64,000 nt of DNA from Nitrosopumilaceae archaeon (GTDB lineage Archaea; Thermoproteota; Nitrososphaeria; Nitrososphaerales; Nitrosopumilaceae). Under the pieces are notes generated by a model, which was given only the letters and a program-made list of their open reading frames with translations, was not told where the DNA came from and did not search any database. Shown here in pieces: positions 1 through 64,000 of the stretch; the stretch's first letter is position 1; each line of letters opens with the position of its first letter. Both the position numbers and the translations under genes were made by a program. Location of the stretch: the NCBI GenBank assembly GCA_028279545.1, contig JANQNN010000035.1:91425-155424 (forward strand). Direction: 5' to 3'.

Positions 1-2
1 CC

Positions 3-245
3 ATTACCGAATTGGAACTAATTGATGAAGTAGATATCAATGATGCAAATGTAAAAGTTGATTTGCATTTAACAAGTCCATTCTGTCCTGCAGTTTTTGG
101 ATTTAAGATTTGTCAAGATATCCATGATAATCTTTTGAAACTTGATGGAATTGATGATGTTAAAGTAAATGTTTCAAATCACTTCATGGCCGAACAGATT
201 AACAATCAGGTAAACAATAGTCCAAACCCAAAAAAGCTTGGTTAA
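3..245 (+). CDS. MIP18/DUF59-family Fe-S assembly protein (5' truncated)
   Basis: The frame is already open at the window edge, so this is the C-terminal part of a gene that starts upstream; the TTG at 12 is unlikely to be the true start because coding similarity continues before it. The visible part carries the family Cys in a SPFCPA segment followed by an amphipathic helix and a final strand rich in Val, as in the MIP18/PaaD/SufT family that helps mature iron-sulfur proteins. It ends 4 nt inside the converging sdhB gene. Placement next to sdhB, a protein with three Fe-S clusters, fits but does not prove a functional link. Family assignment is fairly firm; the exact role is inferred. Confidence 0.7.
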   Translation: MTELELIDEVDINDANVKVDLHLTSPFCPAVFGFKICQDIHDNLLKLDGIDDVKVNVSNHFMAEQINNQVNNSPNPKKLG

Positions 246-1009
246 CTCTTAAAACCTAAAAGATAGCCTCGAAGAAATTGGATTCCCATAGCTGGATCCA
301 CTCCTTTGGGACATACCTGGCTACAAGAGCCAGCAAAATGGCATCTCCAAATACCGTGAGATTCATCAATAATTTTCAATCTTGAATCTTTTCCTTTATC
401 TCTACTATCTGCTACATATCGATATGCTTGAGCCAAAGCTTGGGGACCTACAAAAGATGAATCTGTAGCCATAGTGGGGCATGCCGAATTGCACAATCCA
501 CATTTAATACAATTTGAAAATTGGATGTATTGCTCTAATTCTTCAGGTGATTGTAAGAACTCTTTTTCGTTTGAGCTTATTTCCGAATCTTCATGAATCA
601 AGAAAGGTTTGATTTTATGATGACTATTAAAAAGTCGTTCAAATCTTACTGTTAAATCACGAATTATTGGAAAATTATTCATGGGCTCTACAGTAACTAC
701 ATCTGAATCAAGTTCGCTAATTTTTGTAAAGCATGCAAGTCTTGGTTTTCCATTAATTACCATTCCACATGAACCACAAGTTGCTTGTCTACATGAATAT
801 CGAACTGCAACAGAATGGTCAAAATGTTTCTTTACTTCAAGAATAGCTTCAAGAACAGTAGTCCATTTTTCATAGGGAACGTTAAATTCCATAAATGTTT
901 TCTCGTTATCATATTCAGGATTATACCTTGTAATTCTAAGAGTAACGGACTTTCTTGAAGAAAGTGGTGTTGTCGATCGTTCTTCTGCTATTCCAGATAC
1001 TTGCGCCAT
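242..1009 (-). CDS. sdhB: Succinate dehydrogenase iron-sulfur subunit
   Basis: 255 aa, the usual length. It passes electrons from the flavoprotein to the membrane quinone site. The N-terminal ferredoxin domain has the 2Fe-2S ligands C73, C78, C81 and C93. The C-terminal domain has C167-x2-C170-x2-C173-x3-C177-Pro and C223-x5-C229-x3-C233-Pro, the set for the 4Fe-4S and 3Fe-4S clusters. All ten canonical cysteines plus the expected eleventh are present, so the protein should be active. It is the last gene of the sdhA-C-D-B operon and starts directly after the sdhD stop. Confidence 0.95.
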   Translation of the reverse strand: MAQVSGIAEERSTTPLSSRKSVTLRITRYNPEYDNEKTFMEFNVPYEKWTTVLEAILEVKKHFDHSVAVRYSCRQATCGSCGMVINGKPRLACFTKISELDSDVVTVEPMNNFPIIRDLTVRFERLFNSHHKIKPFLIHEDSEISSNEKEFLQSPEELEQYIQFSNCIKCGLCNSACPTMATDSSFVGPQALAQAYRYVADSRDKGKDSRLKIIDESHGIWRCHFAGSCSQVCPKGVDPAMGIQFLRGYLLGFKS

Positions 1010-1354
1010 CTATACCATCCCCATGTTAACCATAAATATTGTTCGCGAACCATATGCAATTAATCCAATCATTGCAGCTACACATCCATAAGACACTGCC
1101 TTCTCATATGCTCTTCCTTGTTTTAATTCAAGTAATATTACTCTCAATCCATTAAATCCATGAACAGACAAAAGAATCAAAATTATCTCTAGCATCCCTG
1201 CATATGGGATAAATTGATAATTTGCAATTACATTTGCATACTCTAGTGATTCGGCGTAATTTTGGGTTAAACGCATTAGAATATGAACTGCCACAAGTGC
1301 AACTGCTCCTAAGGCAGTCCCATAATGAATTTTCATAATTATACTTTCTCTCAT
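1010..1354 (-). CDS. sdhD: Succinate dehydrogenase membrane anchor subunit (SdhD-like)
   Basis: 114 aa with three hydrophobic segments near residues 13-31, 47-70 and 85-107. It is recognised mainly by position between sdhC and sdhB and by its size and topology; anchor subunits are poorly conserved. Several His residues near the membrane segments (for example H10 and H19) could serve as heme ligands, but I cannot assign them. The gene abuts sdhB and is 2 nt from sdhC, so co-translation is likely. Confidence 0.8.
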   Translation of the reverse strand: MRESIIMKIHYGTALGAVALVAVHILMRLTQNYAESLEYANVIANYQFIPYAGMLEIILILLSVHGFNGLRVILLELKQGRAYEKAVSYGCVAAMIGLIAYGSRTIFMVNMGMV

Positions 1355-1356
1355 TT

Positions 1357-1791
1357 TTAATGCCCCATCATTACTGAGAATCCATACATCATTGCAATAG
1401 CTGCCAAAACAATTGCAGAGTAGATTCCAATTTTATGTCTAGTATTTTGAGAAGCTGGCTTGTAAGGATAGTCTGGTCGTGCAGGAGTTCCAACTCCAAC
1501 TCCACCATGTCCAAGCATTACTCGAATTCCATTTACTGTATGAAAAACACACATCCCAATCACTATAGTCATAATAATATGGCCTTCAGTGGTTTGGGTA
1601 AGTTCCAGAAATTCTTGCCAACCCATTTCTCCTTGTAAAATTGAACTTGTTTCATAGATATGTCCAATAAAATATGCAAGCAAACCAAGTCCACTTATTC
1701 GCATTAACAAATATGCAACTCTTTCAATTCCATACCTTCGAGGATTTATCATTCCTCCAATTCCTTCTTTATTTTCGTCTTGGTTTTCCAT
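1357..1791 (-). CDS. sdhC: Succinate dehydrogenase cytochrome b subunit (SdhC-like)
   Basis: 144 aa with a basic N-terminal segment and three transmembrane helices near residues 25-45, 70-92 and 120-140. The start of the mature region (Pro-Arg-Arg-Tyr-Gly, then an Arg-x-Ser-Gly helix) resembles SdhC families, in which Ser and Arg at this place lie near the quinone site. It follows sdhA without a gap. His residues in helix 2 (FHTVNGIR segment) are the likely heme ligand region. Function is from operon context plus topology. Confidence 0.82.
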   Translation of the reverse strand: MENQDENKEGIGGMINPRRYGIERVAYLLMRISGLGLLAYFIGHIYETSSILQGEMGWQEFLELTQTTEGHIIMTIVIGMCVFHTVNGIRVMLGHGGVGVGTPARPDYPYKPASQNTRHKIGIYSAIVLAAIAMMYGFSVMMGH

Positions 1792-3504
1792 CTAGTATTT
1801 CCTCTCTACTGGTTGATAGTTTGTAATTGTTACGGGATGTGTTTTCATGATTGGCTCTTTTGGATCATAATATGCAAGTGTATGATGTAAGAAATTTGCA
1901 TCATCACGTTTTGGATAATCTGTTCTTGCATGAGCTCCACGTGATTCTTTTCTGTTAATAGCCCCAATTAGAACAATTTCTGCAGTTCTAATCAAGGAAT
2001 CAAGTTCCATAACATTAGTGAAATTTGTATTGTACTCTTTTGCCTTGTCATCAACATGTTTCCATGTTTCCTCTTTTAGCTGTCTGACAGTCTTTAATCC
2101 TTCAATCAAATTTTGCTCATTTCTGTAAACGTATGCTTTGTCATTCATGGTATCAGTTAATTTTTGTCTGATTTCATACGGATTTGCATCTCCATTTCCT
2201 CTAAAGATTCCATCAAAAATTCTTTTTTCTTCAAGAGTAACTAGATGATTAGGCCATTGATTTGAGTTTGAATATTTTTCAATATACTCTACTGCAAGAT
2301 TTCCTGTAATTTTTCCCCATACTATACATTCAGAGGTAGAATTGGCTCCAAGTCTATTTGAACCGTGAACACTGTTACACGCTGCTTCTCCTGCAGCCCA
2401 AACACCTTGCAATTCTGTTGCTCCATCAATGTTAGTATGAATTCCTCCCATCATGTAATGACAAACAGGTCGGATGTCTAGGATTTCCTCAGCTGGGTCT
2501 ACTCCTGAAAACTTTATTGAGATTTCTCGTATTCCACCTAATTTTTCTTTAATTTTTTCATCACCAATATGTCTCAAATCAAGTTTCATACAATCTACAC
2601 CAGTTTCATGTTTGAATCCATTTCCTTGTTCAATCTCAGTCATGATAGCTCTTGAAACAATATCTCTTGGAGCTAACTCCATCTTTCCTGCAGCATATTT
2701 TTTCATAAAACGTTCACCCTTGTTGTTAAGCAAATATCCTCCTTCTCCTCTTGCACCTTCTGTAATCAATATTCCAGAAGGAAGAATTCCTGTTGGATGA
2801 AACTGAACAAACTCCATATCTTTTAGCGCCATTCCAGCTCGATAGGCCATATCGATTCCATCAGGAGTTGAAGATAATGCATATGTCGAAAAACTATAGA
2901 GTCTTCCTGCCCCTCCTGTTGCGATAATCAAAGCTTTTCCTTTAATTTGATAAAAGTTACCTGAAGAAATTTCAATTGCAGTAAGACCCATGAATTTATT
3001 TCCATCATGGATAATGGATGTTGCAAACCATTCGTTTAGATATTCAATATTTTCATATTTTTGGCAAGTATCATACAAAGTTTGCATTTCGAAAAATCCA
3101 ACTTTATCAGACGCATAAGTTGCTCTTGGAAAACTATAGCCACCAAAGTTTCGTTGATCAATTCTTCCATCTTTTCTTCTTGACCATGGCATACCCCAGT
3201 GGTCTAATTGACGAACTTCTCTGGGCATTTCCTCACAAAGTCGTTTTGCAACATCTTGGTCTGCAAGAAAATCACTGCCCTTTACAGTATCATAAATGTG
3301 GGATTCAATGGTATCTCCTTCATCTTCAAAGAGAACAGCAGCAGTTCCACCTTCAGCTGATACTGAGTGAGAACGCATTACCTGAACTTTTGATACAATT
3401 CCGATTTTGATTTTGGAGTTCTTCCTAGCAGCTTCTACGGCTGCACGAAGGCCTGCCAATCCTGAGCCACAAATAATCAAATCAAATTCGATTGTTCCTA
3501 CCAT
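1792..3504 (-). CDS. sdhA: Succinate dehydrogenase flavoprotein subunit
   Basis: 570 aa, full length. It oxidises succinate to fumarate in the TCA cycle. Visible: N-terminal FAD motif GSGLAG; the SHSVSAEGG segment whose His normally binds FAD covalently; FHPTGI and the RGEGGYL segment of the active site; the HYMMGGI substrate-binding loop; and HGSNRLGANS near the C-terminal capping region. First gene of the sdhACDB operon. The start codon ATG at 3504 is 86 nt from the divergent PadR gene, so the two share one regulatory interval. Confidence 0.96.
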   Translation of the reverse strand: MVGTIEFDLIICGSGLAGLRAAVEAARKNSKIKIGIVSKVQVMRSHSVSAEGGTAAVLFEDEGDTIESHIYDTVKGSDFLADQDVAKRLCEEMPREVRQLDHWGMPWSRRKDGRIDQRNFGGYSFPRATYASDKVGFFEMQTLYDTCQKYENIEYLNEWFATSIIHDGNKFMGLTAIEISSGNFYQIKGKALIIATGGAGRLYSFSTYALSSTPDGIDMAYRAGMALKDMEFVQFHPTGILPSGILITEGARGEGGYLLNNKGERFMKKYAAGKMELAPRDIVSRAIMTEIEQGNGFKHETGVDCMKLDLRHIGDEKIKEKLGGIREISIKFSGVDPAEEILDIRPVCHYMMGGIHTNIDGATELQGVWAAGEAACNSVHGSNRLGANSTSECIVWGKITGNLAVEYIEKYSNSNQWPNHLVTLEEKRIFDGIFRGNGDANPYEIRQKLTDTMNDKAYVYRNEQNLIEGLKTVRQLKEETWKHVDDKAKEYNTNFTNVMELDSLIRTAEIVLIGAINRKESRGAHARTDYPKRDDANFLHHTLAYYDPKEPIMKTHPVTITNYQPVERKY

Positions 3505-3569
3505 TTAGACTGACTACTTTGGAGGCAGGTTAAATATGTAATAATTAGACCTCGTCAAATCATTAATAT

Positions 3570-3595
3570 ATATCGCTAGCGATATCACTAGTGAT
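3570..3595. promoter_or_regulatory. Two overlapping palindromes: probable PadR operator
   Basis: A perfect 16-bp palindrome, ATATCGCTAGCGATAT (3570-3585), is followed by a perfect 12-bp palindrome, ATCACTAGTGAT (3584-3595). Both have a CTAG core. The second covers the GTG/ATG start of the PadR gene and the first lies at the expected place of its TATA box (ATTAATATA, 3562-3570). Binding here would block transcription of padR and could affect the divergent sdh operon. Use as an operator is inferred. Confidence 0.6.
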
Positions 3596-4103
3596 GGTAT
3601 CAGATTGGGTTTCAAGGGTTGGAAGTTCAGTTCCAAGAGGATTTTCCAGATATTATATCTTAGAACTCTTAAAAGAAAAAAATCGAACTGGAAAAGAGAT
3701 CATCGACTATGCCATTGAGCAAAGTGAGGGAAAATGGAAACCATCACCAGGTTTGATTTATCCTCTATTGGGAAGATTGCTAGATGAGGAGTTAATTGAA
3801 GAGGCCAAAGATGGAAGATATCAACTAACAAAGAAAGGTAAAGAGACTGCTGCAGATGTGGAAAAAATTAATGAATTTATCAAAAACCAAGTTGATGTGC
3901 TTTTAAGGTTGGGAAATGTAGGAAGGTTTGTTGTTACGGATTTGCTTGAAAAAATATTTAGTATGGGTTCCCTTTTGAGTTCAAATCTTCCACCTATGAC
4001 TGAAGAACAAACTACAAAGTACAAAACATTCTTGGAAAAAGAACTTGATAAATTAAAGCAGCCTAAAATCACAAAGAAAGTCAAAAAAATAAAAATCGAA
4101 TAA
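3591..4103 (+). CDS. PadR-family transcriptional regulator
   Basis: 170 aa. The N-terminal winged helix (about residues 20-90) shows the PadR pattern: Gly-Phe-Ser-Arg-Tyr-Tyr-Ile-Leu, then SPGLIYPLLGRLLDE and the wing YQLTKKGKE. The C-terminal half is a helical dimerisation region ending in a Lys-rich tail. GTG at 3591 and ATG at 3594 are both possible starts; the latter fits a leaderless transcript with TATA about 27 nt upstream. It faces the sdh operon across a palindromic interval, so autoregulation and control of sdh are plausible. Ligand unknown. Confidence 0.85.
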   Translation: MMVSDWVSRVGSSVPRGFSRYYILELLKEKNRTGKEIIDYAIEQSEGKWKPSPGLIYPLLGRLLDEELIEEAKDGRYQLTKKGKETAADVEKINEFIKNQVDVLLRLGNVGRFVVTDLLEKIFSMGSLLSSNLPPMTEEQTTKYKTFLEKELDKLKQPKITKKVKKIKIE

Positions 4104-4302
4104 ATATTTTTAAAATTTATTCCTAAAAATCAAAAATTGAGTTTTTTAATAAAAAATAGAGTATACTGTCTATTTCTAATTTAGCAGGTAATTTTTCTTA
4201 ATTTTCTAAAATCCCACAAAATGAATTTTTTGGTCATCTAAAAGATGAAAAAAATTAGGTGTTTCTCTGAAATCATAAATAATCCAGGAATTAGGATATT
4301 TT

Positions 4303-5169
4303 ATGGCAAACCTCAAAAAAATGTTAAAATCAAAAAAACCTATTGTAATTCCAGGCGTATATGACGCAATAGGCGCGAAAATTGCAGAAAAAGTTGGTTT
4401 TGATGCCATGTTTCAAACTGGGTATGGAACTTCAGCAACTTTGTTTGGGATGCCAGACTATGGGTTTATTGGATCTACAGAAACAGTTGACAATGCAAGA
4501 AGAATTTGCCGAGCAGTATCAGTTCCTGTAATTGTAGATTCAGATACTGGATATGGAAATGCACTTAGTGTTTGGAAGTTAGTACAAGAATTAGAATCAG
4601 CAGGCGCATCAGGAATTTTTCTAGAGGATCAAAAATGGCCAAAAAGATGTGGTCATATGAAAGGAAAAGAAGTAATTTCACAAGAAGAATACACTGAAAA
4701 ATTAGGAGCAGCAATTGATGCACGACAAAGTAAAGATTTCATTATTGTTGCAAGAACTGATGCGCGAGCTACTGAAGGATTAGATAATGCAATAGAGAGA
4801 GGACTTGAAAATAAAAAGACAGGTGCTGATGCTATATTTATCGAAGCTCCAAGGTCAAATGATGAAATGAAAAAAATTGGAAAATCAATAAACGCTCCAT
4901 TGGTTGCAAACATGATTGAAGGAGGGGCAACTCCACTAAATTCCTCAGCTGCACTACATAAAATGGGATTTAACATTATTTTGTATCCTTTATCAGTATT
5001 ATTTGCAAATACTTTTGCAACAATGAATATCCTAAAAGAACTAAAGAAAAGTGGAACTACTGCCAAATTAAAACAAAAAGTTGTAAACTTTGATCAGTTC
5101 AATGATTTAGTTGATTTACCAAAGTTTAGAAAACTAGAGAAGAGATACGAATTTACAAAAAGAGAATAA
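4303..5169 (+). CDS. Isocitrate lyase/PEP mutase superfamily enzyme, methylisocitrate-lyase type
   Basis: 288 aa TIM-barrel protein. Visible motifs are the N-terminal PGVYDA, the metal-binding DSDTGYG, the LEDQ strand end, and KRCGH, the catalytic loop that carries the lyase Cys and separates lyases (isocitrate, methylisocitrate) from PEP mutases. Length matches PrpB-type 2-methylisocitrate lyases and oxaloacetate decarboxylases rather than the longer isocitrate lyase. No methylcitrate synthase or propionate genes are near, so the substrate stays open. Preceded by about 200 nt of noncoding DNA with an AT-rich promoter region. Confidence 0.75.
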   Translation: MANLKKMLKSKKPIVIPGVYDAIGAKIAEKVGFDAMFQTGYGTSATLFGMPDYGFIGSTETVDNARRICRAVSVPVIVDSDTGYGNALSVWKLVQELESAGASGIFLEDQKWPKRCGHMKGKEVISQEEYTEKLGAAIDARQSKDFIIVARTDARATEGLDNAIERGLENKKTGADAIFIEAPRSNDEMKKIGKSINAPLVANMIEGGATPLNSSAALHKMGFNIILYPLSVLFANTFATMNILKELKKSGTTAKLKQKVVNFDQFNDLVDLPKFRKLEKRYEFTKRE

Positions 5170-5194
5170 AAATTACAAGTAAATAGAATCTTAC

Positions 5195-5476
5195 TTAGTT
5201 TCTCTTTACTTCAATTTCTATGGTTGAAACATTTCGTGTTCTACCGTCTTGTGACTCTAATGATTCTGAGCCAATTTTTATTTCGCCGATAGAATATCCT
5301 GCATGTTCGGTTTTGCGCGCAATGATTTGGGCAACATCTACAGCACGTCCAATGCTCATGCCCCTTGCTTTGATGTTAACGGATGGTAAATTTGCCAATT
5401 GAATTAGGGCAGATGTAACATATGCCATCAATGGTTTTTTACCAATGAATATTGTGTCTCTTGTTTCGGTCGACAT
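5195..5476 (-). CDS. albA: Alba chromatin protein
   Basis: 93 aa, the normal length for Alba. It coats DNA and RNA as a dimer. The start ATG at 5476 was chosen because the family begins here (acidic leader, then IFIGKKPLMAYV), because the Lys-Lys pair at residues 13-14 is the acetylation and DNA-contact site in this family, and because a TATA box lies 25-30 nt upstream; longer upstream frames have no similarity. Residues 35-55 (KARGMSIGRAVDVAQ) form the conserved dimer and nucleic-acid face. Confidence 0.93.
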   Translation of the reverse strand: MSTETRDTIFIGKKPLMAYVTSALIQLANLPSVNIKARGMSIGRAVDVAQIIARKTEHAGYSIGEIKIGSESLESQDGRTRNVSTIEIEVKRN

Positions 5477-5498
5477 TAGGGTTTGGTTATTTAAGGAT

Positions 5499-5512
5499 AA
5501 TTTAAAGCTAAA
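5499..5512 (-). promoter_or_regulatory. Alba core promoter (BRE + TATA)
   Basis: On the minus strand this reads TTTAGCTTTAAATT. It is 25-30 nt before the Alba ATG, which fits a leaderless transcript. The same TAGCTTTAAA core is found before both ferredoxin genes near 18.2 and 18.8 kb, suggesting a strong-promoter type in this organism. Confidence 0.6.
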
Positions 5513-5579
5513 AGTAATTTTTAGCATCAGAAAATAAATTTCCACGAGAATGCAATTATTATTAGTATGAAATTGCGAA

Positions 5580-6146
5580 ATGAATAGTAATTTGGGGCAA
5601 GATATTAAATTACTAGAAACCGGCACAATTGACGAAAAAATCCAAATTTTAGAAAGTTTGGATTCTACTGATGATTTTGAAATAATTAAAAAAATGATAA
5701 ATTGTTTGGATGATCCAGATATCAAAGTTAGAGGTGAAGCTTTTGCCTCTCTAATTTTAAACAAAAATAATATCTCAAATGTTTTAATTGAGAATCTAAA
5801 TGATGAGAGAAAAAACATAAGAGGTTTTGGAGCTTTGGTTTTGGCAAACCGAAATGATTCATTTGCAATTCCCAAATTAATTGAATTAACAGAAGATGAA
5901 CGTTCAATGGTAAGATCTTGTGCATTTGGAGCTTTGGGTCACCTTAAAGCAAAAGAGGCTAAAGATTCAATCCATAGAGGTTTGACTGATTCAAATATCG
6001 AAGTAAAAAAAAGTGCCTTGCAAGCTTTGTTAAAAATTGATGGAGAAATTTCTGAAAAAGAAATCTCTGAGATTTCGGAAGAAAAGGATTCAGAAGTAGA
6101 TCAATTAATTGCTAAATTAAAAAAAAGTGGACCGGAAGGGATTTGA
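5580..6146 (+). CDS. HEAT-repeat protein
   Basis: 188 aa made of about five alpha-helical HEAT/PBS-lyase-like repeats between residues 15 and 165. Each carries the pattern Asp-x-x-x-x-(V/I)-(R/K)-x-x-A and a following Leu-rich helix, for example DPDIKVRGEAFASL and DERSMVRSCAFGAL. Such proteins act as binding scaffolds; the partner cannot be told from sequence. The last 19 nt of the gene run into the tRNA-Ala gene on the other strand. Start ATG 5580 is the only good choice. Confidence 0.75.
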   Translation: MNSNLGQDIKLLETGTIDEKIQILESLDSTDDFEIIKKMINCLDDPDIKVRGEAFASLILNKNNISNVLIENLNDERKNIRGFGALVLANRNDSFAIPKLIELTEDERSMVRSCAFGALGHLKAKEAKDSIHRGLTDSNIEVKKSALQALLKIDGEISEKEISEISEEKDSEVDQLIAKLKKSGPEGI

Positions 6147-6201
6147 ACCCTCGATCCGATGCATGCCATGCACCTATCCTACCGGACTAGACGACCGGCC
6201 C
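6128..6201 (-). tRNA. tRNA-Ala(GGC)
   Basis: On the minus strand a full cloverleaf forms. The acceptor stem GGGCCGG/CCGGTCC includes the G3-U70 wobble pair that marks tRNA-Ala, with A73 as discriminator. Anticodon stem GGTGC/GCATC encloses loop ATGGCAT, giving anticodon GGC. The T arm is GAGGG-TTCAAAT-CCCTT. No intron and no encoded CCA. Its 3' end overlaps the end of the HEAT-repeat gene. Confidence 0.95.
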
Positions 6202-6324
6202 ATTAGTCGATATTCTGACCGAATTACAAATTACGAATTGGTTATTAACGTTTAGCGGTCAGAACAAAAATTTGGTGAGAAATAGCACAAGATATTTAAC
6301 CACAGATTTCCTTGATTGTTCGGT

Positions 6325-7170
6325 ATGGTAGTAGATAACGAGGCAACGATTACATATATTCAATTATTAAAAGAGGACTTACTAATTATGAGACTGGTCC
6401 CAGATGATGGACCAGTACCAGAATACAAAGCTGGACAATTTATCACCTTGGGATTACCAAATCCTGAAGAAGATGGAAAAATTGTTAGAAGAGCATATTC
6501 AATTGCGTCACATCCTGAAAATCGAGATTACATTGAGCTTGTAATTAGATGGGTTAGAAAACCATTACCTGGCAGATTAACAACACAAATTTTCAATGCA
6601 AAAGAAGGAGACAAAATAAAGTGGTTAAAGCCTACTGGCTTGGCGCTTTTGATTAACGAGACTCTACCAAATGGAGAAAAAGATATGAGACGAATGGTCT
6701 GCATTGGCGGAGGAACAGGAATAGCTCCTTTTGTAAGCTTTGCACAACATTTGCATGCAACAAATGACAAAAGAGAAATCATTGTTTTACATGGCGCAAG
6801 CTACGTAGATGAACTAAGTTACAAAGATTTGCTAACTGATTTAGAAAATGATAGTATTAAGCGAGGAAGAGATGATTGGAACTTTAGGTACAGGGCAGCA
6901 ATCAGTAGACCACAAGAATGGTTTAACAGGTCTTGGGCTGGCCAAGTAGGAAGAGTTGAAACATTTCTTAGACCTAGAGAAAACGGCATGTCTCCTCTAG
7001 AGGAACTAATTGGTGATAAAATTACCAAAGAAAATACCATCTTTTACTGCTGTGGGTGGCAAGGAACCATAGATGGAGTGATGGACTTTTTATCTCCAAG
7101 AGGATTTGTCACTTTCCACAACAAACGAGAAGATGGTTCCTTTGAAGTCAAAGACGAATCCTACGGATAG
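6325..7170 (+). CDS. FAD/NAD(P)-binding reductase (ferredoxin-NADP reductase type)
   Basis: 281 aa. The N-terminal FAD barrel has RRAYSIAS, the flavin-binding R-x-Y-S motif; the C-terminal NAD(P) domain has CIGGGTGIAPF and the family's closing FYCCGWQGTIDGV segment. It should move electrons between NAD(P)H and a ferredoxin or similar carrier; the two ferredoxins near 18 kb are possible partners. ATG 6325 is preferred to the TTG nine bases upstream because a TATA-like TATTTAA lies 26-32 nt before it, giving a leaderless transcript. Confidence 0.85.
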   Translation: MVVDNEATITYIQLLKEDLLIMRLVPDDGPVPEYKAGQFITLGLPNPEEDGKIVRRAYSIASHPENRDYIELVIRWVRKPLPGRLTTQIFNAKEGDKIKWLKPTGLALLINETLPNGEKDMRRMVCIGGGTGIAPFVSFAQHLHATNDKREIIVLHGASYVDELSYKDLLTDLENDSIKRGRDDWNFRYRAAISRPQEWFNRSWAGQVGRVETFLRPRENGMSPLEELIGDKITKENTIFYCCGWQGTIDGVMDFLSPRGFVTFHNKREDGSFEVKDESYG

Positions 7171-7212
7171 TTATTTTCTTTTTTTAAAAATTATTTTATT
7201 TTAAAAAGAATC
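7171..7212 (+). terminator. Poly-T transcription terminator
   Basis: T-rich tracts (TTATTTTCTTTTTTT and TTATTTTATTTT) follow directly after the reductase stop codon. Archaeal RNA polymerase terminates at such runs without a hairpin. Confidence 0.4.
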
Positions 7213-7279
7213 TATTTTTTATCCCAAATTGATTTAAAACTCGATCATTGAAATATGGCTCCTTTTTAGCCATTGATGG

Positions 7280-7882
7280 TTGACGACAATTCTATATCTT
7301 GCACATCTAAATCCCCTGACAAATGCGCATATTGATATCATTAATCAGCTAAAAAAAGACGGAGAAACCGTCAAGGTTATGCCCGTAATTTTCATGAAAG
7401 GAGACAAGGAGGTAACTGCCAAGAGTTTTCCATTTAATTTTGACACCAGAAAGAAAATGATAGAGGCAGTTTTTGGTGACTCTGTTTCAATTACAGATGA
7501 TTATACGTTTAATGCACCTTTCAAGAAATATTTGCCACCACTTTTGTCTCTAAAATCCTGGAAATTAAGAAAAAAAATTCTAACTGGAGTAAAGGGGGAT
7601 TACTATTCTTACACTGGCGACAAAGCTGAAGGATACATGCTAAAACTATACAGACTAAAGCCACAGATTGGAGAAAGAAGACAACTTTCTGCAGCCTCTG
7701 TCAAAGAAAAAATGTATGATCAAGTCTTGGGTAATAATTCTGATTGGAAAGCTGATGTACCTGAAGCTGTTGGAAAAATAATTGAAGAAAATTGGGATGT
7801 AATTGAAAAATATGCAAAACTTGAGGATAAAACAAGAAGAGTTTTGGGAATGAAGTTTCCAATTGAAGGTTGGTCCGAATAG
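7280..7882 (+). CDS. Nucleotidyltransferase-superfamily protein, NMNAT-like
   Basis: 200 aa. The first strand and loop, LYLAHLNPLTNAHI, match the (H/T)xGH-type signature of cytidylyl/adenylyltransferases, with N-x-x-x-N-A-H in place of the classical motif. RRQLSAASVKEKM near residue 140 occupies the place of the ISSTxxR motif, with Lys instead of Arg. It may make a nucleotide-activated cofactor or alcohol, but the substrate is not readable. Start TTG 7280 is forced by an in-frame TGA two codons upstream. Confidence 0.65.
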   Translation: MTTILYLAHLNPLTNAHIDIINQLKKDGETVKVMPVIFMKGDKEVTAKSFPFNFDTRKKMIEAVFGDSVSITDDYTFNAPFKKYLPPLLSLKSWKLRKKILTGVKGDYYSYTGDKAEGYMLKLYRLKPQIGERRQLSAASVKEKMYDQVLGNNSDWKADVPEAVGKIIEENWDVIEKYAKLEDKTRRVLGMKFPIEGWSE

Positions 7883-7912
7883 ATTAAGTACTATAGGAAT
7901 TGAGATTTTTTT

Positions 7913-8830
7913 GTGAGTCTTCCACTTTTAAAATTTGTATGGTTTGATGGAAAGTTTGTTACCCTTGACAAAGCTAAAGTTCCAATTACAACCCATGCAA
8001 TACACTATGGAACATCAGTTTTTGAAGGAATAAGGGCATATTGGAATAAAAAAAATCTTTTTGTTTTTAGATTAGACGAACATGTAAAACGATTTAGAAA
8101 ATCAGGGCAATTCTACAACATGTCACTTAATTTTTCTGATAAAGAAATCACAGACGCAATAACAGGAATTTGTAAAAAAAATAAAGTAAAAAGTTCCTGC
8201 TACATAAGACCATTTTATTTTATTGGAGATTATGGAATAAATCTACATGTGACTGAAAAGGCCCCAACTAGTGTCGGAATCTTTTCGTTTCCCTTTGGAG
8301 ATTTGTTTAACAAAAATGGTATTTCTGTTGGCGTTTCATCTTGGAGGAAATTTTCAGACAAATCAACTCCACCACAGGCAAAGATGGGTGGAAATTACCT
8401 AAATTCCATAATTGCAACTCAAGAAGCAAAGAGAAATGGGTATGATGAGGCCATTTTGCTTGACCATAATGGAAACGTAAGTGAAGCCCCAGGTGAGAAC
8501 ATCTTTATTTTCAGAGATGGTCAGCTGATAACTCCTCCTTTGTCATCTTCTGCCCTTGAGGGCATTACTCGTGATGCAATAATCAAAATTGGAAAAGATT
8601 TGGACATGGAGGTGCAAGAAAGAGACGTTACAAGAAGTGAACTGTATACTTCTGATGAGGCGTTTCTAACTGGGACTGCTGCTGAGATTACTCCAATAAC
8701 CTCAGTTGATGGTAAAAAAATTGGAAATTCAAAACCTGGAAAAATTACAAAAAAATTGATGAACGAGTATACTGATATTGTGATGAATAAAAATAAAGAC
8801 TATTCTCATTGGTTGACATCGGTGTATTAA
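7913..8830 (+). CDS. ilvE: Branched-chain amino acid aminotransferase
   Basis: 305 aa PLP fold-type IV transaminase, the last step of Val, Leu and Ile synthesis. Visible: HYGTSVFEGIRAY near residues 31-43; the PLP Lys in QAKMGGNYLN (K157); SEAPGENIFI; and the PLP-phosphate loop SSALEGITRDAI. Start GTG 7913. It is the first gene of a tight operon: the next gene begins at the base after its stop. Confidence 0.92.
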   Translation: MSLPLLKFVWFDGKFVTLDKAKVPITTHAIHYGTSVFEGIRAYWNKKNLFVFRLDEHVKRFRKSGQFYNMSLNFSDKEITDAITGICKKNKVKSSCYIRPFYFIGDYGINLHVTEKAPTSVGIFSFPFGDLFNKNGISVGVSSWRKFSDKSTPPQAKMGGNYLNSIIATQEAKRNGYDEAILLDHNGNVSEAPGENIFIFRDGQLITPPLSSSALEGITRDAIIKIGKDLDMEVQERDVTRSELYTSDEAFLTGTAAEITPITSVDGKKIGNSKPGKITKKLMNEYTDIVMNKNKDYSHWLTSVY

Positions 8831-9766
8831 ATGAAGATTGCTCAAATTGGAACAGGTGGCTGGGGTAAAAACCATACAAGAGTCTTATCTCAACTTGGAG
8901 TTTTATGTGCAGTATGTGATTCTGACCAAGCACGTTGCAAAGAGTATGGAGAACAATATTCTGTAAATTATTACCAGTCTTTAGATGAGATGATAAAAAA
9001 CGAAGAGTTTGATGCAGCAATTGTTGTTACGCCAACTTCAACTCACACTAAAATTGCTACAAAGCTAATTGAAGCAAAAAAACATGTCTTTGTCGAAAAA
9101 CCATTGACTTATGATTCTGCAGAAGGTGAAAAATTAAAAGAACTAGCAGATAAAAATAAAATTATTCTTACTTGTGGGTACATTGAGCGGTTCAACCCAG
9201 TTGTTGATACGGTAAAAAGTTATGTCAAAGACCAAAAGTATGGCCAACTTGTAATGCTAGAATTTCACCGTGAAAATAGAATGCCCCCACATCTTAAAGA
9301 TGTTGGAATTATTTATGATACATCAGTTCATGATATTGATACTGCAAACTGGTTATTTGATGAGATGCCAAATGTAGTATTTGCAAGAGCAGGAACGATT
9401 AATCATCAATATGAAGACTTTGCAAGCATAATGCTAGGATACAATGATAACAAGACTGCAATTATTTCATCCAACTGGATTACCCCAAAAAGGGTTAGAA
9501 CGTTTAGTGCAGTATGTACTGATGCCGTAATAGTTTCTGACTTTATCTCCCAGGAGATTAAAGTTGAAAGAAAAGAAGAAACAGAAATCCCAAGAAATGA
9601 ACAAAAAGAACCTCTCTTACTTGAGATTCAAAATTTCATAGGGGCAATTGAAGGAAAAAACGAACCTTTGGTAAAACCTCAGGAGGCACTAAATGTTACA
9701 AAGATTGCCGAGGCAGCACTTTTATCTAGTCAGAAAGGGGTTCCAATCTATCTGGATTTAAAATGA
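8831..9766 (+). CDS. Gfo/Idh/MocA-family sugar dehydrogenase
   Basis: 311 aa. N-terminal Rossmann domain with IGTGGWGKNH and the family's EKPLTYD motif near residue 95, where the Lys is catalytic. The C-terminal alpha/beta domain carries the YDTSVHDIDTANW segment with the expected His-Asp. Together with the hexapeptide acetyltransferase two genes downstream it resembles the WbpB/WbpD pair that builds acetamido-amino sugars for surface glycans. Its stop overlaps the next gene by 4 nt. Substrate is inferred from neighbours only. Confidence 0.8.
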   Translation: MKIAQIGTGGWGKNHTRVLSQLGVLCAVCDSDQARCKEYGEQYSVNYYQSLDEMIKNEEFDAAIVVTPTSTHTKIATKLIEAKKHVFVEKPLTYDSAEGEKLKELADKNKIILTCGYIERFNPVVDTVKSYVKDQKYGQLVMLEFHRENRMPPHLKDVGIIYDTSVHDIDTANWLFDEMPNVVFARAGTINHQYEDFASIMLGYNDNKTAIISSNWITPKRVRTFSAVCTDAVIVSDFISQEIKVERKEETEIPRNEQKEPLLLEIQNFIGAIEGKNEPLVKPQEALNVTKIAEAALLSSQKGVPIYLDLK

Positions 9767-10032
9767 ACAGGACTCTGTTGGACATCTTAGCATGTCCCAT
9801 TGACAAACACCACCCTCTGGAATTGCTTGAGATTAAAGCAAAAGATGATGTAATTTCTGAAGGGTCCTTGTTTTGCTCAAAGTGCTCAAGATTCTACCCA
9901 ATTATAGAGGAAATCCCAATAATGCTTCCTGATGAGCTTCGAGATAAAAAATTAGAGATGGAATTTCTAACAAATAACAAAGAAAATTTACCTGATAAAA
10001 TTATTAGAAATGCCAAACCATGGCATTTGTAG
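9763..10032 (+). CDS. Trm112-family zinc-binding protein
   Basis: 89 aa. LLDILACPIDKHHPLEL at the N-terminus and FCSKCSRFYPIIEEIPIMLP in the middle are the Trm112 pattern, with C12 as the lone N-terminal Cys and a CxxC further on. Trm112 activates methyltransferases that act on tRNA and translation factors; in prokaryotes short Trm112-like proteins also occur inside sugar-synthesis operons, as here. The C-terminal region lacks clear features. ATGA overlap with the gene before it. Confidence 0.8.
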   Translation: MNRTLLDILACPIDKHHPLELLEIKAKDDVISEGSLFCSKCSRFYPIIEEIPIMLPDELRDKKLEMEFLTNNKENLPDKIIRNAKPWHL

Positions 10033-10033
10033 T

Positions 10034-10507
10034 ATGGTTACAAATTTTATTTCAGATAAAGCCAAAGTAGGAAACAACACAAAGATTTGGCACTTTACGT
10101 ATGTTGGTGATGATGTTGAGATTGGCGAGAACGTAAAAGTTGGGTCGCTTGCTCACATTGATTACAATGTAAAGATTGGAGACAACACAAAGATTGAAGG
10201 GCAAGCATACATTCCGCCACTTTCAAGAATTGGAAAAAATGTCTTCATTGGTCCTGCTGCAGTCTTAACTAATGATCCTTATCCGATGTGTGATAAGATG
10301 GTAGGAGTAACCATTGAAGACAATGTAATAATTGGAGCACGAGCTGTAATCAAAGCTGGTGTAACTGTTGGGAAAAATAGTGTTGTTGCAATGGGTGCAG
10401 TAGTTACAAGAGATGTCCCACCTGATACAGTAGTTGTTGGAGTTCCAGCTACAATTAGATTTACTCGAGACGAGTATGACAAAAAGCAAAAACAGTGGAA
10501 AATCTAA
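10034..10507 (+). CDS. Hexapeptide-repeat acetyltransferase (WbpD-like)
   Basis: 157 aa left-handed beta-helix protein with hexapeptide repeats of the (I/V)-G-x-N-x-x type, such as VGNNTKIW, IGENVKVG and IGDNTKIEG. The NDPYP segment after the middle coils matches N-acetyltransferases for UDP-amino-sugar uronates (WbpD/WlbB). The trimer would acetylate a 3-amino group on an activated sugar. ATG 10034 is chosen as it follows the Trm112 stop by one base and begins at the repeat domain. The gene ends 4 nt into the converging small membrane gene. Confidence 0.8.
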   Translation: MVTNFISDKAKVGNNTKIWHFTYVGDDVEIGENVKVGSLAHIDYNVKIGDNTKIEGQAYIPPLSRIGKNVFIGPAAVLTNDPYPMCDKMVGVTIEDNVIIGARAVIKAGVTVGKNSVVAMGAVVTRDVPPDTVVVGVPATIRFTRDEYDKKQKQWKI

Positions 10508-10731
10508 GACGCAATCTCTTTTCTAAATATCCAATTTTTAATTTTCAATAAAACAAAGATCCAAATTATTACAAGGCTGATTGCAAATGCTGCTTTGAAG
10601 GCTGATGAAAACAACCAGTCTAGTTCACCAAAATCTGAAAATGAGATTGGGCCTAGGATTAAAACCATAATTCCTCCACCGCCTAAAATTAAAAGCCACA
10701 TTGCAAACAAAAATGCAAAAAGACCAATCAT
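10504..10731 (-). CDS. Small membrane protein with two helices
   Basis: 75 aa with hydrophobic helices near residues 2-27 and 45-66 and a basic C-terminus. No family recognised. It overlaps the AglH/MraY-like gene by 4 nt, so it is the last gene of the GINS-MCM-Hel308-glycosyltransferase operon and may be an accessory subunit of the transferase. Confidence 0.65.
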   Translation of the reverse strand: MIGLFAFLFAMWLLILGGGGIMVLILGPISFSDFGELDWLFSSAFKAAFAISLVIIWIFVLLKIKNWIFRKEIAS

Positions 10732-11720
10732 AGTGTTATCCTCATTAAAACTGCAGTAATTATTGCAAGAATTCCGGAAAAAGTTGCCAATTTGAAAATC
10801 TGAGTGCTTACTTGTTTTTCTGTTAATGGCCCCTTGGCTAAAATTAACCGAACCAGAGTAATTGGAGCAGTAGTATCATTTGTTGCTTTGAGTTTGAAGT
10901 CCTCTGTATGCTCAACTGGCTTTCCCTTGATTTGCCTGTGCTCTACTATTCTTCTCATGCTTGCAAGAAACAAAAATGAGTTTATCACTGCAGGTAAAAG
11001 TGCAACTGCTGCTACAATTTCAACTTGACCAACAATTGCTATTGCGCCATACATTACACCAAGGGCCAAAGCACCAGAGTCTCCTGGAAAAATTTTGCTT
11101 GGATTTTTATGGTACTTGTAAAAAGCCAAAGAGATTAATCCTAATGGCAAGCTGACAATTGCCATCTCATAGTTTTCCAAAATAAATAGAGCTATACTTA
11201 ATGAAAAACTTGCAATTACCATAAAGCCACTTGCAACTCCGTTTAGAACATCAATTGAATTAATTGTGTTGCCAGTTATGGGGATTAGAACTATAATTAT
11301 TCCAAGATACAAGATTGGAATTTGTACTTCACCAAATAATGGAAATGCAAGATTTGAATCATATGCTCCAAGAAAAATTATTGGAGTTGCAGCAAACGCT
11401 AGAGCAATTGGTTTGAACCATCCACCCATTACTTTTCTATCATCTACATATCCAATGGCAAAAGCTAGAATACTTGTAATTAATACTGCCAAAATTTCAT
11501 TTAACTGCAAAAATGCATATAAAATAATTTCAGATGCAATGATTCCTACAACAATAGAAATGCCACCAGGTCTTGAAACCATTACAGTTTCTTTTTTATT
11601 TACATCTTGTACAGTGAAATTTCTTTTTTGTAAATATTGTATTAGAGGTGGCGTAATTAGATAAACTGTAAAAAAAGCAACAACACATGAAACAATTGCT
11701 GGAATAATTAACTCAGTCAA
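10728..11720 (-). CDS. MraY/WecA/AglH-type phospho-sugar transferase
   Basis: 330 aa polytopic membrane enzyme with about ten helices. Conserved cytoplasmic motifs are visible: YVDDRKVMGG (Asp-Asp pair for Mg), NTINSIDVLNG, and FPGDSGALALG. These belong to the enzymes that put a sugar-1-phosphate onto dolichyl or polyprenyl phosphate, the first step of N-glycan assembly in archaea (AglH). It overlaps hel308 by 4 nt, an unusual partner. Confidence 0.87.
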   Translation of the reverse strand: MTELIIPAIVSCVVAFFTVYLITPPLIQYLQKRNFTVQDVNKKETVMVSRPGGISIVVGIIASEIILYAFLQLNEILAVLITSILAFAIGYVDDRKVMGGWFKPIALAFAATPIIFLGAYDSNLAFPLFGEVQIPILYLGIIIVLIPITGNTINSIDVLNGVASGFMVIASFSLSIALFILENYEMAIVSLPLGLISLAFYKYHKNPSKIFPGDSGALALGVMYGAIAIVGQVEIVAAVALLPAVINSFLFLASMRRIVEHRQIKGKPVEHTEDFKLKATNDTTAPITLVRLILAKGPLTEKQVSTQIFKLATFSGILAIITAVLMRITL

Positions 11721-13846
11721 TATCTGACTTTTTTTAATTCTGACTTTATGTTATTTGCAAGGGTTAAACCAATTTTATCAATCTCTGCTAATTTATTCAC
11801 TGGAATTTTTGCCAAATCATCAAGAGTCTTTATTTTGTGTTTGAAAAGAATTCTAGCTCGTACCCTGCCGATTCCTTTTACTTTAACTAGCTCTAAAAGC
11901 TCTTCTCGAATTCCATAGACAATTCGTCGTCTGAGGTTTTCAAGCTCTTCAAGCAAGTCTGCTCTTTCTACGTGTTTTGCAATCTCCCTTAGGCAATAGG
12001 TAAGCCAATTTGCAGTCTCTACCATTCGGTGCATATCGCCTGATTCTATTCCAAGATTATCTGAAAGCGAAGTCTCAGAGGACTCTGTAATCCAGGCATG
12101 CAAAGAAAGAAGACTTCGCGAGCAATCATACTCTGAGATTTCTTCTAACAATTCTGATGAATTATTCTCAATTAAGAGGCTTGCAGCCTCAAAATCCTTG
12201 TTTCTCATGGAGAATTTGGGGAAAAACTCCTCAGAACTAGTAATTACATGCAAAAAGCCCAAAGTGTGTTTTTTCTTTTTAGAGACACCTTCTATTGAAT
12301 CTCTAAAAAAAGTAGCAGTCAAGGGGTCAATATACAGCATTGAGGTCTTTTTTCCAAACTCAGTTGCAGCATACCTGTCACCTTTTTTTACGATAAGAAA
12401 TTCACTTGACAAGAATCGCAGGGCAATATCGATTGCAAACTTTATTGTTGATTTTCTTGTTTGCAGTCCTCCAAATGTTTGTAAAAAGAATTCTAGAATT
12501 TTTTCTTTTTTTATTCCAGGATTTGTAACTATAACACTAAGAATGTGAACTCGCAAGGACTTGTCATCATTGATTTTTGATTCTATTGGTTCAGGTTCTC
12601 CTTTGATGTAGTGCTCTATTATTTCCTGTCCATTTCCATTTCCAACTATAATTGATTCGCCATACTTGTCATACTGTGGTCTTCCAGCTCTTCCGCAAAG
12701 CTGCTTGTACTCTAGTATGCTGATTGGTCTGTTTGCACCAACCTTTGCATTATACCTGCTGATACTTGAAATTACAACTCGCCTTGCAGGAAGATTCACA
12801 CCAGCAGCTAATGTTGGAGTAGATGACAATAGCTTTATTGTTCCTTTTCTAAATTCAGTTTCAAGTATTTGCCTGCATGTTTGATTTAGTCCTGCATGAT
12901 GAAAACCCACACCTTTTTTTATCAAAATTGCAAGTGTCTTTACTAAATCTGTGTTTTCACTTGTTGATAGAATCTTTTTTGAAATCTTTGCAAGTTCAGC
13001 TATTTCTTTTTTATCTAGTAATGACTCAACTCCATCCATTGCCTTTGTTGCCAAAGACTTTGAGCGAGTTCTGGTTTCTGCAAAGATTAATGATTGGCCC
13101 CCTTGCTTTACACATTGTATTCCAAGATCAATTGGAGGACCACGTACAGTATTTTCTACTTCAAATGTTTCCTCATCATCCATTGTAACTAGTCCTCCAT
13201 CATAAACTCCTTCAGATAGTGGTACTGGTCTCCAAGAGTTTTCAACTAGTTCGCATCCAAGCCATTTTGCAAGCTCATCAGAATTTGTTATAGTTGCACT
13301 AAGACCCAGAATCTGTGGTTTGCTTTCTAGTCTTTTTAGCTGAGTCAAAACCATCTCAAGTGTTGGACCACGAGTGTCATCGCCAATAAGGTGAATCTCA
13401 TCAGAAATCACAAGGCCCACCTCATCAAGCCAATCTACGCTTTTTCGGATAATAGAATCCATTTTTTCATTTGTTAAAATTAAGATGTTGTTTTTTTCTA
13501 GCTTTTTTTCTACATTATCAAAATCCCCAGTAGAGACTGCAACTTTGACCTTGTTTCCTATGGCTAGTTTTTCTAATTTTTTAAATTCCACAAATTTTTC
13601 AGCAGCCAGGGCACGAAGGGGGCTAAGATAGATTACTTTGCCCTTATTTTTTGAGAGATAACTAATGATGGCAAGAGTAGCAATCAGGGTCTTGCCACTT
13701 GCAGTAGGGGCAGATACTAGGACGCTTTTTCCCTTCAAAAGTCCTGCCTTTATGCTATCGATTTGAGGGGGGTAAAGCTTTGCAATTCCTTCAGACTTTA
13801 AAAACTCGATTGCAGATTCGGGAAGATCTAGTTTTTCTAATTTCAT
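11717..13846 (-). CDS. hel308: Hel308-family SF2 DNA helicase
   Basis: 709 aa. Motif I SAPTASGKTL, motif II DEIH, motif III LSAT, motif IVa/V region TPTLAAGVNLPARRVV, and motif VI QLCGRAGRPQYD are all present, followed by the winged helix, ratchet and a C-terminal helix-hairpin-helix (KVKGIGRVRARILF). Hel308 unwinds lagging strands at stalled forks. It overlaps mcm by 4 nt (ATGA type), tying it to the replisome genes. Confidence 0.92.
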   Translation of the reverse strand: MKLEKLDLPESAIEFLKSEGIAKLYPPQIDSIKAGLLKGKSVLVSAPTASGKTLIATLAIISYLSKNKGKVIYLSPLRALAAEKFVEFKKLEKLAIGNKVKVAVSTGDFDNVEKKLEKNNILILTNEKMDSIIRKSVDWLDEVGLVISDEIHLIGDDTRGPTLEMVLTQLKRLESKPQILGLSATITNSDELAKWLGCELVENSWRPVPLSEGVYDGGLVTMDDEETFEVENTVRGPPIDLGIQCVKQGGQSLIFAETRTRSKSLATKAMDGVESLLDKKEIAELAKISKKILSTSENTDLVKTLAILIKKGVGFHHAGLNQTCRQILETEFRKGTIKLLSSTPTLAAGVNLPARRVVISSISRYNAKVGANRPISILEYKQLCGRAGRPQYDKYGESIIVGNGNGQEIIEHYIKGEPEPIESKINDDKSLRVHILSVIVTNPGIKKEKILEFFLQTFGGLQTRKSTIKFAIDIALRFLSSEFLIVKKGDRYAATEFGKKTSMLYIDPLTATFFRDSIEGVSKKKKHTLGFLHVITSSEEFFPKFSMRNKDFEAASLLIENNSSELLEEISEYDCSRSLLSLHAWITESSETSLSDNLGIESGDMHRMVETANWLTYCLREIAKHVERADLLEELENLRRRIVYGIREELLELVKVKGIGRVRARILFKHKIKTLDDLAKIPVNKLAEIDKIGLTLANNIKSELKKVRY

Positions 13847-15930
13847 ACTCGGTTGTAATGACCGGGACTTGATTCATAAATAGATGCTTCGCGAAGCATT
13901 CTTCTAATATAACTTCGGGCTTCTTCTTCTGTGAACTTTTCTGTCTTTTCTAGTTCTTGGACAAATGTCTTTTCTTCAACTGCTACTTTGTGTTCTCCTT
14001 CTAGGGCTTTTAGGACATCCATGAAGAGTTGCATCTTTGATACTTCACTTCTTGGCCTTCCTTGCAAAACACCCAAGTCTACTTTGCCAGTATTTACATC
14101 AACTCCAGCATCTTGGAGCATTGATTCTATTAGGAAAATTGCGCGCTCTGCGTCTTCTTCTTCTACTTTGTCTTTCATGAGAAGTCTTGCACGTGCAGTT
14201 GAGAGTCTAATTATTCCTTCTAATTGTCTTGGAGTAACTGTAATCATCTCTTCTGATTCTACATTTCTCATCTTCAAATAATACTCTAGAATCTTTTCTT
14301 CAGCTTCTTTTGTTAAATCAGGATTTCCTCTTTTTGCATATGCAAGATATTTGGTAAGTAAATCAACATCAATTACAGAGCGTTTGTCTGTTCCTTGTGG
14401 AGTGTGAAGCTCTATAATGTGGCGTGCAATTTGTTCGTCTTTTTCCCTAGCTGGAATATCTCGAACAACAAAAATTAGGTCAAATCTTGTAAGCAAAGGA
14501 ATTGGAAGATTTACGTTTTCTGTAATGTTTTTGAATGGATCATATTTTCCATACATTGGGTTTGCAGCAGCTAAAATTGATGTTCGTGCGTTTAGTGTTG
14601 CAACAATACCACCCTTTGCAATGCTTGCAGATTGCTGCTCCATGACTTCGTGCAAGGCACTTCTGTCCTCAGGCTTCATCTTGTCAAATTCATCAATACA
14701 TACAAGACCTTGGTCTCCCAAAACTACAGCTCCTGCTTCTAACATCATGATTCCTGTCTTGTCTTTGACTACTGCTGCTGTAAGTCCTGCAGCTGTTGAA
14801 CCCCTACCAGAAGTGTATAGGCCTCGTGGTGCAATTCTTGCACAAAACTTTAGCATCTCACTTTTTGCAGTACCAGGGTCACCTACAAGAAATACGTTAA
14901 TGTCACCTCTAATCTTGCTTCCATCACCTAATAATCTCTGGTTAGAGCCTACAATTAGAAGCAAAATTGCTTCTTTGATTAGGGTTTGACCCTGGATGTG
15001 AGGGGCAAGTGAATCAATTAATCTCTGATAAATATCAGGACTCTCAGCTAGGGCTCGAATTAATTTTTCATCTTCAGGCAAAATTTCTTCTCGCTGAATT
15101 TTTCTTGAGGTCTTGTTTCCACGACCCCCAATAAACTCAATATTGTTTCCTTCAATTCTCAGTCTGTATAGTCCGCTATGTCCTCGTGCTACTCCTGAGA
15201 CTGATTCTTGCTCGATTCGAACAATCCCTGTTAGGATGATTCTATCTCCTGGTCTTGCGTTATCTACTAAATCTTGTCTGATTGTTACATCGATATAGTG
15301 AGGAAGCTGTCCTGGTGGAAGGTCTTCAGGAAGTTCTTGTAATCTTAGAATTTGAAAATCGATAAACTTGCTTTCTTCAGGTTTTAACTCAAAGTCTCTG
15401 TGTTTACAGTTTGGATTATCACATACAACTGGAGTCTTTACATCCATCCCTTTGATTTGAATTACTTTGGTTGGATGCTCATCAGGACAAACAAAGATTA
15501 GTTCTTTTGCAAGTGGCTTTACCTCTGATGCTCGAACCACCATTCCTGAAACACTTGTAATACTGCCAATTGTTTCGGCATTGATTTGTCTGAGGCTTCT
15601 TTGTAATGGATAGTTTACAAGTCTAACTCGGACTTCGTCTTTTATCTTTTCAGCATAATCAGGAAATCTAATTTGTAATGTTTCTTTTATTGCACGAGCA
15701 AATGCATTGAAAACCTTGTCAGGATCTTCTGAGAAAATTCTTGCAATCTCAGGCTCTATTACTAAATCATTGTAATCAACTAGAATATACTTTGCATTTT
15801 TTGGCATCATCTCATCGATTTGGTCAACGTACTTGTAGTTGCCAAACTTGTCTTTGAATCTAATTAGAAAATCCCTTACTCTATCTGATAATGCAGATTC
15901 TGTAAATGTACTAGCTTGAACTTTGCTCAT
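13843..15930 (-). CDS. mcm: Replicative helicase MCM
   Basis: 695 aa. N-terminal OB/zinc domain with a C-x..C-x4-C type zinc site near residues 168-195; AAA+ core with Walker A GDPGTAKSE, Walker B CIDEFDKM, and an Arg finger region LLTRFDLIF; then a C-terminal winged helix (residues about 620-695). Full length and no broken motif. It overlaps GINS by 20 nt upstream and hel308 by 4 nt downstream, so all three are probably co-translated. Confidence 0.96.
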   Translation of the reverse strand: MSKVQASTFTESALSDRVRDFLIRFKDKFGNYKYVDQIDEMMPKNAKYILVDYNDLVIEPEIARIFSEDPDKVFNAFARAIKETLQIRFPDYAEKIKDEVRVRLVNYPLQRSLRQINAETIGSITSVSGMVVRASEVKPLAKELIFVCPDEHPTKVIQIKGMDVKTPVVCDNPNCKHRDFELKPEESKFIDFQILRLQELPEDLPPGQLPHYIDVTIRQDLVDNARPGDRIILTGIVRIEQESVSGVARGHSGLYRLRIEGNNIEFIGGRGNKTSRKIQREEILPEDEKLIRALAESPDIYQRLIDSLAPHIQGQTLIKEAILLLIVGSNQRLLGDGSKIRGDINVFLVGDPGTAKSEMLKFCARIAPRGLYTSGRGSTAAGLTAAVVKDKTGIMMLEAGAVVLGDQGLVCIDEFDKMKPEDRSALHEVMEQQSASIAKGGIVATLNARTSILAAANPMYGKYDPFKNITENVNLPIPLLTRFDLIFVVRDIPAREKDEQIARHIIELHTPQGTDKRSVIDVDLLTKYLAYAKRGNPDLTKEAEEKILEYYLKMRNVESEEMITVTPRQLEGIIRLSTARARLLMKDKVEEEDAERAIFLIESMLQDAGVDVNTGKVDLGVLQGRPRSEVSKMQLFMDVLKALEGEHKVAVEEKTFVQELEKTEKFTEEEARSYIRRMLREASIYESSPGHYNRV

Positions 15931-16450
15931 CTAAATTACTCCTTATTTGGTTTTCAAAATTTTTGCTGTTATCATGGATTGTTTTAAAGAAAACACTTTC
16001 TTCAACAGTTAGTTTGTTGTAAAGATCAGTATTTAGCTTTGTAGAGTCTGCAAGTTTTACAAGCTTGCCTCTTCGCATTCTAAATAATTCTAACATCATG
16101 GACTCTACGTGATTAAAATCATCTCTTGATAATTTTCTCATGTGTTGCTTTAGTTTTATGTAAAATTGTGGCTCTAAAATTGATACTTGGTATTCACCTA
16201 CCATCTTTTCTTTTGATAATGCTTGTTTTAGCTCAGTAACCATATCAGGAGAATCAAGGTTTGCAATTTTATTGTCATCAAGAATTTGTCCAACCCATCT
16301 AGGAATGTTTAGGACCTCGCCTGTACTGCCTTCAATCTTTATCTTTCCTACCTTAAACTTGACATCTCGGGTAAGGGTAGACTTGGCTTCCTTTAGGCCA
16401 TTTCCGATCGCATGTAATTTTTCTACACTCTCAATTTCCATTAGGATCAC
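15911..16450 (-). CDS. GINS-family replication protein
   Basis: 179 aa, a size typical of archaeal GINS subunits. The N-terminal part holds a small beta domain with EVLNIPRWVGQIL; the middle and C-terminal helices include the conserved HMRKLSRDDFNHVESMMLE-type helix and MRRGKLVKLA. GINS bridges MCM and Cdc45/GAN at the fork. I cannot decide between Gins51 and Gins23. GTG 16450 and ATG 16441 are both possible; ATG starts the similarity. First gene of the replication operon. Confidence 0.83.
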   Translation of the reverse strand: MILMEIESVEKLHAIGNGLKEAKSTLTRDVKFKVGKIKIEGSTGEVLNIPRWVGQILDDNKIANLDSPDMVTELKQALSKEKMVGEYQVSILEPQFYIKLKQHMRKLSRDDFNHVESMMLELFRMRRGKLVKLADSTKLNTDLYNKLTVEESVFFKTIHDNSKNFENQIRSNLDEQSSS

Positions 16451-16520
16451 TTATGCACCATTAGATCCTCATGTAATGGATCGATCAATTCTTTTCACCC
16501 TTTAGTGAGATCAATTGATC
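16445..16520. other. Cluster of six GATC motifs with one perfect palindrome
   Basis: Between the divergent GINS and RfcS genes there are GATC sites at 16445, 16464, 16479, 16483, 16509 and 16517. The last two form the perfect 12-bp palindrome GATCAATTGATC (16509-16520). At this base composition well under one GATC is expected in 76 nt. It could be a binding site controlling both replication transcription units. Confidence 0.5.
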
Positions 16521-16563
16521 CTAATTATTCACTTTATTAGTGGGAGTTTGACTACGAATTGAC

Positions 16564-17511
16564 ATGCTATCAACAGGCATGTGGGTTGAAAAATACCGCC
16601 CACAGACGCTATCTGAGATCGTAGGCCAAAAAGAGATAGTTGGAAGCTTGGAAGCTCTTATTTCAAATCCTGAAGACATGCCTCACTTGCTATTTTCTGG
16701 ATCGGCAGGAGTAGGAAAAACTACTGCAGCTCTATGTTTATCAAACCAAGTCCTTGGAGAATACGCCAAAGACTATACCTTGGAGCTAAATGCGTCTGAC
16801 GAGCGAGGAATCGGAATGGTTAGAGAAAAGGTAAAAAAATTCACAAGATTTGCCGGTATGGCAGATGCTCCATTCAAACTGATAATTTTAGATGAAGCAG
16901 ACGAGATGACTAATGATGCTCAAACTGCCCTTAGACGTATAATTGAGGACACTGCAAAGTTTTGTAGATTTATCTTAATTGCAAATAATGTCTCAAAGAT
17001 AATCGAACCCATTCAAAGTAGATGTGCATCATTCAAGTTTACATCAATTTCCTCAGACGATGTAGTTTCTCGGCTATCTGAGATTGCAAAAAAAGAAAAA
17101 GTCAAAGCAGACAAAAAAGCACTCAAAGAAATTTATGAATACTCTGAAGGGGATTTAAGACATGCAATCAATCTACTACAGGCAACTGCAAGTCTTGGAG
17201 AAATTACCATAGAGCACGTAAAGGCATCAGCCGGTCTTGCAAAGACATCTGATGTAGATTTGGTTTTGAAGATGGCATTAAGTGGAAAGGTAGCTGATGC
17301 TCGAGGAAAGATGATAGAGCTAATCAAAGTTTATGGAATGAGTGAATCTGATTTTCTAAAATATCTAAACTCTGCAGTCTTTAAGTCAAAACACGAAAAC
17401 CTTGGAAAAATTCTTGAAACTATTGCAAAGTATGACTATAGAATTCTAGTTGGAGCAAATCCTGAGATTCAGTTATCTGCGTTACTTGCAGAACTTGCAA
17501 ATACAAAATAA
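16564..17511 (+). CDS. rfcS: Replication factor C small subunit (clamp loader ATPase)
   Basis: 315 aa AAA+ protein. WVEKYRPQTLSEIVGQ at the start, Walker A GSAGVGKTTAA, Walker B LDEADEM and the SRC motif (IQSRCASF) identify RFC-S. With RfcL it loads the PCNA clamp. ATG 16564 lies about 27 nt after a TATA-like CTTTATTAG, which favours it over the in-frame ATG at 16579. The gene ends 2 nt before tRNA-Ser on the other strand. Confidence 0.95.
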   Translation: MLSTGMWVEKYRPQTLSEIVGQKEIVGSLEALISNPEDMPHLLFSGSAGVGKTTAALCLSNQVLGEYAKDYTLELNASDERGIGMVREKVKKFTRFAGMADAPFKLIILDEADEMTNDAQTALRRIIEDTAKFCRFILIANNVSKIIEPIQSRCASFKFTSISSDDVVSRLSEIAKKEKVKADKKALKEIYEYSEGDLRHAINLLQATASLGEITIEHVKASAGLAKTSDVDLVLKMALSGKVADARGKMIELIKVYGMSESDFLKYLNSAVFKSKHENLGKILETIAKYDYRILVGANPEIQLSALLAELANTK

Positions 17512-17512
17512 A

Positions 17513-17596
17513 CGCAGAGAGAGGGATTTGAACCCCCGCGTTCTTGCGAACACAGGCTCTCAAGGCCCGCGCCCTACCGGACTAGGCGACCTCTGC
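17513..17596 (-). tRNA. tRNA-Ser(TGA)
   Basis: On the minus strand a class II tRNA with acceptor stem GCAGAGG/TCTCTGC, G73 discriminator as in archaeal tRNA-Ser, anticodon stem CGGGC/GCCTG around loop CTTGAGA (anticodon TGA), a long variable arm (TGTTCGCAAGAACG) and T arm GGGGG-TTCAAAT-CCCTC. No intron and no encoded CCA. Confidence 0.95.
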
Positions 17597-17667
17597 AAAT
17601 TTCGATAAAAATAGGTAACTAAAATTTGTTGATGAAATAGAAAAATAAGAAAAAAGAAATGAATTCT

Positions 17668-18213
17668 TTAATCGTGTGCGTGCGGATTACCGCTTCCTTC
17701 CATCTTGACGTAAGTACCTGCTGCTTTCTCATGGAATTCAGCGTTTGCTTGTTCAATGAGAATTGCGCCAGTTGGACATGCCTCTTGGCAAGCCATACAA
17801 ACAGTACAATCATGCTCTCTAATTGGCATTGATTTGTCAGTCTTGTCTAATCGCTCATCTTGTTCAGTCAAACCAGTACCTTCAAAGGTTGCATCAACAA
17901 CTGCAGTTGCTGCTACGTCTTGTTCGGTTCTGTACCACTGGAATGTCTGTACTGGACAAACGCTCATGCAAGATCCTGCTGCAATACATGAATCCCAGTC
18001 TACTGCGACTGTGGTTCCATGAACACCAAGGGGAACTTGTTCCTCTCCGCGGTCTGCATATGCTGCTTTAACTTCATCGTCTGAAAAGGCGGCACCATTT
18101 TTTCCTGTATTTACAGGCCAAATCCAGTGAAAGTTCTCGCCATCACCGTGGCTTGTCTTTCCTGATGGTTCTTTGTCCTGAAAAAAGTCTTCGGAAATTA
18201 CTAAATCTGCCAT
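17668..18213 (-). CDS. Zinc-containing ferredoxin (Sulfolobus type), copy 1
   Basis: 181 aa. The N-terminal extension has a His-rich segment (HGDGENFHWIWP) that with a later Asp would bind the structural zinc known from Sulfolobus ferredoxins. The core has WDSCIAAGSCMSVCPV for the first cluster and CTVCMACQEACPTGAI for the 4Fe-4S cluster. It is about 60 percent like the next gene upstream, so the pair is a tandem duplication; this copy has an extra C-terminal tail ending in HAHD. ATG 18213 chosen by the N-terminal match and by TATA spacing. Confidence 0.9.
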   Translation of the reverse strand: MADLVISEDFFQDKEPSGKTSHGDGENFHWIWPVNTGKNGAAFSDDEVKAAYADRGEEQVPLGVHGTTVAVDWDSCIAAGSCMSVCPVQTFQWYRTEQDVAATAVVDATFEGTGLTEQDERLDKTDKSMPIREHDCTVCMACQEACPTGAILIEQANAEFHEKAAGTYVKMEGSGNPHAHD

Positions 18214-18231
18214 GAATAATTTACGATTCAA

Positions 18232-18247
18232 ATATTATTTAAAGCTA
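18232..18247 (-). promoter_or_regulatory. Core promoter of ferredoxin copy 1
   Basis: Minus strand TAGCTTTAAATAATAT, 19 nt from the ATG, with the TTTAAA core 25-30 nt upstream. The identical 16-mer precedes ferredoxin copy 2, so the promoter was duplicated with the gene or is under selection. Confidence 0.65.
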
Positions 18248-18336
18248 AATAAAATTAATCTGACCTAATCCTTTGATTGGCAATGATAGGAAAAACTGGG
18301 TAAAAAAAATTACAAAAATGAAAAACCTGATTCAAT

Positions 18337-18852
<516 letters not shown>

Positions 18853-18942
18853 GACCGAAATTTATACCCCAATTATTAATCGATCAATTTTTTTTGTTCG
18901 TAATACCGTAGGTTATTATCGACTGAATGCGAATTGCAATAG

Positions 18943-19608
18943 TTGGATATTTACAAGTACGATGCATATCAGGGGCCAAACATTGGAGTGTTTATTTCTG
19001 TAAATGACTCTAATGTGTATCTGCCAATGGGCTTTGCTGAAACAAAAGCTGCAAAACTTGCAAAGTATCTAGATGTGGAACCAATCTATACATCAGTTGC
19101 AAACACAAGATTGCTAGGATCATTGATGGCAATAAACAATCATGGAGTGCTATTACCAGCAACTGCATTTCAAGAAGAGTATGACTTTTTTAAAAAAGAG
19201 TCTGGTCTGCAAGTAGGGGTTTTAGATTCAAAATATACTGCAGTTGGAAACGTGATTTGTGCAAACGATAAAGGAGCAATTGTATCTCCCTGGCTATCAA
19301 AGGCAGACGTTGAGACCATAAAGCAAATCTTGGATGTTGAAGTAGTTCAAAAAAGAATCTCAGGCATTAATGTGGTAGGGTCTATGATGGTTGCAAACAA
19401 TCACGGTGCTGTAATTCATCCAGAAGCTAATGAGGAAGACATGAAGATGTTTGCAAATGTACTAGGCGTTCAGATAGAGCATGCTACAGTGAATAAGGGC
19501 GTGCCATATGTAGAGTCAGGCGTTTTGGCAAACAACAAAGGAATCGTAGTAGGTACCATGACTACTGGTCCTGAAATTATGATGCTAACTAGGGCTTTTC
19601 TAAATTAA
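18943..19608 (+). CDS. eif6: Translation initiation factor 6
   Basis: 221 aa, full length. It binds the large ribosomal subunit and stops premature joining. The five-fold pseudo-repeat is visible through recurring N-x-x-G-x-(V/I) strands (INNHGVLLP, ANDKGAIVSP, ANNHGAVIHP, ANNKGIVVG). TTG 18943 is the start: a stop codon lies directly before it in frame and the protein begins at the first family strand. The end overlaps hisS by 20 nt tail to tail. Confidence 0.94.
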   Translation: MDIYKYDAYQGPNIGVFISVNDSNVYLPMGFAETKAAKLAKYLDVEPIYTSVANTRLLGSLMAINNHGVLLPATAFQEEYDFFKKESGLQVGVLDSKYTAVGNVICANDKGAIVSPWLSKADVETIKQILDVEVVQKRISGINVVGSMMVANNHGAVIHPEANEEDMKMFANVLGVQIEHATVNKGVPYVESGVLANNKGIVVGTMTTGPEIMMLTRAFLN

Positions 19609-20890
19609 AGACTGAATGTGGATCATCAGTAATTGATTCAATTGATACTTGCGATTCATCGCCTGTAGTCATATCTCGTAATACCGCTTTTCCTTCTTCA
19701 AGTTCATTTGGTGCAACTATTATGCAGAATCTAGAGTCTTCAGCTTGGTCGATTTGTTTTTTTAGTGGCTTTCCTGCAAGGTCAATGTTTGTTGGAATGT
19801 TTGCAAGTCTCAATAGTGAGGCAATGCTCATTGCGACCTTTTGCATCTCTTCATTGACGTACAAAACAGAAACTCGATTATGTGGAGTTTGTGGGATTAT
19901 TTTTTGCTCTTGCATTGTTAGTATCATTCTCTCAACACCACCAGCTACACCTGTTGCTCCAATGTCTTCTCTGCCAAATGCTTTAGTTAGTGCATCGTAT
20001 CGTCCCCCACCAGCAAGTGCTCCAAGAGTTGAGTTTGTATCAAATACTTCAAAGACAGTTCCTGAATAGTAGTCTAGTCCTCTTACAATTCCGAAATTAA
20101 TTCTGACATTTGATACTCCACGATTTTCTAGTGATGAAAATAATTTTTGTAGATAATCCCAAGAGTCTAGTTTGCTTGTGTCTAGTTTTTGCTCTACTTC
20201 TTTGAGTGTTCCTTTGATTTGTGAAAAGTCTAGAATCTTTTCTAGCTTGTCAGTATCGTATCTGTCTTTGAATTCATCGATAATTTCTTGTCTTGATTTT
20301 TTTTGGATTTTATCAATTGCTCGTAGGATGTCAGCTACTAGAGTTTGGTCTTTAGAATCAAAGATTTGAAAAATGTAAGATTCTACAAGTGATCGGTGAT
20401 TGATATCAATTGAGATGTCTTTGAGAAGTAATGAATCAAAAAGCCTTGAGGTAAATTCAATGATTTCAGCTTCAGATTCAATTCCTGGCTTTCCATAAAC
20501 TTCGATATCCCACTGGTGAAAGTAGCGATATCTTCCCTTTTGGGGCTCGTCATATCTGAATACTCCTCCAAAACTTGAGATTTTAGCTGGCAATCTCATT
20601 GATTTTTGGGATGCTGCATATCTGGTCAATCCTACTGTAAAATCAAATCTTAAGGCAACTTCTCTTTCTCCTTTGTCTTTGAAATAATAAATCTCGTCCT
20701 TTATAGCTGGTCCTGACTTAGTCTCTAAAACTGAGAGTAGTTCAATTGGGGAGGGATCCATAAATGAAAAACCATACAATCCCGATAATTGTTTAAAGTG
20801 TGATCTGATATGCTCAATGTTTGCATGTTCCTGTGCCTCAAAATCTTTCATTCCACGGGGTAGCTCCAAGACAGTTTGTGTGTATAGCAT
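19589..20890 (-). CDS. hisS: Histidyl-tRNA synthetase
   Basis: 433 aa class II synthetase. LPRGMKDF at the N-terminus, motif 2 region FRYDEPQKGRYRYFHQWDIE, the His-specific GLDYYSGTVFE and motif 3 GALAGGGRYD are present, followed by the C-terminal anticodon domain (residues about 340-425). No truncation. Converges on aIF6 with a 20-nt overlap of coding ends. Confidence 0.96.
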   Translation of the reverse strand: MLYTQTVLELPRGMKDFEAQEHANIEHIRSHFKQLSGLYGFSFMDPSPIELLSVLETKSGPAIKDEIYYFKDKGEREVALRFDFTVGLTRYAASQKSMRLPAKISSFGGVFRYDEPQKGRYRYFHQWDIEVYGKPGIESEAEIIEFTSRLFDSLLLKDISIDINHRSLVESYIFQIFDSKDQTLVADILRAIDKIQKKSRQEIIDEFKDRYDTDKLEKILDFSQIKGTLKEVEQKLDTSKLDSWDYLQKLFSSLENRGVSNVRINFGIVRGLDYYSGTVFEVFDTNSTLGALAGGGRYDALTKAFGREDIGATGVAGGVERMILTMQEQKIIPQTPHNRVSVLYVNEEMQKVAMSIASLLRLANIPTNIDLAGKPLKKQIDQAEDSRFCIIVAPNELEEGKAVLRDMTTGDESQVSIESITDDPHSVFNLEKP

Positions 20891-20928
20891 TATGATTTAG
20901 ATCTTTCTAAAACTATGCAATTTTGAAA

Positions 20929-21303
20929 TTAATTTGAGTCTAATTTTATGGAATATACTACAGGGTCACCTTTTCCCCTGCTTGCAAAGCCTGCAATTGT
21001 TGCCCTAAATCCATACTTTTTCTTTCGCATCTTTATTGCATTCTGAGCTTTGTTCCCTTCTATTTTTGTTGCAGTACCCATAATCCACTCACCTATGGTT
21101 TTTCCACCAAAAGTACATGGAGCAATTTTAACTTCAGGGTTATTTTTTAACCGCTTTACTTTTCCTGTAAGAGAACGAGTTATGACATATATCAATCCTG
21201 AATCAACTACAAACCAAACTGGTGTTTGAACAGTATTGCCGTTTTTTTTGTAGGTTGCAAGTGAGATGTATTTTTCATTCTCTAAAATATCCAGCATTGT
21301 CAT
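20929..21303 (-). CDS. PPOX-class flavin/F420-binding split-barrel protein
   Basis: 124 aa. Split-barrel pattern: ISLATYKKNGNTVQTPVWFV at the N-terminus, YVITRSLTGKVKRLKNNPEVKIAP in the middle. This subgroup (PPOX class F420-dependent) reduces or binds with F420 or FMN; thaumarchaea make F420. Substrate unknown. A second, distinct member lies at 61.6-62.0 kb. Confidence 0.75.
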   Translation of the reverse strand: MTMLDILENEKYISLATYKKNGNTVQTPVWFVVDSGLIYVITRSLTGKVKRLKNNPEVKIAPCTFGGKTIGEWIMGTATKIEGNKAQNAIKMRKKKYGFRATIAGFASRGKGDPVVYSIKLDSN

Positions 21304-21526
21304 GTTAGTATATTATTTTTAATTAATTTAGATGTATCTTTGAGATTGGATTATTTGATTATGTTATAACTACATCAACGAAGACCTAAAACCAAATAAA
21401 TAAAATGAGACTTAATAACTCTCAATTTTTTAACTGAGAAATATTTTGTAAGGTTAATTTTAGTCTTTGTTCTGAGAAAATTTTATTTCTAGTAAGATTT
21501 TCCAAATCTAAAATTAATTATCTTAT

Positions 21527-22864
21527 GTGTTTCTAGTGGAAGAAATGATGAATCAAAATTTTGAAAAAATATTCAGAAAAGTAGTAAATGAAGAGAAAAT
21601 ATTTGCAGATAAATCATACCTTAATACATTATCCAAACCTAAAATCATTCTTGGACGAGAAAATAAAATAGAAGAAATTTTGAGGAAGTTAATCGGATAC
21701 AAAAAAGGATTTGCAGTACCTTTAGTATCCATTTATGGTAGGAGTGGATCTGGGAAAACCACAATCACCAGATACGTCTGTGAGAATCTAAAAGACATTT
21801 CATTTTGTTTTGTGAATTTGAGGAAGGCAAAAACATTTTTTGGAGCTTCCAACCTCATTTTAGAGGCCCTTGGAAAATCTCCAATCAGTAGTCAGTCAGG
21901 TCTGAACTCATCTATAAAATCTATTGAAAACGCAATTACCTCAAAGCTAGAAGAACAGAAAAAGACCACATTTGTTCTAATTTTAGATGAAATCGATTCC
22001 ATTCTAAACGATAAGCGTGGAAAGCCCTCTGACTTTTTTTACAAGCTTTTAGTGTTAGAAGAAAAATTAAAAGAAAAAGGTTTTCTGGTATCCCTCATAA
22101 CAATATCGAATAATCTTTTTGAAAACTATTCACTTGATGACCGAGTAAAATCAAGAATTGGTCATAACCAAGTATTTTTTGAGCCTTATTCTGAAAAAGA
22201 AGTATTTCAAATCTTAAAGAGGAATTCAAACAAGGCATTTTCTTCCAAAATAGACGACGAGGTTTTACATCTATGCTCAGAGCTAAGCTCACAAGAACAC
22301 GGAGACGCAAGAAGGGCAATCGAACTTCTTAGAATTGCTGCTGAAACTGCATCTATGTCTGATGAAAAAATCTCAAAAAAACATGTACTAAAAGCTCACG
22401 AAAAGATTGGAAGAGTTACCTTTGGAGAATTTCTGGTAACCTCTTCCTTTCATATGCAATATCTCTGCCATGCAATAGGTTTCATTTCTTTTGTTTCAAG
22501 AGAACGATGGATTGCGACCTCAAGCATTTACAAAACATACAAAAAATTATTGGCAAAAGAAAAAATGCCCTTAACTTATAGGCGTATATTTGATCTTTTA
22601 AACGAACTAGAACAAGCAGGGATTGTTATTTCATCGACAGAATCTCGAGGAAGATATGGCTTTGGCAAGCAATTTCAGCTAACAATTCCCCCAGAGATCA
22701 TAGGATTAAGGGATCCTGAACAATTTGAAAAATGGAAAGACATGAAAGAAAACTATTATGATCTTCAAAATAATCCCGATCTAAAATATAATCGCAATTA
22801 TCGCCTTAGATTTGATCGATTTGAAGGGCAAAAAGATTTTTTAAAATTTTTTGGACAATTTTAG
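21527..22864 (+). CDS. cdc6: Orc1/Cdc6-family AAA+ protein
   Basis: 445 aa. AAA+ module with Walker A GRSGSGKTT (residues 71-79), Walker B LILDEID (about 147-153), sensor 2 region HGDARRAIELLR, and a C-terminal winged helix (about 330-440) as in archaeal origin-recognition proteins. It marks origins and helps load MCM. GTG 21527 opens the frame; ATG 21545 or 21548 may be the true start. It stands at the edge of the accessory island and could be a chromosomal initiator or one brought in by an element. Confidence 0.87.
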   Translation: MFLVEEMMNQNFEKIFRKVVNEEKIFADKSYLNTLSKPKIILGRENKIEEILRKLIGYKKGFAVPLVSIYGRSGSGKTTITRYVCENLKDISFCFVNLRKAKTFFGASNLILEALGKSPISSQSGLNSSIKSIENAITSKLEEQKKTTFVLILDEIDSILNDKRGKPSDFFYKLLVLEEKLKEKGFLVSLITISNNLFENYSLDDRVKSRIGHNQVFFEPYSEKEVFQILKRNSNKAFSSKIDDEVLHLCSELSSQEHGDARRAIELLRIAAETASMSDEKISKKHVLKAHEKIGRVTFGEFLVTSSFHMQYLCHAIGFISFVSRERWIATSSIYKTYKKLLAKEKMPLTYRRIFDLLNELEQAGIVISSTESRGRYGFGKQFQLTIPPEIIGLRDPEQFEKWKDMKENYYDLQNNPDLKYNRNYRLRFDRFEGQKDFLKFFGQF

Positions 22865-22902
22865 GTCTGAGATTGTCCAAAAAGGGTTCAAGCCTTAACA
22901 GA

Positions 22903-23643
22903 TTAGTTTTCCTGCTTTGGTATTGGCATAGATAAAGGCTTGTCGGTCAATCCATTTCCATCCTCAAAGCATTTGGTTTGGTATTTACAAAACTTACACA
23001 AACCAGATACTTCCCCATCTAGAATTTTCTCAGTCTTTGCATTTTCTATTTCTTGAATCCTAGTATTAATCCACTTACTCACATCTCGTTTTTCTACTTT
23101 GTAAGTTACAATGTCAGACATATCAGCATACACAATGTTTAGATTCTCTACTGGCATGTATTCAGAAAACATTGTTTGATAACACTGGAGTTGTAGAATG
23201 TGTTCTTCTCTAGGTAAGAATCCTTGTTTTATTTGCCATCTAACAAACTTTGTAGTTTTTAGATCAATGATAGTCTTGGTCTTCCAATCATACATGTCTA
23301 GCCTTCCCGCAAGGGTAGCAATCCGTCCATCTTTTAGAGGAACATAATATTCCATATCCATCTCCCTCCACTTGTAAGCATAGGTCATCTGATGCAAGAA
23401 ATCCCCTCTAACAGTACCCCACATACTCTCAATGGTACCATCGCCAAGAAGCTCTTCTTTTGAGATTCCTAATTGTTTGTAAAGAGATTTTCTTTGGCAG
23501 CCAACTATTTCAGTAACTGAATATCTAGATGTGTAATCTTTAGAATACAAACCATTTCTTTTCTGTAAGAAATTTAGAATTCCTTCAGGTGCGTCAATTT
23601 CTTCTGAAATTGATTTTATTTTTTCTAGTGGAATTGTACTCAA
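22903..23643 (-). CDS. Cas4/RecB-like PD-(D/E)XK exonuclease with Fe-S cysteines
   Basis: 246 aa. Nuclease core residues are all in place: H84 (GDFLHQM), D116 (GRLDMYD), D127-x-K129 (IIDLKTTK) and Q152-x2-Y155 (QLQCYQ). Cys49 together with C216, C219 and C225 forms the 4Fe-4S pattern of Cas4 and AddB-type nucleases. It probably trims DNA ends. No other cas gene or repeat array is near, so it is an orphan Cas4-like enzyme. Last gene of a three-gene minus-strand operon whose promoter carries the CARF-type operator. Confidence 0.82.
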   Translation of the reverse strand: MSTIPLEKIKSISEEIDAPEGILNFLQKRNGLYSKDYTSRYSVTEIVGCQRKSLYKQLGISKEELLGDGTIESMWGTVRGDFLHQMTYAYKWREMDMEYYVPLKDGRIATLAGRLDMYDWKTKTIIDLKTTKFVRWQIKQGFLPREEHILQLQCYQTMFSEYMPVENLNIVYADMSDIVTYKVEKRDVSKWINTRIQEIENAKTEKILDGEVSGLCKFCKYQTKCFEDGNGLTDKPLSMPIPKQEN

Positions 23644-23664
23644 TTTTCTTGCACCTCAAATTGC

Positions 23665-23874
23665 TTATTCACTAGATTCTCCCTCCAAAATGTTAGATGG
23701 TCTCAAACTTGGTTGAAGTCTTTCTAATTGTCTTTGTTTTTCTCGAATTGCATCCTCAAAGATTTTACTTTGCTCGTGATGGTAATCCAATTCAACTTCC
23801 ATCATTCGAATTTCAAAATCTAGTTCCGAAATACTAAATCTTTGTCGGAAGGGGTCTCTTACGTTTTTAGACAT
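23665..23874 (-). CDS. Small coiled-coil protein of the nuclease operon
   Basis: 69 aa from ATG 23874, which overlaps the upstream gene's last base. Residues 18-53 form a charged amphipathic helix with heptad-like Leu/Ile spacing (likely dimeric coiled coil). No family recognised. It sits 21 nt before the Cas4-like gene, so it may be a partner of that nuclease. A longer reading from 23907 is possible but would overlap the neighbour by 34 nt. Confidence 0.65.
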   Translation of the reverse strand: MSKNVRDPFRQRFSISELDFEIRMMEVELDYHHEQSKIFEDAIREKQRQLERLQPSLRPSNILEGESSE

Positions 23875-24311
23875 TAGTTTACACCTCCAAAAAATCGCTG
23901 AATCCATGCAGGAACAGGCTTGTTTGCAAAAACCTTGCCTGAGTCCTTTAGGATTTGAGGTATTCCAATCTTGACATCAAACAAAAGTAAAATGTCTTGA
24001 ATGATTGCAGGTGAAAACCTCATCTCTTGATGTAAAAATCCAATTGCTCTGGATTTTACAGGGGTCTTGAGGTGATTTATCTTACAATTTACAATTGCTT
24101 TGATTGCTTGTAAGATATTTCCATAGACATATTTGCTTACTCCCAAGTAATAGTCATCAAGTGTTGACATTACATAGTCGTAATGCTCATCTAGGGATTT
24201 TCTCTTAAAGAGTAAATTCTCTTGAAGATCAGAGAAGACAAACTTCTCAATGGAATCATAAGATTCAGCGCTAAGGTCGCCACCCATTTGGTATGAAAGT
24301 TGTTGTTTCAT
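23874..24311 (-). CDS. Unknown helical protein, first gene of nuclease operon
   Basis: 145 aa, mostly predicted helical, with a basic middle (NCKINHLKTPVKSRA) and a C-terminal PVPAWIQRFFGG. I recognise no family. The start ATG at 24311 is preceded, exactly 34 nt away, by a three-half-site operator that also occurs before hsdM at the same distance. The gene leads the operon ending in the Cas4-like nuclease. Confidence 0.7.
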   Translation of the reverse strand: MKQQLSYQMGGDLSAESYDSIEKFVFSDLQENLLFKRKSLDEHYDYVMSTLDDYYLGVSKYVYGNILQAIKAIVNCKINHLKTPVKSRAIGFLHQEMRFSPAIIQDILLLFDVKIGIPQILKDSGKVFANKPVPAWIQRFFGGVN

Positions 24312-24345
24312 ACATTATATATCAGGCTCAGAAACATATGTTATA

Positions 24346-24375
24346 ATTTGTATTATACAAATATTATTTGTATAA
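24346..24375 (-). promoter_or_regulatory. CARF-regulon operator copy 1
   Basis: On the minus strand: half-sites ACAAAT, ATTTGT and ACAAAT starting at 24371, 24362 and 24351 (offsets 0, 9, 20). Positions 24353-24375 are a perfect inverted repeat, arms TTATACAAAT and ATTTGTATAA around ATT. It points at the 145-aa gene start at 24311 with 34 nt between. It includes TATAAT-like sequence, so a bound protein would cover the TATA box. Confidence 0.8.
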
Positions 24376-24377
24376 TT

Positions 24378-25130
24378 TTATACGATGCTTCCTAACAATC
24401 CTGGATATTCAACATAGTACTCTCCAGAAGGTGTAAGCTGAATAGTTCTTTTCTTAAAATCCATAATTGGTTTTCCTGTTTTTTTACCTCTTTTCCCTGT
24501 ATCCCAACCAAGCGTAATGGTAATTAGATTATTTTCAAGTAGTTTTTTTAAAGAGTATTCTATTCGTTGATTCTTTTTTAGACGTCTGTCTTTTCTTACT
24601 TCATCAAGAAGAATTGCATTAGTACACTTTCCTAATTTTTTTATTTTTTGAAGCACAATTGCAGTAGTTCTAGAAGTATTTCCTCTATTATCATCTTCTG
24701 GTCTAACAGGCATCGGTAGTTCTTTTACAAGATCATCTCCTCTATGTTTTGAGGCTTCCATTACATAGTAAACTCTCGTTCCTGCTAGAAATGCCGCAGT
24801 AGTGGCAGCTGAAACCATTAATTTTGTACCTCCAGTAATGTTAATAGCAAAATCGGTTTTCAAAAGACTTGAATTTTTCTTCCTTTCTTGAAAGATGATA
24901 TTAAGAATAGATTTGATAATTTTATCCATATCAAAAGCATCCACTTTGACAAGTATTGTGGGAACTTTGTAATGAGTTTCAATTTTCTTTTTTAGTCTTT
25001 TTGCTTCAGTTTCAAATTTGTAAGTTTCTTCATTTTTAGTATGTATAATGTATAATTTTTCAGGAATTGATTTTTTTAATCCTTCTTCAACTACAATTGG
25101 GGTTACGCCAAGTGTGGCTAATTGAATCAT
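24378..25130 (-). CDS. CARF-domain winged-helix transcription regulator
   Basis: About 250 aa. The N-terminal Rossmann-like half (residues 1-130) has the CARF signature strand-turn FAINITGGTKLMVSAATTA, where Gly-Gly-Thr-Lys binds the cyclic oligonucleotide in known members (Csa3, Csm6, Can). Residues about 155-245 form a winged helix (LDEVRKDRRL, IEYSLKKLLENNLI, wing ending in IQLTPSGEYYV). So it should be a ligand-sensing repressor or activator, not an RNase. ATG 25130 is preferred; TTG 25139 is also possible and would sit inside the operator. No CRISPR genes are in the window. Confidence 0.82.
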   Translation of the reverse strand: MIQLATLGVTPIVVEEGLKKSIPEKLYIIHTKNEETYKFETEAKRLKKKIETHYKVPTILVKVDAFDMDKIIKSILNIIFQERKKNSSLLKTDFAINITGGTKLMVSAATTAAFLAGTRVYYVMEASKHRGDDLVKELPMPVRPEDDNRGNTSRTTAIVLQKIKKLGKCTNAILLDEVRKDRRLKKNQRIEYSLKKLLENNLITITLGWDTGKRGKKTGKPIMDFKKRTIQLTPSGEYYVEYPGLLGSIV

Positions 25131-25135
25131 TTTAA

Positions 25136-25161
25136 ACAAATAATATTTGTATTATACAACT
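25136..25161 (+). promoter_or_regulatory. CARF-regulon operator copy 2
   Basis: Plus strand half-sites ACAAAT (25136), ATTTGT (25145) and ACAACT (25156), the same 0/9/20 spacing as the other two copies, the third half-site being degenerate. It lies 5 nt before the CARF gene ATG on the minus strand and 95 nt before the acidic-protein gene on the plus strand, so it can serve autoregulation and control of the divergent gene. Confidence 0.78.
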
Positions 25162-25256
25162 AATAACCATTTTTCTTTATATAAATAATAAAATTTGATT
25201 TTTGGAATTTAAAGAACATCTTAAATGCTATCTATACAAGCTGCAAATGTATTTCC

Positions 25257-26372
25257 ATGAGTTATGATGAACCTGAAGATGAGGAACCTGAAAACTATGA
25301 AAGTGAAGAAGAGCGACTCGAGCGAGAGCAAGAAGAATTTGAAAAAGACCAATGGGAACGAGAGTTAGAAGAATTTGAAGGCGATAGTGAAGAAAATGAA
25401 ATTATAGAATCTGAAAATTCTACAGAACCCTCAGACGAAGAACAAAATATCTTAGATATTATTCAATCAAAATATTCACAATTAGCTGATCCATCTTTAG
25501 ATGAAGACGAAAAAGAAAAAATCAAACGAGAACTTGATACATTAATTTTTCAAGCAAAGAAAAAAACAGAAGAACCTAGATTAGAATTTGAATACGATCC
25601 AGATTATAATATCTATAATTTTGCAAGATCCTCGTTCGTGTTATCTTTAGAATTATCTTGGCCTAAAATTAGAACAAAAATGGATTCCTTAATGAAATTG
25701 ATTGCAAACACTAGATTGGAATATGAGAAAATTATTGCTCTAAGAGATCTTATTGATAAATTTGAGCGAAAATATGTTTTTGAAATAATTAATTCAGTTA
25801 AACCAAAATCACGAAATGAAAATTTTACATTTGAATCAGAAAAATTTGAGGAAATAATAATCGATCTTCATAAAACATATGATGATTTCTTTAATGTTTT
25901 CCTTGAGGATGTTCATTTTGACACAAGGGGGAAAAAATATCTTAAATTCATGGGTAAAACTTCAAAATTTCGTGCATTAATGTTAGATTTACGTGATAAA
26001 AAAATAAAAGCAGATGAATTGAAACAAACCTTTGAACCTAATTTCAAATATTGTAATTTGGATTATGGAAATAGTTTAGGAAAAACAGGCACCGAAGAAA
26101 AAGGGTTTCTTTTTCAAGGTTATTGGCAAATGGAATATACATTAAATGAATTACGTCATCACACACAACACTGGAAGCAAGATGATGGGAAAAAATTCCT
26201 AAAAGAAGATGTACAAAGAAAAATAGAAGATCCAATTTCAGGAATAGAATCACCAGGAAATTTCTTTATTTTGATTAGTGTATTATTTTTGGTAAGCTAT
26301 CATTTCATAGATGTAATGCAAACTTGGATTGATACTGATGTGTTGTTTAGGAGGTCAAGAATTAAGCACTAA
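25257..26372 (+). CDS. Acidic-tailed protein with an R-x4-H motif, CARF-regulon member
   Basis: 371 aa. Residues 1-65 are extremely acidic (more than half Asp/Glu) and probably disordered or coiled. Residues 115-310 are helical and hold R300-HHTQ-H305 in a helix (NELRHHTQHW), which fits the R-x4-6-H active site of HEPN RNases; a hydrophobic helix near 328-350 could be a membrane anchor or core helix. I recognise no named family. It lies between the CARF gene and hsdM and has a copy of the shared operator on each side. HEPN assignment is a suggestion only. Confidence 0.6.
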   Translation: MSYDEPEDEEPENYESEEERLEREQEEFEKDQWERELEEFEGDSEENEIIESENSTEPSDEEQNILDIIQSKYSQLADPSLDEDEKEKIKRELDTLIFQAKKKTEEPRLEFEYDPDYNIYNFARSSFVLSLELSWPKIRTKMDSLMKLIANTRLEYEKIIALRDLIDKFERKYVFEIINSVKPKSRNENFTFESEKFEEIIIDLHKTYDDFFNVFLEDVHFDTRGKKYLKFMGKTSKFRALMLDLRDKKIKADELKQTFEPNFKYCNLDYGNSLGKTGTEEKGFLFQGYWQMEYTLNELRHHTQHWKQDDGKKFLKEDVQRKIEDPISGIESPGNFFILISVLFLVSYHFIDVMQTWIDTDVLFRRSRIKH

Positions 26373-26402
26373 TTATACAAATATTATTTGTATAATACAA
26401 AT
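26373..26402 (+). promoter_or_regulatory. CARF-regulon operator copy 3
   Basis: Begins at the base after the preceding stop codon. Half-sites ACAAAT (26377), ATTTGT (26386) and ACAAAT (26397), spacing 0/9/20. Positions 26373-26395 are identical to the 23-bp inverted repeat of copy 1. The distance to the hsdM ATG is 34 nt, the same as copy 1 to its gene, and the intervening sequence is also alike. Confidence 0.82.
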
Positions 26403-26436
26403 TTAGAGATATGAGTCGGAGTCTGGTAAATAATGT

Positions 26437-28563
26437 ATGGGAAAAAGAACAACCATTAAGAAAAATGGAAAAAGAGAAGAAAAATTCAATATTAATAATG
26501 AAAGTAATAGTTATGTTGAGAATCTTACCTCGTTTAGAAGGATTATTGGTGAAAATGACATGAACATGAATGAAATTATCAGTTTAGCATGGGGGGCAAA
26601 AGAGATTCTAAGAGGTGATTTTAAAAGAATTGATTACGGAAGAATCATTTTACCATTTATTGTTCTTAGAAGAATAGGTAGAGTATTAGAGCCAACAAAA
26701 AAGAAGGTTTTAGAAGAATTAGAAAAACATAAGGGAGAGGATGAGAAGTTTCTTGAAGCCATACTCAATGATGTTTCAGGATTTAGATTCCATAATAAAA
26801 GTAAATATGATTTAGAATTACTTTTAGCTGATCCTGAAAATATTCACAAAAACATGAAGACCTACATTAGAGGATTTTCTAACGATGTGAGAGATATCTT
26901 TGAGCATTTTAAATTCAATAATACAATTGATGAGTTAGACACACAAGGAATTTTGTATTCCATTGTTCAGCACTTTGCAAAAGCACCACTTGATCCAGAA
27001 ATCATTAGTCACCATGATATGGGAACTATTTACGAAGAATTAATTAGAAAACAAGCAGAAGCTACCAACGAAGAAGCAGGAGAGAATTTTACTCCAAGAG
27101 AAGTAATCCATTTAATGGTAAATCTTATTTTTTCTGACGATGAAGAAATTCTAAAACAAAAAGGTGTTTCTAAATCTGTATATGACCCTGCTGCAGGAAC
27201 TGGAGGAATGTTGGCAATTGCAGAAGAACGTCTACGCGAAATTAATAAAGATGTGCGAGTGGAATTATTTGGTCAAGAACTATTACCATTTGCATATGCA
27301 ATTTGTAAATCAGATATGTTATTGAAAGAATTTGAACAACTTGATCATATTCAGCTTGGAAATAGTTTAACTGATCAAGACGCTTTCAAAAATGAAAAAT
27401 TCCATTACATGCTTTCAAATCCGCCATTTGGTGTAGATTGGGGAAAGTATGCTGGGAAGATCGAGGCTGAAAGAGAAAAAGGATATGAGGGAAAGTATGG
27501 TCCAGGACTTCCAAGAAAAAGTGATGGCTCTCTACTATTTTTGATGCAAATGATTTCTAAAATGAAACCAAAAGAACAAGGTGGTGCAAGGATTGCTATT
27601 GTTCTAAATGGCTCTCCTTTATTTACTGGAGAGGCGGGTTCAGGAGAAAGTAACATCAGAAAATGGATTATTGAAAATGATATGCTTGAAGCGATAATTG
27701 CAATGCCGGATCAATTATTCTATAATACTGGTATTTTCACATATCTTTGGATTGTTACAAATAATAAGCCAAAAAATAGAATGGGAAAAATTCAGTTAAT
27801 CAATGCATCAGGTCCAGAATTTTACCAGAAAATGAAGACTAGTCTAGGTATGAAAAGAAATGAAATTGAGGAGGAAAATAATGGACAAATTACAAAAATT
27901 ACAAAAATTTTCAAAGAATTCAAAGAAGGAGAATATTCTAAGATCTTCGATAACAAAGACTTTGGTTATACCAGAATTACTGTTGAGCGTCCATTAAAAA
28001 GAAATTTTGAAGTAAAAAATGAAAGAATTGAAATTTTAAAACAAGAGAAGAACTTTTTGAAACTACCCGAAGAAAAAGGGACTGAAAAGATTCCTTCTCA
28101 ACAACAAGTTCTAGAGTGTTTAAGTAAGATTCCAAAAAAAGTTTACAAAAACTATACTGAATTCTTGAATGTTCTTAAAGGAGTTTTCGCTGAAAATACC
28201 GTAAAACTTTCTTCACCATTACAAAAAACAATCGAAAATTCTTTATCTGAAAGGGATGAAACTGCAGATCCTCATTACAATAAATCAGAAGATCTCCACC
28301 CTGTACCAGATTCTGATTTAAGAGATTATGAAAATATTCCACTAAAACAAAATATTGATGAATACTTTGAAAATGAAGTCAAAAAGTATTTTTCAGATGC
28401 CTGGATTGATGAATTAACTAAAGAAAAAATAGGTTATGAAATTCCATTTACGCGTCAATTTTACAAATACAAACCATTAAGACCGCTAGAAGAAATTGAT
28501 GCTGAAATAAAACAACTACAAAAAGAAATCACTGCTGGGGTGGAGGAGTTGATGAATGAATGA
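26437..28563 (+). CDS. hsdM: Type I restriction-modification DNA methyltransferase subunit
   Basis: 708 aa. N-terminal helical HsdM domain, then the N6-adenine methylase core with ENFTPREV, motif I DPAAGTGGML (about residue 250) and motif IV SNPPFG (about 327). It methylates adenine in a site chosen by HsdS. The C-terminal 150 residues form an extension with charged helices that probably contacts HsdS. The first 41 residues before MNMNEIIS are poorly conserved, so an internal start is possible. Stop overlaps hsdS by 4 nt. Confidence 0.95.
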   Translation: MGKRTTIKKNGKREEKFNINNESNSYVENLTSFRRIIGENDMNMNEIISLAWGAKEILRGDFKRIDYGRIILPFIVLRRIGRVLEPTKKKVLEELEKHKGEDEKFLEAILNDVSGFRFHNKSKYDLELLLADPENIHKNMKTYIRGFSNDVRDIFEHFKFNNTIDELDTQGILYSIVQHFAKAPLDPEIISHHDMGTIYEELIRKQAEATNEEAGENFTPREVIHLMVNLIFSDDEEILKQKGVSKSVYDPAAGTGGMLAIAEERLREINKDVRVELFGQELLPFAYAICKSDMLLKEFEQLDHIQLGNSLTDQDAFKNEKFHYMLSNPPFGVDWGKYAGKIEAEREKGYEGKYGPGLPRKSDGSLLFLMQMISKMKPKEQGGARIAIVLNGSPLFTGEAGSGESNIRKWIIENDMLEAIIAMPDQLFYNTGIFTYLWIVTNNKPKNRMGKIQLINASGPEFYQKMKTSLGMKRNEIEEENNGQITKITKIFKEFKEGEYSKIFDNKDFGYTRITVERPLKRNFEVKNERIEILKQEKNFLKLPEEKGTEKIPSQQQVLECLSKIPKKVYKNYTEFLNVLKGVFAENTVKLSSPLQKTIENSLSERDETADPHYNKSEDLHPVPDSDLRDYENIPLKQNIDEYFENEVKKYFSDAWIDELTKEKIGYEIPFTRQFYKYKPLRPLEEIDAEIKQLQKEITAGVEELMNE

Positions 28564-29900
28564 AACCTTATCCAAGGATGAAAGAATCTGGCGTAGAATG
28601 GATTGGAAAAATCCCTGAACATTGGGAAGTTACTAGATTAAAGAGAATTCAATCAAAAGAACCACGTTCCTTTGTTGATGGAAATTGGATTGAAGCACCT
28701 TTTATTACAGATAAAGGAATAAGGTTAATTCAAACAGGAAATATTGGAATAGGAGAATACAAAGAAAAAGGATTTAGATTTATTTCTGAGGAAACTTTCA
28801 AAAAGTTAAATTGTAATGAAATTTTTCCAGATGATGTACTTATTTGCAGGTTAGCTGAACCAGTAGGAAGAGCATGTTTAGCTCCTAAACTAAAGTCAAA
28901 AATGATTACATCTGTAGATGTGGCAATTTTAAAACCCTCAAAAAACATAGAGCCAAAATTTGTAGTGTATTTTTTGACAAATTCAAAATATTTTGATTGG
29001 TTAAATTCGGTTAGTAGGGGAAGTACGAGGCAAAGAATCAGTAGAAGTATGTTAGGAGATATTGATTTTATTCTTCCTAGTTTATCAGAACAAAAACAAA
29101 TTTGTAGTTTTTTGAAAAAGGAAATTTCTAAAATTGATTTTGATTTAGAAAAAAACAAAAAATTAAGTAAATTGTTGGATGAAAAACGTGCATCAACTAT
29201 CAATCATGCAATTATTAGAGGACTCAAACCAAGTGCTAAAATGGAAAATTCAGGGATAACCTGGATTGGAAAAATCCCTAAACATTGGGAAATTAAGAAA
29301 TTGAAAATGATTTCAGTTATTACTAAACTTACAGGATTTGAATATACAAGTTTTTGGAAAACTGAAGATGAGGGAGAAATTTTGGCAATAAGGGGTGAGA
29401 ATATTGGTTTTAATGAATTAGACAAAGGGAATATGGAGAAAATTTCCAAAAAACTTTCAGATAAATTATCTCGATCAAAATTGTTTAAAGGGGATATAGT
29501 GTTCCCATGTACAGGAAGTATTGGAAATGCTGCAATAATTCTGGAAGATAACAAGTATCACATTAACCAAAATGTAGCAAAAATATCATCAAAAATTATA
29601 GATCCAAACTTTTTGGTATTTGTTTTATTAAGTAATATCGTAAAATTTCAAGCAACATCAGCAAATACTTCAGGAATTCAACCAGTAGTTTTAATAAAAA
29701 ACATTAGACAATTTTTGATTCCAATTCCCCCAAAAGATGAACAAAAAGAAATTGCAGAATATTTAGCAAAAAAAATGGTTGAATTCGATAATACAAATTT
29801 AATATTAAAAAATAAAATCCAAAAATTAACTGAACTTCGTCAGTCGATAATAACATCTACGGTTACTGGCCAAATTGATGTAAGGGAGACAATAGTATGA
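28560..29900 (+). CDS. hsdS: Type I RM specificity subunit 1
   Basis: 446 aa with two target recognition domains (about residues 10-200 and 225-420), each opened by the block SGVEWIGKIPEHW or SGITWIGKIPKHW and closed by a conserved coiled helix (EQKQICSFLKKE; EQKEIAEYLAKK). The two halves read two parts of a split DNA site. ATGA overlaps with hsdM before and hsdR after show one translational unit. Confidence 0.93.
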   Translation: MKPYPRMKESGVEWIGKIPEHWEVTRLKRIQSKEPRSFVDGNWIEAPFITDKGIRLIQTGNIGIGEYKEKGFRFISEETFKKLNCNEIFPDDVLICRLAEPVGRACLAPKLKSKMITSVDVAILKPSKNIEPKFVVYFLTNSKYFDWLNSVSRGSTRQRISRSMLGDIDFILPSLSEQKQICSFLKKEISKIDFDLEKNKKLSKLLDEKRASTINHAIIRGLKPSAKMENSGITWIGKIPKHWEIKKLKMISVITKLTGFEYTSFWKTEDEGEILAIRGENIGFNELDKGNMEKISKKLSDKLSRSKLFKGDIVFPCTGSIGNAAIILEDNKYHINQNVAKISSKIIDPNFLVFVLLSNIVKFQATSANTSGIQPVVLIKNIRQFLIPIPPKDEQKEIAEYLAKKMVEFDNTNLILKNKIQKLTELRQSIITSTVTGQIDVRETIV

Positions 29901-32900
29901 CCATTGAAATTACGGAAAAACAATTCGAAGATCATATTGAAAAAGTTCTACTTGATTCAGGTTACATTAAAGGAACTGAAAACTATGACAGAAAACTGGC
30001 AGTCGATTATGAAATTTTAATTCAATTTATTCAAAATTCTCAAAAAGAAAAATGGAATAAATTAAGCGAAATTCATGGTGAGCAAACAAGAGATGAGATT
30101 CTAAGCGCGCTAGAAAAAGCCCTTAATTCTGATTCCATGATTCATGTTTTAAGAAATGGCTTTAAAATTTCAGATATCAAGGTAGAATGTGCCTATTTCA
30201 GGCCAGTTTCTAGCCTAAATCCTGACCTAAAGTGGCTTTATGACCAAAACATTCTCTCCGTTAAAAGGCAGTTACACTATTCAACAAGAAATGAAAAATC
30301 CTTAGATTTAGTATTTTTCTTAAATGGATTACCTGTTGGAACAGCAGAGCTCAAAGACTACAAAAATGGATATCTTGATGCCATAACACAATATCAACAA
30401 GATAGGGATCCTGCAGAGATTCTGTTTTCATTTAAGAAAAGAGCATTGGTTCACTTTGTAATAGATCCTTTTGAGATTCACATGACAACAAAACTTGCAG
30501 GAAATGATACTGAATTTTTACCATTTAACAAAGGAGAAAATGGTGGAAAAGGAAACCCTCCAAATCCTAATGGAGTTAGAACAAGCTATCTTTGGGAAAA
30601 TATTTTGCAAAAAGATTCATGGTTAGAAATAATTGGAAATTATATCACACACCAAATTATACCAAAAAAATATCCAGAGCCACCTAAAGAGGTATTGATT
30701 TTTCCAAGATTTCATCAATTAGATGCTGTAAATTTATTAGAAAATGAAACAAAAAACCTTGGTGCGGGTAATAACTTTTTAATTCAACACTCAACAGGTA
30801 GTGGAAAAAGCAATACAATAGCATGGCTTGCATACAAATTATTTTCCATTCATGATTCAAATGATAATCCTATTTTTGATTCCATTGTTGTATTGTCTGA
30901 TAGACTAGGAATTGTTAATCAATTATCAAAAACTATTGAACAGTTTGAGCAAACATCAGGAGTAGTACAACTAATGGATACAACTCAGATTTTGATTGAT
31001 AATTTAGAAACCTCAAAAAAAATTCTAGTTACAACACAACAAAAATTTCCACCAGCACTAAAAAAAATTGGAGAAATCAAAGGGAGAAAATTTGCTGTAA
31101 TTATTGATGAAGCACATTCATCTCAAACCGGTGAGGATGCAAAAAAAGTTGTAGAGATGTTATCATCAAATATGACCGAAGAAATCAAAAAAGCTCAATC
31201 AAGAGAAGAAGGTACAAAAGATATTGTAGACCAGTTAGAAGAATTACACTCAATTGGAAATTTGAGCTACTATGCCTTTACTGCCACACCTAAAAAAAAG
31301 ACTTTGAGACTATTTGGGAGAGAGATTTCTGAGGCTGGTGAAGGTGGAGTACCTTTTGAGCCACATCATGAATATTCAATGAGGCAGGCAATCGAAGAAG
31401 GATTCATCTTAGATGTTCTTCAAAACTATACTACTTACAACCAATATTTTCAACTAGTAAAGACTACAACTGGAGAAAAAATAGTTGAAGGAAAAAGAGC
31501 AGCAGCAGCAATTTTGAAATGGGTTAATTCTCATGAGATGTCAATAGAGGCAAAAGCTGAGGTTGTTTTAGAAGACTTTCATCAAAATGTAAAACCAGCA
31601 ATAGGTGGGCTGGCAAAAGCAATGGTGGTAACTCCATTAATAAAATCAGCCTTCAAGTACAAGCAGATTATTGATAAAAAAATTAAAGAAAAAAACATCA
31701 AAGGAGTAAAAACTCTAATTGCATTTTCAGGTTCGATAAGAGATGAAGAAGGAAATACACATACTGAAAGAAGTCTAACTCATACTAGTACAGATCAAGA
31801 GTTAAGAGACCTTTTTGATACTCCTGAATACAATATTTTGATTGTGGCTGAAAAATATCAAACAGGTTTTGATCAACCATTACTTCATACTATGTATGTA
31901 GATAAACAACTTAGAGGAATTAAAGCAGTACAAACATTATCAAGATTAAATCGTTATCATCCACTAAAAGAAGAGACCAGAATTATTGATTTTCAAAACG
32001 ATTCTAGTCAAATTGAAAAAGCCTTCACTAGATTCTATAATGGAACAACTTTAATCGATAAAGTAGAACCAGATTTTTTGCCAAGACTATATTCACATAT
32101 AATGAATGATTATAACATCATCTTACAAAATGATTTAGATGAATTTGAAAATTTATTTTTAAAATCACAAGATGACTTTGATGAGACTGAAGTTTTTAGA
32201 ATTGTAGAACCAATAATTCAGAGATTTAATCAGGTAGAAGAAAAAATTCAGAATGATTTTAGAGCAAATCTCAGTAAATATCACAAAGAATATTCATTTC
32301 TAACAAGACTAGTGCAATACACTAATTCAAATCTAAAAAAATTACATGGTTTAATCAAATTCTTGTTTATCAAAAGATTATTGCTTGATCCTGCATTAGA
32401 ATTAGGCGTAATTCAAAGAGATTTGTCTTTACAGAGATTTAGACTTGAACGTATACATGATGGACGTATTTCGATTGATTCAGATAAAAAAAGGCTCACC
32501 TCCTCAGACAAAACCCCCACAGGAAAAGAGCCAGAAGAAATGACATCACTTTCATCAATTGTTCTAGCAATGAATGAACAGTTTGGTGTAGGTTTTGATT
32601 TGACTGATGCTGAGGTAATTACCATTGATGAGTGGATGGATGTTCTAAAAAAAATGCCATCATTAAAAGACATTGCACAATCACCACACAATGATTTTAA
32701 TGATTTTTCAAGAGCATTTCGTGAAGAATTTGATAGAATAATAATCAGAAAGGAGATGGTTCAGCAATACAAAGGATTGATTTCAAAAATTTGGGAAGAT
32801 GAATCATACCACAATGCTATTGTTCAAAAAGCAGCAGAGATGTATTATGAATGGGCAAAAGAAAATCACATTCCACCAATTACTCCTGCAAATCCAGCAG

Positions 32901-33376
32901 AGAATAGGTTAAGATTCAGACAAACAATTGCTAGTTGTAAAGGGTATCTTAATTGGGTTGATAGATACTTCAATTATGAAGGATTGGAATTTTTAATGCA
33001 TGGATTAAACAGACAAGATGTAAAGCAGGTAAAAATTCTAACTAGTGTATATCAAAACGGCGTAAATCAAAAACTCTATGATGAATTTTCAATATTACAA
33101 AATGAATTGCAAAGTAAAGGAATAACTTGTGAGATGCAAGTAATAATGACAAAAGACTTGCATAGACAAATGCATGATAGATTTATGATTGCAGAAAATG
33201 TAACATATAATGTTCCATCGCCCACAACTGTTAATCTAGGGCAATATAGTGAAATCAGGAAATCAACATCCAAGGTTCCATTTGATGATTGGTGGAATAG
33301 TTCTGAATCTATAGATATTTTACAAAACTGGGGTAAAATCAAGGAAAAAAGGGAGCAAATCAAAAGGAGATACTAG
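29897..33376 (+). CDS. hsdR: Type I restriction endonuclease subunit with PLD-like C-terminus
   Basis: 1159 aa, longer than most HsdR. PD-(D/E)XK nuclease: LDLVFFLN...AELKD near residues 135-150. SF2 translocase: Walker A STGSGKSN (about 299-306), DEAH (about 403), FTATPKKK, and YQTGFDQP with QTLSRLNR near 655-695. The last 110 residues (LTSVYQNG, then LHRQMHDRFMI near 1088-1098) look like a phospholipase-D-type fold with H-x-R replacing the usual H-x-K. Motifs for DNA cutting are intact. Only 3 nt separate it from the second hsdS. Confidence 0.93.
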   Translation: MTIEITEKQFEDHIEKVLLDSGYIKGTENYDRKLAVDYEILIQFIQNSQKEKWNKLSEIHGEQTRDEILSALEKALNSDSMIHVLRNGFKISDIKVECAYFRPVSSLNPDLKWLYDQNILSVKRQLHYSTRNEKSLDLVFFLNGLPVGTAELKDYKNGYLDAITQYQQDRDPAEILFSFKKRALVHFVIDPFEIHMTTKLAGNDTEFLPFNKGENGGKGNPPNPNGVRTSYLWENILQKDSWLEIIGNYITHQIIPKKYPEPPKEVLIFPRFHQLDAVNLLENETKNLGAGNNFLIQHSTGSGKSNTIAWLAYKLFSIHDSNDNPIFDSIVVLSDRLGIVNQLSKTIEQFEQTSGVVQLMDTTQILIDNLETSKKILVTTQQKFPPALKKIGEIKGRKFAVIIDEAHSSQTGEDAKKVVEMLSSNMTEEIKKAQSREEGTKDIVDQLEELHSIGNLSYYAFTATPKKKTLRLFGREISEAGEGGVPFEPHHEYSMRQAIEEGFILDVLQNYTTYNQYFQLVKTTTGEKIVEGKRAAAAILKWVNSHEMSIEAKAEVVLEDFHQNVKPAIGGLAKAMVVTPLIKSAFKYKQIIDKKIKEKNIKGVKTLIAFSGSIRDEEGNTHTERSLTHTSTDQELRDLFDTPEYNILIVAEKYQTGFDQPLLHTMYVDKQLRGIKAVQTLSRLNRYHPLKEETRIIDFQNDSSQIEKAFTRFYNGTTLIDKVEPDFLPRLYSHIMNDYNIILQNDLDEFENLFLKSQDDFDETEVFRIVEPIIQRFNQVEEKIQNDFRANLSKYHKEYSFLTRLVQYTNSNLKKLHGLIKFLFIKRLLLDPALELGVIQRDLSLQRFRLERIHDGRISIDSDKKRLTSSDKTPTGKEPEEMTSLSSIVLAMNEQFGVGFDLTDAEVITIDEWMDVLKKMPSLKDIAQSPHNDFNDFSRAFREEFDRIIIRKEMVQQYKGLISKIWEDESYHNAIVQKAAEMYYEWAKENHIPPITPANPAENRLRFRQTIASCKGYLNWVDRYFNYEGLEFLMHGLNRQDVKQVKILTSVYQNGVNQKLYDEFSILQNELQSKGITCEMQVIMTKDLHRQMHDRFMIAENVTYNVPSPTTVNLGQYSEIRKSTSKVPFDDWWNSSESIDILQNWGKIKEKREQIKRRY

Positions 33377-33379
33377 ATT

Positions 33380-34717
33380 TTGAGGCTAAAACCATATGAA
33401 AAAATGAAGGATTCAGGAGTAGAATGGATTGGAGAAATTCCTGAACATTGGAAAATTTCAAAGATTTCCAAGGTAGTTACTAAAATTACGAATGGATTTG
33501 TTGGACCTACAAGAGACATTCTAGTAGAAGAGGGTACACCCTATTTACAATCACTTCATGTAAAGAATGGGAAGATAAAATTTAAGAAAAAATATTTTGT
33601 TTCTGATTCCTGGAGTAAAAATCATTCAAAATCAATTTTAAGAGAAGGTGATGTAGTGGTTGTTCAAACAGGTGGAATTGGTGAATGCGCTGCAGTCACA
33701 AAAGAATTTGAAGGGAGTAATTGCCATGCTTTAATCATAGTACAATTAAAACAAGACTTGGGAATTGGTTTTTTTCTTTCATATCTATTGAGATCAAATT
33801 ATGGATTAAATACAATAATTAGTTTAAAGACTGGAGCTTTACATCCACATTTAGAAATTGGGAATTTTAAGGATGTATTTATTCCGTTACCACCATTAAA
33901 GGAACAAAAAACTATTGTAAATTTTTTAGATAGAGAAACTGCAAAAATTAATTTACAAATTGAAAAAAATCAAAAGATTATTGAACTTTTGTTGAGTAAA
34001 AAAAAAGTACTAATCAATCAATTGGTTACAAAAGGACTTGAAAAATCAGTTTCAATGAAAGATTCTGGGATAGAATGGATAGGGGAAATTCCTGAATCAT
34101 GGGAAATTTCACCTCTAAAATTTTTAGTAAACAAAATTGGAAGTGGAATAACCCCAAAAGGCGGAAGTGAAAGTTACAAAGAATCTGGGATTCCATTAAT
34201 CAGAAGTCAAAATGTTCATTTTGAAGGATTACGATTAGATGATGTTGCATTCATTAATGAACATACTCATAAACAAATGAATGGTACACATCTTAAAGAA
34301 TTTGATGTGCTACTAAATATTACAGGAGCCTCAATTGGTCGTTGTACATTCGTACCAAAAAATTTTGGAGAAGGAAATGTAAACCAACATGTTTGTATTA
34401 TTCGTCCTAATGAAAATCTTCATTATTCATATTTATTGAATTTTTTACAATCACCTACAATACAAGATTGGATTAACGCTGTTCAAGTAGGAGCAAGTAG
34501 ACAAGGGTTAACTTTGGAAGAAATTAATTCATTATTAATTACCATTCCAAGTATTGAAGAACAAAAAAAAATTTCCAGTTATCTTGGACAAGAAACAAGT
34601 AAAATTGATAATATTATTATGAATACTGAAAAACAAAATATTAGGCTACATGAATTTAATCGATCCTTAATTAATTCAAGCACACTGGGGAAAATTGATG
34701 TTACAGGATTAGCTTAA
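33380..34717 (+). CDS. hsdS: Type I RM specificity subunit 2
   Basis: 445 aa, same design as the first HsdS with SGVEWIGEIPEHW and SGIEWIGEIPESW blocks opening the two recognition domains, but the recognition domains themselves differ. A second HsdS gives the complex another sequence specificity. Start TTG 33380, 3 nt after hsdR. Its end overlaps the integrase remnant by 9 nt tail to tail. Confidence 0.92.
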   Translation: MRLKPYEKMKDSGVEWIGEIPEHWKISKISKVVTKITNGFVGPTRDILVEEGTPYLQSLHVKNGKIKFKKKYFVSDSWSKNHSKSILREGDVVVVQTGGIGECAAVTKEFEGSNCHALIIVQLKQDLGIGFFLSYLLRSNYGLNTIISLKTGALHPHLEIGNFKDVFIPLPPLKEQKTIVNFLDRETAKINLQIEKNQKIIELLLSKKKVLINQLVTKGLEKSVSMKDSGIEWIGEIPESWEISPLKFLVNKIGSGITPKGGSESYKESGIPLIRSQNVHFEGLRLDDVAFINEHTHKQMNGTHLKEFDVLLNITGASIGRCTFVPKNFGEGNVNQHVCIIRPNENLHYSYLLNFLQSPTIQDWINAVQVGASRQGLTLEEINSLLITIPSIEEQKKISSYLGQETSKIDNIIMNTEKQNIRLHEFNRSLINSSTLGKIDVTGLA

Positions 34718-35458
34718 TGAATCTGGTATTGAAATACTATTACTAACTAAATATTGTTTCAATTCTGTCATGGATTTTTCCAGATCTTCATATTTTTCAG
34801 ATAAATCTGTAATTTGCTGTTCTACCTTTTCATAATCAGAAATTGTAAGATATGGCTCTGCAGATAAATATTTTTTATGTTTTTCTTCAGGAGATAATTG
34901 ATAGTACGTATCCATGTAAAATCCGTGCCCCATCAAGGCTTCAGCATAGTCTCTTCCACAAACATTTCCAACATTAGTCCTGAAAAACTTTCTAAACGCA
35001 TGGAAATGAATGGCTTTTCGTCCATTTTCATTTTTGATGTTCAATTCAGGAATGTTTTTGATATGATTTTTCAATAAAGAATTAAGATCTCTTCTGGATG
35101 AAACAGAGTTGTATCTTGGAATATCTCTTTTTTGCTTAGATAATTTTCCGAAGATATAGGTACCACTCAAATCCAAATTAAGACTATTTGGATGCCATCC
35201 GATATCCGTTTTAAGATATTTTTGAAGAACTTGTGTAGCTTCTTCTGTAATGAAAGTTTGTCTTGACAATCTACCCTTTGAAAAATTCTTACGAACTAAA
35301 ATCTTAGTAGGAGTTGTAGTAAAATCAACATCAAATAAGCGGAGTTGTACTAATTCTCCAATAGACATTCCACTTGTTAAAATAATTAGAATTGCTGCCT
35401 TTAATTTAGGAACAGTGTTACAAACACATTGAAGAATTTCCTTTCTGGTTAAATCCAA
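34709..35458 (-). pseudogene. Tyrosine recombinase/integrase, probably decayed
   Basis: 249 aa matching the catalytic domain of archaeal tyrosine integrases: H153-A-F-R156 box, GH at 177-178, and the following Tyr pair at 185-186, then a coiled C-terminal tail. Two defects are visible. The first catalytic Arg (in TSGxRxGEL) is Ser32. And the N-terminal core-binding domain is missing: upstream in the same frame (35459-35560) the reading continues as an integrase-like helix (SVAENTINKVKKYRSVYGN) but with TAA and TAG stops. It may still be expressed from TTG 35458, but is unlikely to recombine DNA. Confidence 0.7.
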
Positions 35459-35682
35459 ATACTAGATTTTAGCAATTTTGAATTAATTTCCATAAACTGA
35501 TCTGTATTTTTTCACCTTATTGATAGTATTTTCAGCCACGGAACTGGAATAAATCTAAGACGATTTGAACCTAAAAAATTAAATTGTTCCGACCTTGATG
35601 TGACATCTTGTCAAGTTTTTTACCCGTTTGTAGACAAAAAAACCACTAAGGTATTATAGTATGTTAATTACAAATTTTCTAC

Positions 35683-36531
35683 ATGCCAGAAGAAGTTCCT
35701 CAAAGATTATGGCTACCATTGCTAATTTTAGAAACAACAGGCGATTTACGTTCAAAAACAAAATTCCAAAAAATTGCATTCCTTACACAATTTGAATCAA
35801 AACTTGATGAATATGATTTCATAAAACATCATTATGGCCCTTATTCTGATGGCCTTGATTTAGATACTGTATGCTATCCCTCATTAATAATCCAAAAAAT
35901 TTCTCCATCATATTATTCATCGAATAGACCATGTTATTCTTATTACATTACTGAACAAGGAAAAAATGTTCTTTCAGAATTAAAACAGAAATTAAATCCA
36001 GAAACTATTCAATTAGTAGTTACCAAAATTAAAGAGATCAACGAAAAACCCTTGTGTGAACTACTTGAAGAAGTCTATGAAAAATTTGCTCTTAAGAAGG
36101 ATGATTCAAAACAACTTGAATTGCAGGTAAAAGAAGAACTGATGAAAGTAATTCCGCCAATAAACCACAGTTATATGAAATTCGGAAATCGACAAACTAC
36201 CTTTGTTTTAGGAATTTTAGAACTAATTGAAAAAATTCTCTCAAAATCACAAACAAAGGATACCGTTCAGAAAGGTGTAATTTTTAATTTATCTAAAGAA
36301 ATTATTCAAAGATGCAAGGATTTAGCAAAAGATGTAATTCCACCTACAGATTCTAAATATCTTCGTCCACAATTTTTGGAAATTTATGATCTTTACAATT
36401 ACTTAATTCAATATTGTGAAAATAGAAATATTGTGAAAGATCCTATGTCACAATCATTAGATGAGATACTAACCGAGGATGAAGCATTACGTCTGTCGAA
36501 AGCCCTGGAAAAGGTCGAGCTTCCATCCTAA
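35683..36531 (+). CDS. SocA/YwgA-like (DUF4065-type) antitoxin-like protein
   Basis: 282 aa. The N-terminal 100 residues (KTKFQKIAFLTQFE, then FIKHHYGPYSDGL and a winged-helix end at YYITEQGKNVL) match the YwgA/SocA class of proteins found as antitoxins and in mobile elements. The C-terminal half is helical and unrecognised. A PIN-domain frame starts inside its last 48 nt in another frame, which suggests a toxin-antitoxin-like pair. Role as antitoxin is inferred from arrangement. Confidence 0.65.
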   Translation: MPEEVPQRLWLPLLILETTGDLRSKTKFQKIAFLTQFESKLDEYDFIKHHYGPYSDGLDLDTVCYPSLIIQKISPSYYSSNRPCYSYYITEQGKNVLSELKQKLNPETIQLVVTKIKEINEKPLCELLEEVYEKFALKKDDSKQLELQVKEELMKVIPPINHSYMKFGNRQTTFVLGILELIEKILSKSQTKDTVQKGVIFNLSKEIIQRCKDLAKDVIPPTDSKYLRPQFLEIYDLYNYLIQYCENRNIVKDPMSQSLDEILTEDEALRLSKALEKVELPS

Positions 36532-37109
36532 CAATTCCTGATACAAATGCTTGTCTTTTCTATTCTATTAATCACAGTGTTACCAAATCAGGCAGAAAAA
36601 TTCCAATAAAATTAACAAGATCTGACCCTGTAAATCAATATCTAGCTCCAAAAATTTCTGATAATTCCATTATCGTTATTGAAATTGTAAATCAAGAAAC
36701 TACCCTAAAAATTTGGGATGAATTTTCAAAAATTGGATCAAGTTTTTCATTTCCAGCCTCAATTATTTACAAATTAGTACAGTTATCTTTTTCAAATTTT
36801 AACAAATTAACTCAAAATAAAATACACCCAAATGATTTGTCTCTTCTACACGATGTTGAAGATATGTATTCAAATATTTGGAGTGATCAAACCAAAAATG
36901 AAAAAAAGAGAAAATGGGCACAAATTAAACATACTTCCATAGATAAGGGTCCACCAAACGGTCCCGATCTTAAAATTTTAGCAACCTCAGCAAAATTGGC
37001 TCAAGACGAAGTGGTAGAGTTATTAACATTTGATAATGATTTTATATTATTTGCAGATGAAATTCTAAACCGGTTTGGAATTTCCATAAAAAATGGTTGG
37101 TTGCTTTAA
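36483..37109 (+). CDS. PIN-domain ribonuclease (VapC-like), start codon unusual
   Basis: An open frame of 208 codons. IPDTNACLF (first PIN Asp), GPDLKILATSAKLA and LLTFDNDF (last acidic pair) are the PIN/VapC active-site signature, so the whole frame is coding. Yet no ATG, GTG or TTG occurs before the first Asp; the first TTG is at 36837, which would remove half the domain. Candidates are ATT at 36486, with GAGG 7 nt upstream, ATC at 36525, a -1 shift from the upstream gene, or a sequencing or mutational change. The true start is not settled. Confidence 0.7.
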   Translation, partial: SITSVESPGKGRASILTIPDTNACLFYSINHSVTKSGRKIPIKLTRSDPVNQYLAPKISDNSIIVIEIVNQETTLKIWDEFSKIGSSFSFPASIIYKLVQLSFSNFNKLTQNKIHPNDLSLLHDVEDMYSNIWSDQTKNEKKRKWAQIKHTSIDKGPPNGPDLKILATSAKLAQDEVVELLTFDNDFILFADEILNRFGISIKNGWLL

Positions 37110-37180
37110 TTTAGTTAATTGATCGCTTACAATAGGATCCTTTTGTTTGATCAGAATTGGATTTATGTTATTAAGAATAA

Positions 37181-37546
37181 TTGAAAATGATGAAAGGAAA
37201 AAATCAACGAGGACAACGAAAAGCGATTAAACAAAAATCAAAAATGAATAGAATTTCCTACACTACCTCAGGAGTATCCAAACTTCCAAGAAGCCCAGGA
37301 GTATATACCATAAACCATTCTGGAGAAAAATACATTGGAAGCACAAAAGACTTGAGAGGAAGAATCGGGCAGCACATGAGGAATGGTAGAGAGGGAACAA
37401 CGGTAAGCTTCCGAAGGACAGTTACCAGAAAACAAGCATATGATATAGAAAGAAAATCGATTAGACGAACATGTCCCTCACAAAACAAAACAAAGCCCGA
37501 TATTTGCAAAAATTTTTGGGAAAAGAATTTTGGATTTCGTCTTTAA
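37181..37546 (+). CDS. GIY-YIG nuclease-domain protein
   Basis: 121 aa. A basic N-terminal tail (residues 1-32) precedes the GIY-YIG domain: GVYTI...YIGST, LRGRIGQHM and AYDIERKSI hold the expected Tyr, Arg and Glu. It is a small stand-alone nuclease like those in mobile elements or DNA repair. TTG 37181 and ATG 37187 are both possible starts. It closes the accessory island. Confidence 0.75.
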   Translation: MKMMKGKNQRGQRKAIKQKSKMNRISYTTSGVSKLPRSPGVYTINHSGEKYIGSTKDLRGRIGQHMRNGREGTTVSFRRTVTRKQAYDIERKSIRRTCPSQNKTKPDICKNFWEKNFGFRL

Positions 37547-37654
37547 TTTATCAATTAATGCCCGACTGTGGACAATTTTATACCCAATTAGGGTCTGAGC
37601 CGTTTAAGATGTGAACCCATGATAACTTTTTTGTAATTGTGCCTAGTCTCAGGC

Positions 37655-37933
37655 ATGATGACTCTTAAAAAAGCCTTGAAACTGCTTGATTTCCTAATTG
37701 AATATGAAACTAGAATGTATAATGGGATGATTGATCCCACCAAATCCTGGAATATTGGAGATGACAGCTTCAGTAAACTTACAAAGACACTTTCCAATTG
37801 CCACAAAGACAACATTCGAATTTTGAATATGATCAAAAAGGAGCTAGTTCCCAACTGTAAACATCCAAAGAAGATGAGAGACAAGGCCCCCGATGGTAAA
37901 GAGTATTGCATGAATTGTAATTCTGATCTTTAA
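37655..37933 (+). CDS. Small thaumarchaeal protein with C-terminal zinc-ribbon half
   Basis: About 92 aa from ATG 37655. The N-terminal 65 residues form helices (LKKALKLLDFLIEYE); the end has CKHPKKMRDKAPDGKEYCMNC, a C-H-C-C zinc-binding pattern. No named family. The GTG at 37637 is an alternative start. Isolated gene. Confidence 0.6.
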   Translation: MMTLKKALKLLDFLIEYETRMYNGMIDPTKSWNIGDDSFSKLTKTLSNCHKDNIRILNMIKKELVPNCKHPKKMRDKAPDGKEYCMNCNSDL

Positions 37934-38049
37934 AAAAAAATTTCGAGCCTGTTTTGTAGTATTTTTTTAGGACATGAAATTATCCTTAATACCTTCATAA
38001 CTTAATTCAAAATTCTTGGGCGATATGGAACAGGGTTAGTGAAACTTGA

Positions 38050-39156
38050 ATGAAAGTAAATGAGAATAATTTGAAATACATTGCAATAATTTCCCTAGTT
38101 TTAATCGGTGGATTTTCATCAGCTTATGCTCTAATTACAATTACTTTGGATGGAGATGTTATTGTAACTGGTGATATGGTGGTGCAGGGAATTCTTTCAG
38201 GAACTACCATTGAGAATTTACAATCTCAAATTGAAAGTATTCCAGAAGGTCCACAAGGTCCACAGGGTGAGAAAGGAGACAAGGGCCACAAAGGAGATCC
38301 TGGAAAACCACTTCACCCTTGTGAAAACTACATACAAAGCAATCTTAATGCAATCAAATCAAACTCAACACCAGAATACTGTTTTGTTGTAGGCCCTGAC
38401 ACCTGTGAGAATTTTCAAACTCAATTCAATCTTGCCAAACATAATACTCCAGAACCAATTTGTTTTGTAATACCCCAAGGTACTGATGGTTTGCCTGGAG
38501 CAGATGGACAAGATGGCTTACCAGGAAAGGATGGAGCACAAGGTCCTCCGGGTAAAGATGGTGAAAGTGGTTTCACTGGGTTAGAACACAGAACAGTTAG
38601 TCAAAAGAAGGGATTTCTTCCCGGGCAACAAGGAGGAATTGGGCCAAATTGTAATCCACAAGGTGGGGAATTTGCAATTGGAGGAGGTCATTTCATAAAC
38701 AATGGAGGTTTTTCAAATAGTGAAAATACTATTAACAAAATAATAGTATTTCAAGAAGTTCAATCAGACTCTGGACATACAGTAAACGTAAAAAATACTG
38801 ATACTCAAAACCACACAGTTACTGCTGTCGTTTATTGTCTTAGGATGTTACCTGTATCACTTCCTACTGTTTCGGACCCTCCACAAAATTTCTCAATTCA
38901 AGTAATCGGAACGGATGCAATCTTCTCATGGAATCCACCAATATTTGATGGTGGCTCACCACTGGTAGAATATGTAGTTCAAATTAATCCAATATTTTCA
39001 GATGGTTCGATTGGTTCTTGGAATTTACCTACTACTGATACTACAATTACTCAATCACTTCCGGCCAACACCGAATTCAAAGCAACTATTTATGCAAACA
39101 ATGCAATTGGAAATTCAAATATGCCTACAGAACAATTTTTCACGACAGGACCATAA
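38050..39156 (+). CDS. Secreted collagen-like protein with fibronectin III domain
   Basis: 368 aa. Signal helix at residues 8-30, then two runs of Gly-x-y triplets (about 73-95 and 144-172, for example GPQGPQGEKGDKG) that could form a collagen triple helix, separated by a Cys-containing spacer. Residues about 175-270 form a beta domain with a GGG turn, and 275-368 an Fn3 domain (WNPPIFDGGSPLVEYVV). It should act outside the cell in adhesion or envelope structure. The middle beta domain resembles the protein at 46.7-47.2 kb. Confidence 0.8.
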   Translation: MKVNENNLKYIAIISLVLIGGFSSAYALITITLDGDVIVTGDMVVQGILSGTTIENLQSQIESIPEGPQGPQGEKGDKGHKGDPGKPLHPCENYIQSNLNAIKSNSTPEYCFVVGPDTCENFQTQFNLAKHNTPEPICFVIPQGTDGLPGADGQDGLPGKDGAQGPPGKDGESGFTGLEHRTVSQKKGFLPGQQGGIGPNCNPQGGEFAIGGGHFINNGGFSNSENTINKIIVFQEVQSDSGHTVNVKNTDTQNHTVTAVVYCLRMLPVSLPTVSDPPQNFSIQVIGTDAIFSWNPPIFDGGSPLVEYVVQINPIFSDGSIGSWNLPTTDTTITQSLPANTEFKATIYANNAIGNSNMPTEQFFTTGP

Positions 39157-39224
39157 ACTCGTTAGCACTCGAGTCTGAATATTTCCCCAATAATGGTTCA
39201 AGCCCTATCGGAATCAGATAAATT

Positions 39225-39893
39225 CTATTTTTCAAACCTGTTATTAGCAAATTCGTATAATTCATTTTCAATTGGAACTAGTTCTTTTAACCATTCTTTT
39301 CCTGATTTAAGATCATATATCATTCGAATTTTTTCAGGTCTATCTAAAATATCTGCAATATGAAAAATCGCTAATGGCAAATCAATTTTTGACATTGTCC
39401 TTATTTGACTACCAGAAAATATCACATGCCCGGTTTTGCTTTCAACCCATGTAAAAAATACATCAGAATTTACTTTGGAGTAATCTCTATACTTCTTTAG
39501 GTTACATGCAAGAAAATCAAATACAAAACTTGGACTAGTTGAAGATCGATTTGTTGGTTTGACAAGTGTCTTTACCTCATCTCGGATTTTTTCTGGAATG
39601 GTTATCTTAATTCTATCAAATCCTTTTTTAAAAGTAAAAGTCCATTCAGGATTCATGGTTTCGTAAATTTGTTCTAACGAAACATAGGCCCATCCTTCTT
39701 GATCACAAAATTCTTTATAGTAAATTTCTCCTAGCGAGCCTCGGAGTTTATTTGTAATTCGGGGTGTAACCATGGTAATAGGATATTTGCACAATATTAG
39801 ATAAATTCGATCGTGATTCTCAAGAACAACTTTGTGCCTATCTGCGTCCAATTTTATCCCTAATTTGGTGGGTGAGTCCCCGTGGACTAACAA
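39225..39893 (-). CDS. PD-(D/E)XK nuclease-like protein
   Basis: 222 aa from TTG 39893, or about 182 aa from ATG 39773, which has a TATA-like TTTATCTAATA about 30 nt upstream and begins a better domain. GSLGEIYYKEFC (helix with Glu), FVFDFLAC (Asp) and FTWVESKTGH (E-x-K) together give the PD-(D/E)XK nuclease pattern. No precise family recognised. The long form overlaps the secreted nuclease gene by 7 nt. Confidence 0.6.
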   Translation of the reverse strand: MLVHGDSPTKLGIKLDADRHKVVLENHDRIYLILCKYPITMVTPRITNKLRGSLGEIYYKEFCDQEGWAYVSLEQIYETMNPEWTFTFKKGFDRIKITIPEKIRDEVKTLVKPTNRSSTSPSFVFDFLACNLKKYRDYSKVNSDVFFTWVESKTGHVIFSGSQIRTMSKIDLPLAIFHIADILDRPEKIRMIYDLKSGKEWLKELVPIENELYEFANNRFEK

Positions 39894-41071
39894 CCATGTT
39901 TTTCAGCCCAAGTCTCTTGTGCAAATTCACTTACTGGACAAAACTCTAAACCAAAAGTGGCATAGCCTTCATCAATTATTGCAGCATTGAGATTATACCC
40001 ATTACAGTACACAACACCAATTACTCTATCGTGACTGCCTTGAGCTTGCCCGTCATCTTCATCAACAAGAGCTACTGAGCCTACAGGGCACACCAAACTG
40101 ACATACTCTCGTGCATCAATTCCACCTTTCTCATCAAGTTCAGGTGCCATGACTAGTGCAAGTCTTATTGGCTCTCCATCAATTGATATGGTATCGCCAT
40201 CAGTTACTTTGGTTACTGTTCCTGTAAAGCATAAAGCATCACCAGAACAATCCCCTGACTCTTTGATTGGAGTGTATTCGCAACCAATGCCATCACCTTC
40301 CTCATCAAATCTGTGAGGATCAGGTGGCAGTACCTTAAAGTCAGTGTATGGAATGTCATGGCAATCTAAATCAGGTGGTGGTGTTGGAATGCATATGGTT
40401 GGATATGCAGAGTTGCAATTTTCAGGATTTTTTGCCTCTGTGACTTCTTGGATTTCGTCTCTTTCTAGTTTTATGACATTATTTTCTATTAGCCAGGTAA
40501 TTCCGTTGAGAAACTCGGAATCAGTAACTTGTCCATCTGCCCACCATCCAGCATTGTTTTTAATCCAAAATGGAACAAGTGGGGAGTTTTTGCCTTTGAC
40601 ATCAAATGATGAGACAAAGACTTGCTGCCCTTGAATTTCAGCAAACACCTTGTAGTTTCCTAAAAGAGAGTCTGTGCTTAGCTCCATTGTTGTTACAAAG
40701 TTTCCATCACGAGAAATAGTCGTTAGCTCGTCTGATGAACCATCAGGCTTTACTATGGTAAGGGTTAGTGGGCCTTCGTGTTTTATATCAAAGTCTCCTG
40801 TAATTTCGGCATATCCTTTTGAGCGCTCATCAGGCAATGAAAAGACATTTTTTATTGGAAAGTCATCAGGTATGGAGACTGTAATTACCTCATTTGCAAC
40901 CAAGTACTCAATTGCAGACAAGAATTCTGATTCTGAAATTTTATCAGTTGCCCACCATCCTGCAGTGTTTTTAATCCAAGGTGGGATGGGTTCTTGAGCA
41001 TGTGCAAATGAAATAGTTCCAAAGATTATGATTGGTAATACCAAAGCTGAAAAGAAAAATTGTTTTCTCAT
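39887..41071 (-). CDS. Secreted nuclease: Trp-rich repeats, Excalibur and SNase domains
   Basis: 394 aa. Signal peptide (1-25); Trp-rich domain PPWIKNTAGWWATDKI at about 31-66; a beta domain; a second Trp-rich domain (VPFWIKNNAGWWADGQV) at about 166-203; an Excalibur calcium-binding motif (DEEGDGIGCEY, about 256-266); and a staphylococcal-nuclease-like domain (about 278-394) with VTDGDTISI, IRLALVMAPE and HDRVIGVVY. In SNase the Asp before Ala-Pro-Glu is a calcium ligand; here it is Met, so activity may be changed. Probably degrades external DNA or RNA. Confidence 0.82.
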   Translation of the reverse strand: MRKQFFFSALVLPIIIFGTISFAHAQEPIPPWIKNTAGWWATDKISESEFLSAIEYLVANEVITVSIPDDFPIKNVFSLPDERSKGYAEITGDFDIKHEGPLTLTIVKPDGSSDELTTISRDGNFVTTMELSTDSLLGNYKVFAEIQGQQVFVSSFDVKGKNSPLVPFWIKNNAGWWADGQVTDSEFLNGITWLIENNVIKLERDEIQEVTEAKNPENCNSAYPTICIPTPPPDLDCHDIPYTDFKVLPPDPHRFDEEGDGIGCEYTPIKESGDCSGDALCFTGTVTKVTDGDTISIDGEPIRLALVMAPELDEKGGIDAREYVSLVCPVGSVALVDEDDGQAQGSHDRVIGVVYCNGYNLNAAIIDEGYATFGLEFCPVSEFAQETWAEKHGC

Positions 41072-41404
41072 TTAAAATTTCGAGAGGATCTTGGGTTATA
41101 ACAATTCCTCATAAAACAAACTAACATCAATCTAGAATCACGTTACTCTTTGATGATAAAATGTAATCCTATGTGTAGTTTTTTTTATAAACATCGGTTT
41201 TAATACTCACAAAATATGAGAATGTTACAAATGTCTTACAGGAAATCTATTTTATATCATCTAAACATCTTGAATCCTGAACTTTGTGATGAATCATTAG
41301 AAGAGTATGACTGTTGATTTTCAAACACATTTTTTATTGATTTTTGAAATTATTTTAAGAAAAAGATCAGATTAATTTAGGACTAGCTCCTTAATTGAGC
41401 AAAT
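41072..41404. other. Intergenic stretch with possible small gene
   Basis: 333 nt between the secreted nuclease and the caspase-like gene. It contains the promoters of the flanking genes and one possible leaderless microgene (41216-41317, listed separately). I see no RNA gene or repeat in it. Confidence 0.4.
41216..41317 (+). CDS. Possible 33-aa microprotein
   Basis: ATG 41216 lies about 30 nt after a good TATA box (TTTTTTATAAA, about 41180-41190), which fits a leaderless gene. The peptide starts basic and ends acidic (ESLEEYDC). No family; reported because of promoter spacing only. Confidence 0.3.
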   Translation: MRMLQMSYRKSILYHLNILNPELCDESLEEYDC

Positions 41405-42835
41405 TTGAAAGGAAAGAAAAAAGCACTCATCATTAGTATTAGTGATTATAACGATGAATCTCTCCCACAACTGGATTTTTGCAAAAATGACGGAGAGGAA
41501 ATGTACCAAACCCTTACCAAACTTGGATATGAAATCCAAGAAAATCAAAAAATAGTTGGAAAATCAGATTTCAAAAATATTAGAGATAACTTGATATCTT
41601 TTTTTAGAAAAGATGCCAGTTTAGATGATACTTTGCTCTTTTATTTTTCGGGTCACGGGGTTTTAGATGGATATGGTGGCAGGTTTTTTGCAACCACAGA
41701 CATTGACACCAGCATTCCTGAACAAGATGGAGTCCAATTTGAAATACTAAATGAGCAAATGAAAAAAAGTGTTGCCCAGAAAAAAATTGCAATTCTTGAT
41801 TGCTGTTTTAGTGGTGGGGCAGTACCTGACCTTGTGGGAAAGTCAGGTGATGATGTAGAAAAAGAAGCAGAGGACTTAGGAAGCGAAAGTCTGCACAAGG
41901 TGTTTGATAAAAGTCAAGGTAGCTGCATTTTAGCATCTTCTCTTTCAAACAAAAGGTCATTTTCTCTTAAAGACCAATCTCACAGTGCCTTTACTCGTTT
42001 TATTATTGATGGATTAAAGGGGACTGAAAATTCCGTTGATGAAAATGGATTTGTTACCCCTGAAAAATTATCAACGTATGTCTATACTGAGATGCAAAAA
42101 ATACCAGAACTAGAAAATCAAAAGCCAGTTAGAAACATGTCAATTTCAGGAACAATTATTCTTGCAGAGCATCCCCACCTAATGCTATCTCAGGGATCAA
42201 AAGATAATAAAAAAATTAATCAACTCCAAGACCGCCTTGTCAATACAGGAAAACAACTAAAAGAATACGAATCTGCACTAGACCAAATAAAACAAGATGA
42301 ATTAGATCCCATTCTTGAAATTGTAGAAGTTATAGATTGGTCAATACCAGGTGGCACATTGACTCAAAAACGCTCGTATGGATTATTTAATCAAGAAAAA
42401 TCAAACACTCCAATGAACTATGGGTTTATCTTTTTTACCGAAAAAAATTTGCATGTCGTACACATCCATAAAAAAGAGGGTTTAGAAAGTTTTCTCAAAG
42501 TTTTAAAAATGGATGACTTTTCAATTTTTCGTAAATTAGTTACCTCAAACAATTTCACAAAGGCCTTCAAAAAATTACTTGAAAACATACCAACTAAAGA
42601 AATTATTAAAGCAGGAGATGCAAACTATACTATTCCATTAAATCGTGTTGATGAGATAAAAATGTCCCCAAAATTTAGCAGGTGGAAGGGAAAAAATTTT
42701 ACAGTTTCAGTTGATGGAGATAAACTAAACCGTTTTATTTTTAGTTATCTTCACGGTGGTAGAAATAAGGAATATTATAATGAAATGAGAGATTCTTTAA
42801 AAGAAATTTTGGGAGAAAAATTATTACTAAAATAA
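41405..42835 (+). CDS. Caspase-like (metacaspase, C14) protease with C-terminal PH-like domain
   Basis: 476 aa. The N-terminal 240 residues are a caspase fold: KALIISISDY, LLFYFSGHG with catalytic H84, and IAILDCCFSGG with catalytic C134. A linker with a coiled coil (about 255-295) leads to a C-terminal region (about 305-476) rich in beta strands, with YGFIFFTEKNLHVVHI and IPLNRVDEIKMSP segments typical of PH-like or similar barrels. No signal peptide, so it acts inside the cell. No partner gene adjoins it. Start TTG 41405. Confidence 0.82.
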   Translation: MKGKKKALIISISDYNDESLPQLDFCKNDGEEMYQTLTKLGYEIQENQKIVGKSDFKNIRDNLISFFRKDASLDDTLLFYFSGHGVLDGYGGRFFATTDIDTSIPEQDGVQFEILNEQMKKSVAQKKIAILDCCFSGGAVPDLVGKSGDDVEKEAEDLGSESLHKVFDKSQGSCILASSLSNKRSFSLKDQSHSAFTRFIIDGLKGTENSVDENGFVTPEKLSTYVYTEMQKIPELENQKPVRNMSISGTIILAEHPHLMLSQGSKDNKKINQLQDRLVNTGKQLKEYESALDQIKQDELDPILEIVEVIDWSIPGGTLTQKRSYGLFNQEKSNTPMNYGFIFFTEKNLHVVHIHKKEGLESFLKVLKMDDFSIFRKLVTSNNFTKAFKKLLENIPTKEIIKAGDANYTIPLNRVDEIKMSPKFSRWKGKNFTVSVDGDKLNRFIFSYLHGGRNKEYYNEMRDSLKEILGEKLLLK

Positions 42836-42872
42836 CTCAGAACCAAAAGTAGTTGTTTGGATTTTTTTGAAA

Positions 42873-42947
42873 TTATTTTTTTGGCCACAATCGTTTAATT
42901 AAAAAATAAACTCCGCCAACTACCATAACTAGACCTACAATTTGCAT
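42873..42947 (-). CDS. Possible 24-aa single-helix membrane peptide
   Basis: ATG 42947 begins a peptide with one hydrophobic helix (IVGLVMVVGGVYFLI) followed by a basic end (KRLWPKK). A GTG at 42962 would add five residues. Too short to trust alone, but similar one-helix peptides recur in this window (58720-58818). Confidence 0.35.
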   Translation of the reverse strand: MQIVGLVMVVGGVYFLIKRLWPKK

Positions 42948-43033
42948 AATATGTATCGCCACAAAAAAACTGCGAGCTTAGAGTCTTAAAGGGCAATGAT
43001 CTGTAACTTTCAAAGTTTACACCACAGGTTTTG

Positions 43034-44221
43034 CTAAGAGTGAATTTTGTAAAAGCTCCATTGCAACTTGTCTTCTACCTCAAATTTTAAAAAGTCACCA
43101 TTTGATGTGCAAAACTCGACTAGAGGAAAAATTTGATTTCCCCAGGGAGGATATCGTGAATAGTCTTCGTACTTGTCGATTTTTTCTTTTTGGTGCACAG
43201 TTAACCAGTTTGCATACCTTTCACAGTTATCAAAATCAAGGACTGGCTTTGAAGAATTCTTGTAGACTAGGGGAGAACCTTCTCCAAGCACCTCATGGAA
43301 TAGCTCTGAATCAAAACCAACGTCTTTTTTTTCAGGCTCTTGTGTTGGTTCGACTTCAGGCACTGCTTTTTCAAAATAAATTCTGCCACCAGCGTCAGGG
43401 TTTTCTAAAACATGATACCTATAGCTTCCAGTCTGGTTAAAGAGCATATGGCCAGTTGTACCTGAATCAATTTGTCCTGTACTCCAGCTACCATCTTCTG
43501 CAACTATTGTATGAGGTACAATGTCGTTGTTTACCCAAAAAATATAGTTGTGAGGAGAATCGATAAACTCTTTGGTGACTTTTGACGGATAGACCATTGC
43601 TGCACCATATGTAATTAAGATATTAGTCTCAGCAGGCATTCCAATTCGAAGTGGAGTCCAACCTCTCCTGAGAAGCTCACTTTCAGTCTCTTCAGATACA
43701 CATGCAGGCTTTATCCTGTCTCGCTTTACAATAGAGTTTAGTCCTTCTTTGCATTTTATCTCGTATAGGGGAATTCCTTTTTTCATTTGCTTGTGAGGAT
43801 TGGTAAGATCCTTTACTGCCTGTACTGCGTCTTTTGCATCTTGGACCTCAAAACTTTGGCCTCTAGTCAGGCTGATTCCCATTCCAAGGGATGGAATATC
43901 ATATGATACATGATAGCTCTGAGCAAAAAGGCAGTCTTTCTGATTTGGCTTTTCCTGGATTCGGACAACAAGGGACAATCCATCTCTGAAATACTCTGAT
44001 TGGGTAATGTTGTTTCCAGACTCGTCTGCAGTCTCATGGGTGTAAATTTCTGAAGACGGATTAGCTTCTAGAAATTGGGCAATCACTGGGTCCTGGTCTA
44101 ATATTTTTTGTATGTCATTTGGGCATGCCGTGATTTGTTCATCAGTTTGGGCCCAAACATTGACATCTAACAATCCAAAAGAGGCTGCAATCAAACCAAG
44201 AAAAATAACAAAATACTTCAT
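43034..44221 (-). CDS. Secreted protein with cupredoxin-like domain lacking copper ligands
   Basis: 395 aa. Signal peptide (1-24); a novel N-terminal domain to about residue 180; a cupredoxin-like domain at about 190-290 (ITYGAAMVYPSK, VPHTIVAEDGSW, GSYRYHVLENPDAGG); and a C-terminal domain. The His of PHTI is kept, but the C-terminal copper loop, normally Cys-x2-His-x4-Met, reads Val, Asn and Ala, so type 1 copper binding is unlikely. Blue copper proteins are abundant in this lineage; this looks like a structural derivative. Confidence 0.72.
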   Translation of the reverse strand: MKYFVIFLGLIAASFGLLDVNVWAQTDEQITACPNDIQKILDQDPVIAQFLEANPSSEIYTHETADESGNNITQSEYFRDGLSLVVRIQEKPNQKDCLFAQSYHVSYDIPSLGMGISLTRGQSFEVQDAKDAVQAVKDLTNPHKQMKKGIPLYEIKCKEGLNSIVKRDRIKPACVSEETESELLRRGWTPLRIGMPAETNILITYGAAMVYPSKVTKEFIDSPHNYIFWVNNDIVPHTIVAEDGSWSTGQIDSGTTGHMLFNQTGSYRYHVLENPDAGGRIYFEKAVPEVEPTQEPEKKDVGFDSELFHEVLGEGSPLVYKNSSKPVLDFDNCERYANWLTVHQKEKIDKYEDYSRYPPWGNQIFPLVEFCTSNGDFLKFEVEDKLQWSFYKIHS

Positions 44222-44330
44222 CTAAAAATTTCAAAGTCTTGCTAGAGTCATAAACACTTCGTATCATTTGCTCTTGATTCAAAAAAAATGATACGAAACC
44301 TGTATCTGCTTTATTTCTTAAAAAAAATGG

Positions 44331-44465
44331 TTAACAGTTGTGACCACAGCCACAAGAATGACCCTCATTACCCTGAGATTCATTTGGTGCGCATCTTGTG
44401 CACTTGTCTGAACCCATTGGGGAAAAAAAGCTAATACCACATGAAACGCATTTTTGATTTGCCAT
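44331..44465 (-). CDS. 44-aa zinc-ribbon microprotein
   Basis: ATG 44465. CVSCG and CTRC form one zinc site, and the C-terminus is His/Cys-rich (HSCGCGHNC), which could bind a second metal. Clear codon bias against random sequence because of nine paired cysteines and histidines in 44 residues. Function unknown; perhaps metal handling or a protein interaction module. Confidence 0.65.
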   Translation of the reverse strand: MANQKCVSCGISFFSPMGSDKCTRCAPNESQGNEGHSCGCGHNC

Positions 44466-44522
44466 GACTTTTATCAAAACTTGCTATATTTAATCAATAG
44501 TGGGTTGCCAAAAATTAATTTC

Positions 44523-44642
44523 CTAATGAAATGTTCCGCCGCCTAAAAATCCAGTATAGCCTGTAGGGTTTTCATGAAATCCACATTTTGGACACTTGGG
44601 TTTGTCATATACTGTAGAACAGATAGGACATTTACGCCGCAT
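44523..44642 (-). CDS. 39-aa zinc-ribbon microprotein
   Basis: ATG 44642. Two CxxC knuckles (CPIC and CPKC) in a rubredoxin-like zinc ribbon, then a Gly-rich tail (GFLGGGTFH). It lies 57 nt upstream of the 44-aa zinc microprotein on the same strand. No family name; the ribbon is convincing. Confidence 0.65.
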   Translation of the reverse strand: MRRKCPICSTVYDKPKCPKCGFHENPTGYTGFLGGGTFH

Positions 44643-44790
44643 ATCAAACTTGGAATTTTATCTGAAAAAAAAGTTTTCTACAAAATTAGTTTGAACACAA
44701 ACAAATGTCAAGTCACATTAATTTTCAAATCCTGAAATCATTTTTTTGAGAAGGATTTAGATAAAATGCCAAAATATTGAAATGCTGTAA

Positions 44791-45303
44791 TTGGCAAAAA
44801 AAGTAATTCTGTATGTTGCAGCTAGCTTGGATGGGTTTATTGCAAGAAAAAACGGTTCAGTTGACTGGCTTGCAAAATATGAAAATAAAGATGAAGATTA
44901 TGGTTACAAGGAATTTTTAGATTCAGTTGGAACTGTTGTGCTTGGAAACACTACATTCAAACAATTCAAGGCACCATACCCTGACAAAAAGTGCTATGTA
45001 TTTTCAAGAAAAAGTACCGGAAAAGAAGGAAATGTTGTGTTTGTAAATAGTACCCCAAAGGATTTTCTTGATAGTATGGATGATAACCAAAGAGTATGGC
45101 TTGTAGGTGGAGCAGAAATTGCAAGAGAATTTCTTAAAGACAACCTGATTGATGAATTTATCATAACTGTAATTCCTACAGTACTAGGAGAAGGAATTTC
45201 TCTATTTGGAAAAGGAATAGAAGAGCATCAACTACAACTTGAAAACACCAAAAAATTTGATTCAGGAGTAGTCCAGTTATTTTACAAGCTGGAAATAACT
45301 TAA
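44791..45303 (+). CDS. Dihydrofolate-reductase/RibD-C-like reductase
   Basis: 170 aa. VILYVAASLDGFIARKNGSVDWL at the start, TVVLGNTTFKQF, and VWLVGGAEIAREFL with the NADPH-binding Gly-Gly are the pattern of the RibD C-terminal / YyaP family. These proteins reduce pterin- or flavin-precursor-like substrates with NADPH, but many are of unknown substrate. Start TTG 44791. Followed by a monooxygenase-like gene 25 nt on, probably one operon. Confidence 0.78.
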   Translation: MAKKVILYVAASLDGFIARKNGSVDWLAKYENKDEDYGYKEFLDSVGTVVLGNTTFKQFKAPYPDKKCYVFSRKSTGKEGNVVFVNSTPKDFLDSMDDNQRVWLVGGAEIAREFLKDNLIDEFIITVIPTVLGEGISLFGKGIEEHQLQLENTKKFDSGVVQLFYKLEIT

Positions 45304-45328
45304 ATTCAAGAACCAGGGTTGAGCATTA

Positions 45329-45622
45329 TTGAGCGTCATTGTTATTGTTAATCTTTCAGTAAAAGAAGAATCTCTAGATGAGTTTAAGAAATTTTTCAAA
45401 GAAATTCTTCCAGACACACGTTCTTTTGAAGGATGTCAAGGAATTCAGCTGTATCAGAACAAAGAAGTGCCAACAAAATTTACAATTCATGCTAAATGGG
45501 TTTCTGAAGAATCACAAAAGAAATACATGGAATGGCGCGTGCAAAACGGGTCTTTAGAAAAACTCATGCCAATGATGTCTGAACAGTTTTCAATGCAATT
45601 TTATGAAATTGTTGATGAATAA
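45329..45622 (+). CDS. Antibiotic-biosynthesis-monooxygenase (ABM) domain protein
   Basis: 97 aa ferredoxin-like dimer fold: VIVNLSVKEESLDEFKKFF, then EGCQGIQLYQNKEVPTKFTIHAKWVSEES. Small ABM proteins act as quinone monooxygenases or heme-binding oxygenases; the role here is unknown. TTG 45329 start. Another ABM protein is at 57.7-58.0 kb. Confidence 0.75.
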   Translation: MSVIVIVNLSVKEESLDEFKKFFKEILPDTRSFEGCQGIQLYQNKEVPTKFTIHAKWVSEESQKKYMEWRVQNGSLEKLMPMMSEQFSMQFYEIVDE

Positions 45623-45666
45623 ACCATCATAGATTTTTGAATATAATTTTTTAGAATTATGAGAAA

Positions 45667-45834
45667 TTAATTATCTCGAACCTTTACGAGTATTTGATTT
45701 ATCGTTCCTGAATTATATTCAAATCCATGTACAATCTTTGAATGTTTTTTGAATCTGTTTATTGCATCACTATCATCTAAATCAATTTCAAATTTACAAT
45801 CAAATCCATGGCTAACACACCTAATTTTGGACAT
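45667..45834 (-). CDS. 55-aa DUF1059-like small protein
   Basis: ATG 45834. The peptide starts with a Cys-x3-Gly-Phe-Asp-Cys pattern (CVSHGFDC), then an acidic turn and a helix with KKHSKIVHG. This is close to small DUF1059-type proteins that are frequent in thaumarchaea. Function unknown. Confidence 0.6.
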   Translation of the reverse strand: MSKIRCVSHGFDCKFEIDLDDSDAINRFKKHSKIVHGFEYNSGTINQILVKVRDN

Positions 45835-45905
45835 GATTTTCGTATATCTCTAGAAATAAAACAAACAGTATGTCACAAAGATTACAACTAAAAGTTAGGC
45901 TCGTT

Positions 45906-46607
45906 TTAAATTAAATCATTCAAGTAAGATTTTCTCTTTTTTTCAGGGAATTTTTCTATGGCATATCTCAGCATTGTTCTTGGCATTTTCTTGTAATGTT
46001 TTTTCAAAAACCTTTCTAGGATTTTTTCGTCTTTTTTTCCAACCTCTCTTAGCATCCATCCAACTGCTTTGTGAATCAAGTCATGCTCGTCATTTAACAG
46101 AATCTCAGAAATTTTTAATGTATCAGAAAATCGATGATTCAAGATAAAGGTATGAGTAGAAATTATACTGATTCGTCTCTCCCACAGGTTTTTTGATTTT
46201 GAGAGCTTGTATAGTATTGATTTATTTTTATCAAGAAGAAAATTGCCTAGAATTTTTGGCGCAGAAAGGTCAACAAGATCCCAGTTGTTTATCTTTTTTG
46301 AATTTTTTAAATAATAATCTACAATGGGTTTTTTGTCTTCAGAGTTTTGGTATTTATGGACTAGCAAAAGTATTGCTACAAGCCGTTCTTCATGAATTTT
46401 GGAATTTAGAAGTCTTTTTGTATCATCAAGGGATAAGTCTGCATATTTTTTTGCAATGCTTCTTGATTGTGGAACAGTCACACCTAGAAAAACATCACCT
46501 TCGCCGTATTGTCCAGGTCCTGTTTTGAAAAAGTTTTGAAGAATCTTTTTCCTCTTTGTGTTTGCTAATTTATGCAAATCTTTTTTCAAGTCTGAAAGAT
46601 TTAGCAT
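45906..46607 (-). CDS. AlkD-like DNA alkylation repair protein
   Basis: 233 aa all-helical HEAT-like protein. Typical features: FLGVTVPQSRSIAKKY near the N-terminus, NNWDLVDLSAPKILG with the conserved Trp-Asp, and HKAVGWMLREVGKKD near the C-terminus. AlkD flips out and removes alkylated bases. The Trp and Asp used by AlkD are retained, so activity is plausible. Confidence 0.85.
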   Translation of the reverse strand: MLNLSDLKKDLHKLANTKRKKILQNFFKTGPGQYGEGDVFLGVTVPQSRSIAKKYADLSLDDTKRLLNSKIHEERLVAILLLVHKYQNSEDKKPIVDYYLKNSKKINNWDLVDLSAPKILGNFLLDKNKSILYKLSKSKNLWERRISIISTHTFILNHRFSDTLKISEILLNDEHDLIHKAVGWMLREVGKKDEKILERFLKKHYKKMPRTMLRYAIEKFPEKKRKSYLNDLI

Positions 46608-46711
46608 GTTTTTCTAGATCTCACCAAAAGTTTTGTTTTTATCAATAGTTTTGTCCATTAGTATTCCTTGATTTGTAATAATTCATGAGTGTTTCCTAAT
46701 TTCTCAAAAAG

Positions 46712-47236
46712 CTAGGGAACATGTGGTGGTGCTGCATCATCAAAACATATTATGTATATTGTAAGGGTCTCAGCTGACTGGCTTGTGTTAATTGCATGCA
46801 CCTCCCAAACTTCAACTTCTTCCTCAGTTGTAGGGAAGCTATCAGTAACAGTCATTGCATTTCCGGTGCTAACGCCTCCACTAATCCTGGTATCTCCAAA
46901 ATCACAGCTAATCCCTTTTCCCAAACTATTACCTGGCTGAACCACTGTACTTGACTCCTTTACGTATTGGTTAGGCAAAGATGCTACTGTATCGACATAA
47001 CCCTTGGTTGCAGCATCATTGCTTGAAGTCGGAGTGCCAAGATTTGTAATCTTGTTTCCCACCATGTTTAAAATATCAGTAACCTCAACTGTTCCATCAA
47101 GTGTGATGTTTATCGCATATGCACTAGTAACTCCAACTGATATCAATACAACAAGCAATACAAGATAGCTAGTGCGAATCAATTGCAAAGTAAAGGAAGA
47201 GAATCGACTTAAAGATTTCCTCAGGATTTTTTTCAA
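46712..47236 (-). CDS. Secreted protein with phage-tail-like stalk motif
   Basis: 174 aa. N-terminal signal helix (about 22-42), then ITNLGTPTSSNDAATKGYVD, a motif common in phage tail and collar fibres, and a C-terminal beta domain (about 90-170) with CDFG, GGV and a final YIICFDD strand. The C-terminal domain resembles the middle domain of the collagen-like protein at 38-39 kb. Probably a trimeric surface appendage. Its gene faces away from the 408-aa secreted gene with 89 nt between. Confidence 0.7.
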   Translation of the reverse strand: MKKILRKSLSRFSSFTLQLIRTSYLVLLVVLISVGVTSAYAINITLDGTVEVTDILNMVGNKITNLGTPTSSNDAATKGYVDTVASLPNQYVKESSTVVQPGNSLGKGISCDFGDTRISGGVSTGNAMTVTDSFPTTEEEVEVWEVHAINTSQSAETLTIYIICFDDAAPPHVP

Positions 47237-47325
47237 GTTTTTTTACAAAATATTTTTTGTAACTTTTCAAATGTTACACTGATTAGACTTATTACCTAAA
47301 ACTGGAAAAAAAACTCGAGGGCGAT

Positions 47326-48552
47326 ATGAAGCATAAGGTTTTTGCAATTACACTAGGTGTTGCAGTATTTAGCTTGATGTTCTCATTTGGCGCATCTCAT
47401 ATTATGGCACACCCACTTGTAACACATGAGCACTTTTTATCCTACCAAATCAAAGAGACTAAAAACACACCAAAGTTTGATTCGATTGATGTGGGGCTTA
47501 CTGACCAGTTTGTCTCAGGGGATTTCAAGGTAAAAAAAATACAAAGGCTGCTAAATCCTGTTGATAAAAACCAAGAAGGACTCTTTGATGCAGTTACCCA
47601 CTTTGTAGGATATCAGATTCAGGCAAAGGACAAAAATGACCGCGTTCGAGATACTATTGCAATAAAAAACCAGTTTGGCGTGCTATCACTTGATATTAAA
47701 AATGAAAGGCTGTTGCTAGTCCCATCATCTAAAGCCCATGATATTACGCCAGAGCAATTAAAGGAAAACTTTGTTGACCACTACAAGTGCTATGACGTAA
47801 AAGTTTCAAAGAACACACCAAAGTTCAAACAACTTGAGGCCAGTGTCTATGATCCAAACTTTAATGAAGACAGGGTAATGGATGTCAAAAAGCCAAGGCT
47901 ATTTTGCAATCCAGTTGAAAAATTCCACAACAACGAATCTTCTTTTGTAAACCATCCTGAAGAATACTTGGTGTGCTACGATGTAAGAAAAGACAAGGGC
48001 CAGCCAAACCACCAAAGAACAAGTGTGTTTACAAACAACCAATTTGGTCCTGAAGAACTAGACACAAAGAAGGAAAAAGAACTCTGTGTGCCATCTGAAA
48101 AAATAAACTATGTAAATATCGATGACAAAAAACTACTGGATATAGAAGTTGACCCAGAGTTTGGAGATACGTCATCATTTAACATTGAAGAGGTAAAATG
48201 CAAAGTCCAAAAAAACAACCATGAAACCAAAGTAAAATGGTGCAAGGCAATAGCCATACAGGACAAAGCTGAATTGCTAGACTTGATTGACAACACATTT
48301 TCAGACATTGCAAACCTCACACTTCTAATTGATGCAATTGAATCAAGCCCTGAAGACTATGATGCATTCATTGTAGCATACGAGACTGGACTATTAGAAG
48401 TAGAGATTCAAAATTATCTTAGCACACTACACCCACCAATAACGCTACCAGGTGACTTCAAGAACAAGTCAGTTGCAATGGAGTGGAGCCTACAAAACAA
48501 TGGTGGAACTGAGACTTCACAGACTAAATTGTTTATGAAAATAGAATACTAG
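47326..48552 (+). CDS. Secreted protein with three Pro-Lys-Phe repeats
   Basis: 408 aa. Signal peptide 1-28 (ends MAHP). Residues about 35-270 hold three imperfect repeats of about 75 aa, each with a (H/E)-(F/Y)-L-x-(C/S)-Y-x-(I/V) strand, a TPKF- or QPNH-like turn, DQFG- or NQFG-like turn and a closing LxxPxEK/LCNPVEK. The last 90 residues form a separate helical and beta end. It resembles DUF7450-type repeats in thaumarchaea; function unknown, presumably envelope. Confidence 0.65.
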   Translation: MKHKVFAITLGVAVFSLMFSFGASHIMAHPLVTHEHFLSYQIKETKNTPKFDSIDVGLTDQFVSGDFKVKKIQRLLNPVDKNQEGLFDAVTHFVGYQIQAKDKNDRVRDTIAIKNQFGVLSLDIKNERLLLVPSSKAHDITPEQLKENFVDHYKCYDVKVSKNTPKFKQLEASVYDPNFNEDRVMDVKKPRLFCNPVEKFHNNESSFVNHPEEYLVCYDVRKDKGQPNHQRTSVFTNNQFGPEELDTKKEKELCVPSEKINYVNIDDKKLLDIEVDPEFGDTSSFNIEEVKCKVQKNNHETKVKWCKAIAIQDKAELLDLIDNTFSDIANLTLLIDAIESSPEDYDAFIVAYETGLLEVEIQNYLSTLHPPITLPGDFKNKSVAMEWSLQNNGGTETSQTKLFMKIEY

Positions 48553-48644
48553 CCCCAATTTTTTAAATTTAAAAATATTTTTCTTATTTCCCAATTTTGG
48601 GAAATTACCGAATCGATTAAAAATATTTTTTTTTGGGACAAACT

Positions 48645-48788
48645 ATGAACAAAAGAATTTGTGTACTAATCCAAGATGATGTTTATGATAGTTTAAGGAT
48701 GACCCAAGCCAAATTGATTTCCAAACACAAGCGTGGATATAGTTTATCTCAAGTAATAAATCTAGTACTTCGAGGCAAACCCCTTTGA
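48645..48788 (+). CDS. 47-aa CopG/ribbon-helix-helix-like protein
   Basis: ATG 48645. Strand ICVLIQDDVYDSL, then two helices with GYSLSQVINLVLRGK match a small ribbon-helix-helix DNA-binding protein. It is alone in the gap between two secreted-protein genes. Target unknown. Length is typical of minimal RHH regulators. Confidence 0.6.
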   Translation: MNKRICVLIQDDVYDSLRMTQAKLISKHKRGYSLSQVINLVLRGKPL

Positions 48789-48868
48789 TGTAATGAAAAG
48801 TCACTTGTAAATTTTTGAAATTATTTTTTTAAATAAAAAAAGAAGAGTAGAGATTACTCATCATCTAC

Positions 48869-49888
48869 TTAATACTCGAATTCATCTGAATCAAAATCCC
48901 ATTCTTCATCGAATTCCATGTCATCAAATTCATCATCAAATTCCATGTCATAGAATTCATCATCGAATTCCATGTCAGTGAATTCTATTTCATCTGATTC
49001 ATGTTCATGAGAATCATGGTCATGAGATTCGTGTCCATCTTGCTCAAATTCTCCGAAAATTTCATCATATTGTTCCTCTAGGGGAGCAAGTCGTTCCTCA
49101 AGTTCTTGTTCTTGGGCTTCTGTGAGTTTTGGTTCAATAAAACCAAATTCTGCGTGTATTGATGAATATTTTGCATCAAGTTCTTCTAGTTGTTTTTCAT
49201 GAACTTCTTCTAACTCCTTGAGCTTTTCTTCAAATTCAATGCAGATCTTTTCATATTCCTCATCTAAGGGAGCAAGCTTTGCTTCAAGTTCTCTTTCTTG
49301 CTCTTCAGTTAGTTCTGGAAAATGGAATCCAAATTCTTGAAGAATTGCATCATACTGTTCGTCAAGTGCTGCAAGTTGCGCTTCTTGTTCAGGTGTTAGT
49401 TCAGAGTCAAAAAACTCCTCATCTCCATAGAGTCCCTCTAACTCTAGGAATTTTTCTTCTAGTGGAGCAAGTTTTTCTTCTAACTCTTGTTCTTGAGCTT
49501 CTGTTAGCTGTGGGAACACAAATCCATATGATTCAAGTATTGCATCATATTTTTTGTCAAGTTCTGCTATCTTTGATTCTTCTTCGGCAGTTAGGTTCTC
49601 ATTGGCAAAGAGTTGCTCGTATTGCTCCTCAAGTGGGGCAAGTTTTGCCTCAAGTTCTTCTTCTTGGGTTTCAGTGAGCTTGGGCTCTACGAATCCAAAG
49701 GACTCTAAAATTGCAATATATTGCGCTTCTAATTCCTCATACAATTTTTCAATGTCAGATTCTGAATCCTCAATTGACTGTGCAAGAACAGAAGGAATTG
49801 ATATTGCACCAATACTTCCTAAAAGCACGCCTGTTAGAACCAGATAGTTCAACAGTTGTTTTTTGTTTTGTGTTTGATTGGATTTCAT
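48869..49888 (-). CDS. Secreted acidic protein with four sensor-like repeats and metal-binding tail
   Basis: About 339 aa. Signal peptide, then four repeats of 33-65 residues, each opening with (Y/F)GFxxPxLTexQExELE and LAPLEE. The tail is first His/Asp-rich (HESHDHDSHEHE) and then consists of DDEFDDMEF-type acidic repeats, a likely site for calcium or transition metals. The same repeat is inserted in the sensor domain of the histidine kinase 1.3 kb away. ATG 49888 chosen over TTG 49897 by TATA spacing (ATATAAAAC 24-32 nt upstream). Confidence 0.75.
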   Translation of the reverse strand: MKSNQTQNKKQLLNYLVLTGVLLGSIGAISIPSVLAQSIEDSESDIEKLYEELEAQYIAILESFGFVEPKLTETQEEELEAKLAPLEEQYEQLFANENLTAEEESKIAELDKKYDAILESYGFVFPQLTEAQEQELEEKLAPLEEKFLELEGLYGDEEFFDSELTPEQEAQLAALDEQYDAILQEFGFHFPELTEEQERELEAKLAPLDEEYEKICIEFEEKLKELEEVHEKQLEELDAKYSSIHAEFGFIEPKLTEAQEQELEERLAPLEEQYDEIFGEFEQDGHESHDHDSHEHESDEIEFTDMEFDDEFYDMEFDDEFDDMEFDEEWDFDSDEFEY

Positions 49889-49911
49889 TTCAATCAAAAT
49901 ATCTTAAAACA

Positions 49912-49920
49912 AGTTTTATA
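49912..49920. promoter_or_regulatory. Bidirectional TATA element
   Basis: GTTTTATAT on the plus strand and ATATAAAAC on the minus strand. It is about 27 nt from ATG 49945 (plus) and about 28 nt from ATG 49888 (minus), so one TATA-like element can serve two divergent leaderless genes. Confidence 0.5.
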
Positions 49921-49944
49921 TGAGAATGCCAAACCTATTGCGGT

Positions 49945-50799
49945 ATGGCAACTGATTCAGACCAAGGAACTCACTACGGTAATCTGCTTTCATACAAGTA
50001 TTACATGAGGCCTACTGCACACAAAACGTATGGTTATTCATCAAAACCAAAAATAAAGCACCATGAAAATATTCAGAAATTACTAAAAATTCTTGCAATG
50101 AATGGAACATGCACTACATGGGAGATGGCAAAGATTCGTTTCCCAAATGACAATCTCAGAGTTAGAACAAAAGAAAAAGAATTCAGAAGACTACTTGTTG
50201 GAAGAACAGACAGGGGAAAACACTCATCAGGAGTTTTAGAATTTGGATTGGTTGTAAAGGATGGCAAAGTTTTCAGACACCCAATATCTGACAAGTACAG
50301 ACTATCCCTGCATGGATTGCTTTATTGTCTTGATGTGCTAAATTTAAGCAAAAAAGACATTGACAAGATTGCAAACAACTATGCCCATGTTTTACCAAAC
50401 TTTTTTGGAAGATGGGAATATCTAAAAGAAATTGTTGGTGATCAAGTATACAAAATTCAGATTCTTGCCCGTGGTCTTTTACTTGACAACCCTGAGATTG
50501 TAAAAAGCAAAACAAATCCATTTTATGAATTAATGTCATTTATCCATACAAAGTATAGGAGAAATTTTGAATCAATTTCAGAAAAAGACTTGTCTGAACA
50601 AATATCATTGTGGTTTTACACATATCTGTTGTATGATATCGAATCAAAAAAAGATTCCAAAAAAAAATCAATTAAAAAATTACAAAAAGTTTTAGAAAAA
50701 GACAAGTCATTAAAGCAATGGTACTTGAAATTTGTACAAGAGGCAAACAATTACTATTCAAAAAGAGTAGATACAATAAAAAAATCAGGTTTGTTGTAA
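49945..50799 (+). CDS. Unknown protein with winged-helix-like N-terminal half
   Basis: 284 aa. Residues about 35-125 look like a winged helix (HENIQKLLKILAMNGTCTTWEMAKI, then EFGLVVKDGKVFRHPISDKYRLS). The rest is helical and ends in a Lys-rich stretch. No named family. No signal peptide. It is divergent from the secreted repeat protein and next to the response regulator, so it may be part of that signalling locus. Confidence 0.6.
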   Translation: MATDSDQGTHYGNLLSYKYYMRPTAHKTYGYSSKPKIKHHENIQKLLKILAMNGTCTTWEMAKIRFPNDNLRVRTKEKEFRRLLVGRTDRGKHSSGVLEFGLVVKDGKVFRHPISDKYRLSLHGLLYCLDVLNLSKKDIDKIANNYAHVLPNFFGRWEYLKEIVGDQVYKIQILARGLLLDNPEIVKSKTNPFYELMSFIHTKYRRNFESISEKDLSEQISLWFYTYLLYDIESKKDSKKKSIKKLQKVLEKDKSLKQWYLKFVQEANNYYSKRVDTIKKSGLL

Positions 50800-50800
50800 T

Positions 50801-51169
50801 TTACTTTGAATGTTTTTTTATCATCTTTTCTAAATCACGAAACTCTAATGGCTTGTTTAGCAGTCCCCTAAGAGAAAGTGATTTTGCCTTTTGGAATTTT
50901 TCATCATCAAGTGCATAACTTGAGGTAAATACTATTCTTGCATCAGAATCAGACTTTACTATCCTAAAAAATGCCTCATATCCGTCAATTTCAGGCATTT
51001 TTATGTCTAAAAACATGATATCAGGCTTGATTTCCCGATATCTTTCTACTGCGTTTATCCCATCAGTGGCAGTTACCACATCAAAGCCCTTGTCTAATAG
51101 CATGAGTTGCGTGGCTTCTAAAAAATCCACATCGTCATCTGCAAACAAAATTCTCTTACCTGAAAACAT
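50801..51169 (-). CDS. Response regulator receiver protein
   Basis: 122 aa single receiver domain. FADDDVD holds the acidic pair, MFLDIKMPEIDG the phospho-accepting Asp, FTSSYA the conserved Thr/Ser and LNKPLE the Lys. No output domain, so it works through partners. ATG 51169 is preceded by GGGGGAGA, a strong ribosome-binding site, and lies 35 nt after the kinase stop, so the two are co-transcribed. Confidence 0.88.
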   Translation of the reverse strand: MFSGKRILFADDDVDFLEATQLMLLDKGFDVVTATDGINAVERYREIKPDIMFLDIKMPEIDGYEAFFRIVKSDSDARIVFTSSYALDDEKFQKAKSLSLRGLLNKPLEFRDLEKMIKKHSK

Positions 51170-51204
51170 GATATCTCCCCCAAAAATTTTTAGCAAATAT
51201 ATTT

Positions 51205-53250
51205 TTAATTTTCATTTTTTGTCTCCTGCTTTTTTGGTAACTCTACTCTAAACACCACAGGATCTGACGTAACAGTAATTGTACCTTTGTGCTGCTCTAT
51301 GATGTTTTTACAACTCGACAGACCCAAACCAGTTCCCTTTAGTTTTGATGTAAATAATGGCTCAAAAACTTTATTGATTTGTTCTTTTGGAATTGAAGGG
51401 CCAGAATTTTCAAATTCCAATGCTACTGTACTTGGATTTTCAGAGATGCGAATTGCAATTGTTCCTTCTTTTTTGTCTATTGCTTGTACTGCATTTAGTA
51501 TCAGATTCACAAAAGTAATCTCTAGTTTTTCCTGGTCACACTCTATTATTACATCATTTTTTGGAAGAATCAACTTGATGTTTGAAGGAATCGATAAGGA
51601 ATCTTTTGCATATGAAATCATCTCTAAAAGTGAGTAGTTATCTGAGATTAGCGGTGTTGTTCTAACATAGTTTAAAACACCTTCAACCTGGTGTGACATT
51701 CTATTGACAGACCTCTTTACACGTTCTACTTCTTGGGTGATGTGTTTGTTTTGTCCTTTGTTTTGGTCTGATATTCTTTCAATAGAGCTTCTAATTGTTC
51801 CTAAAGGATTTCTCATGTCATGTGCAATGTTTGATGAAAGCTGTCCAATGGTTGACATTTGCTCAATATCATTTAGTTTTCGTGATTGTTTGTAAAAGAC
51901 TCGCGCAAAATAAACTCCAAGCAATACTGCAATTATAGTAACTACAACTATGGCAATTAACAAAGAATCTCTTTGTGCATTTACCTCAGCTAAAATCTCA
52001 TCCATTTCGGTATGAACCATTAAAGTCCATCCAAGTGAAGAAAACTCGTCGTATCCTATTTGTCTAGAATATGAATGAAGAATCTCTTTTCCTCCATCTG
52101 TTCCCAAAATGGCAAATCCCTTATCCCCAAATGTAAAATCAAAATCAAACTCATCATATACCAAGCCAAATTCTTTCTCTAATGCAAATAATTCAGCCTC
52201 TAGTTGTTCTTCTTGTTCTGGGGTTAAATTAGGCTCAAAAAATCCATATTCTGCAAGTATTTCCCTGTATTGCAGGTCCAACTCTTCAAGTTGCAAGTCT
52301 AGTTGTTGCTCTTCTTGAAAGGAAGGGTTTTCAAATTCGAAAATTCTAATGATTTGATCATATTGTTCTTCTAGTGGTTCTAGTCTATAGGATAGTTCTT
52401 CTTCTTGTTCATCAGTTAGCTCTGGTTCGTTAAAACCATACTTTAACAAAATTTCTGCTTCCTTGTTTTCTAATAACTCAAATCTCTCTTCTAGTTCAAG
52501 CTGAACATCTGAAGATTCATCAGAAATATAATCACCAATGAATCGGTCTTCTTCAAAATCTGCAGTTGAGTAAATTGAAAAGCCATCATTATCAAACAAA
52601 TCAAACTCTGATGTTCTCAATTGTGATTGCGCCTTGAATTCTTCAATTATTTCAACAATGTCTTCAAAATTATACAAGGCATGAATGATTCCAATAAAAT
52701 TACCACGCTTGTCATTTATCCTAACACTAATTTCAATTCCATAGATATCCACATCTTCATCATAAATAATGTCTTGAACATGCACATAAAATTCTCGAGC
52801 TTCATTCCACCAAAATTCTTCAGATAAATTCTCCAAAGTCCTTGATTCAGTGTCTCCCACCTTATTTCCATATGCATCAGTGACAAGTATTCTTCCAAAA
52901 ACAGGATAACCAAACTGGTCTTGATAAAATGATTTTTTTTCCTCTAGTTTTGTTGATATTAAATTAGAGACATATTCTGTATCTATCTCTGATTGTAAAA
53001 GCAAGTTTTGAATTCTAGAGTCACTACCTAGTTCTCGCAGCTCTGAGATTTTATTTGAAACAGAAAAATCAATCCTATTTAGTGCCGAATGTGCAGTTAA
53101 AGTTGATTGTTCACCAACTAGTTGATTTATAGAGTTTTTTGTGATATTGGATGATACAAATCCCATAATTCCAGTAAATGATGCAATTACTACAAAAGAT
53201 ACGATTAAAGTAACAACAAGCTTTTTGCTTCCCTTGCTATTCATTTTCAC
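51205..53250 (-). CDS. Membrane histidine kinase with repeat-containing sensor domain
   Basis: 681 aa. TM1 at about 9-31, a large external Cache-like sensor region (32-425), TM2 at about 428-452, HisKA with the H box SNIAHDMRNPLG (His about 476), and HATPase with the N box LILNAVQAID and GLGLSSCKNI. Inside the sensor, residues about 268-365 hold two copies of the YGFxEPxLTxEQEEEL repeat found in the secreted protein at 48.9-49.9 kb. All catalytic boxes are kept. It should phosphorylate the downstream receiver protein. Confidence 0.9.
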   Translation of the reverse strand: MKMNSKGSKKLVVTLIVSFVVIASFTGIMGFVSSNITKNSINQLVGEQSTLTAHSALNRIDFSVSNKISELRELGSDSRIQNLLLQSEIDTEYVSNLISTKLEEKKSFYQDQFGYPVFGRILVTDAYGNKVGDTESRTLENLSEEFWWNEAREFYVHVQDIIYDEDVDIYGIEISVRINDKRGNFIGIIHALYNFEDIVEIIEEFKAQSQLRTSEFDLFDNDGFSIYSTADFEEDRFIGDYISDESSDVQLELEERFELLENKEAEILLKYGFNEPELTDEQEEELSYRLEPLEEQYDQIIRIFEFENPSFQEEQQLDLQLEELDLQYREILAEYGFFEPNLTPEQEEQLEAELFALEKEFGLVYDEFDFDFTFGDKGFAILGTDGGKEILHSYSRQIGYDEFSSLGWTLMVHTEMDEILAEVNAQRDSLLIAIVVVTIIAVLLGVYFARVFYKQSRKLNDIEQMSTIGQLSSNIAHDMRNPLGTIRSSIERISDQNKGQNKHITQEVERVKRSVNRMSHQVEGVLNYVRTTPLISDNYSLLEMISYAKDSLSIPSNIKLILPKNDVIIECDQEKLEITFVNLILNAVQAIDKKEGTIAIRISENPSTVALEFENSGPSIPKEQINKVFEPLFTSKLKGTGLGLSSCKNIIEQHKGTITVTSDPVVFRVELPKKQETKNEN

Positions 53251-53431
53251 TTTTTTAAATTCAGAAATACTGTTTAGTGTTCAGAGGACATAAATCTGAA
53301 CAATTCAAATTGGCTTTGCTGTAAAATAACCTTTTACTAATCCTAAATTTTTTTTCTCTCATTAAATTTGGTTATCTATGTATTATATTTACTTGCAATT
53401 CCCTTTGCGGTATGGCAATTTAGCCTCAGAA

Positions 53432-53758
53432 CTATTTTGAAATGAGTTTATTCAAAATTCTCCAGGCTTCTGCATGCCGCTCAGGAGTCAGCCACAGTCT
53501 CTTGTAGATTTTGTAATCAGTCTCCAAGACTATTGCCTTGCTTTTCAAAGGCCTTTTTGCATCAAAGTGAAACCAGTCACGAAAGTTACTTGTGCCTGAA
53601 ATCCGGCCTTTTCCTGTAAAAATGCCCATCTTTCTCTCTGAAATCTTGCGTACATGCTCGATTTTGACGTCTTTTTTGCCCCATGGAAGGCACCAGGACT
53701 TGAATCGAATCTTGTCCCCAGTTATTTGCATGTGCTTGTCGTTGTAAAGAATCGTCAT
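53432..53758 (-). CDS. Small PH-like domain protein
   Basis: 108 aa from ATG 53758, which has TTTAAA 25-30 nt upstream. Strand-rich: MTILYNDKHMQITGDKIRFKSW, then a final helix (AEAWRILNKLI). This is the layout of a bacterial/archaeal PH-like domain. No named family. It is divergent from the TetR operon with a palindromic operator between them, so it could be under the same control. Confidence 0.6.
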   Translation of the reverse strand: MTILYNDKHMQITGDKIRFKSWCLPWGKKDVKIEHVRKISERKMGIFTGKGRISGTSNFRDWFHFDAKRPLKSKAIVLETDYKIYKRLWLTPERHAEAWRILNKLISK

Positions 53759-53801
53759 AAGTTCTATATTCCAAGTTTGTAATTTAAATTTTCTTATACT
53801 G

Positions 53802-53815
53802 ACTGACTGGTCAGT
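53802..53815. promoter_or_regulatory. Probable TetR operator
   Basis: ACTGAC-TG-GTCAGT, a perfect 6-bp inverted repeat with a 2-nt spacer; a further ACTGAC half-site starts at 53798. It lies immediately before the TATA box (TTTATATTAT, 53818-53828) of the 53856 gene, whose operon encodes a TetR protein. Binding would block TBP/TFB. Confidence 0.65.
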
Positions 53816-53855
53816 TATCTTTATATTATACAACTACCTTATACAATATACGAAC

Positions 53856-54047
53856 ATGAATCAAGTAATCGGCACTTCAGAGATCTGGATGACTGCAACT
53901 AGACCAAGTATGCCTTTTTTCCCACCTTATCCAGATTTTCGTTTTTCTTGCATGAAGTGCGGTTCACTTGACGTGTTCATAAGAAATGAAGAGAAAACCT
54001 CAACAATAAAGTGCCTTGACTGCCAAAAAACCGGAGTTATTGCATGA
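53856..54047 (+). CDS. 63-aa zinc-ribbon protein of TetR operon
   Basis: CMKCGSLD and IKCLDCQKTG form two zinc knuckles in the C-terminal half; the N-terminus is Pro/aromatic-rich (PFFPPYPDF). First gene of an operon with an RDD membrane protein and a TetR regulator, overlapping the RDD gene by 4 nt. Leaderless: TATA about 28-38 nt upstream. Function unknown. Confidence 0.7.
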   Translation: MNQVIGTSEIWMTATRPSMPFFPPYPDFRFSCMKCGSLDVFIRNEEKTSTIKCLDCQKTGVIA

Positions 54048-54490
54048 TAGTATACACCAATGACTTGACGCTTGCCAAATGGAAAGACCGACTCTTTGCA
54101 TGGATTATTGATTTTGTTATAGTCTCAATTGGAATTGCAATTCTTGTTGGTGCAATTCACAGCATGGGTTTTTTTATGGAGTCTGAATGGTATGTTACAA
54201 CTAGTGTAGTGTTTTTCTTGTACTGGATTATACTAGAGTACAGCTCTGGCCAATCACTTGGAAAAAGAGTTTTGCATCTAAGGACTGTAAAGCATGATGG
54301 AACAAATCCTAGTCTTCTTGATTGTATAATCAACAGTTTTGGAAAAGCATTCTTGTTGCCTCTAGATGTATTGCTAGGCCTGATATTTACTGACAAAAAG
54401 CGACAGAGAATCTTTAATCGATTGAGTAACACAATTGTCATCAAAGTAACAGAAGATGACGACGAACAAGTAACTTACAAGCTGGATTGA
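54044..54490 (+). CDS. RDD-family membrane protein
   Basis: 148 aa. Starts with LAKWKDRLFAWIIDFVIV, the R-(L/x)-x-A-x-x-(I/L)-D pattern that names the family, has three membrane helices (about 18-40, 50-70, 105-125) and a GQSLGKRVLHLR loop. RDD proteins may act as ion/H+ antiporters or membrane organisers. Middle gene of the TetR-controlled operon. Confidence 0.85.
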   Translation: MIVYTNDLTLAKWKDRLFAWIIDFVIVSIGIAILVGAIHSMGFFMESEWYVTTSVVFFLYWIILEYSSGQSLGKRVLHLRTVKHDGTNPSLLDCIINSFGKAFLLPLDVLLGLIFTDKKRQRIFNRLSNTIVIKVTEDDDEQVTYKLD

Positions 54491-54494
54491 TTTT

Positions 54495-55094
54495 ATGCCA
54501 AAGGTATCTGCAGAACATAGAACCCAAGTAAGACAAGCAATAACAAAGGCAGCGTTTAAGAACTTTTCAAAAAATGGCTATGCAATAACCAAGATGGATG
54601 ATATTGCAAAAACAGCTGATGTCTCAAAAGGGACACTGTATCTGTATTTTCAAAGCAAAGAAGAGCTCTTTGAATCCTTGTGCAAATCAAACCAACAGAC
54701 ACTAATTGATGAGAGAAGCGGATTATTCCAAAACAAAAACAAGATACGACAAGACCTGGGATTGTTTTATGACAATTTCCTAAAGTCCCTTCAAGAAACG
54801 CAAAAGGTGCGCTTTGAGGCACTAGCTGAATCTGTCCACAACCCAAAACTAAAAAAAATCATTCAAAAAAACCGCAAGGAAATTGAGCTAAATGTAGAAG
54901 AATTCTTGAAAGGAATGAAAAAGGTAGGATTTTTCCAAAATAATGTGGATATGAATGCGCTTTCCTCAGGCATAATTTCGCTTTTTGATGGGCTGATTAT
55001 CAGTGAGCTTGTAGGCACAAATCACGAGGATAACAAAAAGGCCTGGATAAAGACGATGATGGCCATCTTTGAGGGAACAGGACTCAAGCACTAG
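54495..55094 (+). CDS. TetR/AcrR-family transcription regulator
   Basis: 199 aa. N-terminal helix-turn-helix: ITKAAFKNFSKNGYAITKMDDIAKTADVSKGTLYLYFQSKEELF is the family signature in residues 12-56. The C-terminal ligand domain is variable, as usual. ATG 54495 is 4 nt after the RDD stop. It probably represses its own operon through the palindrome at 53802. Confidence 0.92.
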   Translation: MPKVSAEHRTQVRQAITKAAFKNFSKNGYAITKMDDIAKTADVSKGTLYLYFQSKEELFESLCKSNQQTLIDERSGLFQNKNKIRQDLGLFYDNFLKSLQETQKVRFEALAESVHNPKLKKIIQKNRKEIELNVEEFLKGMKKVGFFQNNVDMNALSSGIISLFDGLIISELVGTNHEDNKKAWIKTMMAIFEGTGLKH

Positions 55095-55185
55095 GAGTTT
55101 AGCTGTACATACTGAAAGTGCTGATTGAATGAATTTTTCAAAATTAGATATGCAAATAAACTAGTTTGCCCACTTTAATAAGAAA

Positions 55186-56166
55186 TTGAAGTTTTGTTTT
55201 GAGAAAAAAATTCAATTTGGAATATTACTTGTTGTATCGGTAGGATTAGTGCCATCAGCTTTTGCTTTAATTCCAGGTAACCTTGAAACAGAAAAAACAA
55301 ACTTTGAGTTTGACCCAAACGACGTTGCAGATTTGACAAACAAAGGGATCTCATTTTACAAATCAGGAGAATTTGATGAAGCAATTGCATATTTTGATAA
55401 AGCATTGGAGATTGATAAAAAATATCAAGATGCATTATTTAGCAAAGGAATTACACTAATTCAACAAGAAAGATACGATGATTCACTTGCGTATTTTGAA
55501 CGTGTCTTGGAAATTAATCCTGATTATCTTGATGCATACATCAATAAAGGATATGCATATGAATCACAAGAAAGATTTGATTGGGCACTTGGCAATTATG
55601 ATAAAGCATTGGAGATTGATCCTGATTACCTACCTGCATTAAACAACAAAGCAATTCTTCTTTACAAACTTGAAAGATATGATGATGCAATTCTAGTCTT
55701 TGATAGGTCACTTGAGATTGATCCAGAAAATGTGGATGCTTTGTTAGGAAAGGCCTTTGTCTTGTTTGAATTTGTAGTTGAAAACCCTGAACTTTACAAT
55801 ACGGCTGAAGAATTAATTTGGAAGGTTTTGGAGATTGATCCAGAAAATTCCATAGCTAAACAGCATTTTGGGTTAACTGGTGACGGTTGTCCTACATGCA
55901 GTCCTCTTCCTCCAGTTGAATTTTGGAAGTTAATAGATGAATGGAACCCTGAACGAATTTTCTTTGAATTTACTCCCCCTGGAAGATTATGGGAATGGAT
56001 GCAAGAAGCATCAGCAGAACCTGAAGAGTCTGCAATTTATGTAGAAAAGATTCCTGAATGGTTTAAAGAAAATATGCAGTGGTATCTTGATGGCAAAATT
56101 ACTGACAAGGAAATGACTTCGTCAATAAAATTTTTGATAATTAAAGGAGTCATCGTTCTTGATTGA
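55186..56166 (+). CDS. Secreted TPR protein with Trp-type C-terminal domain
   Basis: 326 aa. Signal peptide, then about five TPR units (residues 45-215), each with GxxxxxxxxYxxAxxxxxxALEIDPxxxxA, for example FDEAIAYFDKALEID. The end (IPEWFKENMQWYLDGKI...FLIIKGVIVLD, about 287-326) is the short Trp-rich domain also seen in three other secreted proteins here. TTG 55186 start is uncertain because the TATA box is only about 10 nt upstream. A paralog follows directly. Confidence 0.8.
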   Translation: MKFCFEKKIQFGILLVVSVGLVPSAFALIPGNLETEKTNFEFDPNDVADLTNKGISFYKSGEFDEAIAYFDKALEIDKKYQDALFSKGITLIQQERYDDSLAYFERVLEINPDYLDAYINKGYAYESQERFDWALGNYDKALEIDPDYLPALNNKAILLYKLERYDDAILVFDRSLEIDPENVDALLGKAFVLFEFVVENPELYNTAEELIWKVLEIDPENSIAKQHFGLTGDGCPTCSPLPPVEFWKLIDEWNPERIFFEFTPPGRLWEWMQEASAEPEESAIYVEKIPEWFKENMQWYLDGKITDKEMTSSIKFLIIKGVIVLD

Positions 56167-56199
56167 ATTCTTAAATAAATAATATCATTTGAATAAATT

Positions 56200-57684
56200 A
56201 TGAAAGTTGCAATATTATCTATCATCGTATTTGCTTTTGTTTTTGGAACATTGTCTTTTGTTCAGGTATCAGTTGCTCAAGACCTTGGCGCCACCCCTGA
56301 GGATTTAGTTCAATCAGGTATTGAACTTGTAGAACAAGGTCAATTTGATGAGGCCCTACAAATTTTTGAAAAGGTATTAGAGATGGATCCTGAAAACATT
56401 GATGCATTATTAAACAAAGCAATGGTCTTAAGTTTCTGGCGTGGACAATATGAAGCACATGTCTATTACGACAAGGTGTTGACAATTGATCCTCAACACA
56501 TTGGAGCACTCAAAGGAAATGGAGTGCATCATTATGATTTTCTTGAATATGATACAGCCATTCTTTATTTTGACCAATTATTGAGTATGAATCCTGATGA
56601 CTTTGATGCGAATTTTTTCAAAGGAAGATCTCTAGTTGAGTTGTTAAGTTTTGAGGAGGGGATTTCATATTTGGATAAGGCTCAAAGTATAGATCCTGAA
56701 AATGTTGAGGTTTTATTTTACAAAGCATTTACATTTTATTTATTGGAACAATATGATGAGGCACTTTTCTATTATGATCAAGTACAAAAAATTGATCCTT
56801 TAGACATTCATGTTTTAGGAAATAAAGCACTAGTTTTTAGTAAATTAGAAAGATATGAAGAAGCACTTGAAATTTATGACGGAATTATATCTGATTTTCC
56901 TGAAGACTTTGATGCGTTTTTTAACAAAGCAAATATTCTTACTCACCTTGAAAGATATGAGGAAGCACTTGAAATTTATGATAAGATTTTAGGCATTGAC
57001 CCATATAGATTTTCTGCATTACAATCCAAAGGATATCTTCTTGATCAACTTGAAAAGTATGATGAGGCTATCCAAACTTATGATTTGATACTCAAAATGA
57101 AACCACTAAATGTTGATGCATTATTAGGAAAAGCTTTTGCATTGGAAGAGCAAGGAGAATCTCTACAAGCAGACGAGTTATTTTATCAAGTTTTGGATAT
57201 AGATCCTGAAAATTCAATTGCCGAGACGGCTTTGATTCAAGTACCAGACGCGATTGTTGATCCCAGCGCACCTGTGACACAAAACCTAGGTGGTACTCCT
57301 TTTGATCCAGTCGATGAAGCCAAAGAAGAATGGAGACCAGACCAAGTCTTGCTCCACTATACGCCTCTCGGACTGTTAATAAAATCAGTTTTACCTGAAG
57401 TATCAGCAGAACCTGAAGAAGATACTTTAGCAACACCTGAAATGGCTCAGACTAGTTTAGCTCCTGGTGGAGCAGATACTAATGAGACTGGTGGAGCGCA
57501 GACAACAGCAGCTGGGGGAGTTCAGACTACAAACTCAGGTGATGATTCGTCTGCTCCAGTAGAAAAAATTCCCGAATGGGTAAAATATGCCATGGGTTGG
57601 TATGCAGAAGGTAAACTCTCAGAGGACGAGATAATTAATGCCATTAAATTTTTGATTGAGCAAGGAATTATCATACTAGATTAA
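56200..57684 (+). CDS. Secreted TPR protein (paralog) with Trp-type C-terminal domain
   Basis: 494 aa. Signal peptide 1-26, about nine TPR units (35-335), a Gly/Thr/Ala-rich linker (about 400-450, with repeated TxxxGGAQT) and the C-terminal domain IPEWVKYAMGWYAEGKL...FLIEQGIIILD. It lies 33 nt after the other TPR gene and is clearly its duplicate with more repeats. Likely surface-exposed binding scaffold. Confidence 0.82.
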   Translation: MKVAILSIIVFAFVFGTLSFVQVSVAQDLGATPEDLVQSGIELVEQGQFDEALQIFEKVLEMDPENIDALLNKAMVLSFWRGQYEAHVYYDKVLTIDPQHIGALKGNGVHHYDFLEYDTAILYFDQLLSMNPDDFDANFFKGRSLVELLSFEEGISYLDKAQSIDPENVEVLFYKAFTFYLLEQYDEALFYYDQVQKIDPLDIHVLGNKALVFSKLERYEEALEIYDGIISDFPEDFDAFFNKANILTHLERYEEALEIYDKILGIDPYRFSALQSKGYLLDQLEKYDEAIQTYDLILKMKPLNVDALLGKAFALEEQGESLQADELFYQVLDIDPENSIAETALIQVPDAIVDPSAPVTQNLGGTPFDPVDEAKEEWRPDQVLLHYTPLGLLIKSVLPEVSAEPEEDTLATPEMAQTSLAPGGADTNETGGAQTTAAGGVQTTNSGDDSSAPVEKIPEWVKYAMGWYAEGKLSEDEIINAIKFLIEQGIIILD

Positions 57685-57688
57685 ATTT

Positions 57689-57979
57689 TTAATTCACAAA
57701 CCAAGTAGATAGTTCAATATCGCCTTCTACAAGTTCAGGAAGCCTTGCTTTGAAATTTTTTAGGTGCTCGCTGTTCATGTGGTCTTGCCAAAGTTCATAG
57801 CTAGTCCAGTTTTCATAAAATAAAAACACACCATCATCATCAGCTGAAACATGCATGTCATAGTTTATGCAGCCTTGTTCTTTTAGGGTTGGAGGGATTA
57901 GTGATTCAAGAACTCGTTTGGTTTCTTGTTCTTTGCCTTTTTTTGCAGTAATTTTTGCAACCACTGTTAATTGTTTCAT
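57689..57979 (-). CDS. ABM-domain monooxygenase-like protein
   Basis: 96 aa from ATG 57979, chosen as the first Met of the domain; the longer frame upstream is not conserved and would overlap the methyltransferase gene. VVAKITAKKGKEQETKRVLESL, EQGCINYDMHVSADDDGVFLFYENWTSYE and HLKNF match YgiN-type ABM proteins (quinol or small-molecule oxygenases). Confidence 0.85.
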   Translation of the reverse strand: MKQLTVVAKITAKKGKEQETKRVLESLIPPTLKEQGCINYDMHVSADDDGVFLFYENWTSYELWQDHMNSEHLKNFKARLPELVEGDIELSTWFVN

Positions 57980-58053
57980 GGTTTGGCTTTTTTTTCTTAA
58001 TTGTTTTAAACTTATGGTAAACGAGGGATTGAAAAATTTTTGAAATTTTTTGC

Positions 58054-58701
58054 ATGGTAAAGCTATTAACCAAATCATCCAAGGACTTGGTATTGGTAAA
58101 TTCAGAATTGAATGACTGGGAGAACTATTACAAGGAAAATGATGTTAAAACCATGCCTTGGTTTTTAGAAAAATTAGACCATGATGTACAAAATGAAATT
58201 AATTCCAAAGGTCGCAAAGAAGGAAAGTTCTTAGATTTAGGAACAGGTCCAGGCACTCAAGCCAAGCATCTTGCATCTTTGGGTTTTGATGTTGTTGGTT
58301 CTGATCTTTCTCAAAGTGCAATTGAAAAGGCAAAAAAGTTGTATTCAGAGCCAGAATTTGTAGTAGATAATATTTTAGATTCAAATTTTGCAGATAACGA
58401 GTTTGATTTTATCTTTGATAGAGGGATATTTCATGTCTTTGAGGAAAGCCAATTGTCTTCTTATCTTTCTCAGGTTAGGAGAATTTTAAAACAAAATGGA
58501 TTGTTGTTTTTAAAATGTATGAGTGTTGATGAGAAGAGTATACCTAAAGGCCAAGGACCAAATCTATACTCGCAAAACCAAATCACAGAGTTTTTCAAAA
58601 ACGATTTTGAGATTCAAACCATAAAAAACTCAGAATTTGAAGGGGAAACTTCTGGAAAATACAAGGCAATCTTTGCAGTCTTGAAAAACAAGAAAAATTA
58701 G
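58054..58701 (+). CDS. Class I SAM-dependent methyltransferase
   Basis: 215 aa. SAM motif I LDLGTGPGTQAKHLASLGF, motif II GSDLSQSAIEKAKKL, and FDFIFDRGIFHVF in place of motif post-II. Substrate unknown; the layout is that of small-molecule methyltransferases such as those for thiopurine or tellurite. ATG 58054. Confidence 0.85.
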   Translation: MVKLLTKSSKDLVLVNSELNDWENYYKENDVKTMPWFLEKLDHDVQNEINSKGRKEGKFLDLGTGPGTQAKHLASLGFDVVGSDLSQSAIEKAKKLYSEPEFVVDNILDSNFADNEFDFIFDRGIFHVFEESQLSSYLSQVRRILKQNGLLFLKCMSVDEKSIPKGQGPNLYSQNQITEFFKNDFEIQTIKNSEFEGETSGKYKAIFAVLKNKKN

Positions 58702-58719
58702 AATGACTTGAAATGGTTT

Positions 58720-58818
58720 TTAATTTAAAATGTAATACAGAATAATGCCAACAGCTACGGCAATTCCGATTCCTGCAATTTGTATGATGGTTTTGTTTTT
58801 CGTGGTTAAAATTTTCAT
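58720..58818 (-). CDS. 32-aa single-helix membrane peptide
   Basis: ATG 58818. Basic N-terminus (KILTTKNK), then one hydrophobic helix (IAGIGIAVAVGIILYYIL). It starts one base after the stop of the zinc-ribbon membrane protein and is probably co-transcribed. A longer reading in this frame to 58932 exists but overlaps that zinc-ribbon gene, so I reject it. Confidence 0.5.
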   Translation of the reverse strand: MKILTTKNKTIIQIAGIGIAVAVGIILYYILN

Positions 58819-58819
58819 T

Positions 58820-58999
58820 TTAGCTTCCAAATGGTAGTCCGCATTTTGGGCATACCCTATAATCGTTGGGGAATTTTTGATTGCAGTTATAACACAATTT
58901 ACCATTGTTTTTTTCTTTTTTTCGCTCCTCAAGATAATATCTCAATAGTATTACACCAATTGTGGTAACTGCACCAATTATTGCATAAATTAGAACCAT
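58820..58999 (-). CDS. 59-aa membrane-anchored zinc-ribbon protein
   Basis: ATG 58999. One N-terminal membrane helix (LIYAIIGAVTTIGVILL), a charged linker, and a C-terminal zinc ribbon, CYNC and CPKCG. Function unknown. The zinc knuckles make this frame, not the overlapping 70-aa one, the real gene. Confidence 0.72.
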   Translation of the reverse strand: MVLIYAIIGAVTTIGVILLRYYLEERKKEKNNGKLCYNCNQKFPNDYRVCPKCGLPFGS

Positions 59000-59047
59000 T
59001 TAGATCTCCGTTTGAGTTGGGTTTCTTAAATGGTTCTGATGATTTGA

Positions 59048-59125
59048 TTATTCTTCATCTATTATTATCCAAGACAATCCCATAAGCTGCTCCCATGCTG
59101 GTGCAGCTTCTAAATTATTTGGCAT
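59048..59125 (-). CDS. Possible 25-aa acidic microprotein
   Basis: ATG 59125; peptide with EAAPAWEQLMGLSW and an acidic end. It is short and has no known relative; listed as a candidate because codon use and composition look protein-like. Confidence 0.25.
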   Translation of the reverse strand: MPNNLEAAPAWEQLMGLSWIIIDEE

Positions 59126-59232
59126 ACCATACTATTACAAAATTTACTTTTAACACTAATGAATGATTTATCCATTAACAGAAAATCAATCGACTCCATC
59201 AGAAAAATTATTGTCACAATAAATCCTACTAA

Positions 59233-59243
59233 TTTTTTAAATA
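59233..59243 (+). promoter_or_regulatory. TATA box of Hcp-like gene
   Basis: TTTTTTAAATA. Its centre is about 27 nt before GTG 59266, which decides that GTG and not TTG 59245 is the start. Confidence 0.5.
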
Positions 59244-59265
59244 CTTGCAAAAAAACACAAAATCA

Positions 59266-59880
59266 GTGAAGAAAGAACTATTCCTAGCGGGCTTTTGTTC
59301 TGTTATAGTTTCATTATCAATGATTGGTTATTCTGAAGAAGCAGATGCTGCCATTTACGTAAAAATTGAGGGCCTCAAAGGGGATGTCACCACAAAGGGT
59401 TATGAGGGCTATTTTGTAGCAGACTCTTTTTCGTTTGGTGTTGAGCGGGAGATGAAAGAAAGTGGCGAAAAAGGAGGAACTGCTGATATCAATATCGGAG
59501 TAGGTGAGCTTCAAGAAGTCACAATTTCAAAATCCATGGATAGGGCTTCAGCTGAATTGGCACAATTTGCAGTAAATGGAAATTCCCCAGGAACTGCTGA
59601 AATTGAATTTGTAGAAGTGGCAGGTGATGGAAAAGCATACACATATCTAAAATACAAACTGGACCGTTGCTTTGTTAAAAGCTGGTCAACTTCAGGCGAT
59701 GCTGATGACAGACCAACTGAAGAAGTTGCATTTTATTACAATAAGATAGCCTTTAACTATTCTCCAACAAAAGACGGAAGAACATTTGAGCAAACCGCGA
59801 CAATGTCATGGGATAATGTAAAAAATGAGCCATGGCATGAACATGGTTTATCAGCAGCAACTGCAGTCATTCCACAATGA
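59266..59880 (+). CDS. Secreted Hcp-like protein
   Basis: 204 aa from GTG 59266. Signal peptide (about 1-27, ending EEADA), then an Hcp fold: AAIYVKIEGLKGDVTTKGYEGYFVADSFSFG at the N-terminus, SISKSMDRASAELAQFAVNG-like middle, and YLKYKLDRCFVKSWSTSGDADDRPTEEVAFYYNKI near the end. Hcp forms hexameric rings in type VI secretion, but a signal peptide and lack of any other T6SS gene imply a different extracellular use. Followed by a related gene 32 nt on. Confidence 0.82.
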   Translation: MKKELFLAGFCSVIVSLSMIGYSEEADAAIYVKIEGLKGDVTTKGYEGYFVADSFSFGVEREMKESGEKGGTADINIGVGELQEVTISKSMDRASAELAQFAVNGNSPGTAEIEFVEVAGDGKAYTYLKYKLDRCFVKSWSTSGDADDRPTEEVAFYYNKIAFNYSPTKDGRTFEQTATMSWDNVKNEPWHEHGLSAATAVIPQ

Positions 59881-59912
59881 TTTTTCTAATGAGAACAACT
59901 GATTTTTAAAAA

Positions 59913-60755
59913 ATGGCAAATAAATTCAGTTCATTAAACAAACTTGTTTTCTTTTCAGTACTTAGTCTCTTTGTTTTTGGATTTTCTGTTGGTGAAGTGT
60001 ATGGTGCAGCGTATATTAAACTTGGAGACATTAAAGGTGAAGCTACCGATTCAAATCATGATAAATGGATTGATGTTTTATCAATTGACCTGCATTTAGA
60101 AGATGCTGATGCAAAACAAATAGATCTTACAAAAAGACTTGACTTTTCTTCAGCAAGAATAAGCGAGGCTGCAATTACTGGCGAAGTTATTCCAAAAGCT
60201 ACCGTGCATATTTGTTCTGAAACTGAACGAGTAAAATGTGAGGAATATCAACTAACTGATGTTTCTTTTTTGAGATACTTTGTCTCTGCAAATGGCGATG
60301 ACAGACCAACAGAACAAGTTACACTAGTTTATTCTGAAATAAAAGAATCATCTGCACAAAAACCTGAAGTTACTCCAGAACCTGAAAGTCCTGTGGATAC
60401 AACAGAACCAGAAAAACCTGTAGAGATACCAGATGAAACCTCTGCTGAGATGCAAGACCAAGATACTGATGCGCCAAGAGTTCCAACATGGGTAGAAACT
60501 ACTGCAACCTTTTGGATTGATGGAAATGTTTCAGACCGTGAGTTTACCGATGGAATTGGGTATTTGGTAAAAGAAGGAATAATTGAGCTTGATGAAAAAG
60601 TTGAATCAACAGCTGAAGACACCTCAACAGAACCTGAAGTTCCTGATTGGATTAAAGAATCAACTAGATGGTGGGTTGAAGGACTAGTCCCTGAAGACCA
60701 GTTTCTTGAGAGCATTAAATGGCTAATTAAAAACAACGTAATTAGAGGAGTATAA
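59913..60755 (+). CDS. Hcp-like domain protein with two Trp-type C-terminal domains
   Basis: 280 aa. Signal peptide (1-29, ending VYGA). Residues 30-145 form a reduced Hcp-like domain (YIKLGDIKGEATDSNHDKWIDV ... NGDDRPTEQVTLVY), clearly paralogous to the gene before it. A Pro/Glu-rich linker leads to two copies of the Trp-rich domain (VPTWVETTATFWIDGNV at about 190 and VPDWIKESTRWWVEGLV at about 245). Probably surface-anchored partner of the free Hcp-like protein. Confidence 0.78.
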   Translation: MANKFSSLNKLVFFSVLSLFVFGFSVGEVYGAAYIKLGDIKGEATDSNHDKWIDVLSIDLHLEDADAKQIDLTKRLDFSSARISEAAITGEVIPKATVHICSETERVKCEEYQLTDVSFLRYFVSANGDDRPTEQVTLVYSEIKESSAQKPEVTPEPESPVDTTEPEKPVEIPDETSAEMQDQDTDAPRVPTWVETTATFWIDGNVSDREFTDGIGYLVKEGIIELDEKVESTAEDTSTEPEVPDWIKESTRWWVEGLVPEDQFLESIKWLIKNNVIRGV

Positions 60756-60880
60756 GGTTAATCTAAATTTCTCATCGGTCCTAGAAGATAAGCTTGGATC
60801 TGATACAATAATGTACGGAAATCGTAATTTCATAAAGTAATACTTAATAGATTAATTGTGCTAACGATCTTGGCACAAAA

Positions 60881-61540
60881 TTGACTCTTTCACTAGATGA
60901 AACCCAAAAAAAATCTGAAAAAACCATTGATAAAAAACAATTCGTCATGACGAATTCAGACTATATGGTGGCTTTTTCAGGCATGGCAAAGAGTTATTGT
61001 GTTGGAATTGTCGACATTGTATCATCTACCAAGATTTCATCTGAGATGAATGAATTGCAGTGGTGCAAGTATTATGAAATTTTCTTAAACTCTATGGCAA
61101 AAATCATTCCTAGATTTGGCGGGGTGGTAATAAAGAATCAAGGAGATAGTCTTTTGTATTATTTCCCAGAGTCCTCAAGGTCAACCAAATACGGACTGAT
61201 GAGTTGCATTGAATGCAGTTTATCTTTGATTGAAAATCACGATGCAGTATGTAGTATTATGAAAAAGGAAGGATTACCTTGCTTGAATTATCGAGTAAGT
61301 GCAGACTATGGAAAGATGGTGATTATGAATTCAAATAATACAACATCTGTTGATTTAATCGGGCCTCCGGTAAATATGTGTGCAAAGATTAACCATTTGG
61401 CAAATACAAACGGGTTTGTCATTGGTGGAGATTTTTATCAAAATATCAAGGATCTCAAAGATTACAAATTTAGCAACAAAGATGGATTTTCAATTGGATT
61501 AAAGTACTCATACCCTGTATATTCTGTGACTAGAGCCTAG
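60881..61540 (+). CDS. Class III nucleotidyl cyclase-like protein
   Basis: 219 aa. The cyclase homology domain has the two metal-binding Asp (VGIVDIVSST and KNQGDSLLYYF), DYGKMVIM, and the ribose/transition-state segment GPPVNMCAKINHLA, where the usual Arg is Lys. So it may make cAMP or cGMP, or be a degenerate binding protein. No membrane helices. Start TTG 60881, about 27 nt after AT-rich TATA-like sequence. Confidence 0.78.
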   Translation: MTLSLDETQKKSEKTIDKKQFVMTNSDYMVAFSGMAKSYCVGIVDIVSSTKISSEMNELQWCKYYEIFLNSMAKIIPRFGGVVIKNQGDSLLYYFPESSRSTKYGLMSCIECSLSLIENHDAVCSIMKKEGLPCLNYRVSADYGKMVIMNSNNTTSVDLIGPPVNMCAKINHLANTNGFVIGGDFYQNIKDLKDYKFSNKDGFSIGLKYSYPVYSVTRA

Positions 61541-61559
61541 TCAAATTTAAAAAATAATT

Positions 61560-61961
61560 TCAAGAATAGTCTTGGTGATGAATTTTTTCTGCATGAATTT
61601 TAATTAAAATTCTTTTTTCGTCGGGAGAGCGTCTAGGATACTTGTCCATCCCAAGATATCTCTTTGCTAATTTATCAACATGCTCTTCTGCATCATTGGT
61701 GGTAATCTCAGTTACTTTGCCACGAATTGCAACCATGTGATATGGATTTTCATTATCATAAATTGATAATGCAACTCTTGGGTCTTTTCTTACATTTTTT
61801 TCTTTTAATCTTCCCATTGCAGTGTTTACCAGTATCGTATCTTCATCATGGTCAATCCAGATAGGTGCAACATGTGGAGAGCCATTTCCTAGCAAAGTAA
61901 CAAATGCTGCAAAATTTTTTCCTTCTAGCAATTTTACAACTCCTGGTTCAAATTGGCCCAT
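61560..61961 (-). CDS. PPOX-class F420/flavin-dependent oxidoreductase
   Basis: 133 aa split barrel: LLEGKNFAAFVTLLGNGSPHVAPIWID, TILVNTAMGRLKEKNVRKDPRVALSIYD, and NPYHMVAIRGKVTEI. This is the F420-dependent reductase group (Rv1155-like). Substrate unknown. Confidence 0.88.
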   Translation of the reverse strand: MGQFEPGVVKLLEGKNFAAFVTLLGNGSPHVAPIWIDHDEDTILVNTAMGRLKEKNVRKDPRVALSIYDNENPYHMVAIRGKVTEITTNDAEEHVDKLAKRYLGMDKYPRRSPDEKRILIKIHAEKIHHQDYS

Positions 61962-62139
61962 ACTTTACTGCCTCAGGCTTTCATTAAAATTTGTTTCACC
62001 CCTTTCTGCATTTCACCAATTACATTATGGGAAAGCCATGGTTTTAGGATTTTTTTAATTAAAATTCAATTTTTCAGTTAGCACTATGAATGAATCCTAG
62101 TTATCTTCATGTATTGGAAAAAAAGATTTTTTATTAACA

Positions 62140-62469
62140 ATGAGAATATGGGATATTTCTCCCTCAAGGCTGTGTCGAAATCATTTGTTAGGTGAGCATA
62201 GAGAACTTCATGCCATGTGGGTTGTCATAACACAAAACAAGAAAGGGTATTCATCGCATCCTGAAACTTTGAGGTGGAGGGGAAAACTACAAGCAATGTT
62301 TCTCAGACATGAAAAACTTGCTTCAGAAATGATAAAACGTGGATATAATCACAAAAGCCCCCTTGATAAAAGAAAAGCAGTTGGTAGTGCAAAACAAAAT
62401 GAGTATGTTGATTCTATTGAAAAGCAAATTCAAATTATAAAGAAAAAAGGATGTTCTTGTAGGGTATAA
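62140..62469 (+). CDS. Pyrimidine-dimer DNA glycosylase (T4 endonuclease V-like)
   Basis: 109 aa. The N-terminal pattern MRIWDISPSRLCRNHLLGEHREL puts E22 in the place of the catalytic Glu of T4 endonuclease V, and HEKLASEMIKRGYNHKSPL matches its second helix region. It would cut UV-damaged DNA at cyclobutane dimers. ATG 62140 gives Arg2 as the possible N-terminal nucleophile rather than the T4 Thr2, so the mechanism may differ. Confidence 0.75.
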   Translation: MRIWDISPSRLCRNHLLGEHRELHAMWVVITQNKKGYSSHPETLRWRGKLQAMFLRHEKLASEMIKRGYNHKSPLDKRKAVGSAKQNEYVDSIEKQIQIIKKKGCSCRV

Positions 62470-62506
62470 TATATCTAAATTATTCCAAAATAGTTGGATG
62501 GCTTTT

Positions 62507-63103
62507 CTAATTGGTCGAAATCAAGTGGTTACCTATAGTTGTCTTTTTCATATAGAAAATTAGGCCAAAAATCGATATTCCTAGAATCAAAATCGCAAAT
62601 GCTCCAAATTCTGGAATTACCGTTGTTCCAATAATTTCTATAAACTCTGCTCCAGGGGGAATAACCATCCCAAGTGCATAATTTCCAGGAAATTTAGTTA
62701 GGTCGTATTTTGTTTCCACACCATCAATGAAGAGTTGGTATTTGGCACCTTCAGCACTAATTACATCAAGAGGTAATAAAACCCAAAAAATTTTATCACT
62801 TTGAATAGGATCAAGAGTAATTTCTAAGGACTTGCGCTCAACATTTAGGTTCATAAAAGAAAGAGTTGGCTCATCTTCTTCAAGTGCTTCTCCACCAATT
62901 TCCAAACTACCATAACCGCCATAATAGATATCAAAGCTCTGGTCATCAACTTCGATTGTGTATGGTTTTCCTGTTGCAGTAATCGTATCAAGATATTGCG
63001 CAAATGCCTCTTGAGTCTCAAAAATATGTTCAGCATATGCAAAAGTTGGTACCATAACTAGTAAAGACAAAACTATGGAAAATACCAGAGTCTGTTTGTA
63101 CAA
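62507..63103 (-). CDS. PEFG-CTERM surface protein
   Basis: 198 aa. Signal peptide (1-25, ending TFAYAEH), a beta-sandwich middle, and a C-terminal sorting module: VIPEFGAFAILILGISIFGLIFYMKK, where PEFG, a hydrophobic helix and Lys match PEFG-CTERM, the signal processed by archaeosortase-like enzymes in thaumarchaea. No sortase gene is in the window. Confidence 0.82.
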   Translation of the reverse strand: MYKQTLVFSIVLSLLVMVPTFAYAEHIFETQEAFAQYLDTITATGKPYTIEVDDQSFDIYYGGYGSLEIGGEALEEDEPTLSFMNLNVERKSLEITLDPIQSDKIFWVLLPLDVISAEGAKYQLFIDGVETKYDLTKFPGNYALGMVIPPGAEFIEIIGTTVIPEFGAFAILILGISIFGLIFYMKKTTIGNHLISTN

Positions 63104-63193
63104 GTCGTTACAGGTTAAATTTTTTCAAATAAAATCGATTTTCAAATTATCAAAGATGATTCTTTAGACTGATTTTGCAATAAATTGAATTTC

Positions 63194-63295
63194 TTATTTG
63201 AAAATTGTTTTTGGAGAAAAGAATTTAAAAAAAACCAAAATGCCAACCCCCAAAATTGAAATGGTAAAAACCTCTGGAATTAACCCAAATAACAT
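63194..63295 (-). CDS. Possible 33-aa membrane peptide resembling an orphan PEF-type sorting module
   Basis: ATG 63295. LIPEVFTISILGVGILVFFKFF places Ile-Pro-Glu before a hydrophobic helix and Lys, like the C-terminal sorting signal of the gene 90 nt away but without any passenger domain. Could be a remnant of a surface-protein gene. Low confidence. Confidence 0.3.
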   Translation of the reverse strand: MLFGLIPEVFTISILGVGILVFFKFFSPKTIFK

Positions 63296-63359
63296 GTTTT
63301 TATTATGAAAAGGTAGAATTTTTATTTTTTGAGGAAAAAAAATTTCAAAAGTAGAAATT

Positions 63360-63386
63360 CTTACATTACATTATATACGATGTAAG
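63360..63386. promoter_or_regulatory. Inverted repeat before universal stress protein gene
   Basis: Arms CTTACAT and ATGTAAG with a 13-nt spacer that contains TTATATA. The repeat is centred on a TATA-like element about 80 nt before the USP start, as expected of an operator. Confidence 0.4.
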
Positions 63387-63454
63387 GTCACTTTACTCAT
63401 TGAAAATAAAAAATCTGTTTATACCTGCAGAGCCTCAGGAGTATTGGTGTTTTC

Positions 63455-63892
63455 ATGACTAAAACCTTTAATCATATTTTAGTTCCCTTTGATGGCGCCC
63501 CAGGCAGCCAAAAAGCATTTAGAAAAGCAATTTCGCTAGCTCAATCCCTTCAGGGAAAAATAACTATTCTTACTTGTTTGGAGGAGCGGCATACCTTTGG
63601 ATTCTTTAAAACAAAAACAAGCAAACAAGAGTTTGAAAAGGAACAACAGGTAGTAGAAAAACAACATCATCACTTGGAAAAATTTGCAAAGGACCATAAT
63701 GTTCCATGTAATTCAAAAATAGTAAAAAACGGAATGGCCTCAACTAAAATTTTGGAATTTTCAAAAAAACATGATGTAGATTTAATCATAATAACTAAAA
63801 CAAAACACTCTTCTCAATATGAAAGACAACACTATCACAGCACAGTTGAAAATGTGTTTCGAAATGCCCCTTGTCCAATTTTAATTTTATAA
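63455..63892 (+). CDS. Universal stress protein (UspA fold), non-canonical ATP site
   Basis: 145 aa. N-terminal ILVPFDGAPGSQKAFRKAISLA and C-terminal NAPCPILIL are typical Usp ends. The ATP-binding segment, usually G-x2-G-x9-G-(S/T), reads TKTKHSSQYERQHYHST here, with no Gly, so ATP binding is doubtful. Start ATG 63455. Confidence 0.8.
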   Translation: MTKTFNHILVPFDGAPGSQKAFRKAISLAQSLQGKITILTCLEERHTFGFFKTKTSKQEFEKEQQVVEKQHHHLEKFAKDHNVPCNSKIVKNGMASTKILEFSKKHDVDLIIITKTKHSSQYERQHYHSTVENVFRNAPCPILIL

Positions 63893-63983
63893 TTGAAAAC
63901 AAAATCAAAACTGATTGCAAAATTACGATTAAAGACTAGAAGTCTTTATGAACCCATAATTATCAAAAATTCAAGGTAACGAA

Positions 63984-64000
63984 ATGAAAATTGATTCTAG
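63984..64000 (+). CDS. Possible start of a truncated gene at window end
   Basis: ATG 63984 with AAGGTAAC upstream opens a frame that runs off the window (Met-Lys-Ile-Asp-Ser). Too short to judge. Confidence 0.2.

Follow-up and report, generated by a model that had tools for sequence, protein, structure and literature searches.

Operators around a CARF-winged-helix gene point to a local regulon of defence genes in a thaumarchaeal genome

Introduction

How archaea restrain costly restriction systems is a question to which the locus described here offers a candidate answer. CARF regulators of defence genes, including ones which bind their own promoter, are already known (Csa3, PMC8844856; MM_0565, PMC7465815); outside CRISPR, little is known of what CARF transcription factors control and sense. 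In the 64,000-nucleotide stretch of DNA which we analysed (the window), part of a 1.92-Mb thaumarchaeal genome from the family which includes Nitrosotalea, a gene for a CARF-winged-helix protein lies inside a defence cluster bounded by a Cas4-like gene (22903) and an integrase (35458), and its putative targets are legible from the DNA as three copies of a short sequence element. This raises the question of whether these elements are operators of one regulon, which protein binds them, in which direction they act and what is sensed.

The defence cluster and its probable regulator

The window contains a complete type I restriction-modification set, with HsdM and HsdS identified by both Pfam and PADLOC and HsdR by PADLOC (Table 1). 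A second HsdS-like subunit follows, and a tyrosine recombinase, also found close to the CARF locus in L021, L023 and L057, marks the cluster edge. On the other side of the CARF gene lie p145, p80 and a Cas4-like nuclease gene. The Cas4-like protein scored below the curated Cas4 cut-off (TIGR00372: 40.4 vs 65 bits) and its gene has no cas1 linkage, Cas1 being absent from its own genome. Homologues of the Cas4-like protein were found in 8 of the 10 operator-bearing CARF loci (window, L020–L024, L057 and L058), and a p145 homologue with an operator ahead of it in L021, L022, L023 and L057.

Table 1 Features of the defence cluster in the window.
Feature	Position	Strand	Remarks
Cas4-like PD-(D/E)XK nuclease	22903–23643	-	PF12705 34.8 bits; PADLOC Cas4 40.7 bits
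p80	23665–23907	-	Small protein of unassigned family, after p145
p145	23874–24311	-	145 aa, N-terminus MKQQLSYQMGG; unassigned family; first gene after operator 1
Operator 1	24346–24372	-	Palindrome 24356–24372, third half-site 24346–24351; 0 mismatches
CARF-winged-helix regulator	24378–25130	-	250 aa; ATG start at 25130 backed by homologues
Operator 2	25135–25161	+	Palindrome 25135–25151, degenerate third half-site 25156–25161; 1 mismatch
R-x4-H protein, acidic N-terminus	25257–26372	+	371 aa; E-L-R-x-H-x-x-H-W; HEPN-like by motif alone
Operator 3	26376–26402	+	Palindrome 26376–26392, third half-site 26397–26402; 0 mismatches
HsdM, type I methyltransferase	26437–28563	+	PF02384 202 bits; PADLOC MTase_I 864.8 bits
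HsdS, specificity subunit	28560–29900	+	PF01420 99.1 bits; PADLOC Specificity_I 319.7 bits
HsdR, restriction subunit	29897–33376	+	PADLOC REase_I 103 bits
HsdS-like subunit, second	33380–34717	+	Resembles HsdS of L021 and L022
Tyrosine recombinase, cluster edge	34709–35458	-	PF00589 39.5 bits

The regulator matched Pfam HFX_2341_N (PF19810, 40.8 bits, cut-off 30), CARF_Card1 (30 bits, cut-off 24.6) and PADLOC CARF3 (104.8 bits), and the glycine loop of its Rossmann-like CARF domain, T99-G-G-T102, is invariant among its homologues. HFX_2341_N matched all eight of the CARF members scanned. The window protein has its N-terminal domain in common with HFX_2341/DUF6293 proteins, and no C-terminal DUF6293 domain was found in it, the corresponding winged-helix family (PF22665) being found in only 1 of these 8 members (E 0.018), which was not the window protein. 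Curated cut-offs for Csa3 were not reached either (TIGR01884: 21.5 vs 60.2 bits; PF22662: 18.9 vs 27 bits). The best matches to the structure model, which has a moderate pLDDT of 76.8, were Csa3 2wte (E 1.9e−05) and 6wxq (E 3.6e−05), with low TM-scores; the winged helix is assigned from this model and from weak HMM hits. One scan for viral carriers of this type of CARF protein found none.

The R-x4-H protein has three residues (R300, H302 and H305) which are invariant in 3/3 homologues. Pfam and fold searches gave no HEPN match for it, and its model is all-helical and of low confidence. Upstream of this gene (25195–25260) there is an open frame without a start codon. A short ORF overlaps the gene start via ATGA, and this leader is partly kept in L021.

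Three operators in the window

The initial annotation had described a triple half-site pattern at three places in the window, with half-site offsets of 0, 9 and 20. We found both the pattern and the offsets as described, the 26-bp triples spanning 24346–24371 (minus strand), 25136–25161 (plus) and 26377–26402 (plus); copy 1 starts at 24346 rather than at 24351. The inverted repeat common to copies 1 and 3 was also present: on the plus strand it reads ATTATACAAATATTATTTGTATAAT, which is 25 bp when the ends are counted. Five matches with at most three mismatches, two of them exact, occurred in the window, compared with a mean of 0.79 and a maximum of 4 in 100 shuffles. A search of the whole 1.92-Mb genome returned two exact matches and one with a single mismatch, all of which were in the cluster, and the next-best matches had two mismatches and were scattered. 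The pattern is therefore not a feature of many unrelated promoters, as the best matches in the genome are the three copies themselves, and scattered genomic repeats were ruled out as an explanation since the exact triples are confined to the cluster.

Each copy had been proposed to point at a different transcription unit. This held for two of them: the palindrome of operator 1 lies 45 bp from the p145 ATG (24311) and is predicted to serve the p145-p80-Cas4-like unit, and that of operator 3 lies 45 bp from the hsdM ATG (26437). It is less well supported for the R-x4-H gene, from which the palindrome of operator 2 is 106 bp away on the divergent side. Copy 2 had also been said to cover the start of the CARF gene, which is only the case if a TTG at 25139 is used; with the homologue-backed ATG at 25130 the palindrome lies 5 bp upstream. 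It appears to be primarily the control site of the CARF gene itself, and the same 4–5 bp geometry was seen in 9/9 loci. With 106 bp in place of 45/46 bp, a link to the R-x4-H gene is less secure. The start of this gene is 106–112 bp away from the shared palindrome in the window and both close relatives, and the window copy has a TATA-like stretch of its own at ~25174; it is possible that it too is under CARF control.

Operators in related CARF loci

The operator was expected to be conserved alongside the CARF gene in related genomes, and we found this in two close relatives and in more distant ones. The close relatives, in Nitrosotalea devanaterra (72% identity to the window CARF protein) and G003 (74%), have the same operators before hsdM, the CARF gene and the Cas4-like gene despite a rearranged gene order. 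In G003 the operator on the Cas4 side precedes a 50-aa ORF just before the Cas4-like gene, and p145 also has an operator. Profile searches then brought in six further, more distant loci that have TACRAA-type sites, plus one whose site is recoded. The core palindrome TACRAA-N5-TTYGTA is common to nine diverged CARF loci, the relatives being 28–74% identical to the window CARF protein.

The genes behind these operators differ between loci. Type I restriction systems of one subfamily are present in the window, L020, L021 and L022 and those of another subfamily in L023; a MoxR-VWA unit is found directly behind the operator in L056 and downstream of the Cas4-like gene in L024; and a unit of a Cas4-like protein and a DruE-like helicase follows the operator in L057.

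We scanned the nine loci for the distance between TACRAA-N5-TTYGTA (at most one mismatch) and ATG starts and found two sharp peaks, one at 45/46 bp (21 cases), which comprises p145, Cas4-like, hsdM and MoxR units, and one at 4–5 bp, which includes all nine of the CARF genes. Other distances were near background except for 69/70 bp, a peak which results from an in-frame second ATG in the leaders of p145 and the Cas4-like genes. Restricting the count to exact palindromes, now in ten loci, left 18 of 23 at 45/46 bp from an ATG compared with 0.38 expected (Poisson tail 2e−24), although this value overstates the certainty because the loci are related by descent and the counts are not fully independent. 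Several loci contain bidirectional palindromes, with the CARF gene 5 bp to one side and a divergent effector gene 45/46 bp to the other, and in L057 a site with two mismatches lies 46 bp before the Cas4-DruE unit. Departures from this geometry include L058, whose likely CARF start is ~50 bp rather than 5 bp from the palindrome, and L025, where two of the three exact palindromes are off the usual distance.

The constant spacing could also reflect descent rather than mechanism, if the elements were copies of a promoter-plus-leader cassette spread by recombination in defence islands. Unrelated proteins behind the operator do have a common MKQx[IV]S N-terminus (p145, the Cas4-like proteins of L022 and L023, the 50-aa ORF of L021 and the cysteine-rich 105-aa p105 of L025 and L058), and promoter and leader look as if they were mobile as a single cassette. 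However, hsdM in the window, L020, L021 and L022 keeps the 45/46 bp spacing without this leader, the 21 aligned promoters show little consensus over columns +20 to +34 although the length of this segment is constant, and the palindromes are conserved while their flanks diverge. We consider it improbable that descent by itself accounts for the elements, and spread as a cassette is compatible with operator function. The leader was located at 24311 in the window, 15765 in L021, 9004 and 18424 in L022, 1864 and 13285 in L023, 17317 in L025 and 14712 in L058.

Recoded operators and the probable binding protein

In the 21 aligned effector promoters the third half-site has T at +3 in 21/21 and C at +5 in 19/21, and some loci (L025 and L056) have a weak copy or none. 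Two genomes have altered half-sites. In G138 the palindrome has TACGAA, and the third half-site is TACGAA at two of three promoters and TACGAT at the third. In G395, where the CARF protein is only ~25% identical, the palindrome is TGCAGA-N5-TCTGCA, the third position is TGCATT in 3/4 sites and the 45/46 bp spacing is kept in the four copies examined. This recoded palindrome has five copies genome-wide, all on the contig which carries the CARF gene (C23), and was absent from nine other genomes searched. Since the third half-site was recoded along with the palindrome in both genomes, the architecture of three half-sites is genuine, and the third half-site was ruled out as a mere BRE element. In L059 (G072), AACCAA-N5-TTGGTT palindromes at 8724 and 10585 lie near a divergent CARF gene, one of them 45 bp from an ATG; they are a weak candidate for what is possibly another recoded operator and were left out of the evidence.

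We looked for the 26-bp triple in every one of the 250 genomes available for the family, with a reversed pattern as a control. The triple occurred in G000, G003, G008 and G138, in each case only within the CARF locus, and the reversed pattern had zero matches in the 250 genomes. A further match in G154 was rejected as chance, as it lies inside an integrase reading frame. No such operators were present in five loci examined for the HFX_2341-type (DUF6293-like) CARF paralogues which are common in thaumarchaea of this order.

Sequence comparison therefore supports the proposal that the elements serve as operators in a single local regulon, and co-occurrence, synteny and half-site recoding support the CARF protein as its cognate regulator. 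In particular, the operator is tied to the CARF-winged-helix protein because the half-site is recoded in G395 while the spacing is kept. Sequence by itself cannot name a binding protein, and an unlinked DNA-binding protein might recognise the sites, the CARF gene being merely adjacent. Against this, the triple was found only where the CARF gene is present (barring the one chance match in a coding sequence), half-sites are recoded from one locus to the next along with divergent CARF proteins, and besides the operator the CARF gene is the sole element common to all loci; we regard an unlinked binder as very improbable. We put the probability that the CARF protein binds these operators and controls the units behind them at roughly 80%.

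Direction of regulation

We propose that the protein is a one-component regulator similar to Csa3, with an N-terminal CARF domain that would bind a ligand and a C-terminal winged helix. A CARF dimer would bind TACRAA-N5-TTYGTA, with an extra half-site 3 bp beyond, and the local regulon would consist of the restriction-modification operon, the p145-p80-Cas4-like operon and the CARF gene. At the defence units the palindrome would lie just upstream of BRE/TATA, 45/46 bp before the start codon; at the CARF gene, where 4–5 bp separate it from the start codon, it would cover the expected transcription start. The regulator is predicted to switch when a ligand binds its CARF domain. The sites, their spacing, conservation and recoding, and their restriction to the CARF locus are seen directly in the sequence; that CARF binds them, the sign of its action and its control by a ligand are inferred.

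Archaeal activators usually sit upstream of TATA. A palindrome at a fixed 45/46 bp upstream of BRE/TATA therefore suits activation, through recruitment of the basal machinery in a stereospecific manner, and one over the CARF transcription start suits self-repression. On account of these two promoter geometries we favour activation of the effectors with self-repression of CARF over general repression. Overall, the odds of this arrangement appear slightly better than even, and they are somewhat better again if binding by the CARF protein is taken as given.

The effector promoters might instead be repressed, because the third half-site overlaps the place expected for BRE and TATA, judged from TATA-like hexamers which peak ~24–39 bp before start codons in CARF loci. 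CARF might then be a pure repressor everywhere, blocking effector BRE/TATA through the third half-site as well as its own start, until released by an infection ligand. The CARF self-control sites near the start in 9/9 loci would fit this, and ligand derepression is one general model for CARF and WYL regulators (PMC4012209). A repressor, however, would not depend on a spacing held to a single base, the main palindrome of the effectors is upstream of the TATA region, and the geometry clearly differs between effector and CARF promoters, which makes pure repression rather unlikely in our judgement. With effector activation and self-repression, a single CARF protein is probably the switch for the entire defence cluster and keeps its own production in check.

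The ligand

It had been suggested that the protein senses a cyclic oligonucleotide, a claim for which we found no support. The Cas10 palm domain was not found in nine genomes with window-type CARF proteins. CD-NTases were rejected as a ligand source: the SMODS hits in eight of these genomes were to a ~450-aa protein, and the best hit, the one examined, was the archaeal CCA-adding enzyme. Motif 1 of cA4 binding in Csa3 (G-F-N/D-x-x-F; PMC8844856) is not conserved either, the window protein having G8 followed by V-T-P and its homologues other non-matching residues. An infection-linked nucleotide is a possible ligand. We give even odds to the broader idea of a CRISPR-independent CARF switch with interchangeable modules, a rigid operator grammar and a signal not made by Cas10, in which operator and CARF specificity would co-evolve locus by locus.

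Comparison with known regulators

The closest counterpart is Csa3 (Csa3a/Csa3b) of Sulfolobales, which controls defence genes, including the cas4 promoter, via a two-palindrome site (PMC8844856). The window protein appears to share with it the combination of CARF and winged helix, 2wte/6wxq being the best fold matches of the model. Unlike Csa3, it has no CRISPR link, with neither Cas1 nor Cas10 in its own genome, and window-type CARF proteins are predicted to target restriction-modification, Cas4-like, MoxR and DruE units. In Methanosarcina mazei, MM_0565 is an archaeal CARF regulator which binds to the promoter of its own gene and influences a casposon gene; its study found genome-wide effects and no distinct binding motif (PMC7465815), in contrast to the precise operator and local regulon described here. 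RtcR-like CARF sigma-54 activators are found near restriction-modification systems, and a CARF sensor has been proposed to control restriction (PMC4012209); these are bacterial NtrC-type AAA+ activators, whereas the window protein is an archaeal winged-helix protein without an AAA+ domain. WYL-domain defence-island regulators are repressors. They are described as winged-helix, ligand-binding proteins beside varied defence systems (PMC9122601), and are bacterial with a WYL sensor, whereas the regulator here is archaeal with a CARF sensor.

A literature search, whose coverage did not extend to the 2020 CARF classification, found no CARF-winged-helix protein with a defined operator on restriction, Druantia-like or MoxR units. 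The best reading of the loci compared, which come from ammonia-oxidising archaea, is a self-limiting local regulator of interchangeable modules, namely type I restriction (two subfamilies), Druantia-like DruE and MoxR-VWA. The precise operator, the two promoter geometries and the naturally recoded half-sites make the binder, the direction of regulation and the sensed molecule directly testable, and the operator can serve as a search pattern for more genes of such defence modules.

Other genes in CARF loci

In L057 (10526–18905) a 2072-aa DruE-like (Druantia) helicase gene follows the Cas4-like gene, with a degenerate operator 46 bp from the ATG. The unit of a MoxR AAA protein and a VWA protein recurs in CARF loci without restriction genes (L024 11177–14637 and L056 14160–18431); in L024 it includes a DnaJ-domain protein, and no PADLOC model recognised the MoxR and VWA proteins tested. 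L025 contains a gene for a TFIIB-type factor (13021–13935) behind an exact palindrome (12874), with no ATG at the usual distance. Proteins with an R-N/H-x3-H motif (HEPN-like) recur in L021 (12586–13428), L024 (17407–18162), L025 (14054–15031) and L058 (10393–11355), and that of L058 has an operator 45 bp before its ATG.
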